DNA from: Acidithiobacillus ferridurans
Lineage (GTDB): Bacteria > Pseudomonadota > Gammaproteobacteria > Acidithiobacillales > Acidithiobacillaceae
Length of the DNA stretch: 64,000 nucleotides
Assembly (NCBI RefSeq): GCF_003966655.1
Contig: NZ_AP018795.1
Coordinates: forward strand, 2,001,501 to 2,065,500
Direction of reading: 5' to 3'
The first letter of the stretch is position 1, and the number at the start of each line of letters is the position of its first letter. This document shows, piece by piece, positions 1 through 64,000 of the stretch. The notes below the pieces were generated by a model. It saw nothing but the letters and a program-made list of their open reading frames with translations. It was not told the DNA's origin and did not search any database. A program made the position numbers and the translations under genes.

Positions 1-37
1 GTGTATGGTTGGTGGTATCAGCCGATCGGAGCAGGGC

Positions 38-2064
38 ATGGACAAGCGCTTTATCCTGGAGAGCAGTTTTTCGCCGCAGGGCGACCAGCCGGAGGCTATT
101 CGTCTGTTGGTGAACGGCCTTGCCGCTGGTGAATATTTCCAAACCCTGTTGGGGGTGACTGGTTCGGGCAAGACCTTCACCATGGCCAACGTCATCGCCA
201 TCACTCACCGTCCCGCCGTCATCATGGCGCCCAACAAGACCCTTGCAGCGCAACTCTATGCGGAAATGCGCGCGTTCTTTCCCCACAATGCCGTGGAGTA
301 TTTTGTCAGTTATTACGATTACTACCAGCCGGAGGCCTACGTTCCTTCCTCCGACACCTTCATCGAAAAAGACGCCGCCATCAATGACCACATCGAGCAG
401 ATGCGCCTCTCCGCTACCAAGGCCCTGCTGGAACGGCCGGATGTCATCATCGTGGCCACCGTTTCGGCTATCTACGGTCTGGGTGATCCGGCCTCCTACC
501 ATGGCATGATTCTGCATCTGCGCGAGTCCTCCACCATGGATCAGCGCGCCATCCTCAAGCGTCTGGCGGAGATGCAATACAGCCGCAATCCTTTGGAAAT
601 GAAGCGCGGCACCTTTCGCGTCAACGGCGATGTCATCGATATATGGCCCGCGGAAAGCGAAGACGAAGCCGTTCGGATCGAGCTTTTTGGCGACGAACTG
701 GAGCGCATCTCGCTCTTCGATCCCCTGACCGGCAAGACCATCACCCGTTTACCGCGCTACACCATCTACCCCAAAAGCCACTATGTCACCCCGCGCGAGA
801 CCATTCTCGCGGCGCTGGATGCTATCAAAGATGAGCTTCGCTCGCGTCTGGAGGACCTGCGCCGCGCCAACAAGCTGGTCGAAGCGCAACGGTTGGAGCA
901 ACGCACCCGCTTTGATCTGGAGATGATGGCTGAGCTGGGGTACTGCTCTGGGATCGAGAACTACTCCCGCTACCTCTCGGGACGGGTGCCCGGTCAGGCA
1001 CCGCCGACCCTGATGGACTACCTCCCCAAGGATGCCCTGCTATTCATGGACGAATCCCATGTAACGGTCCCGCAGTTCGGGGGATGTACAAGGGCGACCG
1101 TTCGCGCAAGGAAACGCTGGTGGAATATGGTTTTCGTCTGCCCTCGGCGCTGGACAACCGGCCCCTGATGTTTCCCGAGTTCGAGTCACTGATGCCGCAG
1201 ACCGTGTTTATTTCCGCCACGCCCGGTCCCTACGAACTGGAGCACTCCGGGCAGGTGGTGGAGCAGGTGGTACGGCCCACCGGCCTGGTCGATCCCGCTG
1301 TGGATATTCGTCCGGCGAAAGGGCAGGTCGACGATCTGATCAGCGAAATCAACATCGTTGTACGTAACGGTTGGCGCATTCTGGTGACGACGTTGACCAA
1401 GCGGATGGCCGAAGATCTGACCGATTATCTCCACGAACTGGGTATCAAATGCCGCTATCTCCATTCAGATATCGAGACGGTGGAGCGGGTGGAGATCATT
1501 CGCGATCTGCGCGCCGGGGTGTTCGACGTGCTGATCGGGATTAACCTGTTGCGGGAGGGCCTGGATATGCCGGAGGTGGCATTGGTCGCCATTCTGGATG
1601 CGGATAAGGAGGGCTTCCTGCGCTCGGAGCGGTCGCTGATTCAGACCATCGGGCGCGCGGCGCGCAACCTGCACGGGCGGGCCATTCTCTATGCCGACGG
1701 CATCACCAAATCCATGGCCCGCGCCATAGCCGAAACCGACCGCCGCCGGGAGAAGCAGTTGCAGTTCAACGCCCAGCATGGCGTCACCCCGCGCGGCATC
1801 GTCAAGCCGGTATCCGACATGATTGAGGGAGTCTATCGCCGCAATGCACAACCTGCCGCGCATGCTGCGGAAAAAAATGCGGATTATCGCGTGCTCAGTG
1901 ATCCCCAAGCCGTTGCCAAGAAAATCAAGGAACTGGAGGAAGCCATGTACCGACACGCCCGCAACCTGGAGTTTGAGCAGGCAGCGGCGCTGCGGGACGA
2001 TATCAAAAAACTGGAAAACCGCCTTCTGGGGACCGACCTGCCGGTATCTCTGGAGGAGGACTGA
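38..2064 (+). CDS. uvrB: UvrB, excinuclease ABC subunit B (one frameshift)
   Basis: UvrB is the damage-verifying helicase-like subunit of nucleotide excision repair; it is loaded by UvrA and then recruits UvrC. The start at 38 is preceded by GGAG and gives the usual N-terminus; Walker A (GVTGSGKT) lies near residue 40 and the [10 protein letters not shown] beta-hairpin near residue 95. The C-terminus carries the UVR motif ([14 protein letters not shown]) that contacts UvrC. The frame is broken at a run of five G (1079-1083): the protein reads [12 protein letters not shown] in one frame and continues as [16 protein letters not shown] in the next. Adding one G restores an uninterrupted protein of about 675 aa, the normal family length. 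Identity is certain; whether the break is real or a sequencing error cannot be decided here. Confidence 0.93.
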
Positions 2065-2097
2065 AGGGGCAATCCTTGGGAAGTTGCGGGCGGCGCC

Positions 2098-2126
2098 TTG
2101 ACGCCAACTTGAGCATTGCCTATCCT
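2098..2126 (+). promoter_or_regulatory. Sigma-70 type promoter of the alcohol dehydrogenase gene
   Basis: TTGACG (2098-2103) and TATCCT (2121-2126) are separated by exactly 17 bases, lie in the gap after uvrB, and are about 37 bases upstream of the start codon at 2163. No other gene could use it. Confidence 0.55.
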
Positions 2127-2162
2127 GTAAACCAACCGGACGGTATGTAATGACAGGAGAAC

Positions 2163-3215
2163 ATGATGATCAAGGCTAAAGCCTATGCTGCGCAGACTGC
2201 CCGCAGCCCGTTGGCGCCCTACGAAGTACTGCGCCGCGAGCCGGGTCCCGATGATGTCCAGATAGATATACTCTTTTGCGGTGTCTGCCATTCCGATTTG
2301 CACACCGCCCGCAATGAGTGGAAAAACACGCTGTATCCCACTGTTCCTGGCCACGAAATCGTGGGTCGTGTCGTTGCCGTCGGTAAGGATGTCAAAAATT
2401 TTAATGTTGGTGATTTTGCCGGTGTCGGTTGCATGGTGGACAGTTGTGGGCACTGTCCGTCCTGTGATGAGGGTGAGGAGCAGTACTGCGATAACGGATT
2501 TACCGGAACCTACAACGGCCCGGTATTTGGCGGCGAAAATACCTACGGTGGCTATTCCCAGAGCGTGGTGGTCAAAGAATCCTTTGTGTTGAAGATTCGG
2601 CATGATGAAAAAGATCTGGCGAGTGTGGCGCCGCTGCTCTGCGCCGGTATCACCACGTACTCGCCCTTACGCCACTGGGGTGCCGGACCGGGTAAAAAGG
2701 TCGGCATTGTGGGTCTGGGCGGCCTTGGTCATATGGGCGTCAAATTGGCGCACGCCATGGGCGCCCATGTGGTGCTGTTCACCACCTCCCCCGGCAAAGT
2801 GGAGGATGGTAAGCGGCTGGGGGCGGATGAGGTCTGCATCTCCAGAGATGACGCGCAAATGGCCTCCCATGCCAACAGCTTCGATTTTATCCTCAATACG
2901 GTGGCCGCGTCCCATGATCTGGACGCCTTCCTGAATCTGCTCAAGCGGGACGGTACGATGACACTGGTGGGTGCGCCGGCTGAGCCCCATCCGTCACCAG
3001 AAGTCTTCAACCTGATTTTTAAGCGTCGGCAGCTCGCAGGCTCCCTTATCGGTGGTATTCGGGAAACGCAGGAGATGCTGGATTTCTGCGCACAGCGCGG
3101 GATCGGTTCGGATATCGAGATGATCCCCATGGACTACATCAATACCGCCTACGAAAGAATGCTGAAGAGCGATGTGAAGTATCGCTTTGTGATTGACATG
3201 GCGACACTGAAGTAG
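2163..3215 (+). CDS. Zinc-dependent alcohol dehydrogenase, YahK/cinnamyl-alcohol type
   Basis: This is a medium-chain zinc alcohol/aldehyde reductase of the NADPH-preferring YahK/CAD group, which reduces a broad range of aldehydes. Visible motifs are the catalytic zinc site CGVCHSDLH (near residue 40) and GHE, the structural zinc cysteines in the CGHCPSCDEGEEQYC segment (about 100-115), and the Rossmann motif GLGGLGHMG (near 185). The length (350 aa) matches the family. ATG occurs at 2163 and again at 2166; AGGAGA at 2154-2159 suits either. It stands alone between uvrB and pyrG with its own promoter, so it is probably a single-gene unit. The physiological substrate cannot be told; aldehyde detoxification is a reasonable guess. 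Confidence 0.9.
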   Translation: MMIKAKAYAAQTARSPLAPYEVLRREPGPDDVQIDILFCGVCHSDLHTARNEWKNTLYPTVPGHEIVGRVVAVGKDVKNFNVGDFAGVGCMVDSCGHCPSCDEGEEQYCDNGFTGTYNGPVFGGENTYGGYSQSVVVKESFVLKIRHDEKDLASVAPLLCAGITTYSPLRHWGAGPGKKVGIVGLGGLGHMGVKLAHAMGAHVVLFTTSPGKVEDGKRLGADEVCISRDDAQMASHANSFDFILNTVAASHDLDAFLNLLKRDGTMTLVGAPAEPHPSPEVFNLIFKRRQLAGSLIGGIRETQEMLDFCAQRGIGSDIEMIPMDYINTAYERMLKSDVKYRFVIDMATLK

Positions 3216-3363
3216 GCCCTCTGGGGCGGCGGTTTACAGCCCCCCACCCGCTCTTTGGTTTCAAGGCAAAATGTCAAGGCAGCAGGAAGCCCGTCCGGGC
3301 TGCCGCAGAAAGGTGATTTTGCGTTGTGCCGCACGTCTGAATTGGCTACCATGCGCAGGTTAA

Positions 3364-7138
<3,775 letters not shown>

Positions 7139-7193
7139 AAAGATATTTAATGGAATATTTGCTGGGCCATTAAATTTTCGAGGATTTTGCGGC

Positions 7194-7559
7194 ATGGGTT
7201 ACCGGGCGCGCGTAAAAAACTGGATGGATACTGCCAAGGCAGAGATGCGCCTTGTGGATTTCATGCTTTTTGCCGTGTTATGTGCCCTGCAATATCCGCT
7301 TTGGTTCGGTGCGGGTAGCTGGTGGAATATGGCGAACCTGCACCGGAAACTGGAAGTCAAGCAGGTGATTTTGAAGCAATTGGAAGCCCGCAATGACCTT
7401 CTGGCAGCGCAGGTGACGAGCCTGCAAACGGGAAGCCGTGCCGTCGAAGAACTGGCCCGCCGTCATCTCGGAATGGTTAGCAAGGGAGAGGTGTTTGTCT
7501 GGGTGATACCCGCCAAAGGTGCCTTCGACGGCGCACGGACCAGCACTCAGGCGTCGTGA
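7194..7559 (+). CDS. ftsB: Cell division protein FtsB (septum formation initiator)
   Basis: FtsB is a bitopic inner-membrane protein that forms the FtsQ-FtsL-FtsB complex of the divisome. The protein shows a single transmembrane helix (VDFMLFAVLCALQYPLWFG) followed by a coiled coil (LHRKLEVKQVILKQLEARNDLLAAQVTSL, split here only by description) and the conserved EELARRHLGMVSKGEVFVWVIP segment typical of FtsB. The start at 7194 follows a GAGG and gives 121 aa; later ATGs at 7224 and 7248 are possible, since E. coli FtsB is 103 aa. Placement directly after eno is the usual gene order in gammaproteobacteria and supports the call. Confidence 0.88.
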   Translation: MGYRARVKNWMDTAKAEMRLVDFMLFAVLCALQYPLWFGAGSWWNMANLHRKLEVKQVILKQLEARNDLLAAQVTSLQTGSRAVEELARRHLGMVSKGEVFVWVIPAKGAFDGARTSTQAS

Positions 7560-7611
7560 ACTGCGCCGGGCGTCTTGCAGGTCGGTGGTATAGCCGTCCA
7601 GTTATGCTCCG

Positions 7612-8172
7612 TCAGGCGCGGTCAATGTAACTGCCATCCACCGTATTCACCCGAATTTTTTCACCCGCGTTCACAAACTGCGGCACCATAACCGTAATGC
7701 CGGTCTCCATCTGTGCGGATTTGTAGGAACCGGTAGCGGTTTGCCCCTTGATGGAAGGCTCGGCTTCACGCACCTCTAAAATAACCACAGGCGGCAATTC
7801 AACGCCGATAGGTCGTTCATTGTGGAGGTTGACCTGAATCTCAGTGTTGGGAAGGAGATAACCTGTCTGTCCTTCGAGCAGGTCCTCACTGAGGATGAGT
7901 TGCTCGAAGTTCTCATTGTCCATGAAGACATACCCGGTGGCATCGGTATAGAGATACTGCATGGTACGGGGTTCGACGACGGCTTTCTCCATGGTTTCTC
8001 CCGAGCGGAAGCGCGTATTGGACTTGGTGCCTGTCTCGATATTTTTCATCTCGACCTGCACGAAGGCGCCGCCTTTGCCAGGCTTGACGAAATCGGTTTT
8101 GAGTACGCGCCAGAGCCCCTTTTCATATTCGAGAATATTGCCGGGGCGGATATCAAAGGCGGAAATCTTCAT
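7612..8172 (-). CDS. efp: Elongation factor P
   Basis: EF-P enters the ribosomal E site and relieves stalling at polyproline stretches. The 186-residue protein has the three beta-barrel domains of the family, with the modification loop KPGKGGAF placing the modifiable lysine at residue 33, equivalent to E. coli Lys34, so an EpmA-type beta-lysylation is possible. The start at 8172 is the standard MKISAFDIRPGN; longer readings upstream run into the divergent promoter region. It is transcribed convergently towards ftsB and divergently from the DUF971 gene. Confidence 0.97.
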   Translation of the reverse strand: MKISAFDIRPGNILEYEKGLWRVLKTDFVKPGKGGAFVQVEMKNIETGTKSNTRFRSGETMEKAVVEPRTMQYLYTDATGYVFMDNENFEQLILSEDLLEGQTGYLLPNTEIQVNLHNERPIGVELPPVVILEVREAEPSIKGQTATGSYKSAQMETGITVMVPQFVNAGEKIRVNTVDGSYIDRA

Positions 8173-8262
8173 ACTATAGTCCTTCTGGGCATTCCCTTTA
8201 GAGGGCGTGGATTGTACCCTAGAGGCATATTTCTGACCAGCCCGGTCCCTTGAGAGGTAATC

Positions 8263-8565
8263 ATGTCCGATCCCCGTACCCAGCCCCTGGAGATTCGCCC
8301 CCTCATGATCAGCCGCGTCATGGAAGTCGACTGGGCCGACGGACATACCAGCCGCCTGACCTTCGAACACCTGCGGGTAGAGTGTCCCTGCGCGGAGTGC
8401 AAAGGGCACACGCCCGATCAGGCGCAGATCATCACCGGCAAGGAGCATGTGAGTGTTGTGGAGGTGGTGCCGGTAGGCCATTACGCGGTGCAGTTGCATT
8501 TCAGTGATGGCCACAATACCGGGATTTTCACATGGGAGTATCTGCGCAGGCTGGACGCTGAATGA
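8263..8565 (+). CDS. DUF971 (GBBH-like N-terminal domain) protein
   Basis: A 100-residue protein with the DUF971 pattern: WADGHTSRLTFEHLRVECPCAECKGH near the middle and a C-terminal FSDGHNTGIFTWEYLRRL. The domain is the one found at the N-terminus of gamma-butyrobetaine hydroxylase and in Mrp/ApbC proteins, where it is thought to bind metal or Fe-S cofactors; the CPCAEC cysteines here fit metal binding. As a stand-alone protein its role is not known. GAGAGG five bases upstream of the ATG fixes the start. It is divergent from efp and 32 bases ahead of uvrC. Confidence 0.85.
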   Translation: MSDPRTQPLEIRPLMISRVMEVDWADGHTSRLTFEHLRVECPCAECKGHTPDQAQIITGKEHVSVVEVVPVGHYAVQLHFSDGHNTGIFTWEYLRRLDAE

Positions 8566-8597
8566 GTACCGCGGGGATTGAGCAGCCCTGAGATTTT

Positions 8598-10469
8598 ATG
8601 GATTCTGAACAGGTAGAGCAATTTGAGAACACTGACGGTGCCGTGGACACACCCTTCGTTCCCGGAGAGTTTCTGCGGACGTTGACCAGCCAGCCCGGTA
8701 TTTATCAGATGTTCGGCCAGGGCAGTCGCCTGCTCTATGTGGGTAAAGCCCGCAATCTCCGGCGCCGCGTGAGTTCCTATTTTCAGAAGCAGCGCCATAC
8801 GCCAAAAACGCTGGCGATGTTGGCGCAGGTAACACGGGTGGAGGTGGTGGTCACCCACACAGAGACGGAAGCGCTGGTGCTGGAGGCCAATCTCATCAAG
8901 CGCCACCACCCGCCATACAATATCCTGCTGCGCGATGACAAGAGTTACCCCTATCTGTTCATAGAAACCGGTCACGACACGCCGCGCATGAGTTTGCACC
9001 GGGGTGCGCAGAAGGGCAAAGGGCACTACTTCGGTCCGTATCCGGCCGTTACTGCGTTACGTGAGAGTATGGTGCTGCTACAGAAAGCCTTTCGATTGCG
9101 GACCTGCGAGGATCATACTTTTCATCACCGCAGCCGGGCTTGTTTGCAGTACCAGATTCGTCGTTGCAGCGGCCCCTGTGTTGGGCATATCAGCGGCGAG
9201 GACTACGCGCGGGATGTGGCGGACACGATTCGCTTTCTGGAAGGAAAGAGCGACGAAGCGATTCGCAGTCTGGGGGCGCGTATGCAAGCGGCGGCTGAGC
9301 GACTGGATTTCGAGGAGGCAGCGCGACGCCGTGACCAGATCGCCGCGTTGTCCAAGATTCAGGAGCGTCAGTATGTGGCGCAGGCGGGTGGCGGCGATTT
9401 TGATGTGCTGGCGGCAGCACAAGAGAATGGGCAGTGGGTGGTGTACGTCAGTTTTATCCGCAATGGACGGCAGTTGGGCGGGCGCTCCGTTTTTCCGCGG
9501 CATACCGAAGAAGTGCGCGCGCCGGACGTACTCGCAGCCTTTCTCATGCAGTTCTACAGCGATAAAGAGGTGCCGGGGAATCTGCTGGTCAATGTGCTGC
9601 CGCGTTCACCAGCCTCCCTGGCGGAGGCGCTGGGCAGCGAAGCCGGGCACAGGGTCATGATCGATCAGCCCCAGCGCGGTCCACGCAAGCGCTGGATGGC
9701 GTTAGCGCTGACCAACGCCATGGGGGCGTTGCGCCAGAGGGCGCAGACGGCCAGCGCGGGACGGCGGCGCATGCTCCTGTTGCAGAAGCTCCTTGAACTC
9801 CCGGAGACGCCGCAGCGAGTAGAGTGTTTTGACATCAGTCATACCCGGGGCGAGGTGGCTGTGGCATCTTGTGTGGTTTTCGGTGAAGATGGGGCACTGA
9901 AGAACGAATATCGCCGCTTCAATATTCGCGATATCCGGGGCGGTGACGATTACGCGGCTATGGAGCAGGCCGTCCACCGCCGCTATGGGCGACTGCAGAA
10001 AGAGGGCCTGGTCTTGCCGGAGATCGTCTTCATTGACGGTGGTGCTGGACAGGTGGCTCGTGCGCAGGCGGCTCTGGACGCATTGGAGATCGGTTGCATC
10101 CAGTTGTGCGGGGTGGCGAAGGGGACGGCGCGGCGTCCAGGGCTGGAGATGCTGCATATCCCCGGATGGGCGGTCCCGCGACAATTGGACGATGATGATC
10201 CGGCACTGCTGGTCATTCAGGAAATCCGCGACGAAGCCCATCGTTTTGCTATTACTGGTCACCGCGCGCGCCGCGGCAAAGCACGGCAGGAATCCGATCT
10301 GGACGGCATCTCCGGGATCGGGCCGAAACGGCGGGTGGCGTTGTTACGCGCATTTGGCGGCTTACGCGGTATTCGTGACGCCGGTATGGAGGATTTGCAG
10401 CGCGTAGAGGGTATCCATCTGGAGCTCGCGCAGCGGATATATGATTTCTTTCACGTAGGACGTGCCTGA
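8598..10469 (+). CDS. uvrC: UvrC, excinuclease ABC subunit C
   Basis: UvrC makes both incisions in nucleotide excision repair. In order the 623-aa protein has the GIY-YIG endonuclease domain (PGIYQMFGQG...LLYVGKARNLRRRV, residues about 32-60), the UVR motif that binds UvrB (RLDFEEAARRRDQIAAL, about 235-252), the RNase H-like domain containing ECFDISH and FIDGGAGQ, and a C-terminal helix-hairpin-helix pair (LDGISGIGPKRRVALL). The ATG at 8598 has no strong Shine-Dalgarno. pgsA follows after two bases, the usual uvrC-pgsA pair. Confidence 0.96.
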   Translation: MDSEQVEQFENTDGAVDTPFVPGEFLRTLTSQPGIYQMFGQGSRLLYVGKARNLRRRVSSYFQKQRHTPKTLAMLAQVTRVEVVVTHTETEALVLEANLIKRHHPPYNILLRDDKSYPYLFIETGHDTPRMSLHRGAQKGKGHYFGPYPAVTALRESMVLLQKAFRLRTCEDHTFHHRSRACLQYQIRRCSGPCVGHISGEDYARDVADTIRFLEGKSDEAIRSLGARMQAAAERLDFEEAARRRDQIAALSKIQERQYVAQAGGGDFDVLAAAQENGQWVVYVSFIRNGRQLGGRSVFPRHTEEVRAPDVLAAFLMQFYSDKEVPGNLLVNVLPRSPASLAEALGSEAGHRVMIDQPQRGPRKRWMALALTNAMGALRQRAQTASAGRRRMLLLQKLLELPETPQRVECFDISHTRGEVAVASCVVFGEDGALKNEYRRFNIRDIRGGDDYAAMEQAVHRRYGRLQKEGLVLPEIVFIDGGAGQVARAQAALDALEIGCIQLCGVAKGTARRPGLEMLHIPGWAVPRQLDDDDPALLVIQEIRDEAHRFAITGHRARRGKARQESDLDGISGIGPKRRVALLRAFGGLRGIRDAGMEDLQRVEGIHLELAQRIYDFFHVGRA

Positions 10470-10471
10470 TT

Positions 10472-11062
10472 GTGATAAAACGGCTGCCCAATTTCCTGAC
10501 CATTCTGCGCATCGGGCTGGTGCCTATTTTCGTGGCGCTCTTCTACTGGGGGGGCGACATGCGCACTTTCGGTGCCACCGGAGTTTTTGCGGTGGCGGCG
10601 ATTACCGATTGGGCCGATGGCTACCTCGCCCGGCGTTATCAGGGGGTATCGCCTTTCGGTACCTTTCTCGACCCGGTTGCAGATAAGGTCATGGTGGCTA
10701 CCGCACTGGTGCTCATTGCCTCCTCCGGAGAGATACCGGCACTCCTGGCTGGTATCCTGATCAGCATCATCGTCGGCCGGGAAATTACCGTGTCAGCGTT
10801 GCGTGAGTGGATGGCCGAGGTGGGTGAGCGCAAAAAGGTGGCCGTCTCCTGGCTGGGTAAGGCGAAGGCAGCCACGCAGATGATTTCGATCCTGCTGCTG
10901 GTCTACGAGCGCCCGGTGCGGGGATTGTCCGCACGCACTCTGGGGACCGCTCTCCTGATCGTCGCGGCGGCGATGACACTCTGGAGTATGGTGGGCTACT
11001 TGCGCGCCGCCTGGCCCAGCCTACAGGGCAGTAGCGGGGCTCATCTTGACAGGGAGCGGTGA
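10472..11062 (+). CDS. pgsA: CDP-diacylglycerol-glycerol-3-phosphate 3-phosphatidyltransferase
   Basis: PgsA is the inner-membrane enzyme that makes phosphatidylglycerol phosphate, the committed step to phosphatidylglycerol and cardiolipin. The CDP-alcohol phosphotransferase motif D-x2-DG-x2-AR-x8-G-x3-D-x3-D is intact, running from DWADGYLARR to FLDPVADK near residues 46-72, and several hydrophobic helices are evident. The start is GTG at 10472, two bases after the uvrC stop, implying coupling. Length 196 aa is normal. Confidence 0.95.
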   Translation: MIKRLPNFLTILRIGLVPIFVALFYWGGDMRTFGATGVFAVAAITDWADGYLARRYQGVSPFGTFLDPVADKVMVATALVLIASSGEIPALLAGILISIIVGREITVSALREWMAEVGERKKVAVSWLGKAKAATQMISILLLVYERPVRGLSARTLGTALLIVAAAMTLWSMVGYLRAAWPSLQGSSGAHLDRER

Positions 11063-11084
11063 CCCCGGTAACCTCTGTGGCCAT

Positions 11085-11159
11085 GCGGGAATAGCTCAGT
11101 GGTAGAGCACAACCTTGCCAAGGTTGGGGTCGCGAGTTCGAGCCTCGTTTCCCGCTCCA
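11085..11159 (+). tRNA. tRNA-Gly (anticodon GCC)
   Basis: A 75-base cloverleaf with a GCGGGAA/TTCCCGC acceptor stem, D-arm AGCTCAGTGGTAGAGC, anticodon loop TTGCCAA between CAACC and GGTTG, T-loop GTTCGAG, and an encoded CCA end. Confidence 0.97.
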
Positions 11160-11166
11160 TAATCGA

Positions 11167-11198
11167 GGGAAAGCGTTCGGTCTTTCCCTTTTCTTTTA
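11167..11198 (+). terminator. Rho-independent terminator after tRNA-Gly
   Basis: GGGAAAG (11167-11173) pairs with CTTTCCC (11182-11188) across an eight-base loop and is followed by TTTTCTTTT. It lies between the two tRNA genes, so tRNA-Cys either relies on read-through or has its own promoter. Confidence 0.65.
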
Positions 11199-11199
11199 A

Positions 11200-11273
11200 G
11201 GCTGGGTGGCAGAATGGTCATGCAGCGGCCTGCAAAGCCGTGGAAGCCGGTTCGATTCCGGCCCCAGCCTCCA
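11200..11273 (+). tRNA. tRNA-Cys (anticodon GCA)
   Basis: A 74-base cloverleaf: acceptor GGCTGGG/CCCAGCC, anticodon loop CTGCAAA flanked by GCGGC and GCCGT, T-loop GTTCGAT, discriminator T and encoded CCA. A decayed gene begins just past its 3' end. Confidence 0.96.
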
Positions 11274-11290
11274 AACAAAAACAACAAACG

Positions 11291-11618
11291 GATTCGGCAT
11301 TGAGCAGCAAGGAGGCATTGGATGCCGCCGCGCCTTGCAGTCCGAACATGAGCAGCACCGGAGCGATGACACCTCCGGCCAGTACGGAGGCCCCAAACCA
11401 GAGGGTGTCTGCACGCGATAAATGGGCGCGCGGACTGCGGCGCAGTAGTCGATATAAACTCAGTCACAGACCTGACCCCAAATAAAGAAGGGCCGCGAGC
11501 ATCCAGGGACTGACTGAGGTTAGAAGAATTTTGACCAGAGGGGTGCTGGCACCAAAAAGGAGGCGGAGAAAATAGCTGCCGGGATTCCGGGACGCAGCAA
11601 CTTTTGGAGAAAATTCAT
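11291..11618 (-). pseudogene. Decayed EamA/DMT-family transporter, N-terminal part only
   Basis: Read on the minus strand from an ATG at 11618, the sequence gives MNFLQKLLRPGIPAAIFSA, then shifts frame once to LLFGASTPLVKILLTSVSPWM and LAALLYLGSGL, meets a TGA at 11464-11466, and continues as RLLRRSPRAHLSRADTLWF and LAGGVIAPVLLMFGLQGAAA. This is the two-helix start of an EamA (drug/metabolite transporter) protein. The coding similarity stops about 18 bases from the 3' end of tRNA-Cys; the other roughly two thirds of the gene is missing. One frameshift, one nonsense codon and a truncation show it is not functional. The rest of 11274-11808 holds no gene that I can support. Confidence 0.75.
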
Positions 11619-11792
11619 GGGATTATGCACGTGTCATGACCCAGTGTGAAATGAAAAGGAATCATAAAGAGCATTGTTATTGCAGGCAAGATCAATAATG
11701 CTGGCCAACTGTCTATTTGATCCTGAAAACGGCAGTCACTGTGGATGATTTGTCGTGATTAAGGGCGGATTGGGGTGAAATGTGATCCAGTG

Positions 11793-11810
11793 GATCTCTG
11801 CTAAGAGATC
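11793..11810 (-). terminator. Hairpin at the end of nasT, possible terminator
   Basis: GATCTCT and AGAGATC form a perfect seven-pair stem around a four-base loop immediately beyond and touching the nasT stop codon. There is no T tract on the minus-strand side, so it may act only as a weak or Rho-assisted terminator or as a 3' stabiliser of the nir-nas transcript. Confidence 0.35.
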
Positions 11811-12387
11811 AAGAACTGCCTGCTTCGCCCACCGTAATTACCATTTCTGCAATTTCTCCTAGTTTTTTACCCTTGTCCATGGCGAGCCGCCGCATGCGCC
11901 GATAGGCTTCGGCTTCGTCAATCTGCAAGTCGCGCATGAGGATGCCCTTGGCTTTTTCAATTTGCTTGCGCTCGGCGAGGGCATTTTGGGTGTCTTTGAG
12001 TTCTTTGCGTAATTGCCGATATTCGGCATAGCGGAGCGCCGCCACCTTGAGAATAGGGGCAATATCCTGGGCGGAAATGCCGTGGGCAACATAGGCGGCA
12101 ACACCAGCACGAATAGCCCGGCGCATGGTGTCTTCATCTTCAGGGGCGCCCAGCACGACGACCGGTAGTTCCAGGGTTTCGCTGAGGAACACGATGTGTT
12201 CGAGCACGTCTCGTTCGGGGCTGCCCGCTTCGGCGATGATGACATCGGGCTGCAGATTTTCCAGACGTTGCCAGGAAAGCGCTGACCAGCCAAAAATATC
12301 CACGACAATCTGCCCCTCACTGGCGAGGGCATCCCGGAGGATTTCTGCACGCTCCACATTATTGTCGATCAGGACGATGCGACGCAT
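11809..12387 (-). CDS. nasT: NasT-type ANTAR-domain antiterminator
   Basis: NasT is an RNA-binding response-regulator-like protein which, when released by NasS in the presence of nitrate or nitrite, prevents termination in the leaders of nitrate assimilation operons. The 192-aa protein has an N-terminal receiver-like domain (MRRIVLIDNN...) and a C-terminal ANTAR domain (ERKQIEKAKGILMRD...EAYRRMRRLAMDKGKKLGEIAEMVI, residues about 140-185). The usual phospho-acceptor aspartate is replaced by Glu53 in PDVIIAEAGSP, so it is probably controlled by protein binding, not by phosphorylation. It is the last gene of the nirB operon, four bases after cbiX, and its likely targets (leaders of nirB, the transporter and nasS) lie in this window. 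Confidence 0.85.
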   Translation of the reverse strand: MRRIVLIDNNVERAEILRDALASEGQIVVDIFGWSALSWQRLENLQPDVIIAEAGSPERDVLEHIVFLSETLELPVVVLGAPEDEDTMRRAIRAGVAAYVAHGISAQDIAPILKVAALRYAEYRQLRKELKDTQNALAERKQIEKAKGILMRDLQIDEAEAYRRMRRLAMDKGKKLGEIAEMVITVGEAGSS

Positions 12388-12391
12388 GGGC

Positions 12392-12748
12392 TCATTGTAG
12401 CGCTTGCAAGGCGGCCTGGATGATGATTTCTGATTCGCCGATGGGCCCCTCTACCTGGAAGAAGCAATTGGGTAAAACTTTCTGAACCTGTTCAATAAGT
12501 GTTGGTAGATCTTCCTGTAAATGACGACCGCTACTCCAGAACAAGGGGGAAATGCGAAAGTGGCGGAAGCCCAATACATAGGCCTCCCGTATGGCCTGAT
12601 CCAGAGACGGTTCCCACATTTCCAGATAGCACAATACGATCCGTCGTTCTGGATGGGCGAGCTGTAGTCTTTCGGCGATCTGCTCAAAAGGTTTTCGCCA
12701 CTGGGGATTACGGGAACCGTGTGCCAGCAGAAATTGCACGTCTGTCAT
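12392..12748 (-). CDS. cbiX: CbiX/SirB-like sirohydrochlorin chelatase, short form
   Basis: Short CbiX-type chelatases insert Fe2+ or Co2+ into sirohydrochlorin. The 118-residue protein has the metal/substrate histidine in FLLAHGSRNPQW near the N-terminus and the second conserved segment ISPLFWSSGRHLQEDLP near residues 70-86. MTDVQFLLAHGS at 12748 is the natural start. It follows cobA by ten bases. Nitrite reductase NirB needs siroheme, so iron chelation to siroheme is the likely job here; chelation of cobalt or nickel cannot be excluded from sequence alone. Confidence 0.8.
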   Translation of the reverse strand: MTDVQFLLAHGSRNPQWRKPFEQIAERLQLAHPERRIVLCYLEMWEPSLDQAIREAYVLGFRHFRISPLFWSSGRHLQEDLPTLIEQVQKVLPNCFFQVEGPIGESEIIIQAALQALQ

Positions 12749-12758
12749 GCGCGCTCCC

Positions 12759-13547
12759 TTAAGGTTGTTGCAGGCGCTGTGAGGATAAAGTCGGTTCTCC
12801 GGGAAACCACGCACAAATATCTGCTAATCCCACAACAGCGCCAATAATTAGAATTGCCGGGCTGCCCAGCTCCGCTGCCTGGATCGCTACACTGAATTGC
12901 TGCAAGGGCGCCTGTACCTGTTTTTGCGTGATGGTCGCCCATTGTACCGCAAGACAGGGGGTTTCGGCAGCCAAACCGCCCGCTATTAATCCCTGACAGA
13001 TATCGGATATTCGTTCGATGCCCATGTAAATGACCAAGGTATCTGCCGCCCTGGCATAGCGTGACCAGTCTGGAGGGTGGCTGCCTCTAGCCTCGTGTCC
13101 CGTCAGGAAAATGACGGACTGACTACGATGGCGATGGGTGAGCGGTACGCCAGCATAAGCTGCTGCCGCCATTCCGCTGCTAATGCCGGGGATGATTTCG
13201 TAATCGATATGGGCGGCGCGCAGAGCCAGACATTCTTCACCTCCGCGCCCAAAGAGAAATGGATCTCCTCCCTTCAGACGGACAACCTTCAAGCCTTGTT
13301 GGGCAGAGCGGATCAAATGCTCATGAATACGCATCTGTGAGGTAGAGTCCTGCCCGCCCCGTTTACCCACTTCCACTTTTTTACACCCTGCTGACGCCAT
13401 GTTGAGCAGACAGGGATTGGCGAGGGCATCATAAAAAATGATATCGGCAGCTGCAATGCGCCGTGCTGCTTTGAGGGTGAGGAGTTCCGGATCGCCGGGA
13501 CCGGCACCCACGATGGAAACTGGGAATAGGGAGGTGATGAATGACAT
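12759..13547 (-). CDS. cobA: Uroporphyrinogen-III C-methyltransferase
   Basis: This enzyme methylates uroporphyrinogen III twice with S-adenosylmethionine to precorrin-2, the branch point to siroheme and cobalamin. The protein begins VSIVGAGPGDPELLTLKA, has VVRLKGGDPFLFGRGGEE near residue 88 and the PGISSGMAAAAYAGVPLTHR signature near 120, and lacks the dehydrogenase/ferrochelatase half of CysG. Length 262 aa is normal for the single-domain SUMT. It lies between the TrpD2-like gene and cbiX in the nitrite/nitrate reductase operon, so it supplies siroheme for NirB; the precorrin-2 oxidase step is not encoded here. Confidence 0.93.
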   Translation of the reverse strand: MSFITSLFPVSIVGAGPGDPELLTLKAARRIAAADIIFYDALANPCLLNMASAGCKKVEVGKRGGQDSTSQMRIHEHLIRSAQQGLKVVRLKGGDPFLFGRGGEECLALRAAHIDYEIIPGISSGMAAAAYAGVPLTHRHRSQSVIFLTGHEARGSHPPDWSRYARAADTLVIYMGIERISDICQGLIAGGLAAETPCLAVQWATITQKQVQAPLQQFSVAIQAAELGSPAILIIGAVVGLADICAWFPGEPTLSSQRLQQP

Positions 13548-13561
13548 GGCAAGGCTCCGGC

Positions 13562-14590
13562 TCAGGCTGCGTAATGGGAAAAGTGGTGAGCAAGATGGTG
13601 ATGGGCACTGTCCATATCTGTGCAGCGGCCACTAAGGCAAAGCAGGCACAATGCTTGATCGACCAAAGGAGAAGGAAGCGGCAATTGTCCGTCCAGTACG
13701 GCTTCCATATAGCGACAGGTAGACGAGATACCAGAGTTTTCGGGCAGCGCTGGAATTTGTTGCAAGGGCTGCGTGTCTTTTTCTATCCAGAGAACAGATT
13801 CGCCCTGCCGACAAACTTGCAAATCCGGGCGGCGCTTGGGATTGGCAAAACATTCCCCCTCGCTTCCCCGCAAAATGAGTGCCGTATTTTGTTCCTGCTG
13901 GAAGTATTCCTGCAGACGCAGCAGATAAGGCGGGTGGGTCACGCCGGCACAATGTACGGCGTGATCCTGGAAGGGGTTAAACAGCTTGACGATAGTGTGT
14001 ACGCTGGATCGCACACCGAGCTGCTGTCGCAAGGCCAGCATCTTGCCCAGACCTGGATGGAGGGTGTCCACCGGCAGGTAACTGAGACCCTGAAGATGCA
14101 GAAGGCTGTTGGCCTGGTGGCTATTTTCCGCGCTGGCCAGTCCAAATTCACGGAGAATGTCGGCACTGTGTACTCGCCCGGATGGATCATGGTCAGTCCA
14201 TGAGTACTTATTGGCATTATGGTCAACAGGGAACCCATGCATCAGTACCGGTACGCCGCAGCGGGTCAGGGTCATCGCCAGCAGCGGCAAGAGATTGGCC
14301 CCACGCAGGGTACCATTGTAACTGGGGAAAATGACCGGCTGGCAGTTGTGCTGGAAAGCGATGGGTTCAATATCTGCTTCCAGAGCATGTACAAAAGCGC
14401 GTAATTCTTCGACGCTCTCGCCCTTGATACGGTAGGCCGTCCATAGGGCGCCCATGGCCAGTTCCGGTAAGTCGCCGTGCAGCCAGTCCGTAAACAGGTT
14501 TTTGGCTTCTGCGTAGCTCAGGTCCTCCGCATGTTCACTCCCTCGGGCGACGCGGCCGATGATGCTGGTCATATTCAACTTCGCAGTCAT
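13562..14590 (-). CDS. TrpD2/YbiB-like glycosyltransferase-fold protein
   Basis: The 342-aa protein has the anthranilate phosphoribosyltransferase fold: an N-terminal helical domain (DLSYAEAKNLFTDWL...ELAMGALWTAYRIKGESVEELRAF) followed by an alpha/beta domain with FPSYNGTLRGANLLPLLAM and GVPVLMHG. It lacks the GTGGD-type PRPP loop of true TrpD, which places it in the TrpD2/YbiB group; E. coli YbiB binds nucleic acids, but the role in nitrate clusters is unknown. Its ATG overlaps the nasA stop (ATGA) and AGGAGGC precedes it, so it is co-translated with nasA. Such genes recur beside nasA in other proteobacteria, to my recollection. Confidence 0.75.
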   Translation of the reverse strand: MTAKLNMTSIIGRVARGSEHAEDLSYAEAKNLFTDWLHGDLPELAMGALWTAYRIKGESVEELRAFVHALEADIEPIAFQHNCQPVIFPSYNGTLRGANLLPLLAMTLTRCGVPVLMHGFPVDHNANKYSWTDHDPSGRVHSADILREFGLASAENSHQANSLLHLQGLSYLPVDTLHPGLGKMLALRQQLGVRSSVHTIVKLFNPFQDHAVHCAGVTHPPYLLRLQEYFQQEQNTALILRGSEGECFANPKRRPDLQVCRQGESVLWIEKDTQPLQQIPALPENSGISSTCRYMEAVLDGQLPLPSPLVDQALCLLCLSGRCTDMDSAHHHLAHHFSHYAA

Positions 14591-17373
14591 GATGCCTCCT
14601 GATGGACCATGCGAATCATCGACATGATTTCCGGTTTGCAGGAACCACATTCACCGCCGGCGCCGCAATCCTGGGCGATCTGCTTCAAGGTGATATTGCC
14701 AGCCGCAATGCTTTGCCGCAGCTGTTCTTCATTCACCCCCGTGCAGGCGCAAATGCCGCGTGAACGCGACCAGGCCGCCACATCTGGGGGTACTTTGGGT
14801 GCCAAGAGGGCATGACGGAAAGCATCGACATTGGTACCACTGAGCAGCAGTTCGCGCAGCCAGTCGCGCGTGCCATCTTCACCAAAAAGACGTGCAGCCA
14901 GCAGTTGTTTGCCCTGCATACACAGGCGTTTGCGGACATGGCGACGGGCATCGTCATAATCCAGCACCTCCAGACCGTCCATTCCCAGGGCCCGGTCCCA
15001 GGCATGAATATCCCGAATGGCTGGAGCTTCTTCTCCGGCAAGGCGCAAAATGAAGCCTTCCCGTCGGTCCTGGCGTATTCGGCTAAGGCTAGCATAGGGA
15101 AAGTGTCTGGCAATACGCTGTGCGGCCTGGAAATGTGCTTCGTCGCTGTTTAGGCGCAGGAGCGTGCCCTGCCAGGGGAAAATTGCCGGTTCTATGCGAA
15201 CCGCAGTGTGTTTGAACTCGGGCTCCCCGGAAACGGGATCAATGGCGGGCAAAGTGAGCTGGTTGCAAAGAGCAGCAGGCGCAAAGCGCCGACCAAAATG
15301 CATGGGGGCAAAAACCAGCCCTGGCTGCAGATTATGTTGAATACGGACCCGGAACACGTTATGACCACGCCGACTGATAACCCGGGCCAGATCCTCGTTT
15401 TTGAGTTGCAGCCGTTGCGCATCTTCCGGATGTATTTCCAGAAAAGCCTCCTCGTCACTGGCAAACAGTGCAGCAACCTTACCGGTACGACTCATGGAGT
15501 GCCATTGATCGCGCAAACGGCCGGTCGTGAGCCGGAGAGGGTAGCGGGCATCAATTTCTTCGGCAACTCCCTGAAACTCCGGAGCGTGAAAACGGGCGCG
15601 ACCACTGGGAGTAGGAAAAATACCATCACTATAAAGGCGCTCTTGCCCACTCCTGGCCCCAGTCGGGAAGGGCCATTGCTGCGGCCCCTGGCTATCCAGA
15701 AGCGCAAAGTCCAGACCGCTGATGTCCAGATCCCGTCCTTGGGTACAGCGCTGATATTCGCGGAAAATACTGGCAGAGTCTGGAAAATCGAACAGACGCT
15801 GTGCCCGGTCATGCCAACTGCTATCCCGATGATCGGGGAGGGGATGCTGGAGTTGATCCAACGCTTCTCCCAGGGCAAAAGCGAAATCCCGATAAATCAT
15901 CCAGTCGGGGCGCGCTTCTCCAGGAGCGGGTACGGCTGCGTGAAGATGACTGATGCGCCGTTCGGAATTGGTGATCAACGCTTCCCGTTCTCCCCAGCTG
16001 GCTGCGGGCAGGAGCAGATCACTATAGTCGGCGGTTTCGGTGCCCAGGTAACTATCTTGCAAAATGACTAGCCGGGCACGGTTCAGGGCCCTCTGAACTT
16101 GCTGTTGATCGGACATGGACAATACCGGATTGGTGCAACTGATCCAGATACTCTCAATTTCGCCCCGCTCCATAGCCTGAAACAGGGGGACTGCGGTGTA
16201 GCCTGGTTGGGGATGAATGCTGGAAATCTCCCAGAGGGCGGTCATTTCGGAACGGTGCTCGGGATTGGCAACTTCCCGATGACCGGGAAGCAGCGCGGGC
16301 ATGCCGCCTGTTTCCCGGCCACCCATGGCATTGGGCTGTCCGGTGAGGCTGAAAGGCCCGGCTCCGGGACGACCAATTTGCCCGGTCGCCAGATGCAAAT
16401 TGATGAGACTGACATTTTTGTCCGTACCATGACTGGATTGATTGAGTCCCTGACACCAAAGAGAGAGGACGCTGGAAGCTTTTCCAAAGGCCTGGGCAGC
16501 AGCGCGGAGCTCCGCTTCGGGAATATGGCAGGTTTCGGCGACCCGTTGCGGGGTATAATTCTGAACGCGGGCCTTGAGTTCTTCCCAGCCTTCGGTATGG
16601 GTTGTGATATAATCCCGGTCAATGTGATCCTCCCAAATCAGGATATGGAGCATGCCGTGGAACAGTGCGACATCCGTACCTGGTTGCAGGGGTAAAAAAA
16701 TGTCAGCGATGGATGCCGTGGGGGTGCGACGTGGATCCGCGACGATAATTTTGAGTTCCGGGCGACGCAATTTGGCTGCTTCAATCCGCCGAAACAGAAT
16801 GGGGTGAGCATAGGCTACATTGGCACCGACGATAAACAGACAATCGGTTTCCTCCAGATCTTCATAAGCACAGGGAACGGAATCCATCCCAAGGCTGAGT
16901 TTGTAACCTGTGACAGCGGAAGCCATACACAACCGGGAATTGGTATCAATATGATTGGTGCCAATAAATCCTTTGGCCAGTTTGTTGGCAACATAATAGT
17001 CTTCCGTGGGGAGTTGCCCCGAAACATAAAGGGCGACGGCCTGGGGTCCCTGCCGGTGAATGATTTCTGCCCAACTGCTCGCCATTTGTGCGAGCGCGTC
17101 CGACCAGGTAAGTGCTGTCCAGTCTCCGCTGAGACGGTCACGCCGAAGCGGCTCACCGGCTCGATCATTACCCTGACAGCTGAGATGCAGGGTGCTGCCC
17201 TTACTGCAGAGCTGGCCAAAATTGGCAGGATGATCGGGATCGCCGCGTACGCCGGTAATTTGCTGACCATCATGTTCTATGATGACGCCGCAGCCAGTCC
17301 CACAGTAAGGGCAAACAGATTTGCTTTCCAGGCGCTGCAGGGAGGTTGATTGTTGCGCGCGCAATAGGCTCAT
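14587..17373 (-). CDS. nasA: Assimilatory nitrate reductase catalytic subunit
   Basis: NasA reduces nitrate to nitrite in the cytoplasm with bis-MGD molybdenum. The 928-aa protein begins with the [4Fe-4S] site C21-x2-C24-x3-C28-x27-C56, continues with the molybdopterin oxidoreductase and molydopterin-dinucleotide binding domains (for example CQGLNQSSHGTDKN and QWHSMSRTGKV), and ends in a BFD-like [2Fe-2S] domain with CACTG and CGAGGECGSC. This domain order is that of the Klebsiella-type NasA that takes electrons from an NAD(P)H-linked partner. The start at 17373 overlaps the nirD stop (ATGA) and is preferred to an ATG 27 bases upstream inside nirD. No Tat signal is seen, consistent with a cytoplasmic enzyme. 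Confidence 0.95.
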   Translation of the reverse strand: MSLLRAQQSTSLQRLESKSVCPYCGTGCGVIIEHDGQQITGVRGDPDHPANFGQLCSKGSTLHLSCQGNDRAGEPLRRDRLSGDWTALTWSDALAQMASSWAEIIHRQGPQAVALYVSGQLPTEDYYVANKLAKGFIGTNHIDTNSRLCMASAVTGYKLSLGMDSVPCAYEDLEETDCLFIVGANVAYAHPILFRRIEAAKLRRPELKIIVADPRRTPTASIADIFLPLQPGTDVALFHGMLHILIWEDHIDRDYITTHTEGWEELKARVQNYTPQRVAETCHIPEAELRAAAQAFGKASSVLSLWCQGLNQSSHGTDKNVSLINLHLATGQIGRPGAGPFSLTGQPNAMGGRETGGMPALLPGHREVANPEHRSEMTALWEISSIHPQPGYTAVPLFQAMERGEIESIWISCTNPVLSMSDQQQVQRALNRARLVILQDSYLGTETADYSDLLLPAASWGEREALITNSERRISHLHAAVPAPGEARPDWMIYRDFAFALGEALDQLQHPLPDHRDSSWHDRAQRLFDFPDSASIFREYQRCTQGRDLDISGLDFALLDSQGPQQWPFPTGARSGQERLYSDGIFPTPSGRARFHAPEFQGVAEEIDARYPLRLTTGRLRDQWHSMSRTGKVAALFASDEEAFLEIHPEDAQRLQLKNEDLARVISRRGHNVFRVRIQHNLQPGLVFAPMHFGRRFAPAALCNQLTLPAIDPVSGEPEFKHTAVRIEPAIFPWQGTLLRLNSDEAHFQAAQRIARHFPYASLSRIRQDRREGFILRLAGEEAPAIRDIHAWDRALGMDGLEVLDYDDARRHVRKRLCMQGKQLLAARLFGEDGTRDWLRELLLSGTNVDAFRHALLAPKVPPDVAAWSRSRGICACTGVNEEQLRQSIAAGNITLKQIAQDCGAGGECGSCKPEIMSMIRMVHQEAS

Positions 17374-17690
17374 GGCGCTATTTCCTGCAAGCCCAGCCAA
17401 ATCTGCTCGCCTTCCATCCGGATGGGAAATCTTTTGACGCAGCCGGAATCCGGTGCCACAGCTTCGCCTTTTTCCAGATCAATTTGCCAGTTGTGCAAGG
17501 GGCAAAAAACCAGTTTTCCAGATACGAAGCCTTCGGACAGAGGACCGCCGCGATGGGGACATTGGTTGCTGACCGCGAAAACTTCATCATTTTCATTGCG
17601 CAGAATCGCTATCTGACCTTCCGGGGTTTCTACATAACGACCACCCCAAGCGGGAATTTCTTCAAGAGTGCCTAATGCCATCCATTCCAT
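17370..17690 (-). CDS. nirD: Nitrite reductase small subunit, Rieske-type
   Basis: NirD is the small subunit of the NADH-dependent assimilatory nitrite reductase. The 106-aa protein is one Rieske domain with CPHRGGPLSEG and CPLHNWQIDL, so all four C-x-H...C-x2-H ligands are present, unlike some NirD proteins that have lost them. The start at 17690 is fixed by GAGGAGAAC just upstream. It sits 10 bases after nirB and overlaps nasA. Confidence 0.93.
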   Translation of the reverse strand: MEWMALGTLEEIPAWGGRYVETPEGQIAILRNENDEVFAVSNQCPHRGGPLSEGFVSGKLVFCPLHNWQIDLEKGEAVAPDSGCVKRFPIRMEGEQIWLGLQEIAP

Positions 17691-17700
17691 GTTGTTCTCC

Positions 17701-20151
17701 TCAGGCCGGGATACGGCGCAGGGGTGCCGCGTGAATATCCAGACGACCGGATACGGCCTCTTTCCAGGGATCTTTTTCCTGAGACAGGGCAAAATCCATG
17801 CGTTCTGCCAGGGTTTTGCGGGCATGGGTGTCGTCGACTATCGTGGCTTTGATCTGCTCCAGTCCGACCCGTTCTACCCAGGGCGCGGTGCGTTCCAGGT
17901 ATTGGGCATTCTCTCGATACATCTGCAAAAAAGCCTTGGCCATTTCCAGAACCTCCTCGTGGGTTTTTACCTTGCAGAGCAGATCAGCAGCGCGCACTTT
18001 CATGCCGCCATTCCCACCCACATAGATTTCCCAGCCCGAATCCACGCCGATGATCCCCATGTCCTTGATGGTACTTTCGGCGCAATTGCGTGGACAACCA
18101 GATGCTGCGAGCTTGACCTTGTGGGGTGCCCACATGCGTTCGAGATTTTTTTCCAGTTCAATGGCAAGGCGGGTACTATCCTGCACTCCAAAACGGCAAA
18201 ACTCGCTGCCCACACAGGATTTGACGGTACGTAAAGTCTTACCGTAGGCATGGCCAGAAGGCATATCCAGATCGGCCCAGATTTTGGGCAGATCCTCTTT
18301 TTTTACCCCAAGCAGATCCAGACGCTGTCCGCCGGTAAATTTCACCATGGGGACGTGATGGCGCTCAGCAACTTCCGCAATACGTTTCAGTTCCGCAGGA
18401 CTGGTGACTCCCCCGTAAATGCGCGGAATGACAGAATAGGTACCGTCTTTCTGAATATTGGCATGGGCCCGCTCATTGATGAAGCGGGATTGGGGATCGT
18501 CCAGACCATCCATGGGCCAGGCTGTCCGCACATAGTAATTGACGGCTGGACGGCAGGTGGCGCAGCCGGCAGGATGGCGCCATTCCAGATAATCAAAGAC
18601 CTGGCGAACCGAGAGGAGCTTTTCCTTGATGATGGCGTCGCGCAGTTCCTGATGACTGAGTTCTGTACAGCCACACAGAGCCTTTTTCTTCGGGGTGCTG
18701 TCATAAAAACCGCCGAGGGTACTGGCTAGTAGCTGTTCCACAAGGCCAGTACATGAACCACAGGAAGCACTGGCCTTGGTGCATGTACGTACATCGTCGA
18801 GAGTAAATAAACCCTGTTCACGGATAGCTTTGACAATGCTGCTCTTGGCTACCCCATTACAGCCACAAATTTCGGCGGTGTCCGGCAGGCGTGTCGCCTG
18901 GTTTTCTCCGGCATGACCGGCATCCCCCAGATGGGTTTCACCAAAAACAATATTGTCCCGAAAGGCCGATACATCAGTGCCATCTCGCATGAGTTGAAAC
19001 AGCCAGGGACCGATGCTGGTATCTCCGTAGAGCAAGCTACCAACCACCTTGTTTTCCTGGAGAATGACCTTTTTGTATACGCCCTGACTGCCATCCAGCA
19101 AGGTAACTTCTTCGCAATCTTCGCCGCCCATGAAATTCCCTGCGGAAAACAGTTCGATGCCGGTAACCTTGAGCTTGGTGCTGGTGACAGAGCCCTGATA
19201 ACGCATCCGTCCGTACTCTGCCAAATGATTGGCCGCCACTTTGGCCTGTTCAAAAAGGGGGGCTACCAGTCCATAGGTCTGACCGCGATGCTGGACACAT
19301 TCTCCCACCGCATAAATGCGTGGATCGTAGGTTTGCAGGGTGTCATTGACCAAAATGCCGGTTTCACACTGTAAGCCTGCAGCCTGGGCCAGTTCGATGC
19401 GCGGTTTGATGCCGATGGTCATGACCAGCACATCCGCCTGCATTTCCGAGCCATCGGTAAAACTCAGCCCTGTGACATGTGTCGATCCCAGAATTTCTGC
19501 CGTTTCCTTACCCAGTAAAAACTGGACGCCCCTGGCTTCCATGGCTTTTTGCAAAAGAACGCCACCCCGTTGATCCAGTTGTTTGTCCAAAGGCCAAGCC
19601 CGACGATGAATGACGGTGACTTCCATTCCCCTTGTCCGCAGACCATGGGCTACCTCCAGCCCCAACAGGCCGCCACCGATGACCACGGCCTGCCCGCCGA
19701 GCGCGCTGCTTTTCGTTAGTGCCTCCACATCGGCCATATCCCGATAACTCAGTACGCCCGGCAAATGATTTCCAGGTACGGGAGCCATGGCGGCGGCTGC
19801 ACCGGTTGCCAGTAGCAAGCGGTCATAGGGCGTGGCTTTGCCGTCGGCGCTGATAACCAGACGTTTGACCCGATCAATGCTGGTCACCGGATTGCCAGTA
19901 TGCAGCGAAATATGATGCTCGGCGTACCAGTCCAGAGGATTGAGAATGGTCTCTTCCAGGGCCATTTCCCCTGCCAGCACCGGAGTCAGGAGAATCCGGT
20001 TGTAGTTGGGATGGGGTTCGGCACCGAACACGCTGATGTCATAAAGATCAGGTGCCATTTTCAAGAGTTCTTCGACCGCACGGATGCCGGCCATGCCATT
20101 GCCAACAACGACCAGGCGAGGTTTCTGTGAAACTGTAGTCAGACTGTGCAT
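17701..20151 (-). CDS. nirB: Nitrite reductase [NAD(P)H] large subunit
   Basis: NirB reduces nitrite to ammonium with six electrons from NADH, using FAD, [4Fe-4S] and siroheme. The 816-aa chain has an N-terminal FAD/NAD module (RLVVVGNGMAGIRAVEELL; second Rossmann motif AVVIGGGLLGLEVAHGL near 155), two BFD-like [2Fe-2S] domains (CGCNGV and CGCTEL), and the siroheme/[4Fe-4S] sulfite-reductase-like domain with C-x5-C (SCVGSEFCRFG) and C-x3-C (GCPRNCAES). It heads the operon nirB-nirD-nasA-trpD2-like-cobA-cbiX-nasT. Its leader contains a sigma-54 promoter, hexaloop hairpin and terminator. Confidence 0.96.
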   Translation of the reverse strand: MHSLTTVSQKPRLVVVGNGMAGIRAVEELLKMAPDLYDISVFGAEPHPNYNRILLTPVLAGEMALEETILNPLDWYAEHHISLHTGNPVTSIDRVKRLVISADGKATPYDRLLLATGAAAAMAPVPGNHLPGVLSYRDMADVEALTKSSALGGQAVVIGGGLLGLEVAHGLRTRGMEVTVIHRRAWPLDKQLDQRGGVLLQKAMEARGVQFLLGKETAEILGSTHVTGLSFTDGSEMQADVLVMTIGIKPRIELAQAAGLQCETGILVNDTLQTYDPRIYAVGECVQHRGQTYGLVAPLFEQAKVAANHLAEYGRMRYQGSVTSTKLKVTGIELFSAGNFMGGEDCEEVTLLDGSQGVYKKVILQENKVVGSLLYGDTSIGPWLFQLMRDGTDVSAFRDNIVFGETHLGDAGHAGENQATRLPDTAEICGCNGVAKSSIVKAIREQGLFTLDDVRTCTKASASCGSCTGLVEQLLASTLGGFYDSTPKKKALCGCTELSHQELRDAIIKEKLLSVRQVFDYLEWRHPAGCATCRPAVNYYVRTAWPMDGLDDPQSRFINERAHANIQKDGTYSVIPRIYGGVTSPAELKRIAEVAERHHVPMVKFTGGQRLDLLGVKKEDLPKIWADLDMPSGHAYGKTLRTVKSCVGSEFCRFGVQDSTRLAIELEKNLERMWAPHKVKLAASGCPRNCAESTIKDMGIIGVDSGWEIYVGGNGGMKVRAADLLCKVKTHEEVLEMAKAFLQMYRENAQYLERTAPWVERVGLEQIKATIVDDTHARKTLAERMDFALSQEKDPWKEAVSGRLDIHAAPLRRIPA

Positions 20152-20170
20152 TGCTGGGCTCCCAAAATAG

Positions 20171-20210
20171 AAAAAAGGCGTCAGTCAGCTGAATTGCTGA
20201 CGACGCCTTT
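20171..20210 (-). terminator. Leader terminator upstream of nirB
   Basis: On the minus strand AAAGGCGTC and GTCAGC pair with GCTGAC and GACGCCTTT around a six-base AATTCA loop with one bulged base, followed by six T. It ends 19 bases before the nirB ATG and lies between promoter and gene, so it must be overcome for expression: the expected target of NasT. Confidence 0.75.
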
Positions 20211-20226
20211 GCCGTTTTGCATGGTG

Positions 20227-20244
20227 ACGACTCTCGCGAATCGT
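20227..20244 (-). promoter_or_regulatory. Hexaloop hairpin in the nirB leader, candidate NasT-binding RNA
   Basis: Minus-strand ACGATT-CGCGAG-AGTCGT folds to a six-pair stem (one G-T pair) with a six-base loop, four bases after the predicted transcription start. ANTAR proteins bind hexaloops with A at position 1 and G at position 4; here only G4 is kept, so this is a weaker candidate than the other two leaders. Confidence 0.45.
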
Positions 20245-20258
20245 TTTGCAATCTGTTA

Positions 20259-20274
20259 AGCAATAGACATGCCT
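20259..20274 (-). promoter_or_regulatory. Sigma-54 promoter of the nirB operon
   Basis: Minus-strand AGGCATGTCTATTGCT has the invariant GG (20273-20272) and GC (20261-20260) separated by ten bases, with the TTGC form of the -12 element. The start would be near 20248, giving a leader of about 97 bases. Confidence 0.7.
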
Positions 20275-20346
20275 GGAATTGATCGTAATAAAAACAGTTT
20301 GTTAAGTTTTAGAACTTTAATCGGGTTGATAAATATCAGTGCAAGG

Positions 20347-20374
20347 TATGGTGCAGCTGCACCATATTGGTGCG
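20347..20374. promoter_or_regulatory. NtrC-like enhancer sites upstream of nirB
   Basis: A perfect 20-base palindrome (20347-20366) overlaps TGCACCATATTGGTGCG (20358-20374), which matches the NtrC consensus TGCACC-N5-GGTGCA except for the last base. The sites are centred about 108 and 118 bases before the predicted sigma-54 start, the usual enhancer distance. Confidence 0.65.
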
Positions 20375-20392
20375 GCGGATCGGGCTGCCCGA

Positions 20393-21637
20393 CTAGAATT
20401 TCGCATCGACAAACACCCAGGCCCCTTCGGTATTGACCCCATAGGTACTCCGCCGATAGTCAGCATATTGCACCCCGGCACTCCAATGTCTGGAGAAGCC
20501 ATGGGTTACGGATAGATCCAACTCATTTCCGTAATGGGCAGTACCATGATCGGCCTGAAAATCGTAATAGATGGCCATCAGTTGGGTTTTCATGATTTTT
20601 CCGGCGACGCTAAAGTAGAGGCTACGCAGCCCCTTTGGGGGAGTGGTAAGGAATACCTCTGCCCAACCATTGAAGGCGTGCTTGGTGGCCAATGGGGTCT
20701 GAAAGCCGTAGGTACCCTGAGGATTGGCGCCCATCACCATGTAATTGGCATGGACTGCAACTGATGGCAGGACCAATCCGGTACCCAGGTGATAGTAGGA
20801 GGCATGGACGTCGGCACTACCCCTATCATAGGGCAACTGGCGGGCATAGCTCAGATCGTAGGGAAGTTTTAAGCCATGGGCGAGAGGAATGGCGCCTTCG
20901 ACCCGCAACCCCAGCGTTTGGCTGTTGCACACCTGAGCATTTCCAGACAAAAAACAGGCGGCGGCACCGGGTATGGCACTATGGGCCTGATTGCCATACC
21001 AATAGCCAAAAGCCTGTGTGTGAATCAACGAAGAGGGTGACCAGCTGATTTCGCTGAGCATGGTTTGTGATGGCACATTTTCATTCAGTATATTCTTGAT
21101 GCGCCATATATAGGCGCCGTAAATCGCTAGGTCCTCCAAGGGTTTTCCAGAGATGGATACTGAATCAAAAGTTTGCGGAGTCTGGCGGAAACCCACAGCA
21201 CCAACAAAACGTTCATCATCCAGATTGATTTCCTGCCGACCTGCACGCAGTTTCCATGCAGGAATACCGGCAAATTGCAGATAGGCCTGATTGATGTTGC
21301 TTTCACTCGGATCGGGAATGACAGAATACGCCGTTTTGTCATTGCGTAAGCTATTGTACTGATTGATGATGCCCGCTACGTTGATGAACTGCAAATCAGC
21401 ACTGAAACCGGCAATGGGTTTGCTGCTGAGGCCCAGTAGCGTCTGTACGGTAAAGGCATTTGCATCTTTTTTCTCGGTTTGTGACATGAATTCATAACGA
21501 GGACGAAAATCCAGATGAACCTGACCTTGGGTAATGGCATCGCTCAGAGTGTCTGCGCCGGCCCAACTTCCTGCCAAAGTGATCAGTAGAGCGTTCATAA
21601 CGGCGAGATGCACAGCAGTTTTTTTTAGAGAAGGCAT
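20393..21637 (-). CDS. Outer-membrane porin, alginate-export-like beta barrel
   Basis: A 414-aa protein with a cleavable signal peptide (hydrophobic core NALLITLAGSWAGA, residues about 15-28), alternating polar/hydrophobic strands throughout and a C-terminal phenylalanine, as in outer-membrane barrels. The segment FDFRP-like HLDFRPRYEFMSQ, LRAGRQEINLDDERFVGAVGFRQ and the strand pattern resemble the alginate-export/AlgE-like porin family. It lies between the nitrate transporter and nirB on the same strand, so nitrate/nitrite entry across the outer membrane is the likely role; the substrate is inferred only from context. Confidence 0.75.
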   Translation of the reverse strand: MPSLKKTAVHLAVMNALLITLAGSWAGADTLSDAITQGQVHLDFRPRYEFMSQTEKKDANAFTVQTLLGLSSKPIAGFSADLQFINVAGIINQYNSLRNDKTAYSVIPDPSESNINQAYLQFAGIPAWKLRAGRQEINLDDERFVGAVGFRQTPQTFDSVSISGKPLEDLAIYGAYIWRIKNILNENVPSQTMLSEISWSPSSLIHTQAFGYWYGNQAHSAIPGAAACFLSGNAQVCNSQTLGLRVEGAIPLAHGLKLPYDLSYARQLPYDRGSADVHASYYHLGTGLVLPSVAVHANYMVMGANPQGTYGFQTPLATKHAFNGWAEVFLTTPPKGLRSLYFSVAGKIMKTQLMAIYYDFQADHGTAHYGNELDLSVTHGFSRHWSAGVQYADYRRSTYGVNTEGAWVFVDAKF

Positions 21638-21757
21638 GATCTGGTCTCCAGAATAAATTTAGCCATGAAATCATGGATAAAGAGCGCAGAACTCCCGATG
21701 CGTCAGCAAACGCATCTGGAAAAACCGCAAGTTGTGATGAGGGACTTTAGTGAAAAC

Positions 21758-23164
21758 TCAGTCAGTAACGGCGTTAGCTTCGGATAAAGCTGAGGGCGTT
21801 TCCTCCATGGCTACAGCCATCGTTCCATGATGAGACCAGCTTAACCACTGCTGGCGCAGAACGAATACCAGCCCCAGTGCAATGCTCGTCAGCACGGCGA
21901 AGAAGGCAAAGCCCAGATGATAAGTGCCGGTTTCCTGCTTGGTGATACCCAGAATAACGGGCAGATAAAAGCCCCCCACTCCACCCGCAGCACCAATAAT
22001 GCCGGTCATGATGCCCGTTTTTTCAGGCCAGCGCAGGGGAACCAGTTGAAACGTGGCACCATTTCCCAGACCGAAGCAGGCATATAGGATCAGTAAAAAA
22101 AAGATGGCCAGATTCAGAGGGGGTGTCCAGGTTGCAAACAGGATATCCATCAGGGCGATACCGCCTAAAAACCAGCGTAGCGCAGCTGCGCCCGAGATCC
22201 GGTCAGCAACCATGCCGCCCAGAGGCCGCAACATAGCTCCGGTAAAAGCAAATAATGCCATCAACATACCGGCATCAATTTTAGGCAAAAGGTAAAGAGC
22301 AACCAAAAGCAGGCTGACATAAGCAGACATACCGACAAATCCACCGAAGGTGATGGCGTATATGAGGATAATTACCCAGGTATCTCGTTCGCGGAGGGCC
22401 AGTCGATAGCGTCGCGGGAGAAAAATCCCCGTCAGCAGTACGCCATATACGGGTAGCATCAGGAGGGCGGATTTACCCTGCAATCCCAGCCATCCCATAG
22501 GTGTTGCTACGGCCAGAAGAGACAAGCCCGCTAGAGTAACCACAAAGCCCAACAATGCGGGTCCTGCCCGACCACTTTTGGCGGCGCTATCCTTACCCCA
22601 GAAAAACAGGCTCACACCGGCCAGAGCCAGCAAGGGCAGGGCAGCAGCCGTTGCGTGTGCCCAGCCAAAATGCGCGGCCAAAGGCGGAAACAGAAATCCA
22701 TCCAGAACCGCTCCAATGTTTCCAGCAGCAGCTATGCCCAATACGGTTCCCTGCACTTTAGCGGGATAATTGCTTCCGGCCATGGGCAGGGCAACTGCAA
22801 AACTGGCTCCGCCGACGCCCAGTAATACACCAAGCACTATGAGCAACGAGTAGCTGGGTACTCCAGGATGGATCAGCAGGAAGAGAGGCGGAATAGCAGA
22901 TAGCGCGACACCACCCATCGCCAGCCAGCGGCCATCCATACTTTGGTAAAGATTGCCCATACCCACCCGCAAAATCGCTGCAGAGAGGATGGGTACCGCG
23001 ACTAAAAAGCCTTGTTCCGCATCGGTCAGATGCAAGGAATGAATCATGTAGGGGGCCAGTGGGCCATACAACAACCAGACGGTAAAACCCGTATCGAAAT
23101 ACAGAAAGCTGGCGACCAAGGCGCGCCAGTTTCCACTACGGAGCATAGTCAAAAGTTCTTTCAT
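21758..23164 (-). CDS. Nitrate/nitrite transporter, NarK/NasA MFS family
   Basis: A 468-residue major-facilitator protein with about twelve hydrophobic helices. The first half carries the nitrate-porter signature region GVGGASFAVALPMAGSNYP (about residues 117-135) and the second half the duplicate FGLGNGATFQLVPLRWPEKTGIMTGI; both are the nitrate-signature positions of the NNP family. It takes up nitrate (possibly exporting nitrite). The gene has its own sigma-54 promoter and leader terminator and is followed by the porin after 120 bases. Confidence 0.92.
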   Translation of the reverse strand: MKELLTMLRSGNWRALVASFLYFDTGFTVWLLYGPLAPYMIHSLHLTDAEQGFLVAVPILSAAILRVGMGNLYQSMDGRWLAMGGVALSAIPPLFLLIHPGVPSYSLLIVLGVLLGVGGASFAVALPMAGSNYPAKVQGTVLGIAAAGNIGAVLDGFLFPPLAAHFGWAHATAAALPLLALAGVSLFFWGKDSAAKSGRAGPALLGFVVTLAGLSLLAVATPMGWLGLQGKSALLMLPVYGVLLTGIFLPRRYRLALRERDTWVIILIYAITFGGFVGMSAYVSLLLVALYLLPKIDAGMLMALFAFTGAMLRPLGGMVADRISGAAALRWFLGGIALMDILFATWTPPLNLAIFFLLILYACFGLGNGATFQLVPLRWPEKTGIMTGIIGAAGGVGGFYLPVILGITKQETGTYHLGFAFFAVLTSIALGLVFVLRQQWLSWSHHGTMAVAMEETPSALSEANAVTD

Positions 23165-23196
23165 GGTGCATCCCTCGAGCGCTGATAAAATTCAAA

Positions 23197-23237
23197 GAAA
23201 AAGGCGCTCCCGGCTCATCTGAGCCAGGAACGCCTTC
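23197..23237 (-). terminator. Leader terminator upstream of the nitrate transporter gene
   Basis: Minus-strand AAGGCGTTCCTGGCTC pairs with GAGCCGGGAGCGCCTT around AGAT, with one internal mismatch, and is followed by TTTC. It ends about 32 bases before the ATG at 23164. Confidence 0.75.
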
Positions 23238-23248
23238 GTCCCAAAACG

Positions 23249-23266
23249 CTGTTCATCGGTGAACAG
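23249..23266 (-). promoter_or_regulatory. ANTAR-type hexaloop hairpin in the transporter leader
   Basis: CTGTTC-ACCGAT-GAACAG is a perfect six-pair stem with a hexaloop carrying A at position 1 and G at position 4, the bases known to be needed for ANTAR binding. It begins five bases after the predicted start and precedes the leader terminator. Confidence 0.65.
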
Positions 23267-23281
23267 TGCTTAATTGTGTTC

Positions 23282-23297
23282 AGCATTTTTCATGCCA
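23282..23297 (-). promoter_or_regulatory. Sigma-54 promoter of the nitrate transporter gene
   Basis: TGGCATGAAAAATGCT on the minus strand has GG (23296-23295) and GC (23284-23283) ten bases apart, close to TGGCAC-N5-TTGCT. The start would be near 23271. Confidence 0.7.
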
Positions 23298-23384
23298 GAA
23301 TTTATTGGCTACCATGAATCAGTATGTTAAGGTCTTGGACAGGGTCTTTTTGCAATGGTCCTGCTGGCAATGAATGGGCGAATC

Positions 23385-23423
23385 TGGTGCATATTCCCTG
23401 AAACGGGGCACAATGATGGTGCG
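23385..23423. promoter_or_regulatory. NtrC-like enhancer sites of the transporter promoter
   Basis: GGCACAATGATGGTGCG (23407-23423) keeps the GCAC-N7-GTGC core of NtrC sites, and a half-site TGGTGCA lies at 23385-23391. They are about 144 and 117 bases upstream of the predicted start. Confidence 0.5.
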
Positions 23424-23430
23424 CCCCAGC

Positions 23431-24591
23431 TCAGGGTGTGACGGTGCTCCCATCAAAAATCAGGTTGGGGCCCATGGTAATAGGATGCCCTTCCTCACTC
23501 TGGACCTGCCAGGATTTGGCGTGGTTTCCCCAGTCGATAAAATCCGTTTTTGGAACAGGAATCTGCAGCACTTTTGCTGCTTGCCGATAGATATCGCAAC
23601 GATATACCTGTGGAATCAATGTCTCGCTATCCACACCTTGAGGCCATTGACCAGCCGTCTGCATTTGTCGAGCCAGCCACATCGCATGGGAATGCCAGGG
23701 AAAATTGGCCGAGTAACGCGCAAATACATGAAAATCCTCCTGCTGAGTCAGGCCTGGTACGTTACCACTTAATGCCATGGCCACAACTTCCCGAGGAACC
23801 CCAATGGCTGCGGCAACCCAGGGTACCGCTTCTAAACGGTGTTGAGGGTTATCCAGCCAATGACTGGCGGTCAGGATGGCTCGAATCATTGCCAGATATA
23901 AGTCGGGCTCGCGCTGTGACCAGTCATTCCGTACGGCTAATACCTTTTCCATCAGGTTATTCCAGAGTGCGTAACTGCTGACAATCGGAATACCCACGTT
24001 TTCTGCAGCTGCCAGACTTCCCCAAGGCTCCCCCACGCAATAACCATCTATTTCTCCAGCGCGCAACGCGGCGACCATATAGCGAGGCGGAACCACGGTG
24101 ATTTGAATATCCTGGTCCGGATCGATACCAGCTGCACGTAGCCAGTGCCGCAGTTGATAATGATGGTTGGACACCGGAGAAACGACGGCAACACGCAATT
24201 TTTTCGCAGGCTCTGTCTGAATAATGCGGCGCAACGCCCGGGCAGCGGCGAGGACATGCTCCTCTCCCGTATATCCCGTATCGCGGAGCCGTTGGTGCAA
24301 AGCATGACTGACGGTAATGGCATTTCCATTCAGGGAGAGCGTCAGCGCCGTACTCACCGGTATTCTGGGGGAAGCAATTCCCAGCGTTGCCGCCATAGGC
24401 AATGGCGCCAGAGCGTGGGCAGCAACCAGATCTCCAAAGAGCAGATGGTCACGTAAACTGGCCCAGGAAGGCTCCTGTTGCAAACTCACTGCGAGTCCTT
24501 CAGCCGCAAAAAAACCCAACTCACGAGCCACAATCAAGGGTGCGCTATCCGTCAGTGCGACAAAACCTATGTTGAGATTCTCACCGCTCAT
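23431..24591 (-). CDS. nasS: NasS-type cytoplasmic nitrate/nitrite sensor (NrtA-like)
   Basis: The 386-aa protein is homologous to the periplasmic nitrate-binding proteins NrtA/NasF (LNIGFVALTDSAPLIVARELGFFAAEGL at the start; GYCVGEPWGSLAAAENVG near 200) but has no signal peptide or lipobox, so it stays in the cytoplasm. That is the hallmark of NasS, which binds NasT and releases it when nitrate or nitrite is present. There is no ABC permease or ATPase for it to serve in the cluster, which argues against a transport role. It is the first gene of the nitrate block, while its partner nasT is the last. It has its own sigma-54 promoter and leader terminator. Confidence 0.82.
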   Translation of the reverse strand: MSGENLNIGFVALTDSAPLIVARELGFFAAEGLAVSLQQEPSWASLRDHLLFGDLVAAHALAPLPMAATLGIASPRIPVSTALTLSLNGNAITVSHALHQRLRDTGYTGEEHVLAAARALRRIIQTEPAKKLRVAVVSPVSNHHYQLRHWLRAAGIDPDQDIQITVVPPRYMVAALRAGEIDGYCVGEPWGSLAAAENVGIPIVSSYALWNNLMEKVLAVRNDWSQREPDLYLAMIRAILTASHWLDNPQHRLEAVPWVAAAIGVPREVVAMALSGNVPGLTQQEDFHVFARYSANFPWHSHAMWLARQMQTAGQWPQGVDSETLIPQVYRCDIYRQAAKVLQIPVPKTDFIDWGNHAKSWQVQSEEGHPITMGPNLIFDGSTVTP

Positions 24592-24619
24592 TTTTCCTCC
24601 CAGTACCCGACGTTATTAC

Positions 24620-24654
24620 AAAAAAACCTCGCGCCCCATAGTGGGTGCGCGAGG
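24620..24654 (-). terminator. Leader terminator upstream of nasS
   Basis: Minus-strand CCTCGCGC and CCCA pair with TGGG and GCGCGAGG around CTA with one bulged A, followed by seven T. It lies about 29 bases before the nasS ATG. Its first two bases are also the 3' end of the preceding hexaloop hairpin. Confidence 0.8.
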
Positions 24655-24666
24655 ACTTCATTGTCC
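24653..24666 (-). promoter_or_regulatory. ANTAR-type hexaloop hairpin in the nasS leader
   Basis: GGAC-AATGAA-GTCC has a hexaloop with A1 and G4, at +8 to +21 from the predicted start. The stem is only four pairs, but its last two bases overlap the base of the terminator, so the two structures compete, as expected for an antiterminator switch. Confidence 0.55.
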
Positions 24667-24683
24667 AGACTGCAGGGTTATGA

Positions 24684-24699
24684 AGCAATTCTTGGGCCA
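24684..24699 (-). promoter_or_regulatory. Sigma-54 promoter of nasS
   Basis: TGGCCCAAGAATTGCT has GG (24698-24697) and GC (24686-24685) ten bases apart, with the consensus TTGCT -12 element. The start would be near 24673. No well-spaced NtrC site was found upstream. Confidence 0.65.
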
Positions 24700-24798
24700 G
24701 CCTTGTTGAGGTCGGAAGTGCCTGATCGGTGATTCTTGCACTTGCGGTGCCGCCAAGTGATGACTATCCTGCATTTTTTCCGATGAGAACACATTTTG

Positions 24799-25488
24799 AT
24801 GGAAGCAATCGCAGACAATGCATCATCACTCCTGCGTGAAACTTCGCTTTTTTCGGCCTGGCCCGAAGCGTTGCTGAATACCTTACTGACACAAAGCAAA
24901 AAGGTCACTTTGGGCTCGGGCGATATTCTCTTTGTCGAAAAGGCGACCGCAAACGCGTTTTATCTGGTCCTTTCTGGTCGTATCCACCTGATTGCCGCCG
25001 CCGCCACCGGACAGGAAAAAATCGTCGAAATCATTCAGATAAACGATCTGTTTGCCGAAGCAGTTGCTTTTCTAGGCGGGTGTTATCCGGTCACTGCTGC
25101 AGCAGATGGGCCGACGACAGTTCTGGAAATTCCGCTCGCATTGTTTCTAGAAATTCTGGAGCAAAAGCCCCAGTTGATGCGGCAGATGCTGGCGCGGCTC
25201 AGTATGCGCCTGCATTTTTTGGTCAAGGAGCTGCGTCATCTGAGTGTGGAGTCGGCAGAGCAGCGCTTGGCCAGCTATCTGCTGGAGTTGTGTCCGGTAG
25301 TCAATAACCCCGCGGTCATTGAACTCCCCGCCAAGAAAGCGGCGGTCGCGGCGCGTTTGGGCTTGACGCCGGAGACGCTGTCGCGGGTGTTGTCCCGAAT
25401 GCGTAAGGCAGGACTCATAGAAGTGGAACAACGGACGATCAGCATTCCCGATCCTCTTGCCTTACGGCGCTGGGCCGGCGGGCACTGA
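24799..25488 (+). CDS. Crp/Fnr-family transcription regulator, DNR-like
   Basis: A 229-aa protein with an N-terminal cyclic-nucleotide-binding-like beta barrel (GSGDILFVEKATANAFYLVLSGRIHL, about 40-65), a dimer helix (LMRQMLARLSMRLHFLVKEL) and a C-terminal winged helix whose recognition segment is AARLGLTPETLSRVLSRMRKAGLIEV. That helix resembles the E-x2-S-R type of Fnr/Dnr proteins, which read TTGAT half-sites. No Fnr-type N-terminal cysteine cluster is present, so oxygen sensing through Fe-S is unlikely; a DNR-like haem/NO sensor is more probable. It is divergent from nasS. The ATG at 24799 is preferred to a TTG three bases before it. Confidence 0.8.
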   Translation: MEAIADNASSLLRETSLFSAWPEALLNTLLTQSKKVTLGSGDILFVEKATANAFYLVLSGRIHLIAAAATGQEKIVEIIQINDLFAEAVAFLGGCYPVTAAADGPTTVLEIPLALFLEILEQKPQLMRQMLARLSMRLHFLVKELRHLSVESAEQRLASYLLELCPVVNNPAVIELPAKKAAVAARLGLTPETLSRVLSRMRKAGLIEVEQRTISIPDPLALRRWAGGH

Positions 25489-25509
25489 GACGATGGCATT
25501 CGTGTCCTT

Positions 25510-25929
25510 TCACTGCCCAAGCCGCATCGGGGGCGATTTCACCAAAGACTGTAAAAAATCGCGGAGCACCAACGCGCCGTTGTGTTCCTGGTCGTGGGCT
25601 GCATACAGCAGAATCAGGGGCGAACCAGCGGCCTGAGTCAGGAGCGCGCGGGCAGTCTCCTGTTGTTCCGCCAGTTCCGCCAGATAACGTTTGCGGAACT
25701 CATCCCAGCGTACCGGATCATGGGCGAACCACTGACGCAGGGCGGTGCTGGGAGTGAGATCTTTGGGCCAGGCGTCCAGCGGGAGGTCGGCCTTGCGCAA
25801 GCCACGGGGCCAGAGGCGTTCCGCCAGGACGTGATAGCCTGCGGGGAGGGGATGCGCGTAAACGCGCCAGGTGGTGATGGCAATGCGCTGAGCGTGGTCC
25901 GGAGTCATTTTATGTCCCTGCCCGTTCAT
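25510..25929 (-). CDS. DUF488 family protein
   Basis: A 139-aa DUF488 protein: ITTWRVYAHPLPAGYHVLAERLWPRGLRK near the N-terminus, WFAHDPVRWDEFRKRYLAEL in the middle and LLYAAHDQEHNGALVLRDFL at the end, all typical of this uncharacterised family. The family often sits near globin or redox genes but has no proven activity. AAGGAAGG supports the start at 25929; an ATG at 25908 with AGGGA is an alternative. It is the last gene of the globin operon, 22 bases after the AIF-like gene. Confidence 0.78.
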   Translation of the reverse strand: MNGQGHKMTPDHAQRIAITTWRVYAHPLPAGYHVLAERLWPRGLRKADLPLDAWPKDLTPSTALRQWFAHDPVRWDEFRKRYLAELAEQQETARALLTQAAGSPLILLYAAHDQEHNGALVLRDFLQSLVKSPPMRLGQ

Positions 25930-25951
25930 TCGGGCTGCCTTCCTTCTGCTT

Positions 25952-27163
25952 TCACCAGTCTCCTATTCGCCCGCGCAATTCCTGGAGATGCACCACGGCC
26001 TTTTGCGCGATCAAGCTGCGGGCTGTCTTTACCTGGTCCCAGACGTTCCAGAGGAGTATGCCGTGGATCTGGTCGTCCCGCAGATAATACACTACGGCCT
26101 TGTCTCTGCCCGGCGAAATATCCGTATAGCAGTCCATGTCACTGCGGCATTCCCCGACGGCCTCGAAGCCGAATTCATAGATATCGCTGTAGAACATGGA
26201 TTGATGCTGAAAATGCACCTCTTTTCCGGCCATGCCAGAACCTGCGGCACGCCCGGTGGCTTCGGCATTATCCCAATGCTCCAGACGCAGAGGTGTGCCC
26301 CATACCGGATCGGGATAGGTGGCGAGGTCACCGGAAACCCATATCCGAGGGTCGCTGCTGCGCATCCCGTCGTCCACGCGGGCCCCGCCGGGCGCCATCA
26401 CCAGACCGGCGGCCTCCGCCAGGGCGGTCAGGGATAGCATACCGATGCCATAGGCGATCCAGTCGCAGGGAATTTCCGCGCCGTCCGCGAAGCGGGCTAT
26501 GAGCTTGTCGGATTCGCTACGCAAGTCCTTGAAATGATGCTCTACATGGAGATGGACGCCAGCCTCGCGATAGCGGGTGCTGACCTGCTCCACCAAAGGG
26601 GGTGGCAGGACGTGCGCCAACGGGCCTTTCCCGGACACGCAGTACTGTACCGCAAGTCCGGGCTGCGAAGAGAGCGCCACGGCCAGCTCCGCGCCGAGAA
26701 AACCACCGCCAATCACCAACACGGTTCCGCCCTCGTTCGCCCGAGCGCGCAAGCGCCGGTAATCCGCCAGTGAGCGTAAGGAAAACACCCTGTTTTCCAG
26801 GCCTGGCGGGGTGGGCAGCGGGCGGGGCTGCCCACCGGTGGCGAGCAGCAGTTTCTCATAGAAGAAGGTTTTCCCCGCCTTGGTTCCCACTACGCATCTC
26901 TCCGCATCGAGATCAATGACCGGATCTCCCAAAGCCAATGTGACACCCATGGTTTCCCAATCAGCCGGGCGCTTCAGGGGAATATCTTCCTCTTTGTCTT
27001 TACCTAGCCACAAACCCTTGGAGAGAGGGGGGCGCTGATAGGGCGGGTCGCTTTCTGCGCCCAGCATCAGCAGACTGCCCTGGGGGTCTTGCTTGCGGAT
27101 GGCACTCGCCGCACTGGCGGCTGCGGCCCCCGCACCGACTATCAGGTAGTTATAACGTTTCAT
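25952..27163 (-). CDS. AIF-like FAD-dependent NAD(P)H oxidoreductase
   Basis: The 403-aa flavoprotein has the N-terminal FAD motif YLIVGAGAAAASAASAI (residues 5-21), the NADH Rossmann motif VLVIGGGFLGAELAVAL (about 150-166), the second FAD motif IWVSGDLATYPDP and a C-terminal extension (FQHQSMFYSDIYEFGFEAVGE) like that of mitochondrial apoptosis-inducing factor. Family members transfer electrons from NADH to ferredoxin, rubredoxin or quinones. Its place after a globin and a [2Fe-2S] reductase suggests support of NO or oxidative stress defence; its electron acceptor cannot be identified. Confidence 0.82.
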   Translation of the reverse strand: MKRYNYLIVGAGAAAASAASAIRKQDPQGSLLMLGAESDPPYQRPPLSKGLWLGKDKEEDIPLKRPADWETMGVTLALGDPVIDLDAERCVVGTKAGKTFFYEKLLLATGGQPRPLPTPPGLENRVFSLRSLADYRRLRARANEGGTVLVIGGGFLGAELAVALSSQPGLAVQYCVSGKGPLAHVLPPPLVEQVSTRYREAGVHLHVEHHFKDLRSESDKLIARFADGAEIPCDWIAYGIGMLSLTALAEAAGLVMAPGGARVDDGMRSSDPRIWVSGDLATYPDPVWGTPLRLEHWDNAEATGRAAGSGMAGKEVHFQHQSMFYSDIYEFGFEAVGECRSDMDCYTDISPGRDKAVVYYLRDDQIHGILLWNVWDQVKTARSLIAQKAVVHLQELRGRIGDW

Positions 27164-27243
27164 GCGACTCCCCTTGAGGTGGCTCAGAAGGATGCGTTAC
27201 ATGATTATAGCCGGTATGCTAAAAAGTTTTCTGTTTAGGGTCA

Positions 27244-28227
27244 TCATCCATTAGGCGCAAAAGCATCGAAGTGAATATGGTCATGCCGCACGTCATGGGA
27301 GAGCAGCAGGTCGATGGCGGCTTCTATCATGCCGGGGCTACCGCACAGATACACTTCATGACCCTTCCAGTGGCCGCTGGCGGCAACCGTGGGCAGGAGG
27401 CGGTGGGCGCCGGTCCAAGAGGCATCCTGCATGTCGGAAAGCGTCAATGTGATGGTGATGTGCGGATACTGTTGTGACCATCTGGCCAGTTCTTCCAGAT
27501 GATAAAAGTCGGCCTGTTTCCTGGCGCCGTAAAAAAGATGGATAGGCCGGGTCCGTCCCAAGGCGATACTTTCCTGAATCATCGCCTCGATGGGGGCCAG
27601 ACCGGTTCCGGCGGCAATACAGAGCATATCACGGTCATTGTCCGGGCTTAGTGCGAATTCGCCCTGTGCAGCGCCCAGGATTAATGCATCGCCCCTTTGT
27701 GCGGTGTGAAAAAGCCACTGGCTGAATACGCCGCCGGGTAATTCACGGATATGAAAAACCAGTTCTCCGGTGGCACCCGGCGGCGTCGCCATGGAATAGG
27801 AACGCCACTGGTTCGGACGCCCCGGTATCGCGATGCGAGCGTATTGCCCGGTCCGGTAGGGATAAGGCCGTTCCGGCCGCAGCCGTAACTCCAGCACATT
27901 CCAGGCCAGTGGTGTGAGTTGGGTAATCTCGGTCGTCCAGGTGTCTTTCGGAACCACCTCGGCGCGCAAACGCAAGTCACTACGTGGATACAGTTTACAA
28001 AGAATGGCCATGCCGGCAGCACGTTCCGTGGGTAAGAGCAGCAGTGGCATAAAAGGCCCCTGTTCGCTGGCACCGGACATAATGGTGCCCTTGCAATCCC
28101 CGCAGGAACCACTGGCACAGCCATGTTTGATGGAAATTCCGTGTTGTTTCGCCGCTTCGACAATATTTTGGCGCTCATCCGCCATAAAACGAATGCCGGA
28201 TGGCTCCAGACAGATTTCATATTCCAT
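27244..28227 (-). CDS. [2Fe-2S] ferredoxin-FAD/NAD reductase
   Basis: A 327-residue electron-transfer protein. The N-terminal plant-type ferredoxin domain has C-x4-C-x2-C (HGCASGSCGDC) with the fourth cysteine in AILCKLYP; a flavin-binding barrel follows with RSYSMATPP, then an NAD-binding domain with CIAAGTGLAPIEAMI and the C-terminal YLCGSPGMI. The arrangement is that of phenol hydroxylase/methane monooxygenase reductase components. Starting at 28227 it is 63 bases after the globin stop. With no oxygenase nearby, the globin is the most likely recipient of its electrons. Confidence 0.85.
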   Translation of the reverse strand: MEYEICLEPSGIRFMADERQNIVEAAKQHGISIKHGCASGSCGDCKGTIMSGASEQGPFMPLLLLPTERAAGMAILCKLYPRSDLRLRAEVVPKDTWTTEITQLTPLAWNVLELRLRPERPYPYRTGQYARIAIPGRPNQWRSYSMATPPGATGELVFHIRELPGGVFSQWLFHTAQRGDALILGAAQGEFALSPDNDRDMLCIAAGTGLAPIEAMIQESIALGRTRPIHLFYGARKQADFYHLEELARWSQQYPHITITLTLSDMQDASWTGAHRLLPTVAASGHWKGHEVYLCGSPGMIEAAIDLLLSHDVRHDHIHFDAFAPNG

Positions 28228-28290
28228 AATGGGCATACCCCAAAATAATGGCGTACCTGAACAACCGGTACGCCAATGGCAAGGTGCCAA

Positions 28291-28752
28291 TCAGACGGCG
28301 GGAGGTACGTCGTCAATGGTCACCGGGACGAAGCGAGAAGGGGCCATGGCCTCGTAGGCTGCCTCGATGCAAACGGTGGAGGCCAGGTTATAAGCCTCGA
28401 TCCAGGATTCCGCCATTTCCTGCGTCCAGGCCGCACCCAGGAAATGCTTCAGGGTGTTGAGCAGGCTTTTTCCGACGATGGGGTAATGTTCCGGACGGGT
28501 ATCGTATTTGATGTGCCCGATACCGAGTTCTTTCAAATAAGGAACCAGCACTTCCATGGTGTCTATATTGGTGGCGATAAGAATGACGGAATTGAAGAGG
28601 CGCACCCGCTGCTCAGACATGTCCCCTGGAAACATTTTCCGCACTTCAGGGAAATGGGTGAACATATAGTTATAAAAATGCTCAGCAACCTGAACGCCTA
28701 AGTCCTTAACAGCGGCGCCGCTGGATTGGATGAGTTGGATATTGATAGCCAT
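28291..28752 (-). CDS. Single-domain globin, flavohaemoglobin/Vitreoscilla type
   Basis: The 153-aa protein aligns along the whole globin domain of Hmp: helix B tyrosine region HFYNYMFTHFPEVRKMF, helix E QRVRLFNSVILIATNIDTM, and the proximal histidine His80 in GIGHIKYDTRPEHYPIVG, with the Tyr90 partner and the helix H ending. Such globins bind O2 and NO, and with a reductase act as NO dioxygenases turning NO into nitrate. GGAAGGAG precedes the ATG. It is the first gene of the operon globin-reductase-AIF-like-DUF488, with a DNR-type box upstream. Confidence 0.9.
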   Translation of the reverse strand: MAINIQLIQSSGAAVKDLGVQVAEHFYNYMFTHFPEVRKMFPGDMSEQRVRLFNSVILIATNIDTMEVLVPYLKELGIGHIKYDTRPEHYPIVGKSLLNTLKHFLGAAWTQEMAESWIEAYNLASTVCIEAAYEAMAPSRFVPVTIDDVPPAV

Positions 28753-28843
28753 CTGTTGTTGCTCCTTCCGGTTGAACCATGGGTTTTAACTTCAGTAAAA
28801 CGCCCTACGTTTTGCAGTTTATCGGGTTGCCGGTGGGCATTCC

Positions 28844-28857
28844 TTGATTTCGGTCAA
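28844..28857. promoter_or_regulatory. Fnr/DNR-type box upstream of the globin operon
   Basis: TTGATTTCGGTCAA is TTGAT-N4-GTCAA, one base from the Fnr palindrome and equal to the pattern reported for DNR/NNR. A GATAAA (28823-28818 on the minus strand) would serve as -10, putting the box near -40, a class II activator position. Confidence 0.6.
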
Positions 28858-28878
28858 GTTTGGCTGGGTCATGCCGCT

Positions 28879-30048
28879 CTACGCGTTATCGCGGATAATG
28901 GCGGCGGCTCGTTGCCGGGCATGTCGCAACTCTCCATGGTATATATGGGTTTGGTATCCTCGTATCGGTGTGGTAGTGAGAGCTTTGAGCACAGAATGCT
29001 TTTGTGAGCGCGTCCAGTGAATCTCTGCAACCATGGAGAGTCCGGGCCGCAGGGGATGCTGGGCGAGTTCTGCGGCGGGTAATGCGATACGTACCGGCAC
29101 CCGTTCGACGATATGGATGTAATTTCCGGTGGCATTCTCCGGCGGCAGGATGCTGAAGGCACTGCCGGCACCCGGCAACAGTCCCAGAACTTTGCCATGA
29201 TAATGAACATCGCCGCCATAGTAATAACTGGTCAACTGAACGTTTTGTCCGGGGCGGACATGCCGCATGGCGGTTTCTTTCACGTTGGCTACGACCCACA
29301 AATCATTGAGGGGCACCACGGAAAACAGGTGCTGATCGGGGTGCACCATCAGTCCGGGGTAGGCGGTGCGCTCCGCGACATAACCTGATACCGGTGCGCG
29401 GACAACTCGGCGTTGCCATTGAATATCGGCCTGTTCAAACTGTGCCGCGGCCTGGCGCACGAGGGGGTTCGTTTGCAGGGTGGTGCCCGCTATGATGGCT
29501 TGCGTGCCTTTTAGCGCCGCTTGGGCCGCCGCTACCTGTGCTGTCGCAGCAGCAATTTCGTTTTGTGTGTCTTCCAGGCGGATGGCGGAAACAGCGCCAC
29601 TCGGCAGGGACTGCTTATAGCGGATAAAATCGGCGTTCAATTTGCGGAGTTCGGCGTTTTTGGCACTGACGGTCTGTTGCAGCGCGGTGACCTTGGCGAA
29701 ATCCCTGCGTACCTGCCTGACCGTCGCCGCCAGATGTGCCGCGGCTTGCTGTAGTGCGATCCGCGAGCGATGGGCCTGAAGGGTAGCCATTACCTGTCCG
29801 GCGTGGACGAATTCGGTATTTTCTACGAGTACCCTGCTGATGGTGCCGGCCGTCTGGCTATCCACCGGCGTAATATTGCCGGAGACGTAGGCATCGTTGG
29901 TTTCTATCCAGTACTGCCCCCGCAAAAACCACCACGCGGCCCAGATCAATCCGGCAAGCACGAAAATAAGGGTAACGAGCACCAGCATCCGGGTGCGTTT
30001 TTCCGGCTGGATGGGAGCACTCGAATGTTCGGCCTTCTGCATGCTCAT
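28879..30048 (-). CDS. EmrA-type membrane fusion protein of an efflux pump
   Basis: The 389-aa HlyD-family adaptor has one N-terminal transmembrane helix (MLVLVTLIFVLAGLIWAAWWFL, described in part), a biotinyl-lipoyl-like half motif (ETNDAYVSGNITPVDSQTAG), a long alpha-hairpin (residues about 95-190) and a beta-barrel with VVRAPVSGYVAERTAYPGLMV. It couples an inner-membrane MFS pump to an outer-membrane channel. Its start overlaps the stop of the upstream outer-membrane factor gene (ATGA), and the third partner is the next gene up, so all three parts form one operon. Confidence 0.9.
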   Translation of the reverse strand: MSMQKAEHSSAPIQPEKRTRMLVLVTLIFVLAGLIWAAWWFLRGQYWIETNDAYVSGNITPVDSQTAGTISRVLVENTEFVHAGQVMATLQAHRSRIALQQAAAHLAATVRQVRRDFAKVTALQQTVSAKNAELRKLNADFIRYKQSLPSGAVSAIRLEDTQNEIAAATAQVAAAQAALKGTQAIIAGTTLQTNPLVRQAAAQFEQADIQWQRRVVRAPVSGYVAERTAYPGLMVHPDQHLFSVVPLNDLWVVANVKETAMRHVRPGQNVQLTSYYYGGDVHYHGKVLGLLPGAGSAFSILPPENATGNYIHIVERVPVRIALPAAELAQHPLRPGLSMVAEIHWTRSQKHSVLKALTTTPIRGYQTHIYHGELRHARQRAAAIIRDNA

Positions 30049-31478
30049 GCGGGATTCTTCCGCGGGGTATATCCGCCACCTAGCGCTGAATGCAGCAATA
30101 CCCAGGATTGCGCATTTTGCATCTTTAAGGCCAGCAGTTGATTGTTTATTTCTGTTTCCTGAATCTGTGCGCTATAGACTTCCGCTTTGTCCGTAATTCC
30201 GGAATGAAAGGCAGATTCAGCCAGCGCCGTGGTATGCTCGGCGGCGAAAATCATCTGCCGTTGTGCGCGAAGTTTTTGGCGTATCTGTCGCCAGGTGGCC
30301 AGCCGACCGGCAATCTCGCGCACCGCGCCGAGGATGGTGGCGCGATAATGGTCTTCCGTGGCTAGATATAATGCATTTTTCTCTTTCAGTTGGGCGCGTA
30401 ATCTCCCCCCTTCGAAAATCGGCAGAGATATGACCGGGCCAAGGGCATGTGCAAGATTGCCGGGGCTGAACAGATCTCCCAGATGAATACTATTCCATCC
30501 CGCAAACAGGGCGATATTCACGTCGGGATAAAAGGCCGCGCGTGCCGCGCCCACCTGTTGCGCCGCGACTTCTGTTTCCCAGCGCGCAGCGACTATATCC
30601 GGACGGTGAGCAATGAGGCGTAGGGGCAAATTCCGCGGCATGGTGATCGTGGATAGCGTGGGCAACGGCTCTACCGGAATATCCCGCCCCCAATCGGGTC
30701 CGTGTCCGACCAGTGCCGCCAATATGTAGCGCTGCTGAGCAATGGCTGCCTGCATGTCGGCTACCGACTGGCGTGCCCCTGCGCGCGCCTCTTCCTGAAG
30801 ATAAACAGCGCGGGCATCGCTCAGGCCGTCGTGCCAGCGCTGTTGTTCCAGGCGGAGTAAGGAGGTGTGCAGAACTTCCGCGCGATCCAATTGCCGGAGG
30901 CGTTGTACATCACCTGCCAGCAAAAGGTAGTGCCACGCCAACTGGGTGGAAAGCAATATTTTTGCCTCGGCGTAATCCGCCTGGTGTACGCGTACTTCCC
31001 CCAGGGCGGCGCGTACGCGGTCGCTGTCCCGTCCCCACAAATCCAGGTGATAGCGCATTTCCAGAGGATTGAGAGCACCATAGGTGATGGTTTTGCCGTT
31101 CAACGGGGCGTGCAAGCCTTGCCGGGAAAAGTGCTCCTGAGTCACCGATGCACCCGCGGAAAAATGCGGGAGAAGGGCGGCATGCTGGTCTGCCGCAGCC
31201 GCTTTGGCTTGCAGAATGCGCGCACTGGCGACCTGCAGCGAAGGATTGTTGCGCAACGCTTCGCTAATCAACGTATTCAGCGCTGGTAGCTGTGCCGAAG
31301 TCCACCAGTTTGACACGGGCCAGGTACCCGTAAGCACACCATTATGGCCGTCAACGTATGCCAGGGTTCCGCTGAGTTGCGTATCCTGCGCCATTTTGCC
31401 GCCGGGGAGATGCGGCGGTAGGCGTGCGCAGGCGCCGAGCAACAACAACGGTAGGATAAGGGCGATGCGGCGTTTCAT
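30045..31478 (-). CDS. Outer-membrane efflux lipoprotein, NodT/OprM type
   Basis: A 477-aa TolC-like outer-membrane factor. The N-terminus is a lipoprotein signal (ALILPLLLLGACARLPP with lipobox cysteine near residue 17). Two outer-membrane-efflux repeats follow, with the first-repeat segment NTLISEALRNNPSLQVASARI and the second-repeat segment LIAHRPDIVAARWETEVAAQQVGAARAAFYPDV typical of the NodT subgroup. It provides the exit duct for the EmrAB-like pump. Its ATG shares one base with the emrB-like stop (TGATG). Confidence 0.92.
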   Translation of the reverse strand: MKRRIALILPLLLLGACARLPPHLPGGKMAQDTQLSGTLAYVDGHNGVLTGTWPVSNWWTSAQLPALNTLISEALRNNPSLQVASARILQAKAAAADQHAALLPHFSAGASVTQEHFSRQGLHAPLNGKTITYGALNPLEMRYHLDLWGRDSDRVRAALGEVRVHQADYAEAKILLSTQLAWHYLLLAGDVQRLRQLDRAEVLHTSLLRLEQQRWHDGLSDARAVYLQEEARAGARQSVADMQAAIAQQRYILAALVGHGPDWGRDIPVEPLPTLSTITMPRNLPLRLIAHRPDIVAARWETEVAAQQVGAARAAFYPDVNIALFAGWNSIHLGDLFSPGNLAHALGPVISLPIFEGGRLRAQLKEKNALYLATEDHYRATILGAVREIAGRLATWRQIRQKLRAQRQMIFAAEHTTALAESAFHSGITDKAEVYSAQIQETEINNQLLALKMQNAQSWVLLHSALGGGYTPRKNPA

Positions 31479-33022
31479 CAGGGTTCCACCAGTTCTTCCA
31501 GCGCCTGGCGCACCCGGACATCCGGTTCGGCGAAAACCACCCGTTTAGCCAACAATAACAGACTGGCCACGATCAGAAACCCCCATGCGGCGATGTAAAA
31601 TATTTCATTGAAAGCGAGCATTGCAGCATGGTGGTTTATGTAGTCAGATGTCCTCGCACTTTTCACGGAGGCGTTGAACATGGATGTTATCGTGCCGCTA
31701 TTTTCAGTGAGAAAATGCGCGTGAAGAATCGTCCTTCTGTCAAATAGAGTGGCTATTATCGGAATGCCCATGGCCTGTCCAGACACCCGCAGCAGATTTA
31801 AGAAGGCGGTGCCACGCATTTCGGCGGCTCCACGCAATCCGGAAAGCGCGATGGCGATCAATGGCGGGAATAGACCGCCCAGAAACATGCCCACAAGTAT
31901 CTGCGGCCAGATCAGTTCATCAAATGAAGCCGTCCGATTGTAGGAGGAAACCCAGAAACTGCCTGCCGAAAATCCCAGCAGGGAAATCATCCCGAGTATG
32001 CGCGCATCAATGTGATTCAAAAAACGCTGGGTGAGCGTGGCACTAAGTTTTGAGAAAATAGCCATGGGCAATAATAAAAGGCCGACCATCCATGCGGAAT
32101 AGCCCATGGTCAACTGAAACCCAACAATATAGAGAGCCATTGTGCCCTGAAAAAAGAGAGCAGTAAAAAATAGGCCGATTGCGCCGATCAGAAAATTACG
32201 GCGCCGCAGAAAGCGCAGTTCCAGCAAGGGGTGGATGCTGTGCCATTCCCAGAGCGCGAAGAAAACAAGCGCGGCAGCACCGATAATCGTCAGAAAAATG
32301 ATGGTATTGGAACGCCACCAACTGATGATTTCTCCGGAATTGAGTGCAGACTCCAGCGCTGCCAAGGCAATCAGCAGGAAAATCAGCCCCGGCCAGTCTA
32401 ATGGCGGATGGCGATGTTCCGCTTCACGCCCGACCAGAAGAATCGCGCTGATCAAGGCCACCGCGACGGCAATGGGCATGTTGAGGTAAAACAGCCAACG
32501 CCAACCCAGGGTGTCGGTGATCCAGCCCCCGATGGTCGGCCCCAAGGTGAACGGTGTAATGGCCGCAACACCCCAAAGAGTGAGGCCGATATTGCGCCGC
32601 TGCGGCGTGTAGTGACGCAGGATGACACCAAGTGAGATGGGAATGGTCAATCCGCCCGCATAACCCTGGACGATGCGCGCGGCCAAAAACCAGTGGTAAT
32701 TGCTGGTCTGGGCGCATACGGCGGAAGCCAGGGCAAAGGCGAGGAAGGCGGCGACCAGGCTACGCATCTCCCCCCAGCGGTTCAGAAACCACGTCGCGGT
32801 GGGAAAAGCCAGTGCCATGGCCAGGAAAAAATTCGCCTGGGTCCAGTCTGCATAAGCGGGATTGACGCCCAGACTTCCGGCAACACGGGGGATCATGGGC
32901 AGATAGGCCCCGGTGTTGAAGAGTACGAGGAAGTGACCGAGCCCGATCACCAGGTTGAGGAGTACCACCATGGACGCGCTGAGCGTTGGTATCGGGGCGG
33001 CAACACGGAGGGAGGATGTCAC
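31478..33022 (-). CDS. EmrB/QacA-type MFS drug efflux transporter (DHA2)
   Basis: The 514-residue protein shows about fourteen hydrophobic helices, with motif A-like RWGEMRSLVAAF and motif C-like ARIVQGYAGGLTIPISLGVILR and WGVAAITPFTLGPTIGGWITDTLGWRWLFYLNMP (given in pieces). It is the proton-driven inner-membrane pump of the tripartite system. The start is GTG at 33022 without an obvious ribosome-binding site, so it may be mis-set by a few codons. First gene of the operon; divergent from the LysR gene, its likely regulator. Confidence 0.9.
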   Translation of the reverse strand: MTSSLRVAAPIPTLSASMVVLLNLVIGLGHFLVLFNTGAYLPMIPRVAGSLGVNPAYADWTQANFFLAMALAFPTATWFLNRWGEMRSLVAAFLAFALASAVCAQTSNYHWFLAARIVQGYAGGLTIPISLGVILRHYTPQRRNIGLTLWGVAAITPFTLGPTIGGWITDTLGWRWLFYLNMPIAVAVALISAILLVGREAEHRHPPLDWPGLIFLLIALAALESALNSGEIISWWRSNTIIFLTIIGAAALVFFALWEWHSIHPLLELRFLRRRNFLIGAIGLFFTALFFQGTMALYIVGFQLTMGYSAWMVGLLLLPMAIFSKLSATLTQRFLNHIDARILGMISLLGFSAGSFWVSSYNRTASFDELIWPQILVGMFLGGLFPPLIAIALSGLRGAAEMRGTAFLNLLRVSGQAMGIPIIATLFDRRTILHAHFLTENSGTITSMFNASVKSARTSDYINHHAAMLAFNEIFYIAAWGFLIVASLLLLAKRVVFAEPDVRVRQALEELVEP

Positions 33023-33074
33023 GGGCGCGGCGTTTGCTATTTATCGGAAGACGCGGCGATAATGCGGCCCGTGT

Positions 33075-33115
33075 ATATATAGGTCAAATTGGAAATTTAT
33101 AACTAATATATAGGT
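33075..33115. repeat. Paired 10-base direct repeats in the emr/lysR control region
   Basis: ATATATAGGT occurs at 33075-33084 and 33106-33115, start-to-start 31 bases (three helical turns), flanking the small palindrome AAATT-GGA-AATTT (33086-33098). They fill the 104-base divergent gap and are plausible binding sites for the LysR regulator. Confidence 0.5.
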
Positions 33116-33126
33116 GATGGCGATAT

Positions 33127-34050
33127 ATGGATACCGAGCTTTTGCTGACTTTTCTAACCGTGGCACGGTCCGGGGGCATCAGTGCGGCGGCCAGGATGCT
33201 GCACCGCAGTCAACCGGCGGTGACGGAGCGTTTGCAGAAACTCACCCAGCAAGTGGGAGAACCACTCACCATGCGCAGCGGCCGGGGTATTCGCCTCACG
33301 CCGGCCGGGGAGGCGCTGCTCTCCACCGCACAGCGGATGCGCGATGTGGTCGACGAATTTGACGACATCGTGTTGCGCCGGCAGCGCCTGCAAAACGGCG
33401 TGCTGCGCATCGCCGCGACCAATACGGTGGCCAATTATTTTCTGCCGCAACGTCTGGTGGCCTTTCGGCGCCAGTTCCCCGATGTGGAGCTCCAACTGCG
33501 TGGTGGCATCATCGACTGGTCGGACATCTCGTTGTCCGACTGGGATTTGTTCTTTCTGGAAGGCGGGCTGGACCTGGAAGGATTGCCTTCCTACTATACG
33601 GTAACGCCATGGTTACGCGATGAAATCATGACGATTTTCCCAGAGGGACACCCGCTGCTGGCGCAAGACGAGCTCACCCTGGAAAGCCTCATGTCCTACC
33701 CCATGATCTGGCGGGAACGCGCCTCGGGCATTCGCCGCTCCGTGGAGCAGGTGTTTCATAACGCGCACTTGACGCCCAAACCATCCATCGAAGTGACCGG
33801 TGTCGAGGCGGTGGGTGCCGCCGTGGATGCAGGACTGGGTATCGGATTTGTGACTGCCGCAGCCTTGCGCTTCCGAAAAGACTGGCGCGTCCATGTGCGC
33901 CGCTTACCGTCGCCTAACGGCATTCAATGGACCCTGTATATGGCCAGACCGCAGCCGATTTATCAGTCCCATACCATCCGGGCATTTCTGCAATTTCTGG
34001 ATGCGGACGCGGTGCATGCTTCAGACACCGCAGCCGCATCGCCGCGTTAA
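33127..34050 (+). CDS. LysR-family transcription regulator
   Basis: The 307-aa protein has the N-terminal winged helix-turn-helix (LLLTFLTVARSGGISAAARMLHRSQPAVTERLQKL, residues 5-40), a linker helix and a periplasmic-binding-like effector domain (VLRIAATNTVANYFLPQRLVAF; GIGFVTAAALRF near 245). LysR proteins usually control the divergent neighbour, here the efflux operon, in response to a small ligand. The stop overlaps by four bases the convergent small gene at 34047-34334. Confidence 0.9.
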   Translation: MDTELLLTFLTVARSGGISAAARMLHRSQPAVTERLQKLTQQVGEPLTMRSGRGIRLTPAGEALLSTAQRMRDVVDEFDDIVLRRQRLQNGVLRIAATNTVANYFLPQRLVAFRRQFPDVELQLRGGIIDWSDISLSDWDLFFLEGGLDLEGLPSYYTVTPWLRDEIMTIFPEGHPLLAQDELTLESLMSYPMIWRERASGIRRSVEQVFHNAHLTPKPSIEVTGVEAVGAAVDAGLGIGFVTAAALRFRKDWRVHVRRLPSPNGIQWTLYMARPQPIYQSHTIRAFLQFLDADAVHASDTAAASPR

Positions 34051-34334
34051 GCGTCTTGCACTTCTGCCGACGCCATTACGGGGATCATGGACTCCGCCGC
34101 GTCGATCACCCCACGCTCGGCTTCCAATACATCCCCCTTGGCACGTTCCCGCTCCACCAGGCTGATGATCCGGGCCACCTGCGCGGGTTTTACCGCAAGG
34201 TACTCGGCTATCGCCTTGATGTCTTCCTTCAGTTGCGCCTGTATGGAGTTGATGCCCTCCCGGCGGTTGATGATGTCTTCTATGGCCTCGCGGGCCTTGT
34301 GATCCAGTTCCAAAGTAACTCCCTGATTTGCCAT
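34047..34334 (-). CDS. Small helical protein of unknown function, possibly DNA-binding
   Basis: I do not recognise this 95-aa protein with confidence. It is highly charged and helical: LDHKAREAIEDIINRREGINSIQ, then QLKEDIKAIAEYLAVKPAQVARII, then LVERERAKGDVLEAERGVIDAAE. The layout recalls small phage double-strand-DNA-binding proteins (T4 DsbA group), by eye only. It has no strong ribosome-binding site and begins 41 bases after the small membrane-protein gene upstream, so it may be co-transcribed with it from the LexA-box promoter. Confidence 0.6.
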   Translation of the reverse strand: MANQGVTLELDHKAREAIEDIINRREGINSIQAQLKEDIKAIAEYLAVKPAQVARIISLVERERAKGDVLEAERGVIDAAESMIPVMASAEVQDA

Positions 34335-34375
34335 GTGTGGTCGGCTCTAAAGCCATTTTTGCCCGGCGCAGTTTA

Positions 34376-34606
34376 TCACGGCCGCACGGTAAAAGGCTCC
34401 GTGGCGGGTTGGTCTTGTGCGGTGCTCTGGAAAGTGGCCGTATGCGTATGCTGAGTCCGCTGAAGAACCACAGACTCCATAGAGGACGTCGAACCGGGCT
34501 GATAATCTTTGTCCTGATGTCCCAGCCAGAGGCCAATCAGCGCGCCAAAGACCAGAATACTCGCCGTCTTGGGCCGGAACTGCGATGCGGAATGATGGGG
34601 TGCCAT
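34376..34606 (-). CDS. Small membrane-anchored protein behind a LexA box
   Basis: A 76-aa protein with a short N-terminus, one hydrophobic helix (TASILVFGALIGLWLG, about residues 14-29) and a Ser/Thr/Gln-rich tail of about 45 residues that would be extracytoplasmic or cytoplasmic depending on topology. No family is recognised. GGAGG six bases before the ATG at 34606 makes a strong translation start. A LexA-type operator lies 23-38 bases upstream, so it should be induced by DNA damage. Single-helix SOS proteins in other bacteria (SidA, YneA, TisB) block division or depolarise membranes; a similar role here is inference. Confidence 0.68.
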   Translation of the reverse strand: MAPHHSASQFRPKTASILVFGALIGLWLGHQDKDYQPGSTSSMESVVLQRTQHTHTATFQSTAQDQPATEPFTVRP

Positions 34607-34628
34607 GTGATGCCTCCTTCGGTGGTAA

Positions 34629-34644
34629 CTGTATAAAAGTACAG
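34629..34644. promoter_or_regulatory. LexA (SOS) operator
   Basis: CTGTATAAAAGTACAG fits CTGT-N8-ACAG exactly, with the flanking bases TA...TA of the extended E. coli-type site. On the minus strand it overlaps the -10 (TACTGT) of a promoter whose -35 TTGCCA is 17 bases upstream. Confidence 0.7.
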
Positions 34645-34735
34645 TACACGCTGAAGGGGCTCATGGCAAGTGCGATGGTGGTGGGTGTTACCGTTGGACA
34701 GCGGTTATCGGGGGAGTGGGAAAACCCTGTCCCAG

Positions 34736-34930
34736 CAATAAAGACTCCACCTCCGCAGCCCCCATCTCCCAGGGATGCCGTTTGCGGTGAAACAGCACGA
34801 ACCGTTTGACCCAATAGGCATAAGCCTGCTCGGTACGCAGGCTGTAATGACGCAGTCGCAGCGCTTCCCGTATTTACTCCAGCAGCCGTGGTTGGCGAGT
34901 AGGGGTATTTGTGGTGCCCGTTGTAGCCAT
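34736..34930 (-). pseudogene. N-terminal fragment of an integron-type integrase
   Basis: From an ATG at 34930 the minus strand reads MATTGTTNTPTRQPRLLE, a TAA at 34876-34874, then IREALRLRHYSLRTEQAYAY and WVKRFVLFHRKRHPWEMGAA before similarity stops near 34736. This is the SAM-like N-terminal domain of integron integrases (tyrosine recombinases), and the stop is one base from CAA, the residue usual there. The catalytic domain with R-H-R-Y is absent. It faces away from an attI-like site, as intI does in integrons. Confidence 0.75.
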
Positions 34931-34954
34931 GTATGTTCCCTCATGTTAGTCTGC

Positions 34955-35003
34955 ACTTATCAATGTTACACAGCACTATGGTGCAGCCCAATTTACGTTA
35001 GGC
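34955..35003 (+). other. attI-like integron recombination site
   Basis: The segment between the integrase fragment and the first cassette ends in GTTAGGC (34997-35003) and is preceded by AATGTTACACAGCA and CAGCCC, closely parallel to class 1 attI (ATGTTACGCAGCA, CGCCC, then GTTAGGC). Position and spacing to the integrase start (67 bases) fit an attI. Confidence 0.6.
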
Positions 35004-35021
35004 TCTTCAGGAGAAGATACT

Positions 35022-35327
35022 TTGATTACCTGCTATCTTCGCTATACTGTTGACCCCTTTAAACTCAAAGAATTTGAGGTTTACGGAAAAATGTGGATTC
35101 TACTTGTGGAGAAATTTGGCGGCAAACATCATGGTTACTTTATGCCTCACGAAGGCACAAACAATGTCGCGATTGCCTTGTTTTCGTTCCCTTCGCTTGC
35201 GGCCTACGAGATATACCGCACTAAAGCTGCCAGTGACCCAGAATGCCAAGCGGCTATGGGTTACTACGAAGAAACAAAGTGTTTTTTTAGTTATGAGCGT
35301 TCTTTTATGCGCCCAGTATTCGAATAG
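35022..35327 (+). CDS. NIPSNAP-family protein, first integron cassette
   Basis: A 101-aa protein with the NIPSNAP ferredoxin-like fold pattern (ITCYLRYTVDPFKLKEFEVYGKMW at the start; IALFSFPSLAAYEIYRTKAASDPE in the middle; RSFMRPVF at the end). Small NIPSNAP proteins are common in integron cassettes; their activity is unknown. The start is TTG at 35022 with GGAG upstream, 19 bases after the attI core, the classic spot for a first cassette. Base composition is less GC-rich than the flanking chromosome, in line with foreign origin. Confidence 0.75.
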   Translation: MITCYLRYTVDPFKLKEFEVYGKMWILLVEKFGGKHHGYFMPHEGTNNVAIALFSFPSLAAYEIYRTKAASDPECQAAMGYYEETKCFFSYERSFMRPVFE

Positions 35328-35336
35328 ACATGTTTA

Positions 35337-35360
35337 GCCTAACATTACGCTCAAGTTGGC
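35337..35360 (+). other. attC left arm of the first cassette, right half lost
   Basis: GCCTAAC (35337-35343) followed by ATTACGCTCAAGTTGGC matches the R''-L'' arm of attC sites (compare AATTCGTTCAAGCCGAC). No GTTRRRY right core follows before the next gene; instead a truncated toxin gene begins within the arm. Confidence 0.55.
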
Positions 35361-35477
35361 CTGAGCAGCTCACTTCGGTTGCTCCTTGTGTGTCACTGCT
35401 ATCGGAGCGATGACAACGTCATTCGCATCATTTCCGCTCGCAAAGCCACGGCCAAGGAATCCAAGTTCTATCCGTAG
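35361..35477 (+). pseudogene. brnT: 3' part of a BrnT-type toxin gene
   Basis: In frame up to a TAG at 35475-35477 the sequence reads LSSSLRLLLVCHCYRSDDNV then IRIISARKATAKESKFYP, the C-terminal half of BrnT-like ribonuclease toxins. Upstream the frame enters the attC arm and meets a TAA, so the first half of the toxin, including its start, has been lost. It precedes brnA in the usual order. Confidence 0.7.
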
Positions 35478-35486
35478 AGGTGTCAT

Positions 35487-35696
35487 ATGCGCAATGAGTA
35501 CGACTTCTCCGCTGCCAAGAAGAACCCTTACGCAGCACAGCTCAAGAAGCAAATCACGATTCGGCTCGACGAAGAGTCCATCATGTACTTCAAGGCAATC
35601 TCTGAAGACGTTGGAATTCCGTACCAGAGCCTCATCAACCTGTATTTGCGAGACTGCGCAGCTTCTCATCGAAAGCTCAATCTCAACTGGAAGTGA
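35487..35696 (+). CDS. brnA: BrnA-type antitoxin (ribbon-helix-helix), orphaned
   Basis: A 69-aa antitoxin: MRNEYDFSAAKKNPYAAQLK, then KKQITIRLDEESIMYFKAI (the DNA-binding beta strand) and IPYQSLINLYLRDCAAS (helices of the RHH dimer). BrnA neutralises BrnT and represses its own operon. AGAGG six bases before the ATG supports the start. The gene is intact although its toxin partner just upstream is truncated, so it can no longer act as a classic toxin-antitoxin pair. Confidence 0.8.
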   Translation: MRNEYDFSAAKKNPYAAQLKKQITIRLDEESIMYFKAISEDVGIPYQSLINLYLRDCAASHRKLNLNWK

Positions 35697-35715
35697 GTAC
35701 CTCTGTTTTCCCGAG

Positions 35716-35788
35716 GGCTAACCCTTCCATCGAAGGGGCGTCCACAAGCGGGCTTCGCCCACTTGCGGCCGCCCCTCATGTCAAACGT
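35716..35788 (+). other. attC site interrupted by a group II intron
   Basis: GGCTAAC (35716-35722), then a strong imperfect hairpin built from GGGGCG/CGCCCC and CAAGCGGG/CCCACTTG with a TTCG-type tip, then TCAAACGT. The right core should read CGTTRRRY but changes after CGT to GTGCG, the 5' end of a group II intron. This is the 3' attC of the brnTA cassette. Confidence 0.6.
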
Positions 35789-36180
35789 GTGCGCCGGGCA
35801 TGGCGCGTTACTTTATAGGTGAAAGTCCTATGGCTAGGTCTGCAGAGCCGAAGGCAAGGAGAAGGGCAAGGGCGTCGTCGCGAGGCGGGGTCTGAAGGAA
35901 GCGCAATCCGAAACGGCGGGGCGATGAACAAACAAAAACCGGATAGGAGGCGTGATGCATTCGGGACGAGCGAGCACGTGACCGCAAAGTCCACCATCTG
36001 CGATTGGGTGCATTTTGTAAATCCGGGATCCAGCAAGCCATTGCGCAAGTGCTGTCCGTGCAATGGGAATCCCACTTCCACCCGCACAGCTACGGCTTCC
36101 GCCCCAACCGCTCGGCGCACCAGGCGATCCGCCAAAAGATCTGGTGCGGGAACTGACCCGTCGTACAAGAGGCAAACACA
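35789..36180 (+). mobile_element. Decayed group II intron
   Basis: The segment opens with GTGCGCCGGGCATGGCGCG and continues with GGTGAAAGTCC and GGTCTGAAGGAAGCG, the 5' end and domain I landmarks of bacterial group II introns. The domain is followed, after a large deletion, by two short pieces of reverse transcriptase. Domains V and VI and the 3' boundary were not found, so the intron is not mobile. Confidence 0.7.
36025..36175 (+). pseudogene. Fragments of group II intron reverse transcriptase
   Basis: One frame reads IQQAIAQVLSVQWESHFHPH then SYGFRPNRSAHQAIRQ (36025-36132), the RT region around the YGFRP motif; it ends at a TGA at 36154. A second frame, from 36138, reads DLVRELTRRTRGK, like the segment near the start of the X/maturase domain. 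The catalytic YADD block between them is deleted. Confidence 0.65.
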
Positions 36181-36271
36181 TGGGCGTCATCATCACCAAG
36201 CTGGGAGGTGTGGCCGCAAAAATACGCTACAATATTGGGACGTCATGGACGCCGATGAGGGGGAGTCGGGG

Positions 36272-36676
36272 ATGCGCGATCTGGAAGATCTCATGTGGAT
36301 GCAGGCCGTGGACATGCTGGAGCGTGCGGAACGCCTGCAGCGGCGTTTCTTTCAGCCGGCCCCGTCGGGTGGCCAGCCGGCTTGGCAGCCACCCGTGGAT
36401 GTCTTTGAGACCACTGGGGGACTGCGGATTGTCGTGGCTTTGCCCGGCGTGAGCCCGGAGGCCGTACGGGTGGTCTTCAGCGGCAACGTCCTTGTGGTCA
36501 GCGGACAGCGTCGTCTCTCCCTGGAGGTGCAAAGCGGGCGTATCCATCGTCTGGAGATTCCCTACGGCGTTTTCGACCGGCGCCTGCAGATTCCCGATGG
36601 CTTGACCTTGCAGGGCTGGGAAATGCGCGATGGCTGTCTCCATTTGTCCTTTCGCCAGCAGAGGGGTATGAAATGA
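36272..36676 (+). CDS. Small heat-shock protein, Hsp20/alpha-crystallin family
   Basis: A 134-aa ATP-independent holdase chaperone. The alpha-crystallin domain runs from PPVDVFETTGGLRIVVALPGVSPEAVRVVF (residues about 40-70) to the HRLEIPYGVFDRRLQIPDGL segment, the counterpart of the usual R-x-F-x-L-P. The C-terminal I-x-I/V motif is not evident. AGGGGGAG precedes the ATG at 36272; an in-frame ATG at 36245 is possible. Reading further upstream runs into intron debris and is rejected. The stop overlaps the lon ATG, so chaperone and protease form one heat-shock-type operon. Confidence 0.85.
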   Translation: MRDLEDLMWMQAVDMLERAERLQRRFFQPAPSGGQPAWQPPVDVFETTGGLRIVVALPGVSPEAVRVVFSGNVLVVSGQRRLSLEVQSGRIHRLEIPYGVFDRRLQIPDGLTLQGWEMRDGCLHLSFRQQRGMK

Positions 36677-39039
36677 ACGATACGCACACGGAGGCGAGCG
36701 AAAGCAGCAAGCTGGTATTACCGGAAGATGTTCTGCCGGTGCTGCCCATGCGCAATATTGTCCTCTTCCCAGGGGTGGTTCTGCCCCTCGGTATTGGTCG
36801 TGCGCAGTCGGTGGCGGCGGCCCAGGAGGCCATCCGCCAGGAGCGCCCCATTGCCTTGCTCTTGCAAAAGGATCCGGAAAATGATGCACCGGGTCCCGAT
36901 GATCTTTACCCGGTGGGTACGGTGGCCACTGTCCTGCGCTATGTGACCACTGGGGATGGCGGCCACCACCTCATTGCCCAGGGGGAAGGACGTTTCCGGG
37001 TGCGCGAATTTTTGCCGGATTATCCCTTTCTGGCGGCCCGTATCGAACGTCTGGAGGAAAGCACTGCCACCGGTTCGGAGCTGGACGCCCGCGTCCTGCA
37101 CCTGCGTCAGCAGGCCGCCGAAGCGCTGTCCCTCCTGCCGCAGGTACCCCAGGAACTGGCCCAGGCCATTGCCCATGTGGAGCAGCCCGGGGCACTGGCG
37201 GATCTGATTGCCAACTTTCTGGATCTCAAGGCCGATGAGCGCCAGCAAATCCTGGAAAACATCGACGTGCGCAGCCGCCTGGAGCAGGTCTCGCAGTTTT
37301 TGAGCTATCGCATCGAGGTCATGAAGCTCTCCCAGAAGATCGGCGAGCAGACCAAGGAGGTCATGGATCGCCGCCAACGTGAATACCTCCTGCGTGAGCA
37401 GCTCAAGGCCATCCAGCAGGAATTGGGGGAGGGGGAGGAGGGCAACGGCGAGCTGGAGGCCCTGGGCCATGCCATTGACGAGGCGCACCTGCCCGCCGAG
37501 GTGGAGGCGGTGGCCCGCAAGGAACTGCGTCGCCTGCAACGGATGCCTGAAGGGGCTGGCGAGTATGGCATGGTGCGTAGTTATATCGACGCCATCCTGG
37601 CCCTCCCTTGGGCCAAGGAAACCCCGGAGCGTGTCGACATCGGTGAAGCACGAAGCATTCTCGACGAGGATCACTACGACCTCGACAAGATCAAGCGGCG
37701 CATCCTGGAGCATCTGGCAGTACATCGCCTGAATCCCAACGGCAAAAGCCCCATTCTTTGCTTTGTCGGGCCACCGGGGGTGGGCAAAACCTCTCTGGGC
37801 CAGAGCATCGCCCGCGCCATGGGGCGCAAGTTTGTGCGCGTGAGCCTGGGCGGCGTCCATGACGAGGCGGAGATCCGCGGCCATCGACGCACCTATATCG
37901 GCGCCTTGCCCGGCAATATCCTCCAGGCTCTGGGCAAGGTGGAGGTGCGCAATCCGGTGATGCTCCTGGACGAGATCGACAAGCTCGGCGCCGGCGGTTT
38001 CCACGGCGATCCCGCCGCCGCCCTGCTGGAGGTGCTGGATCCGGAGCAGAATCGCACTTTTCGCGACACCTATCTGGCCATGCCCTTTGACCTCAGCCAC
38101 GTCTTTTTCATCGCCACCGCCAATGTCCTGGATACCATCCCCGGCCCTCTGCGGGACCGTATGGAGATCATCCCGCTCTCGGGCTATACGGAGGAGGACA
38201 AGATGCATATCGCCAGTCGCTACCTCGTGCCCCGGCAGCGGGAGGCGGCGGGCCTGACGGCGGAGCAACTGGTCCTGGAAGAGGATACGCTGCTGGCCCT
38301 TATCCGCGGCTATACCCGCGAGGCCGGTTGCCGCAGTCTGGAGCGCGAACTGGGGGCCATCTGCCGCTGGGTGGCGGTGCGCATTGCCGAGGGCGGCAGC
38401 AGCGGGATGCAGATTCATCCCGACGATCTGGCGACGATCCTCGGTCCCCAACGCTTTGAAAACGAAGTCGCCTCGCGGGTGGCCCTGCCCGGCGTGGCCA
38501 CCGGGCTGGCCTGGACGCCGGTGGGCGGGGATATCCTCTTCATCGAGGCCAGCAAGAGCCCCGGCAATGGTCGCCTCATCCTGACCGGGCAACTCGGTGA
38601 TGTCATGAAGGAGAGCGCCCAGGCGGCGATGAGCCTGGTCAAGGCGCGGGCGGCGGACTGGCAGATCGCCCAGGAGAGCATCGACAAGAGCGATATTCAT
38701 ATCCACATCCCCGCGGGTGCCATCCCCAAGGACGGACCCAGCGCGGGGGTGACCCTTGCCGTGGCGTTGATCTCCTTGCTCACCGGCCGCAAGGTGCGGC
38801 CGGATGTGGCCATGACCGGCGAGATCAGTCTGCGCGGCCTGGTACTGCCCGTCGGGGGGATCAAGGAGAAGGTCCTGGCGGCCCTGCGTGCCGGTATCCA
38901 CACGGTCCTATTGCCGGCGCGCAACCGCCGGGATTACGAAGACATCCCCGAGAACGCCCGTCAACAACTTACCTTCATCTGGATAGAACGGGTGGAAGAT
39001 GCAGTGGCGCAGGCGCTGGAAATGGGTCAGGAAGGGTAA
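36673..39039 (+). CDS. Lon protease (first copy), with Hsp20
   Basis: ATP-dependent serine protease of 788 aa. The N-terminal substrate domain begins [20 protein letters not shown]; the AAA+ module has Walker [14 protein letters not shown] (about residue 365) and Walker B MLLDEIDK; the protease domain has the Ser in [10 protein letters not shown] and the Lys in [11 protein letters not shown], completing the Ser-Lys dyad. A second Lon at 61262 is linked to clpPX, so this copy, coupled to hsp20 by a four-base overlap, is probably a stress-specialised paralogue. Identity is clear; the division of labour is inferred. Confidence 0.93.
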
Positions 39040-39110
39040 GATATCTGAGTCGTGTTACAGGTCTTGCCATCCGGATGCGGATGGCCCTGAAAGTCCGTCG
39101 GGCACAAATA

Positions 39111-39144
39111 AAGCACCTGGATGTTAAGCCAGGTGCTTGTTTTT
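39111..39144 (+). terminator. Rho-independent terminator after lon
   Basis: AAGCACCTGG (39111-39120) pairs perfectly with CCAGGTGCTT (39129-39138) around eight bases and is followed by GTTTTT. It also has A-rich sequence on the other side, so it can act for tRNA-Thr on the minus strand. Confidence 0.85.
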
Positions 39145-39146
39145 AA

Positions 39147-39222
39147 TGGTGCCGGCAAGAGGAGTCGAACCTCCGACCTACCGATTACGAATCGGTTGCT
39201 CTACCAACTGAGCTACGCCGGC
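39147..39222 (-). tRNA. tRNA-Thr (anticodon CGT)
   Basis: A 76-base minus-strand cloverleaf with acceptor GCCGGCG/TGCCGGC, D-arm AGCTCAGTTGGTAGAGC, anticodon loop TTCGTAA inside ACCGA/TCGGT, T-loop GTTCGAC, and encoded CCA. Confidence 0.96.
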
Positions 39223-39280
39223 GTGGGCGCGATTGTACCTGTCACCGGGCATGGCGACAAGAATCCACCGCGCTTGGTGA

Positions 39281-40504
39281 TCAGGCGGTCTTTTCCGCCT
39301 CTTCGGGTAACTCTTCCCGACGGTGGATGAAGAAGCCCTTGAGGTAGTTGCTTTCCGGCACCGCCGGGTGAACGGGGTGATCCATATCCTGACTGCCTTC
39401 GCCGATGATCTGGTAGTCCCCACGCTGGGCGGCAAAAGCGATCTGGCTGAGCAGCGTTTCCCGGCTCAGGTGATGCGAGCAGGATGCCGAGAACAGGATG
39501 CCGCCGGGGGTCAGCAGGCGCATGGCCATGTCGTTGAAACGGCGATAGGCGATGCTGCCTTCCTTGAAATCCTTCTTCGATTTGATCAGGGCCGGGGGAT
39601 CCAGGACGATGAGATCGAACTGCTCACCACGGTCGCGCAAATTATGCAGCGTCTCCATGGCATCGCCGTGAATGCTGCGCAAGCCCTCAACCTCGTTGCG
39701 TCGGGCGTTTTCTTCGAGGATCGCCAGGGCCGGTGCCGAACTGTCTACAGCGGTGACGGCACTTGCCCCGGCCTTGGCCAAGGGGATGGCAAAGCCGCCG
39801 AGATAGGCAAAGCAGTCCAGCACCCGGCGCCCCTGGGCAAAGTCCCGCAAGCGGCGTCGATTGGCGCGATGGTCATAAAACCAGCCGGTTTTTTGCCCGC
39901 CGCGCGGGTCAACCTGGAACAGGCAGTCGTTTTCCCAAACCTCCAGCCGCTCCGGGATATGCCCGAAAAGGACTTCGATGCGGTCTTCCAACCCTTCCAG
40001 TCGCCGCGCCGCGCCGCTGGCCTTCAGCAAAATGCCCGCCGGGCGCAGCAGACCCTGCAACGCCGCCGTGATCAAGGGCAAATCGCGATCCATGCCGAGA
40101 CTACCCGCCTGCAGCACCAGATGGTCCTCATAGCGGTCGATAATCAGGCCCGGCAAACCATCGCCTTCACCATGCACCAGGCGGTAAAAAGGCGCAGTGA
40201 ACAGACGCTCCCGCATCAGCAAAGCCTGCTGCAAGCGGGTGCGATAAAAGTCCTCGTCGATGCTGACATGCGGGTCACGGCTCAACAGGCGCGCACAGAG
40301 CAGGGTATGAGGATTGACGTGGGCGAGCCCCAGGGCCTTGCCCTGGGCGTCTTCCATCCGGCAGACGCTGCCTGGAGTGACGGCGGTGAGGGGAGTTTTC
40401 TGGACGTCGATTTCGTTGCTGTAGACCCATAGATGACCGGCGCGGAGGCGGCGATCCTCCTTGGCACGCAGGCGAAGAATGGGGTATGGGCTGGCAGAAG
40501 ACAT
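39281..40504 (-). CDS. rlmI: Class I rRNA methyltransferase, RlmI-like
   Basis: A 407-aa SAM-dependent methyltransferase. It has an N-terminal PUA domain (LRLRAKEDRRLRAGHLWVYSNEI), a central domain with RLVHGEGDGLPGLIIDRY, and the Rossmann methyltransferase core with VLDCFAYLGGFAIPLAKAGA, LIVLDPPALIKSK and SASCSHHL. RlmI makes m5C1962 in 23S rRNA; the catalytic cysteine is in SASCSHH. The start at 40504 (MSSASPYPIL) is preferred to a longer reading. Divergent from mtnA. Confidence 0.88.
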   Translation of the reverse strand: MSSASPYPILRLRAKEDRRLRAGHLWVYSNEIDVQKTPLTAVTPGSVCRMEDAQGKALGLAHVNPHTLLCARLLSRDPHVSIDEDFYRTRLQQALLMRERLFTAPFYRLVHGEGDGLPGLIIDRYEDHLVLQAGSLGMDRDLPLITAALQGLLRPAGILLKASGAARRLEGLEDRIEVLFGHIPERLEVWENDCLFQVDPRGGQKTGWFYDHRANRRRLRDFAQGRRVLDCFAYLGGFAIPLAKAGASAVTAVDSSAPALAILEENARRNEVEGLRSIHGDAMETLHNLRDRGEQFDLIVLDPPALIKSKKDFKEGSIAYRRFNDMAMRLLTPGGILFSASCSHHLSRETLLSQIAFAAQRGDYQIIGEGSQDMDHPVHPAVPESNYLKGFFIHRREELPEEAEKTA

Positions 40505-40657
40505 GAGTGGACCTGATGGTGAAAGCGGGAGTGCCCCGGAAGCATGGGGTCGGACGTTCCGGCGCATTTTACAGGCTTTTCAACTGCCCGTATATTGAGC
40601 ACACCATACCGCGGTGTTCCGCTCCCGACTGACCTGGTATCTTGCCGAGGAGGATGT

Positions 40658-41710
40658 GTGTCCAGTGCCGACCAAATTCGTGCCATCCGTTGGGAGGAGG
40701 GTCAGCTCTGCCTTCTCGATCAAAGGCTGTTGCCGCAGCAGGAAACCTGGTTGAAGCTCAGTGATTATCGCGCGGTGGCGGTAGCGATTCGGCGGATGGT
40801 GGTGCGCGGCGCCCCGGCAATCGGCATTACCGCCGCTTATGCCATGGCGCTGGCCGTGCGCGAGGCGAGCACACATGCGGACTGGCAGGCACGCCTGCTG
40901 AGTGCCGCCGACGAGATCAAGGCGGCACGACCGACCGCGGTGAATCTCGCCTGGGCGACAGACCGACAACTGGCATTGGCGCAATCGGCGTCTACCGCGG
41001 GGCAGGCCGTTGCCGCGCTTTTACAGGCCGCTCATGACCTGCTCCGCGATGACATCGCCGATAACCAGCGTATGGGCCGTTATGGTGCGGAGCTCTTGCC
41101 GGCGGAGGGCGGTATCCTCACCCATTGCAATACGGGCAGTCTGGCGACCGGCGGATACGGCACGGCACTGGGCGTGATTCGTGCAGGGATTTCCGCGGGT
41201 AAGCAGCTCCATATCTATGCTGATGAGACCAGGCCCTGGCTGCAGGGCGCGCGCCTCACCGCCTGGGAGTTGCAGAAGGACGGTATTCCCTTCCATCTCC
41301 ATGCCGACAGCGCCGCGGCCTATCTGATGCAGCAGGGTCTGATCCATGCGGTGATCGTTGGTGCCGACCGCATTGCCGCCAATGGCGACGCGGCAAACAA
41401 AATTGGCACCTACAGCCTCGCCGTACTGGCGCAATATCATCAGATTCCTTTTTATGTCGCGGCGCCTTTGAGTACGGTGGATTTCGCCATGCCCGATGGC
41501 GGCGGCATCGTCATCGAAGAGCGCCCCGCCGCCGAGGTACGGCAGTGTGCGGGCCATGCGGTGGCACCCGAAGGCGTCGAAGTGCGCAATCCGGCTTTTG
41601 ATGTCACCCCCGCCAGCCTGATCACCGCCATTATCACCGAGCGCGGCGTGGCGCGCCCGGGGTTTCCGGTGGCGCTCCAGGCGCTGGCCGCTGGCCACAT
41701 GCAGGCTTAG
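40658..41710 (+). CDS. mtnA: Methylthioribose-1-phosphate isomerase
   Basis: MtnA isomerises 5-methylthioribose 1-phosphate to methylthioribulose 1-phosphate in the methionine salvage pathway. The 350-aa protein has VRGAPAIGITAAYAMAL (about residue 47), ILTHCNTGSLATGGYGTALGVI with the catalytic cysteine (about 155), and GADRIAANGDAANKIGT with the catalytic aspartate (about 233). GTG at 40658 follows AGGAGG; earlier reading overlaps the divergent rlmI start. It relates to eIF2B-alpha proteins, but the MtnA signatures are clear. Confidence 0.93.
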   Translation: MSSADQIRAIRWEEGQLCLLDQRLLPQQETWLKLSDYRAVAVAIRRMVVRGAPAIGITAAYAMALAVREASTHADWQARLLSAADEIKAARPTAVNLAWATDRQLALAQSASTAGQAVAALLQAAHDLLRDDIADNQRMGRYGAELLPAEGGILTHCNTGSLATGGYGTALGVIRAGISAGKQLHIYADETRPWLQGARLTAWELQKDGIPFHLHADSAAAYLMQQGLIHAVIVGADRIAANGDAANKIGTYSLAVLAQYHQIPFYVAAPLSTVDFAMPDGGGIVIEERPAAEVRQCAGHAVAPEGVEVRNPAFDVTPASLITAIITERGVARPGFPVALQALAAGHMQA

Positions 41711-41766
41711 CCCCGCTGTGGCATAATGCCGTGTTGAAAAAATAATCAGGGGTACTCAGTCTCCAC

Positions 41767-44303
41767 ATGATCGAATTCGCCAAAGAAACCATTCCTGTCA
41801 GTCTCGAAAAGGAGATGCGCCAGTCCTACCTCGATTACGCCATGAGCGTGATCGTCGGTCGTGCCCTGCCGGACGCCCGCGACGGCCTCAAGCCAGTGCA
41901 TCGTCGTGTGCTCTTCGCCATGCACGAGATGAGCAACGACTGGAACAAACCCTATAAGAAGTCGGCGCGTGTCGTCGGTGATGTCATCGGTAAATACCAT
42001 CCCCACGGCGACACCGCCGTCTATGACACGATGGTGCGGATGGCGCAGGACTTTTCCATGCGCTACCCGCTCATCGACGGGCAGGGTAACTTTGGTTCGG
42101 TGGATGGCGACAGCCCCGCCGCCATGCGCTACACCGAAGTGCGCATGTCCCGCATTGCCCACGAGATGCTGGCGGATCTGGAAAAGGAGACCGTTGATTT
42201 CGGCCCCAACTACGATGAAAAGGAGATGGAACCGCTGGTCATGCCAGCGCGTATCCCCAATCTGCTGATCAATGGCTCGGCGGGCATCGCGGTCGGTATG
42301 GCGACCAATATCCCGCCCCACAATCTGACGGAAGTGATCAATGCCTGTCTGGCGCTGGTGGATGATCCAGAGACTCCGGATGAAGACCTGTTTACCTTGG
42401 TCCCGGCGCCGGATTTCCCGACGGCGGGCTTCATTCATGGCCGTGCCGGCAGTATCGAAGCCTACCGCACTGGTCGGGGCCGCGTGGTCATGCGCGCGCG
42501 CTGTGAGTTCGAGACGGACAAAAAATCCAACCGGCAGAGCATCATCGTCACCGAATTGCCCTATCAGGTGAACAAGGCCAAACTCATCGAGCGCATCGCC
42601 GAGATGGTCAAGGAAAAGCGTCTGGAAGGCATCAGTGACCTGCGCGACGAGTCCGACAAATCGGGTATGCGTATCGCCATTGAACTCAAGCGGGATGCCA
42701 ATGCCGACGTGGTGCTGAATAATCTTTACCAGCACACGGTTATGCAGAGCGTGTTCAATATCAATATGGTGGCGCTGCTGGACGGGGCACCGCGGACCCT
42801 CGGTCTGCGCGATCTGCTGCAGGCCTTCATCCAGCATCGCCGCGAGGTGGTCACTCGGCGCACCGTCTTCGAGCTGAAGAAGGCACGCGATCGCGCCCAT
42901 ATCCTGGAAGGCTTGGCGGTGGCTCTGGTCAATCTGGACCCGCTCATCAGCCTGATCCGGGCGGCGGCCAGCCCGGCGGAAGCCAAGGCGCAGATGCTGG
43001 CGAAGTCCTGGGAGCCGGGCATGGTCGCGGCGCTGCTGGTCGAACGTGGCGAACCCTCGGAGGGGATGCACGCGGACGGATATCACCTGTCCGAATTGCA
43101 GGCCCAGGCCATTCTCGATTTGCGTTTGCACCGTCTGACGGGGCTGGAGCAGGACAAAATCCGCGATGAATATCTGGCCTTGCTAGATCGCATCCGCGAG
43201 CTGCTGGAGATTCTCGGCTCGAAGACCCGGCTCATGGAGGTCATCCGCGAAGAGCTGGTGGCCATCCGCGATCAGTACGGGGATGCCCGGCGCAGCGAGA
43301 TCGTGGCGGATACCGGTGATATTTCGACGGAAGATCTGATTACCGAAGAGGAAATGGTGGTGACCTTCACCCACGCCGGTTATATCAAGGCGCAGCCGGT
43401 GACGGTCTTCAATGCCCAGAGACGGGGCGGCAAGGGCAAGATGGCCACTACCACCAAAGAAGAAGACTTTGTCGAACGTATGTTCTGCGCTTCGACCCAT
43501 GCCTATTGTTTGTTCTTCAGCAATCTCGGTAAAGTCTTCTGGCAAAAGGTGTATCAGTTGCCGCAGGCAGGCCGTGGCGCCAAGGGCAAGCCCATCGTCA
43601 ACCTGCTGTCGCTGGCGCCCACGGAGCGCATCACCGCCGTGTTGCCGGTGCGTGACTTTACCGAGGGCCAGTTTGTCTGCATGGTTACCTCCCTGGGTGT
43701 TGTCAAAAAGACACCGGTCATGGAGTATTCCCGCCCGCGCAGCCAGGGGATCAATGCCATCAACCTTGATCCCGGTGATCGTCTGGTCGCCGTTGGCCTC
43801 TCCGACGGGCAGCGCGAGTTCATGCTCTTTACTCGGCATGGCATGGCGGTGCGCTTCCCCGAGGCGAAGGTTCGGGCCATGGGTCGCAATGCCCGGGGCG
43901 TGCGCGGCATCAGTCTGGAAGAGAATGACCGGGTGATTTCGGCACAGTGGGTGGACTCCAGTCAGGTGATCCTTACCACTACGGCCAATGGTTACGGTAA
44001 ATTGACGAAAGTGGACGAATACCGCCGCACCAACCGGGGCGGGAAGGGCGTCATTGCCATCCAGACCAACGAGCGTAATGGCGACGTGGTCGGCGCGCTG
44101 GCGGTAACGGAGCGGGATGAGTTGATGCTGGTCTCCGACCACGGCACCCTGATTCGTATCGCGGTGAACAGCATCCGCCGTACCGGCCGGAATGCGCAGG
44201 GGGTGCGTTTGATTAATCTGGGCGAGGGTGAACAACTCGCGGGACTGGCATTGATTGCCGATACGGACGAAGAGGAGGGGAGCAGACCGATCTGCCCCAG
44301 TAA
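41767..44303 (+). CDS. gyrA: DNA gyrase subunit A (one frameshift near its end)
   Basis: GyrA is the breakage-reunion subunit of gyrase. The N-terminus ([20 protein letters not shown]), the catalytic tyrosine in AAMRYTE, the quinolone region [13 protein letters not shown], and six C-terminal DNA-wrapping repeats with the GyrA-box QRRGGKGK (about residue 554) are all present. As given, the frame runs straight into serC. If one G is added to the run GGGG at 44277-44280, the protein ends ...[11 protein letters not shown] at the TAA 44301-44303, giving about 845 aa and a normal gene boundary. Threonine at the E. coli Ser83 position is natural in several genera. Confidence 0.93.
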
Positions 44304-44310
44304 ATGTACT

Positions 44311-45399
44311 ATGAATCAAACCATTTTCAATTTTAGCGCTGGTCCCGCGGTTTTGCCCCACGTGGTTCTGGAACAGGTTCAGGCAGAGCTCCTGGATTGG
44401 CATGGCAGCGGCATGTCGGTCATGGAAATGAGCCATCGTGGTCCTGAATTCATGAAGATCGCCGCCGAGGCTGAGCAGGATCTTCGCGATCTCCTGGACA
44501 TTCCGGCCAATTACAAGATTTTGTTTTTGCAGGGCGGAGCGACGCTGCAATTCGCCATGGTTCCGCTGAACCTGCTGCGCGGTCATGGCAAGGCCAGCTA
44601 TGTACAGACGGGAATCTGGTCCAAGAAAGCGATTGCGGAAGCTCGGCGCTTTACTGCGGTGGAGATTGCCGCCAGCAACGAGGGTCGTCACGCCAGCTAC
44701 GTGCCCATGCAGGCGGACTGGCAGGTCAGCCCGGATACTGCATATGTGCACATTACCGGGAATGAAACCATCGGCGGCGTGGAGTTCGACTTCATTCCGG
44801 ATCTGGGCGATATCCCGCTGGTCAGCGATGCCTCTTCCCATATTCTTTCCAAGCCCATGGATGTCAGCCGTTTCGGTCTGATATACGCCGGCGCGCAGAA
44901 AAATATCGGCCCCGCCGGACTGACCCTGGTCATCGTCCGTGATGACCTCATCGGCCATGCACCGGCAAACACAGCCACCATGCTGGATTACGCCGTCTAT
45001 GCCAAAGAGGAATCCATGCATAATACGCCGCCGACCTTCGCCATCTATGTCGCCGGTCTGGTTTTCAAGTGGCTCAAACAGCTCGGCGGCCTGGAAAAGA
45101 TGGCGGAGATCAACGCGCGAAAGGCCCGGTTGCTCTATGACGCCATCGATGAATCCCGTGGGTTTTATGCCAACCCGGTGGAACCCCGCAATCGCTCACG
45201 CATGAATGTGCCTTTTACGCTGGCGGATGCGGCCATGGATGAAGCCTTTCTCAAGGGCGCCAGGAGTCATGGCTTGATCCAGCTCAAGGGACACCGCTCG
45301 GTGGGCGGTATGCGCGCCTCCATTTACAACGCGATGCCGGAGGCTGGCGTGCAGATCTTGGCGGACTACCTGCGGGACTTTGCCCGCCAGCACGGTTGA
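44311..45399 (+). CDS. serC: Phosphoserine aminotransferase
   Basis: SerC is the PLP enzyme converting 3-phosphohydroxypyruvate to phosphoserine, and also serves pyridoxal phosphate synthesis. The 362-aa protein starts [16 protein letters not shown], has the PLP lysine in [15 protein letters not shown] (about residue 195) and [11 protein letters not shown] and [16 protein letters not shown], and equals the E. coli length. It is out of frame with the repaired gyrA, seven bases after its stop, and 11 bases before serA, the previous enzyme of the pathway. Confidence 0.96.
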
Positions 45400-45410
45400 G
45401 GAGCGCCACC

Positions 45411-46994
45411 ATGCCGACCGTTTTGATCGCCGATAAAATGTCAGCACGCGCGGTAGAAATATTTCACGAACGTGGTATCGCCGTGGAGGTGAAAACCGGA
45501 CTGGGCAAAGAGGCACTTTGCGCGATCATCGGTCAGTACGATGGTCTGGCGATACGCTCGGCGACCAACGTGGATGCCGACGTGCTCGCCGCTGCCAGTC
45601 GCCTGAAGGTGGTGGGGCGGGCTGGTATCGGTGTGGACAATGTCGATATCCACGCGGCCAGCAAACGCGGCGTGATCGTCATGAATACCCCCTATGGCAA
45701 CACGGTGACGACCGCAGAGCATGCCATCGCCTTGATGATGGCGGCGGCACGGATGATCCCCCAGGCCACCATGAGCCTGAAGGCGGGGCAGTGGGAAAAA
45801 TCCCGTTTCCAGGGGGTCGAACTCTACCAGAAGACCCTGGGCGTCATTGGCACGGGTAATATCGGTTCGCTGGTGATTGCCCGTGCCCAAGGTCTGGGGA
45901 TGCGGGTCATCGCCTACGATCCCTATCTCTCCAAAATCCGTGCGGCCGATCTCGGTGTGGAACTGGTGGAGATGGATACGCTGCTGGCCCGCGCCGATTT
46001 TTTAACGGTCCATACGCCGCTGACGGATGCTACCCGGAACCTTTTCCGTGCCGAGACCTTTGCCAAAATGAAGCCGGGCGCCATTCTGGTGAATGCCGCA
46101 CGTGGCTGCATCGTGGATGAGGCAGCCCTATACGATGCCTTGAAATCCCGGCACTTGCGCGCCGCAGCTCTGGATGTTTTCTGTAAGGAGCCGGTGCATG
46201 GCGACAATCCTTTGCTGGAACTGGACAACTTCATCTGTACGCCGCACCTCGGGGCTTCCACTGAAGAGGCACAGGTCAATGTCGCCATCCAGGTAGCCGA
46301 GCAGATCAGTGCCTATCTGTTGCGCGGCGTGGTCCAGAATGCGGTCAATCTGCCGTCCGTCAGAGAGGAGGAATTGCCGCTGTTGCAGCCCTACCTCAAT
46401 CTCGGAGAGCGGCTCGGACTGGTTCTGGGGCAACTGGCAGGGTCCGGGCTGCGCGAAGTGGTGATCGAATATGCCGGCGAAGTTGCCGAGCTCAATACGG
46501 CGGCCCTCACCACCGCCATTCTCAAGGGCATTCTGCAAAGTTCCCTGCCGGAAACCATCAACGCCGTCAACGCCCCGGTGCTCGCCAAGGAGCGCGGCAT
46601 AGGCATCGAAACCCGCAAACGCGAATCAGCCGACGAACTGCGCGCCCGGATCGCGGTGACGCTGCGTATGGATCAGGGTGAGCGGGTGGCGGTGGGAACC
46701 CTGGTTCATGAGCATCAGGCCCGTCTGGTTCAACTGGATGGTATCGACGTGGAAATGCCTCTGGCGGGGGATCTGCTCTATATCCAGAATCGCGACGAGC
46801 CCGGTCTGATCGGGCGCATCGGTGGGTTGCTGGGCGCGGCGGGCATCAATATTGCGCAATTTCACTTGGGCCGCGAAAAACCGGCGGGGGCAGCGCTCTC
46901 CTTCATTGCCGTCGACCAGCCGCTGACGGCAGTGTTGCTGGAGCAGGTTGCCGCCCTCCCGGGAGTTTTGGCTGCGCGCATGTTGCGGTTATGA
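45411..46994 (+). CDS. serA: D-3-phosphoglycerate dehydrogenase, long form
   Basis: SerA oxidises 3-phosphoglycerate with NAD+, the first step of serine synthesis. The 527-residue protein has the substrate domain (VVGRAGIGVDNVDI), the Rossmann motif LGVIGTGNIGSLVIARAQGLG (about 142), catalytic VNAARGCIVDEAAL, Glu and His in CKEPVHGDNPLL and CTPHLGASTEEAQ, an intervening domain (about 330-450) and a C-terminal ACT domain (LYIQNRDEPGLIGRIGGLLG) for feedback by serine. GAGGAG precedes the ATG at 45411. Confidence 0.96.
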   Translation: MPTVLIADKMSARAVEIFHERGIAVEVKTGLGKEALCAIIGQYDGLAIRSATNVDADVLAAASRLKVVGRAGIGVDNVDIHAASKRGVIVMNTPYGNTVTTAEHAIALMMAAARMIPQATMSLKAGQWEKSRFQGVELYQKTLGVIGTGNIGSLVIARAQGLGMRVIAYDPYLSKIRAADLGVELVEMDTLLARADFLTVHTPLTDATRNLFRAETFAKMKPGAILVNAARGCIVDEAALYDALKSRHLRAAALDVFCKEPVHGDNPLLELDNFICTPHLGASTEEAQVNVAIQVAEQISAYLLRGVVQNAVNLPSVREEELPLLQPYLNLGERLGLVLGQLAGSGLREVVIEYAGEVAELNTAALTTAILKGILQSSLPETINAVNAPVLAKERGIGIETRKRESADELRARIAVTLRMDQGERVAVGTLVHEHQARLVQLDGIDVEMPLAGDLLYIQNRDEPGLIGRIGGLLGAAGINIAQFHLGREKPAGAALSFIAVDQPLTAVLLEQVAALPGVLAARMLRL

Positions 46995-48067
46995 AAAACC
47001 CGGAACTGGCGGCCCTGCGTAAGGCCATCGATCAGGTCGATCAGCAGTTTCTGCAACTGCTCGGCGAGCGGGGCCGGCTTGCGCAGCAGGTCGGTGCTGT
47101 CAAACAGGCTGCGGGCGAAGTGAATTTTTACCATCCTGACCGTGAGTCGGAGATTCTCCGTCGGGTCATGGCCGACAACCCGGGGCCCTTTTCCAGTGAA
47201 CAGGTTGCCATCATTTTTCGGGAGATCATCTCTGCAGGTCTGGCCCTGGAGCAACCCCTGCAAGTGGCCTATCTTGGACCCGCCGGCACGTTTTCGCAGA
47301 TCGCGGCGCAGAAGCATTTCGGGCGCGCCGCCGTCCTGCAGCCCACCGCGGGGATCGCCGAAATTTTCCGCCTGGTGGACAGTGACCAGGCCCGGTTCGG
47401 TGTGGTGCCGGTGGAGAACAGCACTGAAGGTTCCGTCAATCTCAGTCTGGATCTGCTCCTGGACTACCCTTTGCAGATCTGCGGCGAGGTCCAGTTACGC
47501 ATCGTCCATAATCTGGTGGCCAAGGTGCCCATCTCCACCGTTCGCCGTGTCTACGTTCATTATCAGACCAGGGCCCAGTGCCGTCAGTGGCTCGCGACCC
47601 ACTTGCCGCAGGCGGAATTGGTGGATGTGGCCAGCAACGCGGTTGCCGCGGAACGGGCTGCGGCAGATGCCGATGGCAGCGCCATTTCCACGACCCTCGC
47701 CGCGGAAGCGTACGGCCTCGACATTCTGGTCGCGGGGATCGAAGACAACCCGGAGAACACCACCCGTTTTCTGATCATTGGCAAAATCCATACGCGACCT
47801 ACGGGGAATGACAAGACCAGCCTGGTGGTAGCCGCCGCCAATCATCCGGGGAGTCTGCATGCGCTGCTGTCGCCGCTGGCCGACGCGGGCATCAGCCTGA
47901 CGCGCATCGAGTCACGGCCGGCACGCTCGGCCATCTGGGAGTACGTCTTTTATCTCGACTTGCTGGGCCATTGTCAGGATGCCGCCATCGCGCCGGTGCT
48001 GGATGTTCTCGCGCAACAGGCGTCCTTTTGTCGTTGTCTCGGCAGTTATCCCCGGGCGGTATTTTGA
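46991..48067 (+). CDS. pheA: Bifunctional chorismate mutase/prephenate dehydratase
   Basis: PheA turns chorismate into phenylpyruvate for phenylalanine synthesis. Of 358 aa, residues 1-90 form an AroQ-type mutase (LRKAIDQVDQQFLQLLGERGRLAQ), then a dehydratase domain (VAYLGPAGTFSQIAAQKHF; VPVENSTEGSVNLSLDLL; DNPENTTRFLIIG with the T-R-F motif), then an ACT domain with GSLHALLSPLADAGISLTRIESRP, the ESRP phenylalanine-binding motif. Its ATG overlaps the serA stop. Confidence 0.96.
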   Translation: MKNPELAALRKAIDQVDQQFLQLLGERGRLAQQVGAVKQAAGEVNFYHPDRESEILRRVMADNPGPFSSEQVAIIFREIISAGLALEQPLQVAYLGPAGTFSQIAAQKHFGRAAVLQPTAGIAEIFRLVDSDQARFGVVPVENSTEGSVNLSLDLLLDYPLQICGEVQLRIVHNLVAKVPISTVRRVYVHYQTRAQCRQWLATHLPQAELVDVASNAVAAERAAADADGSAISTTLAAEAYGLDILVAGIEDNPENTTRFLIIGKIHTRPTGNDKTSLVVAAANHPGSLHALLSPLADAGISLTRIESRPARSAIWEYVFYLDLLGHCQDAAIAPVLDVLAQQASFCRCLGSYPRAVF

Positions 48068-48068
48068 A

Positions 48069-49166
48069 ATGTGCAATAGCTATCTGGAATATGCGGCGGC
48101 GGGTGTATCCGACCTGCGTCCTTATCAGCCGGGCAAGCCCCTGGCGGAACTGGAACGGGAACTGGGTATCCGTGACGCCATCAAGCTGGCCTCCAATGAA
48201 AATCCGTTAGGTCCGAGCCCTCTGGCGCTGGCGGCCATCCGCGAGGTGTTGCCCGCCCTGGCGCAGTACCCCGAAGGGTCGGCTCCGGAGTTGCGCGCGT
48301 TGCTGGCCCGTCAGCTCGATCTGGACCCTGGGCAATTTATTTTCGGCAACGGTTCCGATCAGGTAATGGAGCTTGCGGTGCGTGCCTTTGCCGGGCCGGG
48401 TACGGAGGTGATTGTCTCCCAGTATGCCTTTGCCGCTTATGCCATTGCCGCGCAGGCCAGTGGTGCGACTGTACGGGTTGCCCCGGCGCGGGACTACGGT
48501 CATGACCTGGATGCCATGGCCAGCCTGATCAACGCCAATACCCGGCTGGTTTTTATCGCCAATCCCAATAATCCCACGGGTACGTATCTTACGGCGGAAG
48601 CCCTGGAGACCTTTATCGACAGCGTGCCTTCCCATGCGCTGGTGGTGCTGGACGAAGCCTATCTGGAACTGATGGACGCGGCGGACTATCCGGATGGCAG
48701 ACGGTGGCTGCGGCGTTTCAGCAATCTGATGCTTACCCGTACTTTTTCCAAGGCCTATGGGCTGGCGGGTCTGCGTTGCGGTTACGGCATCGGCCACCCC
48801 GACCTGATGGCGGCACTGGAGCGGGTTCGTCAGCCCTTCAACGTCAATACGTTGGCGCAGGTGGCGGCGCATGCCGCGCTTACGGATCACGCCCATCTGC
48901 AGGCCACCCTGGCCAATAATCGTCAGGGAATCGTGGCCCTCCGCGATGGATTGTGCAATCTTGGATTGACAATCCTGCCGCCTGCAGGCAACTTTACCGC
49001 CTTTGCCGTGCCGGGAGGTGGACAGCGCGTCTATGAGGCCCTGCTGCTTCGGGGGGTGATCGTCCGGCCGCTTACCCCTTACGGCATGCCGGATCATCTG
49101 CGGGTCAGTGTCGGCCTGCCGGTGGAAAACCAACGTTTTCTTACAATGCTGGGCGAGGTCCTGTAA
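48069..49166 (+). CDS. hisC: Histidinol-phosphate aminotransferase family
   Basis: A 365-aa class II PLP aminotransferase. Conserved HisC features are KLASNENPLGPSP (about 37), FGNGSDQVMELAVRAF, NPNNPTGTYL and the PLP-lysine segment TRTFSKAYGLAGLRCGYG (about 222). In this aromatic cluster the enzyme probably also transaminates phenylpyruvate or 4-hydroxyphenylpyruvate, as known for cluster-linked HisC2 proteins; both roles are possible. The ATG lies one base after the pheA stop. Confidence 0.92.
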   Translation: MCNSYLEYAAAGVSDLRPYQPGKPLAELERELGIRDAIKLASNENPLGPSPLALAAIREVLPALAQYPEGSAPELRALLARQLDLDPGQFIFGNGSDQVMELAVRAFAGPGTEVIVSQYAFAAYAIAAQASGATVRVAPARDYGHDLDAMASLINANTRLVFIANPNNPTGTYLTAEALETFIDSVPSHALVVLDEAYLELMDAADYPDGRRWLRRFSNLMLTRTFSKAYGLAGLRCGYGIGHPDLMAALERVRQPFNVNTLAQVAAHAALTDHAHLQATLANNRQGIVALRDGLCNLGLTILPPAGNFTAFAVPGGGQRVYEALLLRGVIVRPLTPYGMPDHLRVSVGLPVENQRFLTMLGEVL

Positions 49167-49170
49167 CCCT

Positions 49171-50187
49171 ATGATCGTTATTGTCAAACCGCAAGCCACT
49201 GCAGAGCAGATGGAGCATCTGCTGGAGCGTATCCGTCAGTACGGTCTGCAGCCCATGGTCAGTACCGGCTCTGAGCGCACCGTGGTGGGTCTGTTGGGAG
49301 ACGAGCGCTTGCTGCCTGACGGCGCACTGGAATCCTTGCCCGCCGTGGAACAGGTCATGCCCATTCTCAAGCCCTACAAGCTCGTCAGCCGTGAGTTCAA
49401 ATCCACCGATACGGTCATTGAGGTGCGGGGGATCCCCATCGGTGGCAGGCAGATTCAGGTGATCGCAGGCCCCTGCTCGGTTGAAACGCCAGAGCAGATG
49501 CGCAGTTCTGCAGAAGCGGTCAAGGCGGCGGGATGCCGTCTGATGCGCGGCGGGGCATTCAAACCCCGTACCAGTCCCTACACGTTTCAGGGCGTGGGCG
49601 ACGAGGGCCTGGATTATTTCCGGACCGCCGCGGATGCAGTCGGTCTGCCCATCGTCACCGAATTGATGGATGTCCGCAAGATTGATCTATTTCTCGAAAA
49701 AGGAGTGGACGTCATCCAGATCGGTACGCGCAATATGCAGAATTTTGATCTCCTCAAGGAAGTCGGTCGCCTGGACGTGCCGGTCATCCTCAAGCGTGGC
49801 CTGAGCGCGACCATAAAGGAATGGCTCATGGCGGCAGAATATATCGCCGCCCACGGCAACCACAGGATTATTTTTGCCGAACGTGGCATCCGTACCTTTG
49901 AAACGGCCTATCGCAACGTCCTCGACGTCACGGCCATACCGGTTCTCAAGCGAGAGACCCACCTGCCGGTCATCGTCGATCCCAGTCACGCGGGTGGCAA
50001 GGCCTGGCTCGTGCCGCAATTATCCAAGGCAGCCATTGCGGCGGGTGCAGATGGTTTGCTGGTGGAGTCGCATCCCTGTCCCGAAGAAGCCTGGTGTGAT
50101 GCCGATCAGGCTCTGAGTCCGGAGCAACTCACCACGCTGATGGGCGATCTGCGCAGGATTGCCGAGGCCATTGGCCGCGAACTCTAG
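49171..50187 (+). CDS. aroF: 3-deoxy-7-phosphoheptulonate (DAHP) synthase, class I-beta
   Basis: This enzyme condenses PEP and erythrose 4-phosphate, opening the shikimate pathway. The 338-aa protein carries an N-terminal ferredoxin-like regulatory domain (MIVIVKPQATAEQMEHLLERI, residues 1-70), as in Thermotoga DAHP synthase, then the TIM barrel with IQVIAGPCSVETPEQM, GAFKPRTSPYTFQG and DPSHAGGKAWLVP. The N-terminal domain usually binds tyrosine as feedback inhibitor. It is four bases after hisC and one base before tyrA. Confidence 0.94.
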   Translation: MIVIVKPQATAEQMEHLLERIRQYGLQPMVSTGSERTVVGLLGDERLLPDGALESLPAVEQVMPILKPYKLVSREFKSTDTVIEVRGIPIGGRQIQVIAGPCSVETPEQMRSSAEAVKAAGCRLMRGGAFKPRTSPYTFQGVGDEGLDYFRTAADAVGLPIVTELMDVRKIDLFLEKGVDVIQIGTRNMQNFDLLKEVGRLDVPVILKRGLSATIKEWLMAAEYIAAHGNHRIIFAERGIRTFETAYRNVLDVTAIPVLKRETHLPVIVDPSHAGGKAWLVPQLSKAAIAAGADGLLVESHPCPEEAWCDADQALSPEQLTTLMGDLRRIAEAIGREL

Positions 50188-50188
50188 C

Positions 50189-51064
50189 ATGCCGGGCATC
50201 CCCTTCCAGCGAATCGTCATCGTCGGCCTGGGTCTGATGGGCGGCAGTATCGCCAAGGCCCTGCGCAGCGGGGGCTTCGCCGGATCGCTGGTGGGTGTGG
50301 TCGTCGATGCGCAAGCGGTTCGACGACTGCGTTCTGCTGCAAAGTATTGGCGGATCAGCCTGACCTGCGAACCGGAACCGGCGTTGCAAAATGCCGACCT
50401 GGTGCTGCTCGCCACCCCTCCGCAGATCGCCCTGCGGCAGTTGCCGGAACTGGCACGCTATATATCTGCTACGGGGATGGTCAGCGATGTCGCCAGCATC
50501 AAGGCGCCGGTGGCGCAACTGGGTCGTCAGTTGCTGGGGGATCGCTTTATCCCGGGGCACCCCGTGGTGGGTGGGGAAAAAACCGGATTTGCGGCAGCGC
50601 GGAAAAATCTTTATCAGGGCGCGCGCGTCATCCTGACGCCCCTGCCGGAACAGGCCCCCGCAGCGCTGGACGCAGTGCGCGGTTTCTGGCAATACCTCGG
50701 TGCGACCGTTTCGCAAATGACGCCGGAGGCGCATGACCAGGCTCTTGCCGCGACCAGCCATTTGCCTCATCTGCTGGCCTTTGCCTACATGGCGGGCCTG
50801 GCGGATCAGGTCCCCGCTCTGCGGGATCTCGCCGGCGGCGGTCTGCGTGATTTTTCTCGGATAGCGGCCTCTGACCCCGATCTCTGGACCGCCATTCTCG
50901 CGGAGAATCGATCGGCCGTCGTACAGCATCTGAAGGTGTTGCAGGAAAATCTCGACTCTGTCCGGCAGATGCTCGCAGGGGACGACACACGCACCCTGAA
51001 AGCTTTTCTGGAACAGGGCCGCGCCTGCCGCCAACAGTTTCAATTTCCTCCGCTAACCTACTAA
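50189..51064 (+). CDS. tyrA: Prephenate/arogenate dehydrogenase
   Basis: TyrA oxidatively decarboxylates prephenate (or arogenate) for tyrosine synthesis. The 291-aa protein has the NAD(P) motif IVIVGLGLMGGSIAKAL (residues 8-24), DVASIKAPVAQL, the substrate histidine in FIPGHPVVGGEKTGFAAA, and the C-terminal helical domain with AATSHLPHLLAFAYM and GGGLRDFSRIAASDPDLW. No mutase or ACT domain is attached. It is immediately followed, after two bases, by aroA. Substrate choice cannot be read from sequence. Confidence 0.94.
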   Translation: MPGIPFQRIVIVGLGLMGGSIAKALRSGGFAGSLVGVVVDAQAVRRLRSAAKYWRISLTCEPEPALQNADLVLLATPPQIALRQLPELARYISATGMVSDVASIKAPVAQLGRQLLGDRFIPGHPVVGGEKTGFAAARKNLYQGARVILTPLPEQAPAALDAVRGFWQYLGATVSQMTPEAHDQALAATSHLPHLLAFAYMAGLADQVPALRDLAGGGLRDFSRIAASDPDLWTAILAENRSAVVQHLKVLQENLDSVRQMLAGDDTRTLKAFLEQGRACRQQFQFPPLTY

Positions 51065-51066
51065 TC

Positions 51067-52371
51067 ATGACTCGATACCTCATTCGTCCAGGCAGTCGGC
51101 TTGTCGGCCGTTTCCCGGTCCCGGGAGACAAGTCCATTTCCCACCGTGCGGTCATTCTTGGGGCGCTTGCTGAAGGTGTCACGGAAGTGGAGGGGCTGCT
51201 GGAGGGCGCCGATGTGCTGGCCACCATCGCCGCTTTTCGCAGCATGGGGGTGCAGATGGAAGGCCCGGATAAAGGGCATCTGCGCATTCATGGGGCTGGC
51301 CTGCAGGGGCTGCGCGCGCCGGTTGTTCCTCTGGATTGCGGGAATTCCGGTACCGCCATGCGTCTGTTGGCGGGAGTGCTGGCCGGACAGTCTTTTCCCA
51401 GCACTCTGGTTGGCGACGCCAGTTTGCAGAAGCGGCCCATGGGCCGCATTTTGAACCCGTTGCGTGCCATGGGCGCGGAAATCACCGCCCAGGAGGATGG
51501 CAGGGCACCTTTACATATTCATGGGCGACCCCTGCACGGCATCGACTATGCCCTGCCAGTGGCGAGCGCCCAGGTCAAATCCGCCGTGTTGTTGGCGGGA
51601 CTGTATGCCGACGGACAAACCTGCGTGACCGAGCCCGCACCTACGCGCGATCACAGCGAGCGGATGTTGCAAGGTTTCGGCCAACCGGTGGAGCGTCAGG
51701 GCCCGCGCGCCTGCCTGCGCGGCGGTGGTCGGTTGCGCGGGCAGGCGCTGCAGGTGCCGGGCGATATTTCGTCGGCCGCGTTCTTCCTGCTCGGCGCCAC
51801 CATCGCGCCGGGCTCCGATCTCACCCTGGAAGGAATTGGCATCAATCCGACCCGGACCGGTATCATCGAAATCCTCACCCGCATGGGTGCCCGGATCGAT
51901 CTGACGGCCTTGCGTGAAGTGGGCGGTGAGCCCGTCGCTGATATCCGCGTTCGCCATGCACCATTGCAAGGCATCGCTATCCCGCCCCGTCTGGTACCCC
52001 TGGCGATTGATGAGTTCCCCGCGCTGTTCATAGCGGCGGCGTGTGCGAAGGGGCAGACGGTGATTACCGGTGCCGAGGAACTCCGTGTCAAGGAAAGTGA
52101 CCGCATCGCGGTAATGGCTGGTGGGCTGCGCGCGCTGGGTGTTACGGTAGAAGAGCGTGTGGATGGCGCCATGATCAGCGGATCAGCGCTGCTGGGCGGT
52201 CGGGTGGACAGTCATGGGGATCATCGTATTGCGATGGCCTTTGCTATGGCCGCACTGGTGGCGCAGGGGGATGTGGAAATTCTGGACTGCGCCAATGTGG
52301 CGACGTCTTTTCCGAGTTTTCCCGCGCTGGCGCAGCAGGCGGGGCTGCTGCTGGAGGTGGTAAGCGCATGA
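51067..52371 (+). CDS. aroA: EPSP synthase (3-phosphoshikimate 1-carboxyvinyltransferase)
   Basis: AroA joins shikimate 3-phosphate and PEP to EPSP, the sixth shikimate step and glyphosate target. In 434 aa are the N-terminal PGDKSISHRAVILGALAEG (residues 18-36), LDCGNSGTAMRLLAGVLAGQ near 92, and the C-terminal LRVKESDRI and DHRIAMAFAMAAL. The segment LDCGNSGTAMR with alanine at the fourth position after NSG-T is nearer the class II (CP4-like) form than the E. coli LGNAGTAMRPL form. It overlaps cmk by four bases. Confidence 0.95.
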   Translation: MTRYLIRPGSRLVGRFPVPGDKSISHRAVILGALAEGVTEVEGLLEGADVLATIAAFRSMGVQMEGPDKGHLRIHGAGLQGLRAPVVPLDCGNSGTAMRLLAGVLAGQSFPSTLVGDASLQKRPMGRILNPLRAMGAEITAQEDGRAPLHIHGRPLHGIDYALPVASAQVKSAVLLAGLYADGQTCVTEPAPTRDHSERMLQGFGQPVERQGPRACLRGGGRLRGQALQVPGDISSAAFFLLGATIAPGSDLTLEGIGINPTRTGIIEILTRMGARIDLTALREVGGEPVADIRVRHAPLQGIAIPPRLVPLAIDEFPALFIAAACAKGQTVITGAEELRVKESDRIAVMAGGLRALGVTVEERVDGAMISGSALLGGRVDSHGDHRIAMAFAMAALVAQGDVEILDCANVATSFPSFPALAQQAGLLLEVVSA

Positions 52372-53048
52372 ACATCGTCCCCGTCATCACCCTGGATGGT
52401 CCCGGCGGGGTCGGTAAGGGCACGCTGGGTCGTCTCTTGGCCCATGATCTGGGTTGGCATCTGCTGGACAGCGGCGCTATATACCGCGCACTGGCGCTGG
52501 CGGCGCAACGTGCCGGACTGGATGCAGATAACGAAGCAGCCCTGTCCGGGCTGGCGCGCACCTTGCCGCTGGGTTTTCGGGGCGTCGCCGACGAAACCCA
52601 TGTGCTACTCGGAGGGGAAGTTGTGGATGCGGAAATCCGCACCCCTGAAGTCAGCGCGCTGACCTCACGGATTGCGGCAATTCCTGCGGTTCGTGCGGCC
52701 TTGTTGCAACGCCAGCGGGATTTTCGCCGGGCACCGGGACTGGTGGCCGATGGCCGCGATATGGGGACGGTGGTTTTTCCGGACGCACCGCTCAAGGTGT
52801 TTCTTACCGCCAGCGCCGAAGAACGCGGTAAGCGCCGTCTGAATCAGTTGATGGAACAGGGTATTAGTGCTAGTCTCGCCACAGTTGTGGCGGAAATTGC
52901 GGAACGCGATGCCCGGGACCAGCAGCGCAGCGTGGCACCGCTCCGGCCCGCGCCCGATGCAAAGATCCTGGATACCAGCGAACAAAGCGTTTCCGACACA
53001 TACAGGGTCCTGCAAAGCTGGGTTCGATCTGCTTTTCAGGAAAATTAA
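52368..53048 (+). CDS. cmk: Cytidylate kinase
   Basis: Cmk phosphorylates CMP and dCMP. The 226-aa protein shows the P-loop ITLDGPGGVGKGTLGRLLA (residues 7-25), LDSGAIYRALALAAQ, the DGRDMGTVVFPDAPLKVFLTA segment and the lid RGKRRLNQL. Its place between aroA and rpsA is highly conserved in proteobacteria. ATG overlaps the aroA stop. Confidence 0.96.
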   Translation: MNIVPVITLDGPGGVGKGTLGRLLAHDLGWHLLDSGAIYRALALAAQRAGLDADNEAALSGLARTLPLGFRGVADETHVLLGGEVVDAEIRTPEVSALTSRIAAIPAVRAALLQRQRDFRRAPGLVADGRDMGTVVFPDAPLKVFLTASAEERGKRRLNQLMEQGISASLATVVAEIAERDARDQQRSVAPLRPAPDAKILDTSEQSVSDTYRVLQSWVRSAFQEN

Positions 53049-53125
53049 AACCGCCATTTATGGCATCGAGCAGTGATTCAAGGGGCGCCCATGGCGTGCC
53101 CGGTAAATGAGGCCTACTGAAATTT

Positions 53126-54832
53126 ATGACCACCCCTAACGCTGAAACGCTTGTTGAACCCAGTTTTGCCGAAATGTTTGAAGAAAGCCAGAGCACCCAG
53201 GGCCTCAAGCCCGGCGAGTTGCTCACCGGCATCGTGACCCGCGTCGATAACGACTTTGTCGTCGTCGACGTGGGCCTCAAGTCGGAAGGACCGATTCCCG
53301 CCGAGCAGTTCCGCAATGCGGAAGGCGAAATAGAGGTGAAAGTCGGGGACTCCGTAGAGGTCTGTCTGGAGCTGGTGGAAGACGGTATGGGCGAAACCCG
53401 TCTCTCCCGTGAAAAAGCTCGCCGCGCCAAGACCTGGGTCGACCTGGAGAAGTCCTTCAACGACAACGCCGTGGTGCATGGCTTCCTCACCGGCAAGGTG
53501 AAAGGTGGTTTCACTGTCAGTATCGACGGTGTGCGTGCCTTCCTGCCCGGCTCTCTGGTCGACGTGCGCCCGGTACGGGATGTGGCGTATCTCGAAGGCA
53601 AAGACCTCGAGATGAAGATCATCAAGCTGGACCGCAAGCGTAACAATGTGGTGGTCTCCCGCCGTGCGGTGGTCGAGCAGGAACAGAGCGTGGAACGCGG
53701 CGCGCTGCTGGAAAGCATTCAGGAAGGCGCGATTCTCGAAGGCGTGGTCAAGAACCTCACCGATTACGGCGCGTTTATCGACCTCGGTGGTATCGACGGC
53801 CTGCTGCATATCACCGATATGGGCTGGCGCCGGGTCAAGCATCCCAGCGAAGTGGTCACCGTGGGCGGTGAAGTGCGTGTCCTGGTCCTGAAGTTCGACC
53901 GCGAGCGTGGCCGTATCTCTCTCGGTATGAAGCAGCTGGGTGAAGACCCCTGGCGTGATATTGCCCGCCGTTATCCGGAGGCCACCCGAATTTTCGGTAA
54001 GGTCACCAACGTTACGGATTACGGCGCGTTCGTCGAGATCGAGGAAGGCGTCGAAGGTTTGGTGCATGTCTCCGAAATCGACTGGACCAACAAGAACATC
54101 AATCCGGCCAAGGCCCTGCATGTCGGCCAGGAAGTCGAAGTGATGATCCTCGATATCGACGAAGAGCGTCGCCGCATTTCGCTGGGTATCAAGCAGTGCC
54201 TGCCCAATCCGTGGGACGACTTCGCGCAGAACTTCCAGAAGGGCGATCGTGTCTCCGGTCAGATCAAGAGTATTACCGACTTCGGTGTGTTCGTCGGTCT
54301 GGATGGTGGTATCGACGGCCTGATCCATCTTTCCGATCTTGCCTGGGATCGTGCCGGCGAAGAAGCGGTACGGGACTTCAAGAAGGGTGATACTCTGGAT
54401 GCGGTGGTCCTCAGCATTGATCCGGAGCGGGAGCGTATCAGTCTCGGCGTCAAGCAGATGGAAACCGATCCGTTCATTCAGTTTGTGGTGGCCAATGAAA
54501 AGGGTGCCCTGGTGGAGGGTGAGGTGATTTCAGTGGACAGCCGTGGTGCCGAGATTCGGCTTGGCGAGGGCGTGGAAGGATTCCTGCCCCATCGTGAACT
54601 GGCGCGTGGCGTGACCTTGTCAGCCGGGGATAAGATCGAAGTCAGCATTGCAATGGTGGACCGCAAGAACCGTACTCTGACGCTCAGCACCAAGGCTCGG
54701 GAAGCCGCCGTTTCCCAGGAAGAGCAAACAGCAGCGGTACAGCAATATGCGCGTAGTGCGGCGACGGGCACCACCAGTCTGGGCGACCTGATCAAAGAAC
54801 AGCTCAAGCGTAAGCAGGAAGAGGAAAGTTAA
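53126..54832 (+). CDS. rpsA: 30S ribosomal protein S1
   Basis: S1 binds mRNA leaders and brings them to the 30S subunit. The 568-aa protein has six S1 OB-fold repeats: the first two atypical repeats bind the ribosome (about 20-90 and 110-175), and the four following repeats bear clear RNA-binding patterns such as [51 protein letters not shown] and [26 protein letters not shown] (given in part). It is one of the best-conserved genes here and marks the cmk-rpsA-ihfB order. Confidence 0.98.
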
Positions 54833-54897
54833 GCACAAATCTTCTCTTCCGATCATGTGCTGATCGGGAATATGGGGTAATTGAGGTGGCGTCAGGG

Positions 54898-54944
54898 AAA
54901 GGCTTTTCTGAAGCGTTAACCTGCCGCTTGCCTTTTTGATTTTA
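54898..54944 (+). terminator. Possible terminator after rpsA
   Basis: AAAGGC and AAGCG pair with CGCTT and GCCTTT, leaving a seven-base bulge and nine-base loop, with TTGATTTT following. The bulge makes it weaker than a textbook terminator. Confidence 0.4.
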
Positions 54945-54989
54945 TGATGTCCTGTCAATTCACCATTCTTTGTAAGAAGCTAATAAACC

Positions 54990-55295
54990 ATGACTAAATC
55001 AGAATTGATCAAAAACATCAGCGCACAATATCCGCACTTGAGTGTTCGTGATATTGAAATGGCCACCCGCCAGATGCTCGATTATCTGAGTGATGCGCTG
55101 GCTGAAGGGGAACGTATTGAAATTCGTGGTTTTGGAAGTTTTTCCATGCATGTGCGCCCTGCCAAGCAGGGGCGTAATCCGAAAACGGGAGAGCCGGTTC
55201 TGGTGCCTGAAAAGCGGGTTCCGCATTTCAAACCTGGCAAGGAGCTCCGTGAGCAGGTTGATTACCCGGAAGCGGTTGCGGGTGGCAAGGCTTAA
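54990..55295 (+). CDS. ihfB: Integration host factor subunit beta
   Basis: IHF bends DNA sharply and helps sigma-54 enhancer loops, recombination and replication. The 101-aa protein has the HU/IHF fold: N-terminal helices [29 protein letters not shown], then the beta saddle with [28 protein letters not shown] whose R-N-P tip intercalates DNA. The Q-Y-P-H-L segment and gene position after rpsA distinguish IHF-beta from HU. The sigma-54 promoters of the nitrate genes in this window probably depend on IHF. Confidence 0.96.
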
Positions 55296-55308
55296 TTGAC
55301 GGTTCGGC

Positions 55309-56466
55309 GTGGTGGATACCATCGTCGTCCTCGTCCTGCTGTTGGCGATCGCGCTGGGCGTCTGGATCGGCCGGGTTACTTCTCCGCGAAAACCTGCGCC
55401 GGGTGTCCCCGACACGATTCCCGAAATTTATATTCAGGGACTCAACCATCTCCTCAGTGAGCGCAATGACGAGGCGGTGGAGGTTTTTTTGGATGCGCTG
55501 CGGCAACACCCCGAAAGCGTTGACATCCTACTCGCCTTGGGGCGACTCTTCCGGCGTCGCGGAGAGTTGGAGCGCGCCTTGCGGGTGCATCAGTACCTTC
55601 TGGATCAGCCGGCGCTGGCATCTGACTTGCGGCAGAGTGTGCTGTTCGAGATTGCACAGGATTACCTCAAGGCCGGGATTCTCGATCGGGCCGAGTCCAT
55701 CCTCAAAGAACTACTGGATCGTCAACCTGATCATTTGGAGGGCCTTGCCACGCTTGCCGAGTTGTACGAACTGGGCAGCGAGTGGGCCAAGTCTATCGCC
55801 GTGCGTCAGCAGTTGCACAAAACGGGTACGCACGGTCAGCGTCCGGTGATTGCCATGCTCTACGGTGAGCTTGCCGAGCAGTCTTTGCTCGCGGGAGAAA
55901 CGGAGCAGGCGGGGGTCTTTTTAGGGATGGCGCGCAAGGAGGACCCGGAGAATCCACGGGCGTTGGTGGTCGGCGGGCGTATCGCCTTTGACCGGCGGAA
56001 CTGGGACGATGCCTTCGACCTCTGGAGAAAACTGCTGGATTCCCGGGTGGAGTCCGTAATCCTGCTGGTTCTGGAACCATTTTTGAGCGTTTTACCACAT
56101 GTTGCGAATGGCGTGGATGCGCAAAAGGCACGGGAACGCCTGTTGGATATGTGTCGTTCGCCGCTGGCGGTAAAACTTCTGGCGCATGCCCTGCAGGGCG
56201 TTGAAGGAACCTTGGCGGCGACAACGTATTTAAGGCATCTGCTATTGCGGCAGCCGGACATGCGGGTGATGCAGGTTCTGTTGGAACTGGACCCCGAGGC
56301 GCCAGATCCAACATTGTATCCCGTTATGGCGATGACAGTCAGAGGGCTTTCGGTAGAACCGGTGGTTTTTCATTGTCAGACCTGTGGATATCAGAGTCCT
56401 CAGTATTATTGGCGTTGCCCTAGTTGCCGTCAGTGGGGCACTTTTTCCGGAGGGTGCAGCTTGTGA
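55309..56466 (+). CDS. lapB: LapB (YciM), lipopolysaccharide assembly protein B
   Basis: LapB is an inner-membrane-anchored TPR protein that guides FtsH to degrade LpxC and so balances LPS synthesis. The 385-aa protein has an N-terminal membrane helix ([18 protein letters not shown]), a string of TPR units (about 35-340), and a C-terminal rubredoxin-like zinc knuckle [22 protein letters not shown] (C-x2-C...C-x2-C). Start is GTG at 55309, with a second GTG directly after it. Between ihfB and pyrF, as in E. coli. Confidence 0.94.
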
Positions 56467-57185
56467 TTTCGCCGCTCATCATTGCGTTGGATTATGCGGA
56501 TGAACGCGATGCCCTGGCTTTGGCGGATCAACTTGATCCCGCCCAGTGCCGGGTCAAAGTAGGCAAGGAACTTTTCACTGCAAGTGGCCCCGTCATTGTG
56601 AAGCGTCTGCAGGACCGGGGTTTCGACGTATTCCTGGACCTCAAGTTTCACGATATCCCGCAGACTGTTGCCAAAGCCTGCAGGGCGGCATCCCGGCTCG
56701 GCGTATGGATGCTCAATGTTCACGCCAGCGGTGGTAGCGCCATGCTGCGCGCAGCGCGTGAAGCCGTGGAAGACGGCGCCGGAACCCGGCGCCCGCTTCT
56801 GATCGCGGTGACGGTGCTCACCAGTATGGATGATGACGCGCTGCACGAAGTAGGGGTGAACAGTTCGGTGGTGAAGCAGGTTGGGCGTCTGGCGACACTG
56901 GCTGCGGCATGTGCACTGGATGGCCTCGTCTGTTCTGCGCTGGAGGCGGGCCACCTGCGGGATGTATTACCTGAGCTTCTGCGGGTGACTCCGGGGATTC
57001 GACCCGCGCAGTACGCGGAGGACGATCAGCGACGTATCATGACGCCTGCGGCGGCACTGGCAGCGGGTTCGGACTTTCTGGTGGTAGGCCGGCCGGTCAC
57101 GGCTGCGGTGGACCCGGCACGGGCTCTCGGCCAGATATTGAATGAGTTGGTGGCTAAACCCGGCGATGCGCGGGAGCCACGCTGA
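56463..57185 (+). CDS. pyrF: Orotidine 5'-phosphate decarboxylase
   Basis: PyrF decarboxylates OMP to UMP. The 240-aa TIM-barrel protein has [14 protein letters not shown] at the start, the catalytic tetrad in [18 protein letters not shown] (Lys/Asp/Lys/Asp pattern about residues 35-65) and the phosphate loop VTPGIRP and [10 protein letters not shown]. The GTG at 56463 overlaps the lapB TGA and is preceded by GGAGG; the longer reading would lie inside lapB. Confidence 0.95.
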
Positions 57186-57251
57186 TATGCCGGATTGCGG
57201 CGGTGCTGCGGCTGTCCCCCGCATCATACTAGACCATGGAGAAGAAATACT

Positions 57252-57839
57252 GTGACTGCAGACGAAGTGGTGGCGCTGTACAAAGAAGACGGGGCGCTGC
57301 TCCATGGACATTTTCTGTTATCCTCCGGGCGACATAGCGATACCTACCTGCAGTCGGCCAGGGTGCTGCAATATCCGGGGCACGCTGCGCGACTGTGTGC
57401 GGCGATGGTGGCGGGTATTCCTGATGATCTGCGGCGGCGCATCTCTTGTGTCGTGGGGCCAGCCATGGGTGCGGTTCTGGTATCCTACGAATGCGGGCGT
57501 GCGCTGGGAGTACGCAGCCTGTTTACCGAACGGGAGGCCGGGCAGATGGTGCTGCGCCGGGGCTTTGCGCTGGCGCCGGGTGAGGGCGTCCTGGTGGTCG
57601 AAGATATTACGACGACAGGGGGCTCGACACGGGAATGTATGGCGGCTGTTACCGCAGCCGGTGGGCAGGTATTGGCGGCGTCAGCGATCATTGACCGTAG
57701 TTCGGGATTCAGCGATTTTGACGGTGCACCATTTTTTCCCCTATTGAAGCTCCCCGTGCTTACCTGGGAAGCTGCCGCCTGCCCGCTCTGCGCGGCAGGT
57801 GGAACGCCCGTCAAACCAGGGAGCCGTGGTCTGTCCTGA
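57252..57839 (+). CDS. pyrE: Orotate phosphoribosyltransferase
   Basis: PyrE joins orotate to PRPP to give OMP, the substrate of the preceding gene product PyrF. The 195-aa protein has GHFLLSSGRHSDTYLQSARVL, the RS(L/F)TEREAGQMVLRRGF loop and the PRPP motif GVLVVEDITTTGGSTRE (about residues 115-131). GTG at 57252, preceded by GGAGAAG, is the likely start. 66 bases separate it from pyrF, so they may share a transcript. Confidence 0.94.
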   Translation: MTADEVVALYKEDGALLHGHFLLSSGRHSDTYLQSARVLQYPGHAARLCAAMVAGIPDDLRRRISCVVGPAMGAVLVSYECGRALGVRSLFTEREAGQMVLRRGFALAPGEGVLVVEDITTTGGSTRECMAAVTAAGGQVLAASAIIDRSSGFSDFDGAPFFPLLKLPVLTWEAAACPLCAAGGTPVKPGSRGLS

Positions 57840-57912
57840 CCTTGAGGGGCGAGCGGCTTGTGTTTACTATCGACGTATAGGCTTAGACAAAATGCAAAAG
57901 AAGGATCAGTTC

Positions 57913-59196
57913 ATGCAAATTTCGACACCGGAGGCTGCGCCTCTGGAAAGACACATCCATGTGACCATTCCCGCCAGTGAAGTGGAGAGTGGGGTTTCCC
58001 AGCGTCTGCGTAACAAGGCGCGCTCCGCACGTTTGCCGGGTTTCCGGCCCGGCAAGGCGCCCATGACACTCATCGAACGCCATTATGGTTCCGATGCCCT
58101 CATGGAGACCTTCGACCATCTTATCAACGAACGCTATTCTCAGGTGGTGCGTGACGAATCTTTACGTCCGGTTGGAAGACCGGAAGTGCAGGTTGAGAAA
58201 GGTGGCCGCGGCGAGGACCTCGTGTTTACGGCCGTGGTAGAGGTATACCCCGAATTTGATCCGCAGGTGCCGGACGCCACCGTTATCCGCAAGACGGCTG
58301 AAATGACGGATGCGGACGTGGATGCCACCATAGATATCATGCGTCAGCAGCGGCGTTTTTATGTGCCCGCTGAGCGTCCTGCCCAGAACGAAGACCGGGT
58401 CACCGTGGATTTTCAGGGAGAGATTGATGGTGTCCCCATGGCGGGTGGCGACGTGACCGATTATTCCGTGGTGCTGGGCTCCGGCCGCTTGCTGCCGGAT
58501 ATCGAACAGGGATTGCTGGGGATGTCCGCGGGAGAAGACCGGACTGTCGCGGTGCAGTTTCCGGCAGAATATCATGTGGCGGAGCTCGCCGGCCAAGCCG
58601 CCCAGTTCCATCTGCAGGTCCGGGAAGTGGCAGCGCCACAGTTGCCCGAAGTGGATGCGGCTTTTGCCTTGGCGCTGGGTATCGAGGATGGAGACGTTGC
58701 CGTATTGCGGCAGGAAGTGCGGGAAAATCTCGAACGCGAAGCGCAGCGGATCAGCCGGGGCCAGGTAAAAGCGCAGATGCTGGACTTGGTAGTGGCCAGC
58801 AACCATCCCGATTTGCCCAGGCAAATGATCGGGCAGGAGCTGGAGCGTTTGCAAAAAGACGCCAATGCAGCGGCTGGTAGCGATCTGGACGCGCTGGCCA
58901 GGCGCCGGGTGGTGCTCGGCCTGGTGTTGTCGGAAATCGTCCGGCGCGAAAAGCTGCGGGCATCCCCGGCGGAAGTCACTCAGGTTATCCGGGATATGTC
59001 CGAACAGTATGAAGACCCGGAACAGTTCATAAGCTGGTACCGTAGTAAACCCGAGCAGATGGAGCAGGCCGAGGCCCTGGTGCTGGAAGACAAAGTGGTG
59101 GCATGGCTTCTGGAGCGTGTTAAAGTGAGTGACGAGGCCGTTAGCTTTAACCAGCTCATCGGCCGGGCGCCGACAGGTGAAACAAACGCGGAATAA
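57913..59196 (+). CDS. tig: Trigger factor
   Basis: Trigger factor is the ribosome-bound chaperone and prolyl isomerase that meets nascent chains. The 427-aa protein has the ribosome-binding signature LPGFRPGKAP (about residue 40), the FKBP-type PPIase domain (DRVTVDFQGEIDGVPMAGG to the HLQVREV strand, about 155-240), and the long C-terminal arms. AAGAAGGA seven bases before the ATG at 57913 decides the start over an ATG at 57892. Order tig-clpP-clpX-lon is the classic one. Confidence 0.97.
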   Translation: MQISTPEAAPLERHIHVTIPASEVESGVSQRLRNKARSARLPGFRPGKAPMTLIERHYGSDALMETFDHLINERYSQVVRDESLRPVGRPEVQVEKGGRGEDLVFTAVVEVYPEFDPQVPDATVIRKTAEMTDADVDATIDIMRQQRRFYVPAERPAQNEDRVTVDFQGEIDGVPMAGGDVTDYSVVLGSGRLLPDIEQGLLGMSAGEDRTVAVQFPAEYHVAELAGQAAQFHLQVREVAAPQLPEVDAAFALALGIEDGDVAVLRQEVRENLEREAQRISRGQVKAQMLDLVVASNHPDLPRQMIGQELERLQKDANAAAGSDLDALARRRVVLGLVLSEIVRREKLRASPAEVTQVIRDMSEQYEDPEQFISWYRSKPEQMEQAEALVLEDKVVAWLLERVKVSDEAVSFNQLIGRAPTGETNAE

Positions 59197-59241
59197 CCGG
59201 TGTCCGACGCTGGCCCGTGTCAACAGACAGGAGCATGGATT

Positions 59242-59883
59242 ATGTGGAAACAGACTGAAGGCCAGATGGCACCCGCCGTACAGGGGCTGGGGTATGTGCC
59301 CATGGTGGTCGAACAGACCGGACGCGGTGAGCGATCCTATGATATTTACTCCCGTCTGCTCAAGGAGCGGGTGATTTTTCTGGTGGGCCAGGTGGAAGAC
59401 ATGATGGCCAACCTGGTGGTCGCCCAGTTGCTTTTTCTGGAAGCGGAGAATGACAAGGACATCTCGCTGTATATCAATAGCCCGGGTGGGTCCGTCACTG
59501 CGGGCATGGCGATTTATGACACGATGCAGTTCATCCGTCCGAAGGTCAGTACACTCTGCATCGGGCAGGCGGCGAGCATGGGCGCGGTATTGCTGGCCGC
59601 CGGTGCCGAAGGCAAGCGTTTTGCGTTGCCCAATGCGCGGATCATGTTGCATCAACCCTCCGGTGGTTTTCAGGGACAGGCGCATGATATCGAGATTCAT
59701 ACCAAAGAAATCCTGCGTATCCGGGAGCGGCTCAATGATATCCTGGTCCATCATACCGGGCAGAGCCGGGAACGCATCGAGCAGGATCTCGACAGGGACT
59801 TTTTCATGTCGGCCGAAGAGGCCCAAACCTACCATCTTGTGGACGCCGTGATCAGTCATCGCGGTGAAAACGAGACCGCCTGA
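59242..59883 (+). CDS. clpP: ATP-dependent Clp protease proteolytic subunit
   Basis: ClpP is the tetradecameric serine protease barrel. The 213-aa protein carries [33 protein letters not shown] at its N-terminus, [18 protein letters not shown], catalytic Ser in [15 protein letters not shown], His in [14 protein letters not shown] and Asp in [12 protein letters not shown] precedes the ATG at 59242 by eight bases. clpX follows after 18 bases. Confidence 0.97.
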
Positions 59884-59901
59884 ACAGGCAGGAGAACAGC
59901 T

Positions 59902-61173
59902 ATGGCTGGAAAGCATGAGGGAAGCGGTGAAAAGACGCTGTATTGTTCGTTCTGTGGCAAGAGCCAGCACGAGGTCCGCAAGCTGATCGCCGGTCCTTCG
60001 GTGTTCATCTGCGACGAATGCATCGAGTTGTGCAATGACATCGTCAAGGACGAGGTGCTGGATGACCACAGTGAGGCTCAGGACAAGCTGCCCAAGCCCA
60101 TGGAAATCCGCAAAACGCTGGATGATTACGTGATTGGTCAGGACGTTGCCAAAAAGGTCTTGTCCGTGGCGGTTTACAATCATTACAAGCGTCTGGAACA
60201 TGGCGGCAAGGACAATGAGGTGGAGCTGGACAAGAGTAATATCCTGCTCATCGGCCCCACCGGTTCGGGCAAGACCCTGCTGGCGCAGACCATGGCTCGC
60301 CTCCTGAACGTGCCCTTTGCCATGGCCGATGCCACGACACTCACGGAGGCCGGCTATGTGGGTGAGGATGTCGAAAACATCATCCAGAAACTGCTGCAGA
60401 AGTGCGACTATGATGTGGAAAAGGCGCAGACCGGCATCGTCTATATCGATGAGATCGACAAGATCACCCGCAAGTCCGAGAACCCCTCCATCACCCGCGA
60501 TGTTTCCGGCGAAGGCGTGCAGCAGGCTTTGCTCAAGCTGATTGAAGGGACGGTGGCCTCGGTTCCACCACAAGGCGGCCGCAAACATCCGCAGCAGGAG
60601 TTTTTGCAGGTGGACACGCGGCATATCCTCTTTATCTGTGGTGGTGCCTTTGCGGGCCTGGAGAAGTCAGTCTCCGCGCGTCTGGAGAAGGGCGGTATGG
60701 GCTTCAATGCGCCCCTCAAGCGCCGCGACAAGGAAGCGACCGCCGCCTTGCTGATGCAGAACCTAGAGCCGGAAGACCTGGTGCGTTATGGCCTGATTCC
60801 CGAGTTCGTCGGGCGTCTGCCCATTTTGGCGCTGCTGGAAGAGCTGGACGAAGAGGCGCTCATTTCCATCCTCACTGATCCGAAAAACGCTTTGGTGAAG
60901 CAGTATCAGAAGCTTTTTGCCCTGGAAGGCGTGACCCTGGAGTTCCGTACCGAGGCACTGCGGGCCATTGCCAAAAAGGCCCTGACCCGCAAGACCGGGG
61001 CACGTGGTCTGCGTTCCATTCTTGAGCAGATTCTGCTGGATACGATGTACGAATTGCCCTCTATGAGTGGCGTGAAAAAGGTGGTGGTGGATGCCGCTGT
61101 CGTGGAAAGCGGCACGAAGCCGCTGCTGGTTTACGATGATGCTGCCAAGGTGGATATGTCTCATCCGGCCTGA
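59902..61173 (+). CDS. clpX: ClpX, AAA+ unfoldase of ClpXP
   Basis: ClpX unfolds substrates and feeds them to ClpP. In 423 aa: the N-terminal C4 zinc finger ([18 protein letters not shown]...CDECIELC, residues 14-43), Walker [17 protein letters not shown] (about 115), pore loop GYVGEDVE, Walker [11 protein letters not shown], sensor motifs, and the IGF-type ClpP loop region [12 protein letters not shown] downstream. Directly after clpP. Confidence 0.98.
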
Positions 61174-61261
61174 AGTCGGGCGGGGATCGTCCTTGAAAAG
61201 CTCCATCGACGACCCCATCTGCGTTGCTATTGGTAGTAATCACCTGCTTTTGGAGTAGACC

Positions 61262-63697
61262 GTGGCCAAAATCGATAGAAGTCTTCTGGTGGAAGAAGAA
61301 GCACAGATGGTGCCGGTGTTGCCTCTGCGCGATGTCGTGGTATTCCCGTTCATGGTAATCCCTCTTTTCGTGGGGCGGGCAAAGTCGATTCGCGCCCTGG
61401 AAGATGCAATGTCCGGCGAAAAGCAGATTCTGCTGGTATCGCAAAAAAATGCCGCGGACGATGATCCTCAACCGGAGAATATTTACCGGATCGGTACGCT
61501 GGCGACGATTCTGCAGTTGCTCAAGTTGCCCGATGGTACGGTCAAGGTGCTGGTCGAAGGAACAGACCGGGCTAAAATCGTATCTTTCCTGCCGGCGGAG
61601 GAATCCCTGCGCGCTCAGGTACAGATCGTGGTCAGTGGCGCGGCAAATGATCGTGAGCTGGAAGCGCTCATGCGTTCGGTCAGCGCCCAGTTCGAGGCCT
61701 ACGTCAAGCTGAACAAAAAAATTCCCCCGGAGATACTATCCACTCTGGCGAGCATGGATGATCCCGCACGACTGGCCGACACCGTCGCGGCCCATCTCGG
61801 CCTCAAACTCGAAGAAAAGCAGGAAATTCTGGAGAAGGCGGACACCCGCGCCCGGCTGGAGCATCTGCTGGGCATGATGGAGTCTGAAATCGACCTGCTG
61901 CAGGTGGAAAAGCGCATCCGCGGCCGGGTCAAGCGGCAGATGGAAAAGAGCCAGCGCGAGTATTATCTGAATGAGCAGATGAAGGCTATTCAGAAAGAGC
62001 TGGGTGATCTGTCAGAAGAGGGCGGCGGTGAGCTGGATGAACTGGCACGTAAAATCGACAAGGCCGGGATGCCGAAGGATGTACGGACCAAGGCCGACGC
62101 CGAGTTGAAAAAACTGCGGATGATGAGCCCCATGTCGGCAGAGGCAACCGTGGTGCGCAACTATATCGACTGGCTGGTGGGGGTACCGTGGCGTAAACGC
62201 AGCAAAATCACCAAGGATCTCAAGCGGGCCAAGGCCATTCTCGATGCGGATCATTACGGCCTGGAAGACGTCAAGGAGCGCATTCTCGAATATCTTGCCG
62301 TACAGGAACGGGTCGGCAACAGCCGCGGTCCCATCCTGTGTCTGGTGGGCCCCCCCGGCGTGGGCAAGACCAGCCTGGGGCGCTCCATCGCTGCCGCGAC
62401 TGGACGTAAGTTCGTGCGGATGTCCTTGGGTGGCGTGCGCGACGAAGCGGAAATCCGCGGACATCGGCGTACCTACATCGGGGCCCTGCCGGGTAAAATC
62501 GTCCAGAGCCTGGCCAAGATTGCTACGCGCAATCCGCTGATGTTGCTGGATGAAGTAGATAAGATGGCGATGGATTTCCGGGGTGATCCGGCCTCCGCGC
62601 TTCTGGAAGTGCTGGATCCCGAGCAGAACACGACGTTCAGCGACCATTACCTGGAAGTGGACTTCAATCTGTCCGAGGTGATGTTCGTTACCACGGCGAA
62701 CACACTCAATATCCCGGCCCCATTGATGGATCGCATGGAGGTAATCCGGATCTCCGGATACACCGAAGACGAAAAGATCCACATCGCTACCAAGTATCTT
62801 CTGCCCAAGCAGATAGAAAAGGCGGGGCTGCTGGACGGGGAAATGCAGCTTTCCCAAACCGTCATCCGGGATATCATCCGTTACTACACGCGGGAAGCGG
62901 GTGTGCGTAATCTGGAACGGGAACTCGCACGTATTTGCCGGAAGGTGGTAAAGGAACTCCTGCTCGACAAAAAGCGCACGCGTGTGCAGGTTTCGGATCG
63001 CAATCTGGACAAGTATCTCGGGGTGCGCCGCTTCGACTTTGGCAAGGCGGAAAAGGAAAACCGTATCGGTGAAGTCACCGGTCTGGCCTGGACTGAGGTG
63101 GGTGGTGAGTTGCTGAGTATCGAGGCGGTGGTCGTGCCTGGTCGCGGCAAGCTGCTGATCACCGGTAAGCTGGGGGATGTCATGCAAGAATCCATCCAGG
63201 CGGCCATGAGTGTGGTTCGTGCGCGGTCGCGGGCGCTGGGCATTCCCGCAGATTTTTACCAGAACCATGACTTCCATATCCATGTGCCGGAAGGCGCCAC
63301 GCCAAAAGACGGACCCAGCGCAGGCATCGGTATGGCCACTGCCTTGGTATCGGCGCTGACCAATATTCCGGTACATGCCACGGTCGCCATGACCGGGGAG
63401 ATCACGCTGCGCGGCGAGGTCCTGCCCATTGGTGGGTTAAAGGAGAAGTTGCTGGCGGCACATCGCGGCGGCATCAGTACGGTCCTGATCCCAGCGGAGA
63501 ATGAAAAAGATCTGCAGGAAATCCCCAAAAACGTGCGTGATGCGCTGACCATCAAGGTGGTCCGGTGGATTGACGAAGTGCTGGCGATCGCGCTGGAGTC
63601 TTCGCCGACACCTTTGCCGCCTGAAAGCGGGGGTGACGTGCTGGTTGGTGTGGTGCCCGGCAAAGGATCTTCCGAGGACAAGGCAATGGCACATTAG
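61262..63697 (+). CDS. lon: Lon protease (second copy, clpX-linked)
   Basis: The 811-aa protein is the canonical LonA: N-domain [24 protein letters not shown]+ Walker [16 protein letters not shown] (about residue 356), Walker [11 protein letters not shown], and the protease dyad Ser in [11 protein letters not shown] and Lys in [15 protein letters not shown]. The start is GTG at 61262 after TTTTGGAGTAGACC. Its position after clpX and before a HU gene is the standard lon locus, so this is the orthologue of E. coli lon; the copy at 36673 is the paralogue. Confidence 0.96.
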
Positions 63698-63708
63698 AGG
63701 CGGTATGA

Positions 63709-63747
63709 GGACTCATTCCCGCAATTTTAATAATGGAGAATGAGTCC
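63709..63747 (+). repeat. Ten-base inverted repeat after lon
   Basis: GGACTCATTC (63709-63718) and GAATGAGTCC (63738-63747) are perfect complements separated by 19 A/T-rich bases. No T tract follows, so this may be a protein-binding site or a Rho-assisted terminator between lon and the HU gene. The remainder of 63748-63845 shows nothing else that I can support. Confidence 0.4.
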
Positions 63748-63845
63748 AGAATGCGGCGATATCCAATGTTAATGTCCCTGATGGTGATGATTCCGGAGGG
63801 AAGGTCTGGCCGTCCTTTGTGACGTTAGGCATTTTATGCACTTTC

Positions 63846-63875
63846 TTGACCAGCCTTTTTTTACCCTGCTATAAC
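63846..63875 (+). promoter_or_regulatory. Sigma-70 promoter of the HU gene
   Basis: TTGACC (63846-63851) and TATAAC (63870-63875) are 18 bases apart, about 65 bases before the ATG at 63941. Both hexamers are close to consensus. Confidence 0.65.
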
Positions 63876-63940
63876 GTTTTCTGGATAGAGTTGATGCGCA
63901 GTTATACCTAGTAACCGAGTCCATAACAGGAGAAAGAAAT

Positions 63941-64000
63941 ATGAACAAATCGGAGTTGATCGAGAAGATTGCAGAAGAAGCTGGCGTGACCCGTGCCGCC
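63941..64000 (+). CDS. hupB: HU-beta DNA-binding protein, N-terminal part
   Basis: Only the first 20 codons are inside the window: MNKSELIEKIAEEAGVTRAA, the N-terminal helix of HU proteins. AGGAGAAAG precedes the ATG. HU is the abundant nucleoid histone-like protein; the position right after lon is that of hupB in E. coli. It continues beyond the window end. Confidence 0.88.
   Translation, partial: MNKSELIEKIAEEAGVTRAA

Follow-up and report, generated by a model that had tools for sequence, protein, structure and literature searches.

Organisation of the nitrate block

The window, meaning the whole stretch of DNA analysed, comprises 64,000 nt of the acidophilic mineral oxidiser Acidithiobacillus ferridurans (NZ_AP018795.1, GCF_003966655.1, positions 2,001,501-2,065,500). 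It contains a nitrate block in which every gene, from nasT at 11809 to nasS at 24591, lies on the minus strand. The genes form three units, nasS, nrt-porin and nirB-nirD-nasA-trpD2-cobA-cbiX-nasT, with nasT as the final gene of the predicted nirB operon:

23431..24591, minus strand: nasS, cytoplasmic NrtA/CmpA-like nitrate sensor (Pfam NMT1_2, 253 bits; no signal peptide by eye)
21758..23164, minus strand: nrt, NarK-type MFS nitrate/nitrite transporter (TIGR00886, 247 bits, below the curated cut-off of 311.7)
20393..21637, minus strand: porin of the transporter unit, alginate-export/Opr-like (profile matches)
17701..20151, minus strand: nirB, nitrite reductase large subunit (TIGR02374, 925 bits)
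17370..17690, minus strand: nirD, nitrite reductase small subunit (TIGR02378, 90 bits; start by eye)
14587..17400, minus strand: nasA, assimilatory nitrate reductase (molybdopterin domains and a C-terminal BFD-like [2Fe-2S] domain)
13562..14650, minus strand: trpD2/ybiB (NF006005 YbiB, 297 bits, cut-off 185)
12759..13547, minus strand: cobA, uroporphyrinogen-III methyltransferase, siroheme (TIGR01469, 287 bits, cut-off 185)
12392..12748, minus strand: cbiX, sirohydrochlorin chelatase (Pfam CbiX, 82 bits; start by eye)
11809..12387, minus strand: nasT, receiver-like and ANTAR RNA-binding domains (Pfam ANTAR 72.5 bits, Response_reg 31.8 bits)

The NCBIfam matches shown for nasA are all below their cut-offs. 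Long open frames had suggested a CbiX-NasT fusion, which was dropped because the two reading frames differ (reckoned at one locus).

The two regulators have the features of a NasS-NasT pair: NasT is receiver-like with an ANTAR domain, and NasS is NrtA-like without an export signal. NasT gives the only ANTAR match in the whole genome. An alignment shows that all seven EutV residues named as RNA contacts in the available part of PMC8934654 (R142, K143, K147, K149, E160, Y164 and M172) are identical in NasT. Among solved chains, those of CmpC/NrtC and of the C-terminal regulatory domain of these proteins come closest to NasS in sequence, and NrtA ranks behind them. The NasS N terminus has no signal sequence; the homologues L204, L206, L208 and L210 have Tat-like N termini (by eye). 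In a NasS tree the family's proteins form one clade (99/98), with their place among class homologues left without resolution. Genome G011, which has nasS and no ANTAR match, was not used as a natural nasT loss, since, judging by where nasS sits, the nasT end probably lies past the contig end.

Sigma-54-like sites and NtrC-like boxes

In each unit a sigma-54-type site is followed by an ANTAR-type hairpin and an intrinsic terminator, all ahead of the first gene and at positions conserved in related genomes. Sites were scored with what we take to be the sigma-54 consensus and weights, and NtrC-like boxes with a presumed palindrome consensus:

24684..24699, minus strand: sigma-54-like -24/-12 site of nasS (TGGCCCAAGAATTGCT; score and conserved place)
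23282..23297, minus strand: sigma-54-like site of nrt (TGGCATGAAAAATGCT; score and conserved place)
20259..20274, minus strand: sigma-54-like site of nirB (AGGCATGTCTATTGCT; score and conserved place)
20359..20373, minus strand: NtrC-like palindrome upstream of nirB (GCACCAATATGGTGC; 11 of 12 consensus positions)

Sites scoring at least 19.5 number 7 on both strands of the window, against 5.8 in shuffles. A single site of such a score is not rare; the support lies in position and conservation. Within up to 400 bases upstream, the site at the conserved place is the top-scoring one for nirB in 16/16 cases, for nrt in 13/13 and for nasS in 12/13; five nasS genes (L348-L352) have T instead of the first G in the -24 GG. 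The block had been annotated initially as ending at this same nasS site (24699-24684). Relatives do not keep a second GG-N10-GC at 24752-24737, which was discarded as a candidate nasS promoter for this reason. The genome encodes one RpoN, as well as NtrB/NtrC above curated cut-offs. Together with the -24/-12 elements at fixed places, this agrees with the sigma-54-type promoters of the initial annotation, all transcription starts being predicted.

NtrC initiation had also been proposed for all three units. Boxes matching at least 10 of 12 positions occur in 14 of the 16 nirB upstream regions (shuffles, 1.9%) and in 5 of 13 for nrt, the window's own nrt reaching only 9/12; upstream of nasS there are none in 13. 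The boxes thus appear to support NtrC control of nirB, weakly that of nrt, and not that of nasS, where another activator or a housekeeping promoter is possible.

Three unequal leaders

The following leader elements were identified, P1 denoting the recruitment hairpin and P2 the antiterminator hairpin:

24653..24666, minus strand: nasS P2, GGAC-AATGAA-GTCC (A1, G4), from predicted +8; no P1 (leader comparison)
24620..24654, minus strand: nasS terminator (CCTCGCGC/GCGCGAGG and T7), two-base overlap with P2 (fold)
23249..23266, minus strand: nrt P1, CTGTTC-ACCGAT-GAACAG (A1, G4; covariation and loop conservation)
23227..23242, minus strand: nrt P2, GGGAC-GAAGGC-GTTCC (G1, G4; leader comparison)
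23198..23236, minus strand: nrt terminator, taking in most of P2 (fold)
20227..20244, minus strand: nirB P1, loop CGCGAG without A1 (conserved stem)
20201..20214, minus strand: nirB P2, CGGC-AAAGGC-GTCG (A1, G4; leader comparison; Rfam narK RNA below gathering)
20171..20210, minus strand: nirB terminator, taking in the P2 loop and 3' arm (fold)

Folding of the window's own leaders gives z-scores of -7.3 for nrt, -4.8 for nirB and -2.2 for nasS (3 of 200 nasS shuffles fold as well). Leader counts leave out L045, L046 and L048, whose contigs end ahead of the leaders, and those for nrt and nasS also L057 and L050. L042 (genome G019) was outside the earlier nrt and nasS counts; G019, G001, G007, G011 and G017 were added in the 17- and 18-gene counts.

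The nrt leader has two hexaloop hairpins, the second exclusive with the terminator at a formation cost of 12.9-18.0 kcal/mol (18/18). The P1 loop carries A1 in 12 and G4 in all of 13 leaders. In P2, G4 is found in 18/18 and A1 in only 2 (G1 in the other 16), a departure from the dual-hexaloop motif. Covariation affects 5 of 8 P1 pairs; two of five covariation measures are not above shuffles (both-sides changes, 150/500; pair types, 493/500), and 8/13 leaders lack pairing at one outer position. As judged from sequence, nrt would be a classical dual-hexaloop antiterminator, and the sole leader of the three with the full dual motif.

At nirB, the P1 hairpin (ACGAUU-CGCGAG-AGUCGU in RNA) has a fully paired stem (100%), and in 4 of its 6 pairs both bases have changed. 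The loop at this stem lacks the A1/G4 signature: A1 occurs in none of the 16 leaders and G4 in five, namely four CGCGAG loops and UCUGGA in L050, which can close to a tetraloop. In a second genus all six P1 loops have five bases. The P2 loop carries A1 and G4 in 16/16, with formation costs of 10.2-19.1 kcal/mol (16/16). In the window, 12 bases separate P1 from P2, which is the limit of the 5-12 found in E. faecalis eut leaders. The nirB leader thus seems to have kept the P1 stem and mostly lost the recognition loop. Automatic counts of A1/G4 P1 hairpins (nrt 11/13, nirB 1/16) differ from the aligned-position counts (12/13, 0/16) through a stem mismatch in L055 and an unaligned alternative hairpin in L051.

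The nasS leader departs furthest. In 17/17 genes from two genera P1 is absent and the first base of P2 falls between +1 and +9 of the predicted transcript; no A1/G4 P1 was found in 13 leaders, nor within 60 bases further upstream. P2 has 3-4 bp and alone contributes -0.7 to -4.0 kcal/mol (four tested). With a formation cost of 1.0-4.2 kcal/mol (17/17), it hardly competes with the terminator. Its loop has A1 and G4 throughout, and GACA-R-N-G-N-M-GTCC is kept in all 17 genes, while the preceding bases drift. There is no compensatory variation, and the outer pair is missing in 4/12; within the family the pairing is consequently backed by sequence conservation only. In a third genus (L353) the nasS P2 lies at +21 and competes fully with the terminator, so the P1-less form looks derived. 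Whereas the initial annotation had implied three equivalent hairpins, the first nasS hairpin appears to be P2 and not P1, the nirB P1 loop is without A1/G4, and nrt alone has the full motif.

The short nasS hairpin, with no P1 and little competition with the terminator, could also be a relic P2 within a constitutive attenuator, NasT controlling only nrt and nirB and the terminator keeping NasS low. The absence of an NtrC box at nasS would suit this. A simple terminator stem, however, needs only CC of the 17/17 conserved motif; A1 and G4 are invariant, and L353 has a fully competing P2 at the same place. We regard a relic as unlikely. P2 can coexist with the greater part of the terminator stem at the above cost in 17/17 (structures for four), and a released nasS RNA would therefore still show one hexaloop. 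Such a terminated RNA of ~48-54 nt might act as a decoy that titrates NasT, a role suggested for EutX/Rli55 towards EutV; the available part of PMC8934654 raises the idea that single-hexaloop sites serve other ends than antitermination, and mentions EutX. A decoy would require an abundant leader RNA, and this one offers a single weak hairpin, which makes the idea rather improbable. Decoy action and antitermination at nasS are compatible with each other.

The P2 motif is common to the three leaders and to class outgroups, whose leaders have P2 costs of 6.9-17.4 kcal/mol (16/16). The outgroup set consists of script-found leaders in 58 class loci plus L124 (L202 and L226 escaped the script). L124, a nirB leader considered as P1-less, was rejected when a P1-like hairpin was found by eye. 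Across the genome the P2-core motif on its own shows no enrichment: it has 78 matches, and the reversed control 85. A terminator-like hairpin lies within reach of 5 of 77 distinct matches: the three nas leaders, and L291 and L296, both inside long open reading frames, the former without GG-N10-GC and the latter with a low-quality one. By the P2-core motif, the three nas leaders are the regulon's only leaders. A covariance model of the nasS leader (R1) picks out nasS alone with a clear score in the genome (72.7 bits); the next two hits reach 19.9 and 19.0 bits, and the 19.0-bit one falls within a long open frame. A pattern for P1-less leaders, applied to the whole collection, was too loose, with at least 120 stretches; five loci, L124 among them, matched any block protein.

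At gathering thresholds, Rfam gave no leader match in the window. A permissive search of the window returned one unrelated match and two of the right kind below cut-off: narK RNA at nirB (29.6, gathering 43.2) and P11 at nrt (28.2, gathering 70). It gave nothing at nasS. P11, which we take to be the Pseudomonas NalA leader, scores 126 bits in the nirB leader of a class relative (L244), above the gathering threshold of 70.

A proposed circuit and its relation to known systems

Gene calls and domain matches bear out the three units with NasS and NasT encoded at opposite ends, and in all three leaders the predicted terminators and ANTAR-type hairpins lie ahead of the first gene. The observation of a three-leader nitrate block is confirmed; its initial interpretation is partly supported. 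From the genes, sites, structures, conservation and computed energies found here, we infer where transcription starts, how far the operons extend, that NasT binds the individual leaders, and that NtrC action, nasS read-through and feedback occur. The block is probably a nitrate-assimilation regulon under two-key control, with the regulators inside their own regulon and three unequal leaders. When fixed nitrogen is short, sigma-54 polymerase would start three transcripts, with phospho-NtrC as activator most likely at nirB and probably at nrt, and each transcript would meet a terminator ahead of its first gene. Nitrate would cause cytoplasmic NasS to release NasT, which would bind G4-type hexaloops and let polymerase pass the terminator. 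The nrt leader may work by P1 and P2, the nirB leader may rely on P2, and the nasS leader would have P2 only. The position of nasT at the end of the nirB operon would give positive feedback, and that of nasS behind a NasT-type leader negative feedback.

This double control is of a known kind, since sigma-54/NtrC and NasS/NasT are known from Pseudomonas. The available part of a review describes a sigma-54/NtrC promoter and NasT antitermination for the Pseudomonas nirBD leader NalA (PMC12830290), and the combined circuit, put forward as possibly undescribed, is not new in kind. As far as the available sources go, NalA shares a nirB-first operon, this promoter type, a leader terminator relieved by NasT and the P2 motif of Rfam P11. 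Unlike NalA, the present system has three leaders, nasT within the nirB operon, nasS with its own P1-less leader, and a lost nirB P1 loop. These differences might be neutral drift without regulatory effect in an ordinary Pseudomonas-type sigma-54/NasST regulon, as the same dual control of nirBD in that review would allow. They are, however, uniform per leader (nasS P1-less in 17/17, nirB A1 in 0/16, nrt A1 in 12/13 and G4 in 13/13), and we think drift has less than an even chance of accounting for them.

The unequal-leader regulon also resembles nasTS-nasABGHC of Paracoccus denitrificans, where, in the available text of PMC3795266 and PMC5424462, nitrate frees NasS-NasT, NasT binds leader RNA and NtrC is involved. 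There nasT and nasS are cotranscribed and adjoin the structural operon, and the RNA target described in those portions is the nasA leader. In Acidithiobacillus thiooxidans (Levican et al. 2008, PMC2607301), the accessible text places an nrtA-like gene, narK, nirB, nirD, narB, cysG and nasT in one region. It takes the nrtA-like gene, nasS in the present naming, for a periplasmic component of a transporter and, in that text, describes no leader RNA or NasS-NasT circuit. For nitrate use in acidophilic autotrophs, the proposed circuit offers a concrete wiring in which activator and inhibitor would each have a loop.

Enterococcus faecalis EutV shares with NasT the identical RNA-contact residues, a G4 hexaloop and a P2 that opposes a terminator. 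EutV differs in needing P1 in vivo and in being phosphorylated, whereas the nasS leader has no P1 and the NasT proteins of this genus carry Glu at the phosphorylation site. Deletion of P1 abolished induction by EutV (PMC3369931). In the available part of the structural study, the ANTAR site is one hexaloop, P1 is still required for recruitment, and the role of single-hexaloop sites is asked (PMC8934654). With P1 held to be required, the P1-less nasS leader might not respond. On the other hand, its P2, at the extreme 5' end, would take few basal terminator pairs, at and next to the U-tract; the two states would therefore be nearly equal in energy, so that a modest contribution from NasT binding could be enough to favour P2, with no need of a recruitment hairpin. 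We tentatively suggest, as a reading with a substantial though not the greater share of the probability, that nasS has a minimal single-hexaloop ANTAR switch in which NasT trims the terminator base (or the RNA titrates NasT), giving three graded targets in one regulon. Because EutV work holds P1 to be required for antitermination, this conserved single hexaloop directly before a terminator is a natural test case of how little an ANTAR switch needs, and three short RNAs with a single protein would suffice to address the single-hexaloop question. The nrt dual-hexaloop leader of the same regulon provides an internal control, and L353 of the related genus an apparent intermediate.

Organisation of the nitrate block and its regulators

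The genome of A. ferridurans is a single contig of 2.92 Mb, in which the nitrate block is laid out as three units in the following order:

minus strand: nasS
minus strand: nrt-porin (nrt, NarK-type transporter gene)
minus strand: nirB-nirD-nasA-trpD2/ybiB-cobA-cbiX-nasT

This agrees with the nitrate region of Acidithiobacillus thiooxidans, as described by Levican et al. 2008 (PMC2607301). The order is identical in those family members whose sequence stretch spans the whole block; in one of these, L042, ~6 kb separates the porin gene from nirB. A TrpD2/YbiB-type gene (13562-14650) sits within the nitrate operon and is retained there in syntenic family members. In most members of the genus, nasS has a divergently oriented Crp/Fnr-like regulator gene, named by eye, as its neighbour (24796-25488 in A. 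ferridurans); no homologue was found next to nasS in the relative L051 or in the sister genus. Across the genomes searched, nasS is present in 18 of 29 from the family, and an ANTAR protein in 28 of 57 (including the A. ferridurans genome itself).

One RpoN is encoded in the genome, and the sigma-54 activator domain gave 15 matches, 12 of them strong. Ten proteins from these loci were checked, comprising nine of the 12 with strong matches plus a kinase adjoining one of them; of the ten, NtrC (783.7 bits, cut-off 558.6), NtrB (300.5 bits, cut-off 240) and NifA (705 bits, cut-off 528.85) all scored above threshold. NasT is the sole ANTAR match in the genome. Its alignment with EutV spans the full length, and the seven EutV RNA-contact residues named in PMC8934654 are identical in NasT, with the numbering reckoned by hand. 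In a comparison of NasT (gene at 11809-12387) with relatives L032-L051, the phospho-acceptor position of the receiver is Glu in all 11 sequences from the genus and Asp in 7/7 from sister genera. The receiver has probably given up phosphorylation in this genus. No signal peptide was seen by eye in NasS, and the nearest solved chains by sequence are CmpC/NrtC, including the isolated C-terminal regulatory domain, followed by NrtA. Together these argue against the label 'nrtA', periplasmic, applied to the nasS counterpart by Levican et al. 2008 (PMC2607301).

Promoters and NtrC boxes

Both -24/-12 sites and NtrC palindromes were scored against consensus sequences. Scores of individual -24/-12 sites are within chance; across the family, the best site in up to 400 upstream bases falls at the same place for nirB (16/16), nrt (13/13) and nasS (12/13), the last ending at 24699, as in the initial annotation. 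An NtrC-like palindrome matching at least 10 of 12 positions was found in 14 of 16 nirB and 5 of 13 nrt upstream regions, and in none of the 13 nasS upstream regions, compared with 1.9% of shuffled sequences. Judged by these palindromes, NtrC control therefore appears well supported at nirB, weakly supported at nrt and unsupported at nasS. A 2025 sigma-factor survey of Acidithiobacillia puts forward NtrB/NtrC as possible regulators of nitrate and nitrite use; the word 'NasT' is absent from its main text (PMC12194929).

The nrt and nirB leaders

The combination of sigma-54/NtrC initiation with NasT antitermination of a nirBD leader is covered in a 2026 review (PMC12830290), which cites Pseudomonas work (Romeo et al. 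2012; Nie et al. 2024). In Paracoccus, both the NasS-NasT complex and NasT binding to leader RNA have been shown (PMC3795266, PMC5424462). For the EutV system, deletion of the recruitment hairpin P1 abolished induction, and when residues conserved in the loop were altered, induction or binding fell (PMC3369931); a later structure reduced the minimal site to one hexaloop, with P1 still a required recruitment hairpin (PMC8934654).

The nrt P1 stem has both sides changed in 5/8 pairs. Its paired cells, doubly changed cells and covariation score are all above 500/500 shuffles, while the count of pairs changed (150 of 500 shuffles) and the pair types (493 of 500) are not beyond shuffles, and most sequences do not form one of the outer pairs. 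At nirB, 100% of P1 cells are paired, both sides are changed in 4/6 pairs, and any measure is reached by at most 1/500 shuffles. The nrt terminator has 94.7% of cells paired. The antiterminator hairpin P2 is conserved in sequence at all three leaders, and its stem letters compensate between them (GGAC/GUCC in nasS, CGGC/GUCG in nirB, GGRAC/GUUCC in nrt).

The P1 loops of the three leaders are of different kinds. At nrt, A and G occupy hexaloop positions 1 and 4 (A1/G4) in 12/13 and 13/13 leaders respectively. The loop at the covarying nirB stem has A1 in 0/16 and G4 in 5/16, the latter being four CGCGAG loops and UCUGGA of the relative L050, which is able to close to a tetraloop; in the second genus the loops are of five bases (6/6). 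The nrt P2 starts at +30 to +32 relative to predicted starts. Forcing P2 to form against the terminator costs 12.9-18.0 kcal/mol of folding energy across 18 nrt leaders and 10.2-19.1 kcal/mol in 16/16 nirB leaders; all such costs, those of nasS included, move by a few kcal/mol with the chosen 3' end (A. ferridurans nrt gave 20.2 in one run and 17.5 in another). In the nrt P2 loop (23227-23242 and relatives), G1 replaces A1 in 16 of 18 leaders, with A1 kept in nrt P1. G4 of this P2 loop is invariant in the 18 leaders, which fits with contact being made at G4.

A P1-less leader ahead of nasS

None of the 13 nasS leaders has an A1/G4 hexaloop between promoter and P2, nor is there one in the 60-base stretch upstream of the promoter. 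In 17/17 genes from two genera, P2 starts at predicted +1 to +9, carries A1 and G4 in its loop and costs only 1.0-4.2 kcal/mol. In A. ferridurans the plain terminator stem and P2 overlap by two bases, and in the best predicted fold the U-tract also pairs with part of the P2 region. Forming P2 would remove the U-tract pairs and the basal terminator pairs, with the upper stem remaining. A literature search of titles and abstract openings, with subscription journals mostly outside its range, returned neither a NasT leader ahead of nasS nor a P1-less ANTAR antiterminator.

An eighteenth nasS gene, L353 from a third genus, has P2 at +21, a cost of 16.5 kcal/mol and full terminator competition. By eye, a short non-hexaloop stem lies ahead of this P2, and the nrt leader of the same genome (G017) has a canonical P1 with loop AATGGC; the L353 leader is an apparent intermediate. 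In 16 leaders of class relatives, P2 costs 6.9-17.4 kcal/mol, the lowest (L225) being nearest to the nasS values. An A1/G4 P1 whose stem reaches 4 pairs or more is present in 11 of these 16; another three (L208, L230, L231) have a three-pair P1, CCC-AAYGGC-GGG, by eye, L124 has a loop with G4 only, and no clear P1 was seen in L225. The order-level outgroup L354 has dual hairpins by eye. Dual hairpins therefore prevail in this sample, and the loosely coupled nasS leader without P1 seems to be a derived form.

Proposed mechanism and extent of the regulon

In what follows, transcription starts and the extent of the operons are inferred, as are binding by NasT and the action of NtrC. Nitrate-released NasT would act at all three leaders: by the classical route at nrt, mainly via P2 at nirB, and by trimming the terminator base at nasS. 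The gene positions suggest feedback that would be positive through NasT and negative through NasS. The nasS step is the weakest of this proposal, because covariation was never seen in its P2, an NtrC box is lacking, and two alternatives are live, namely that P2 is a relic or that the leader is a decoy RNA.

The P2-core pattern gave 78 matches in the genome against 85 for the reversed control, and hence no excess. A terminator-like hairpin lies in reach of 5 of the 77 distinct matches. Three of the five are the nas leaders, each with a sigma-54 site; the other two (L291 and L296) lie inside long open frames, L296 also having a poor GG-N10-GC. By this motif, which more divergent hairpins would escape, the predicted regulon is of three members. 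Elsewhere, a group II intron domain match was observed at 35874-36046 (82.1 bits).
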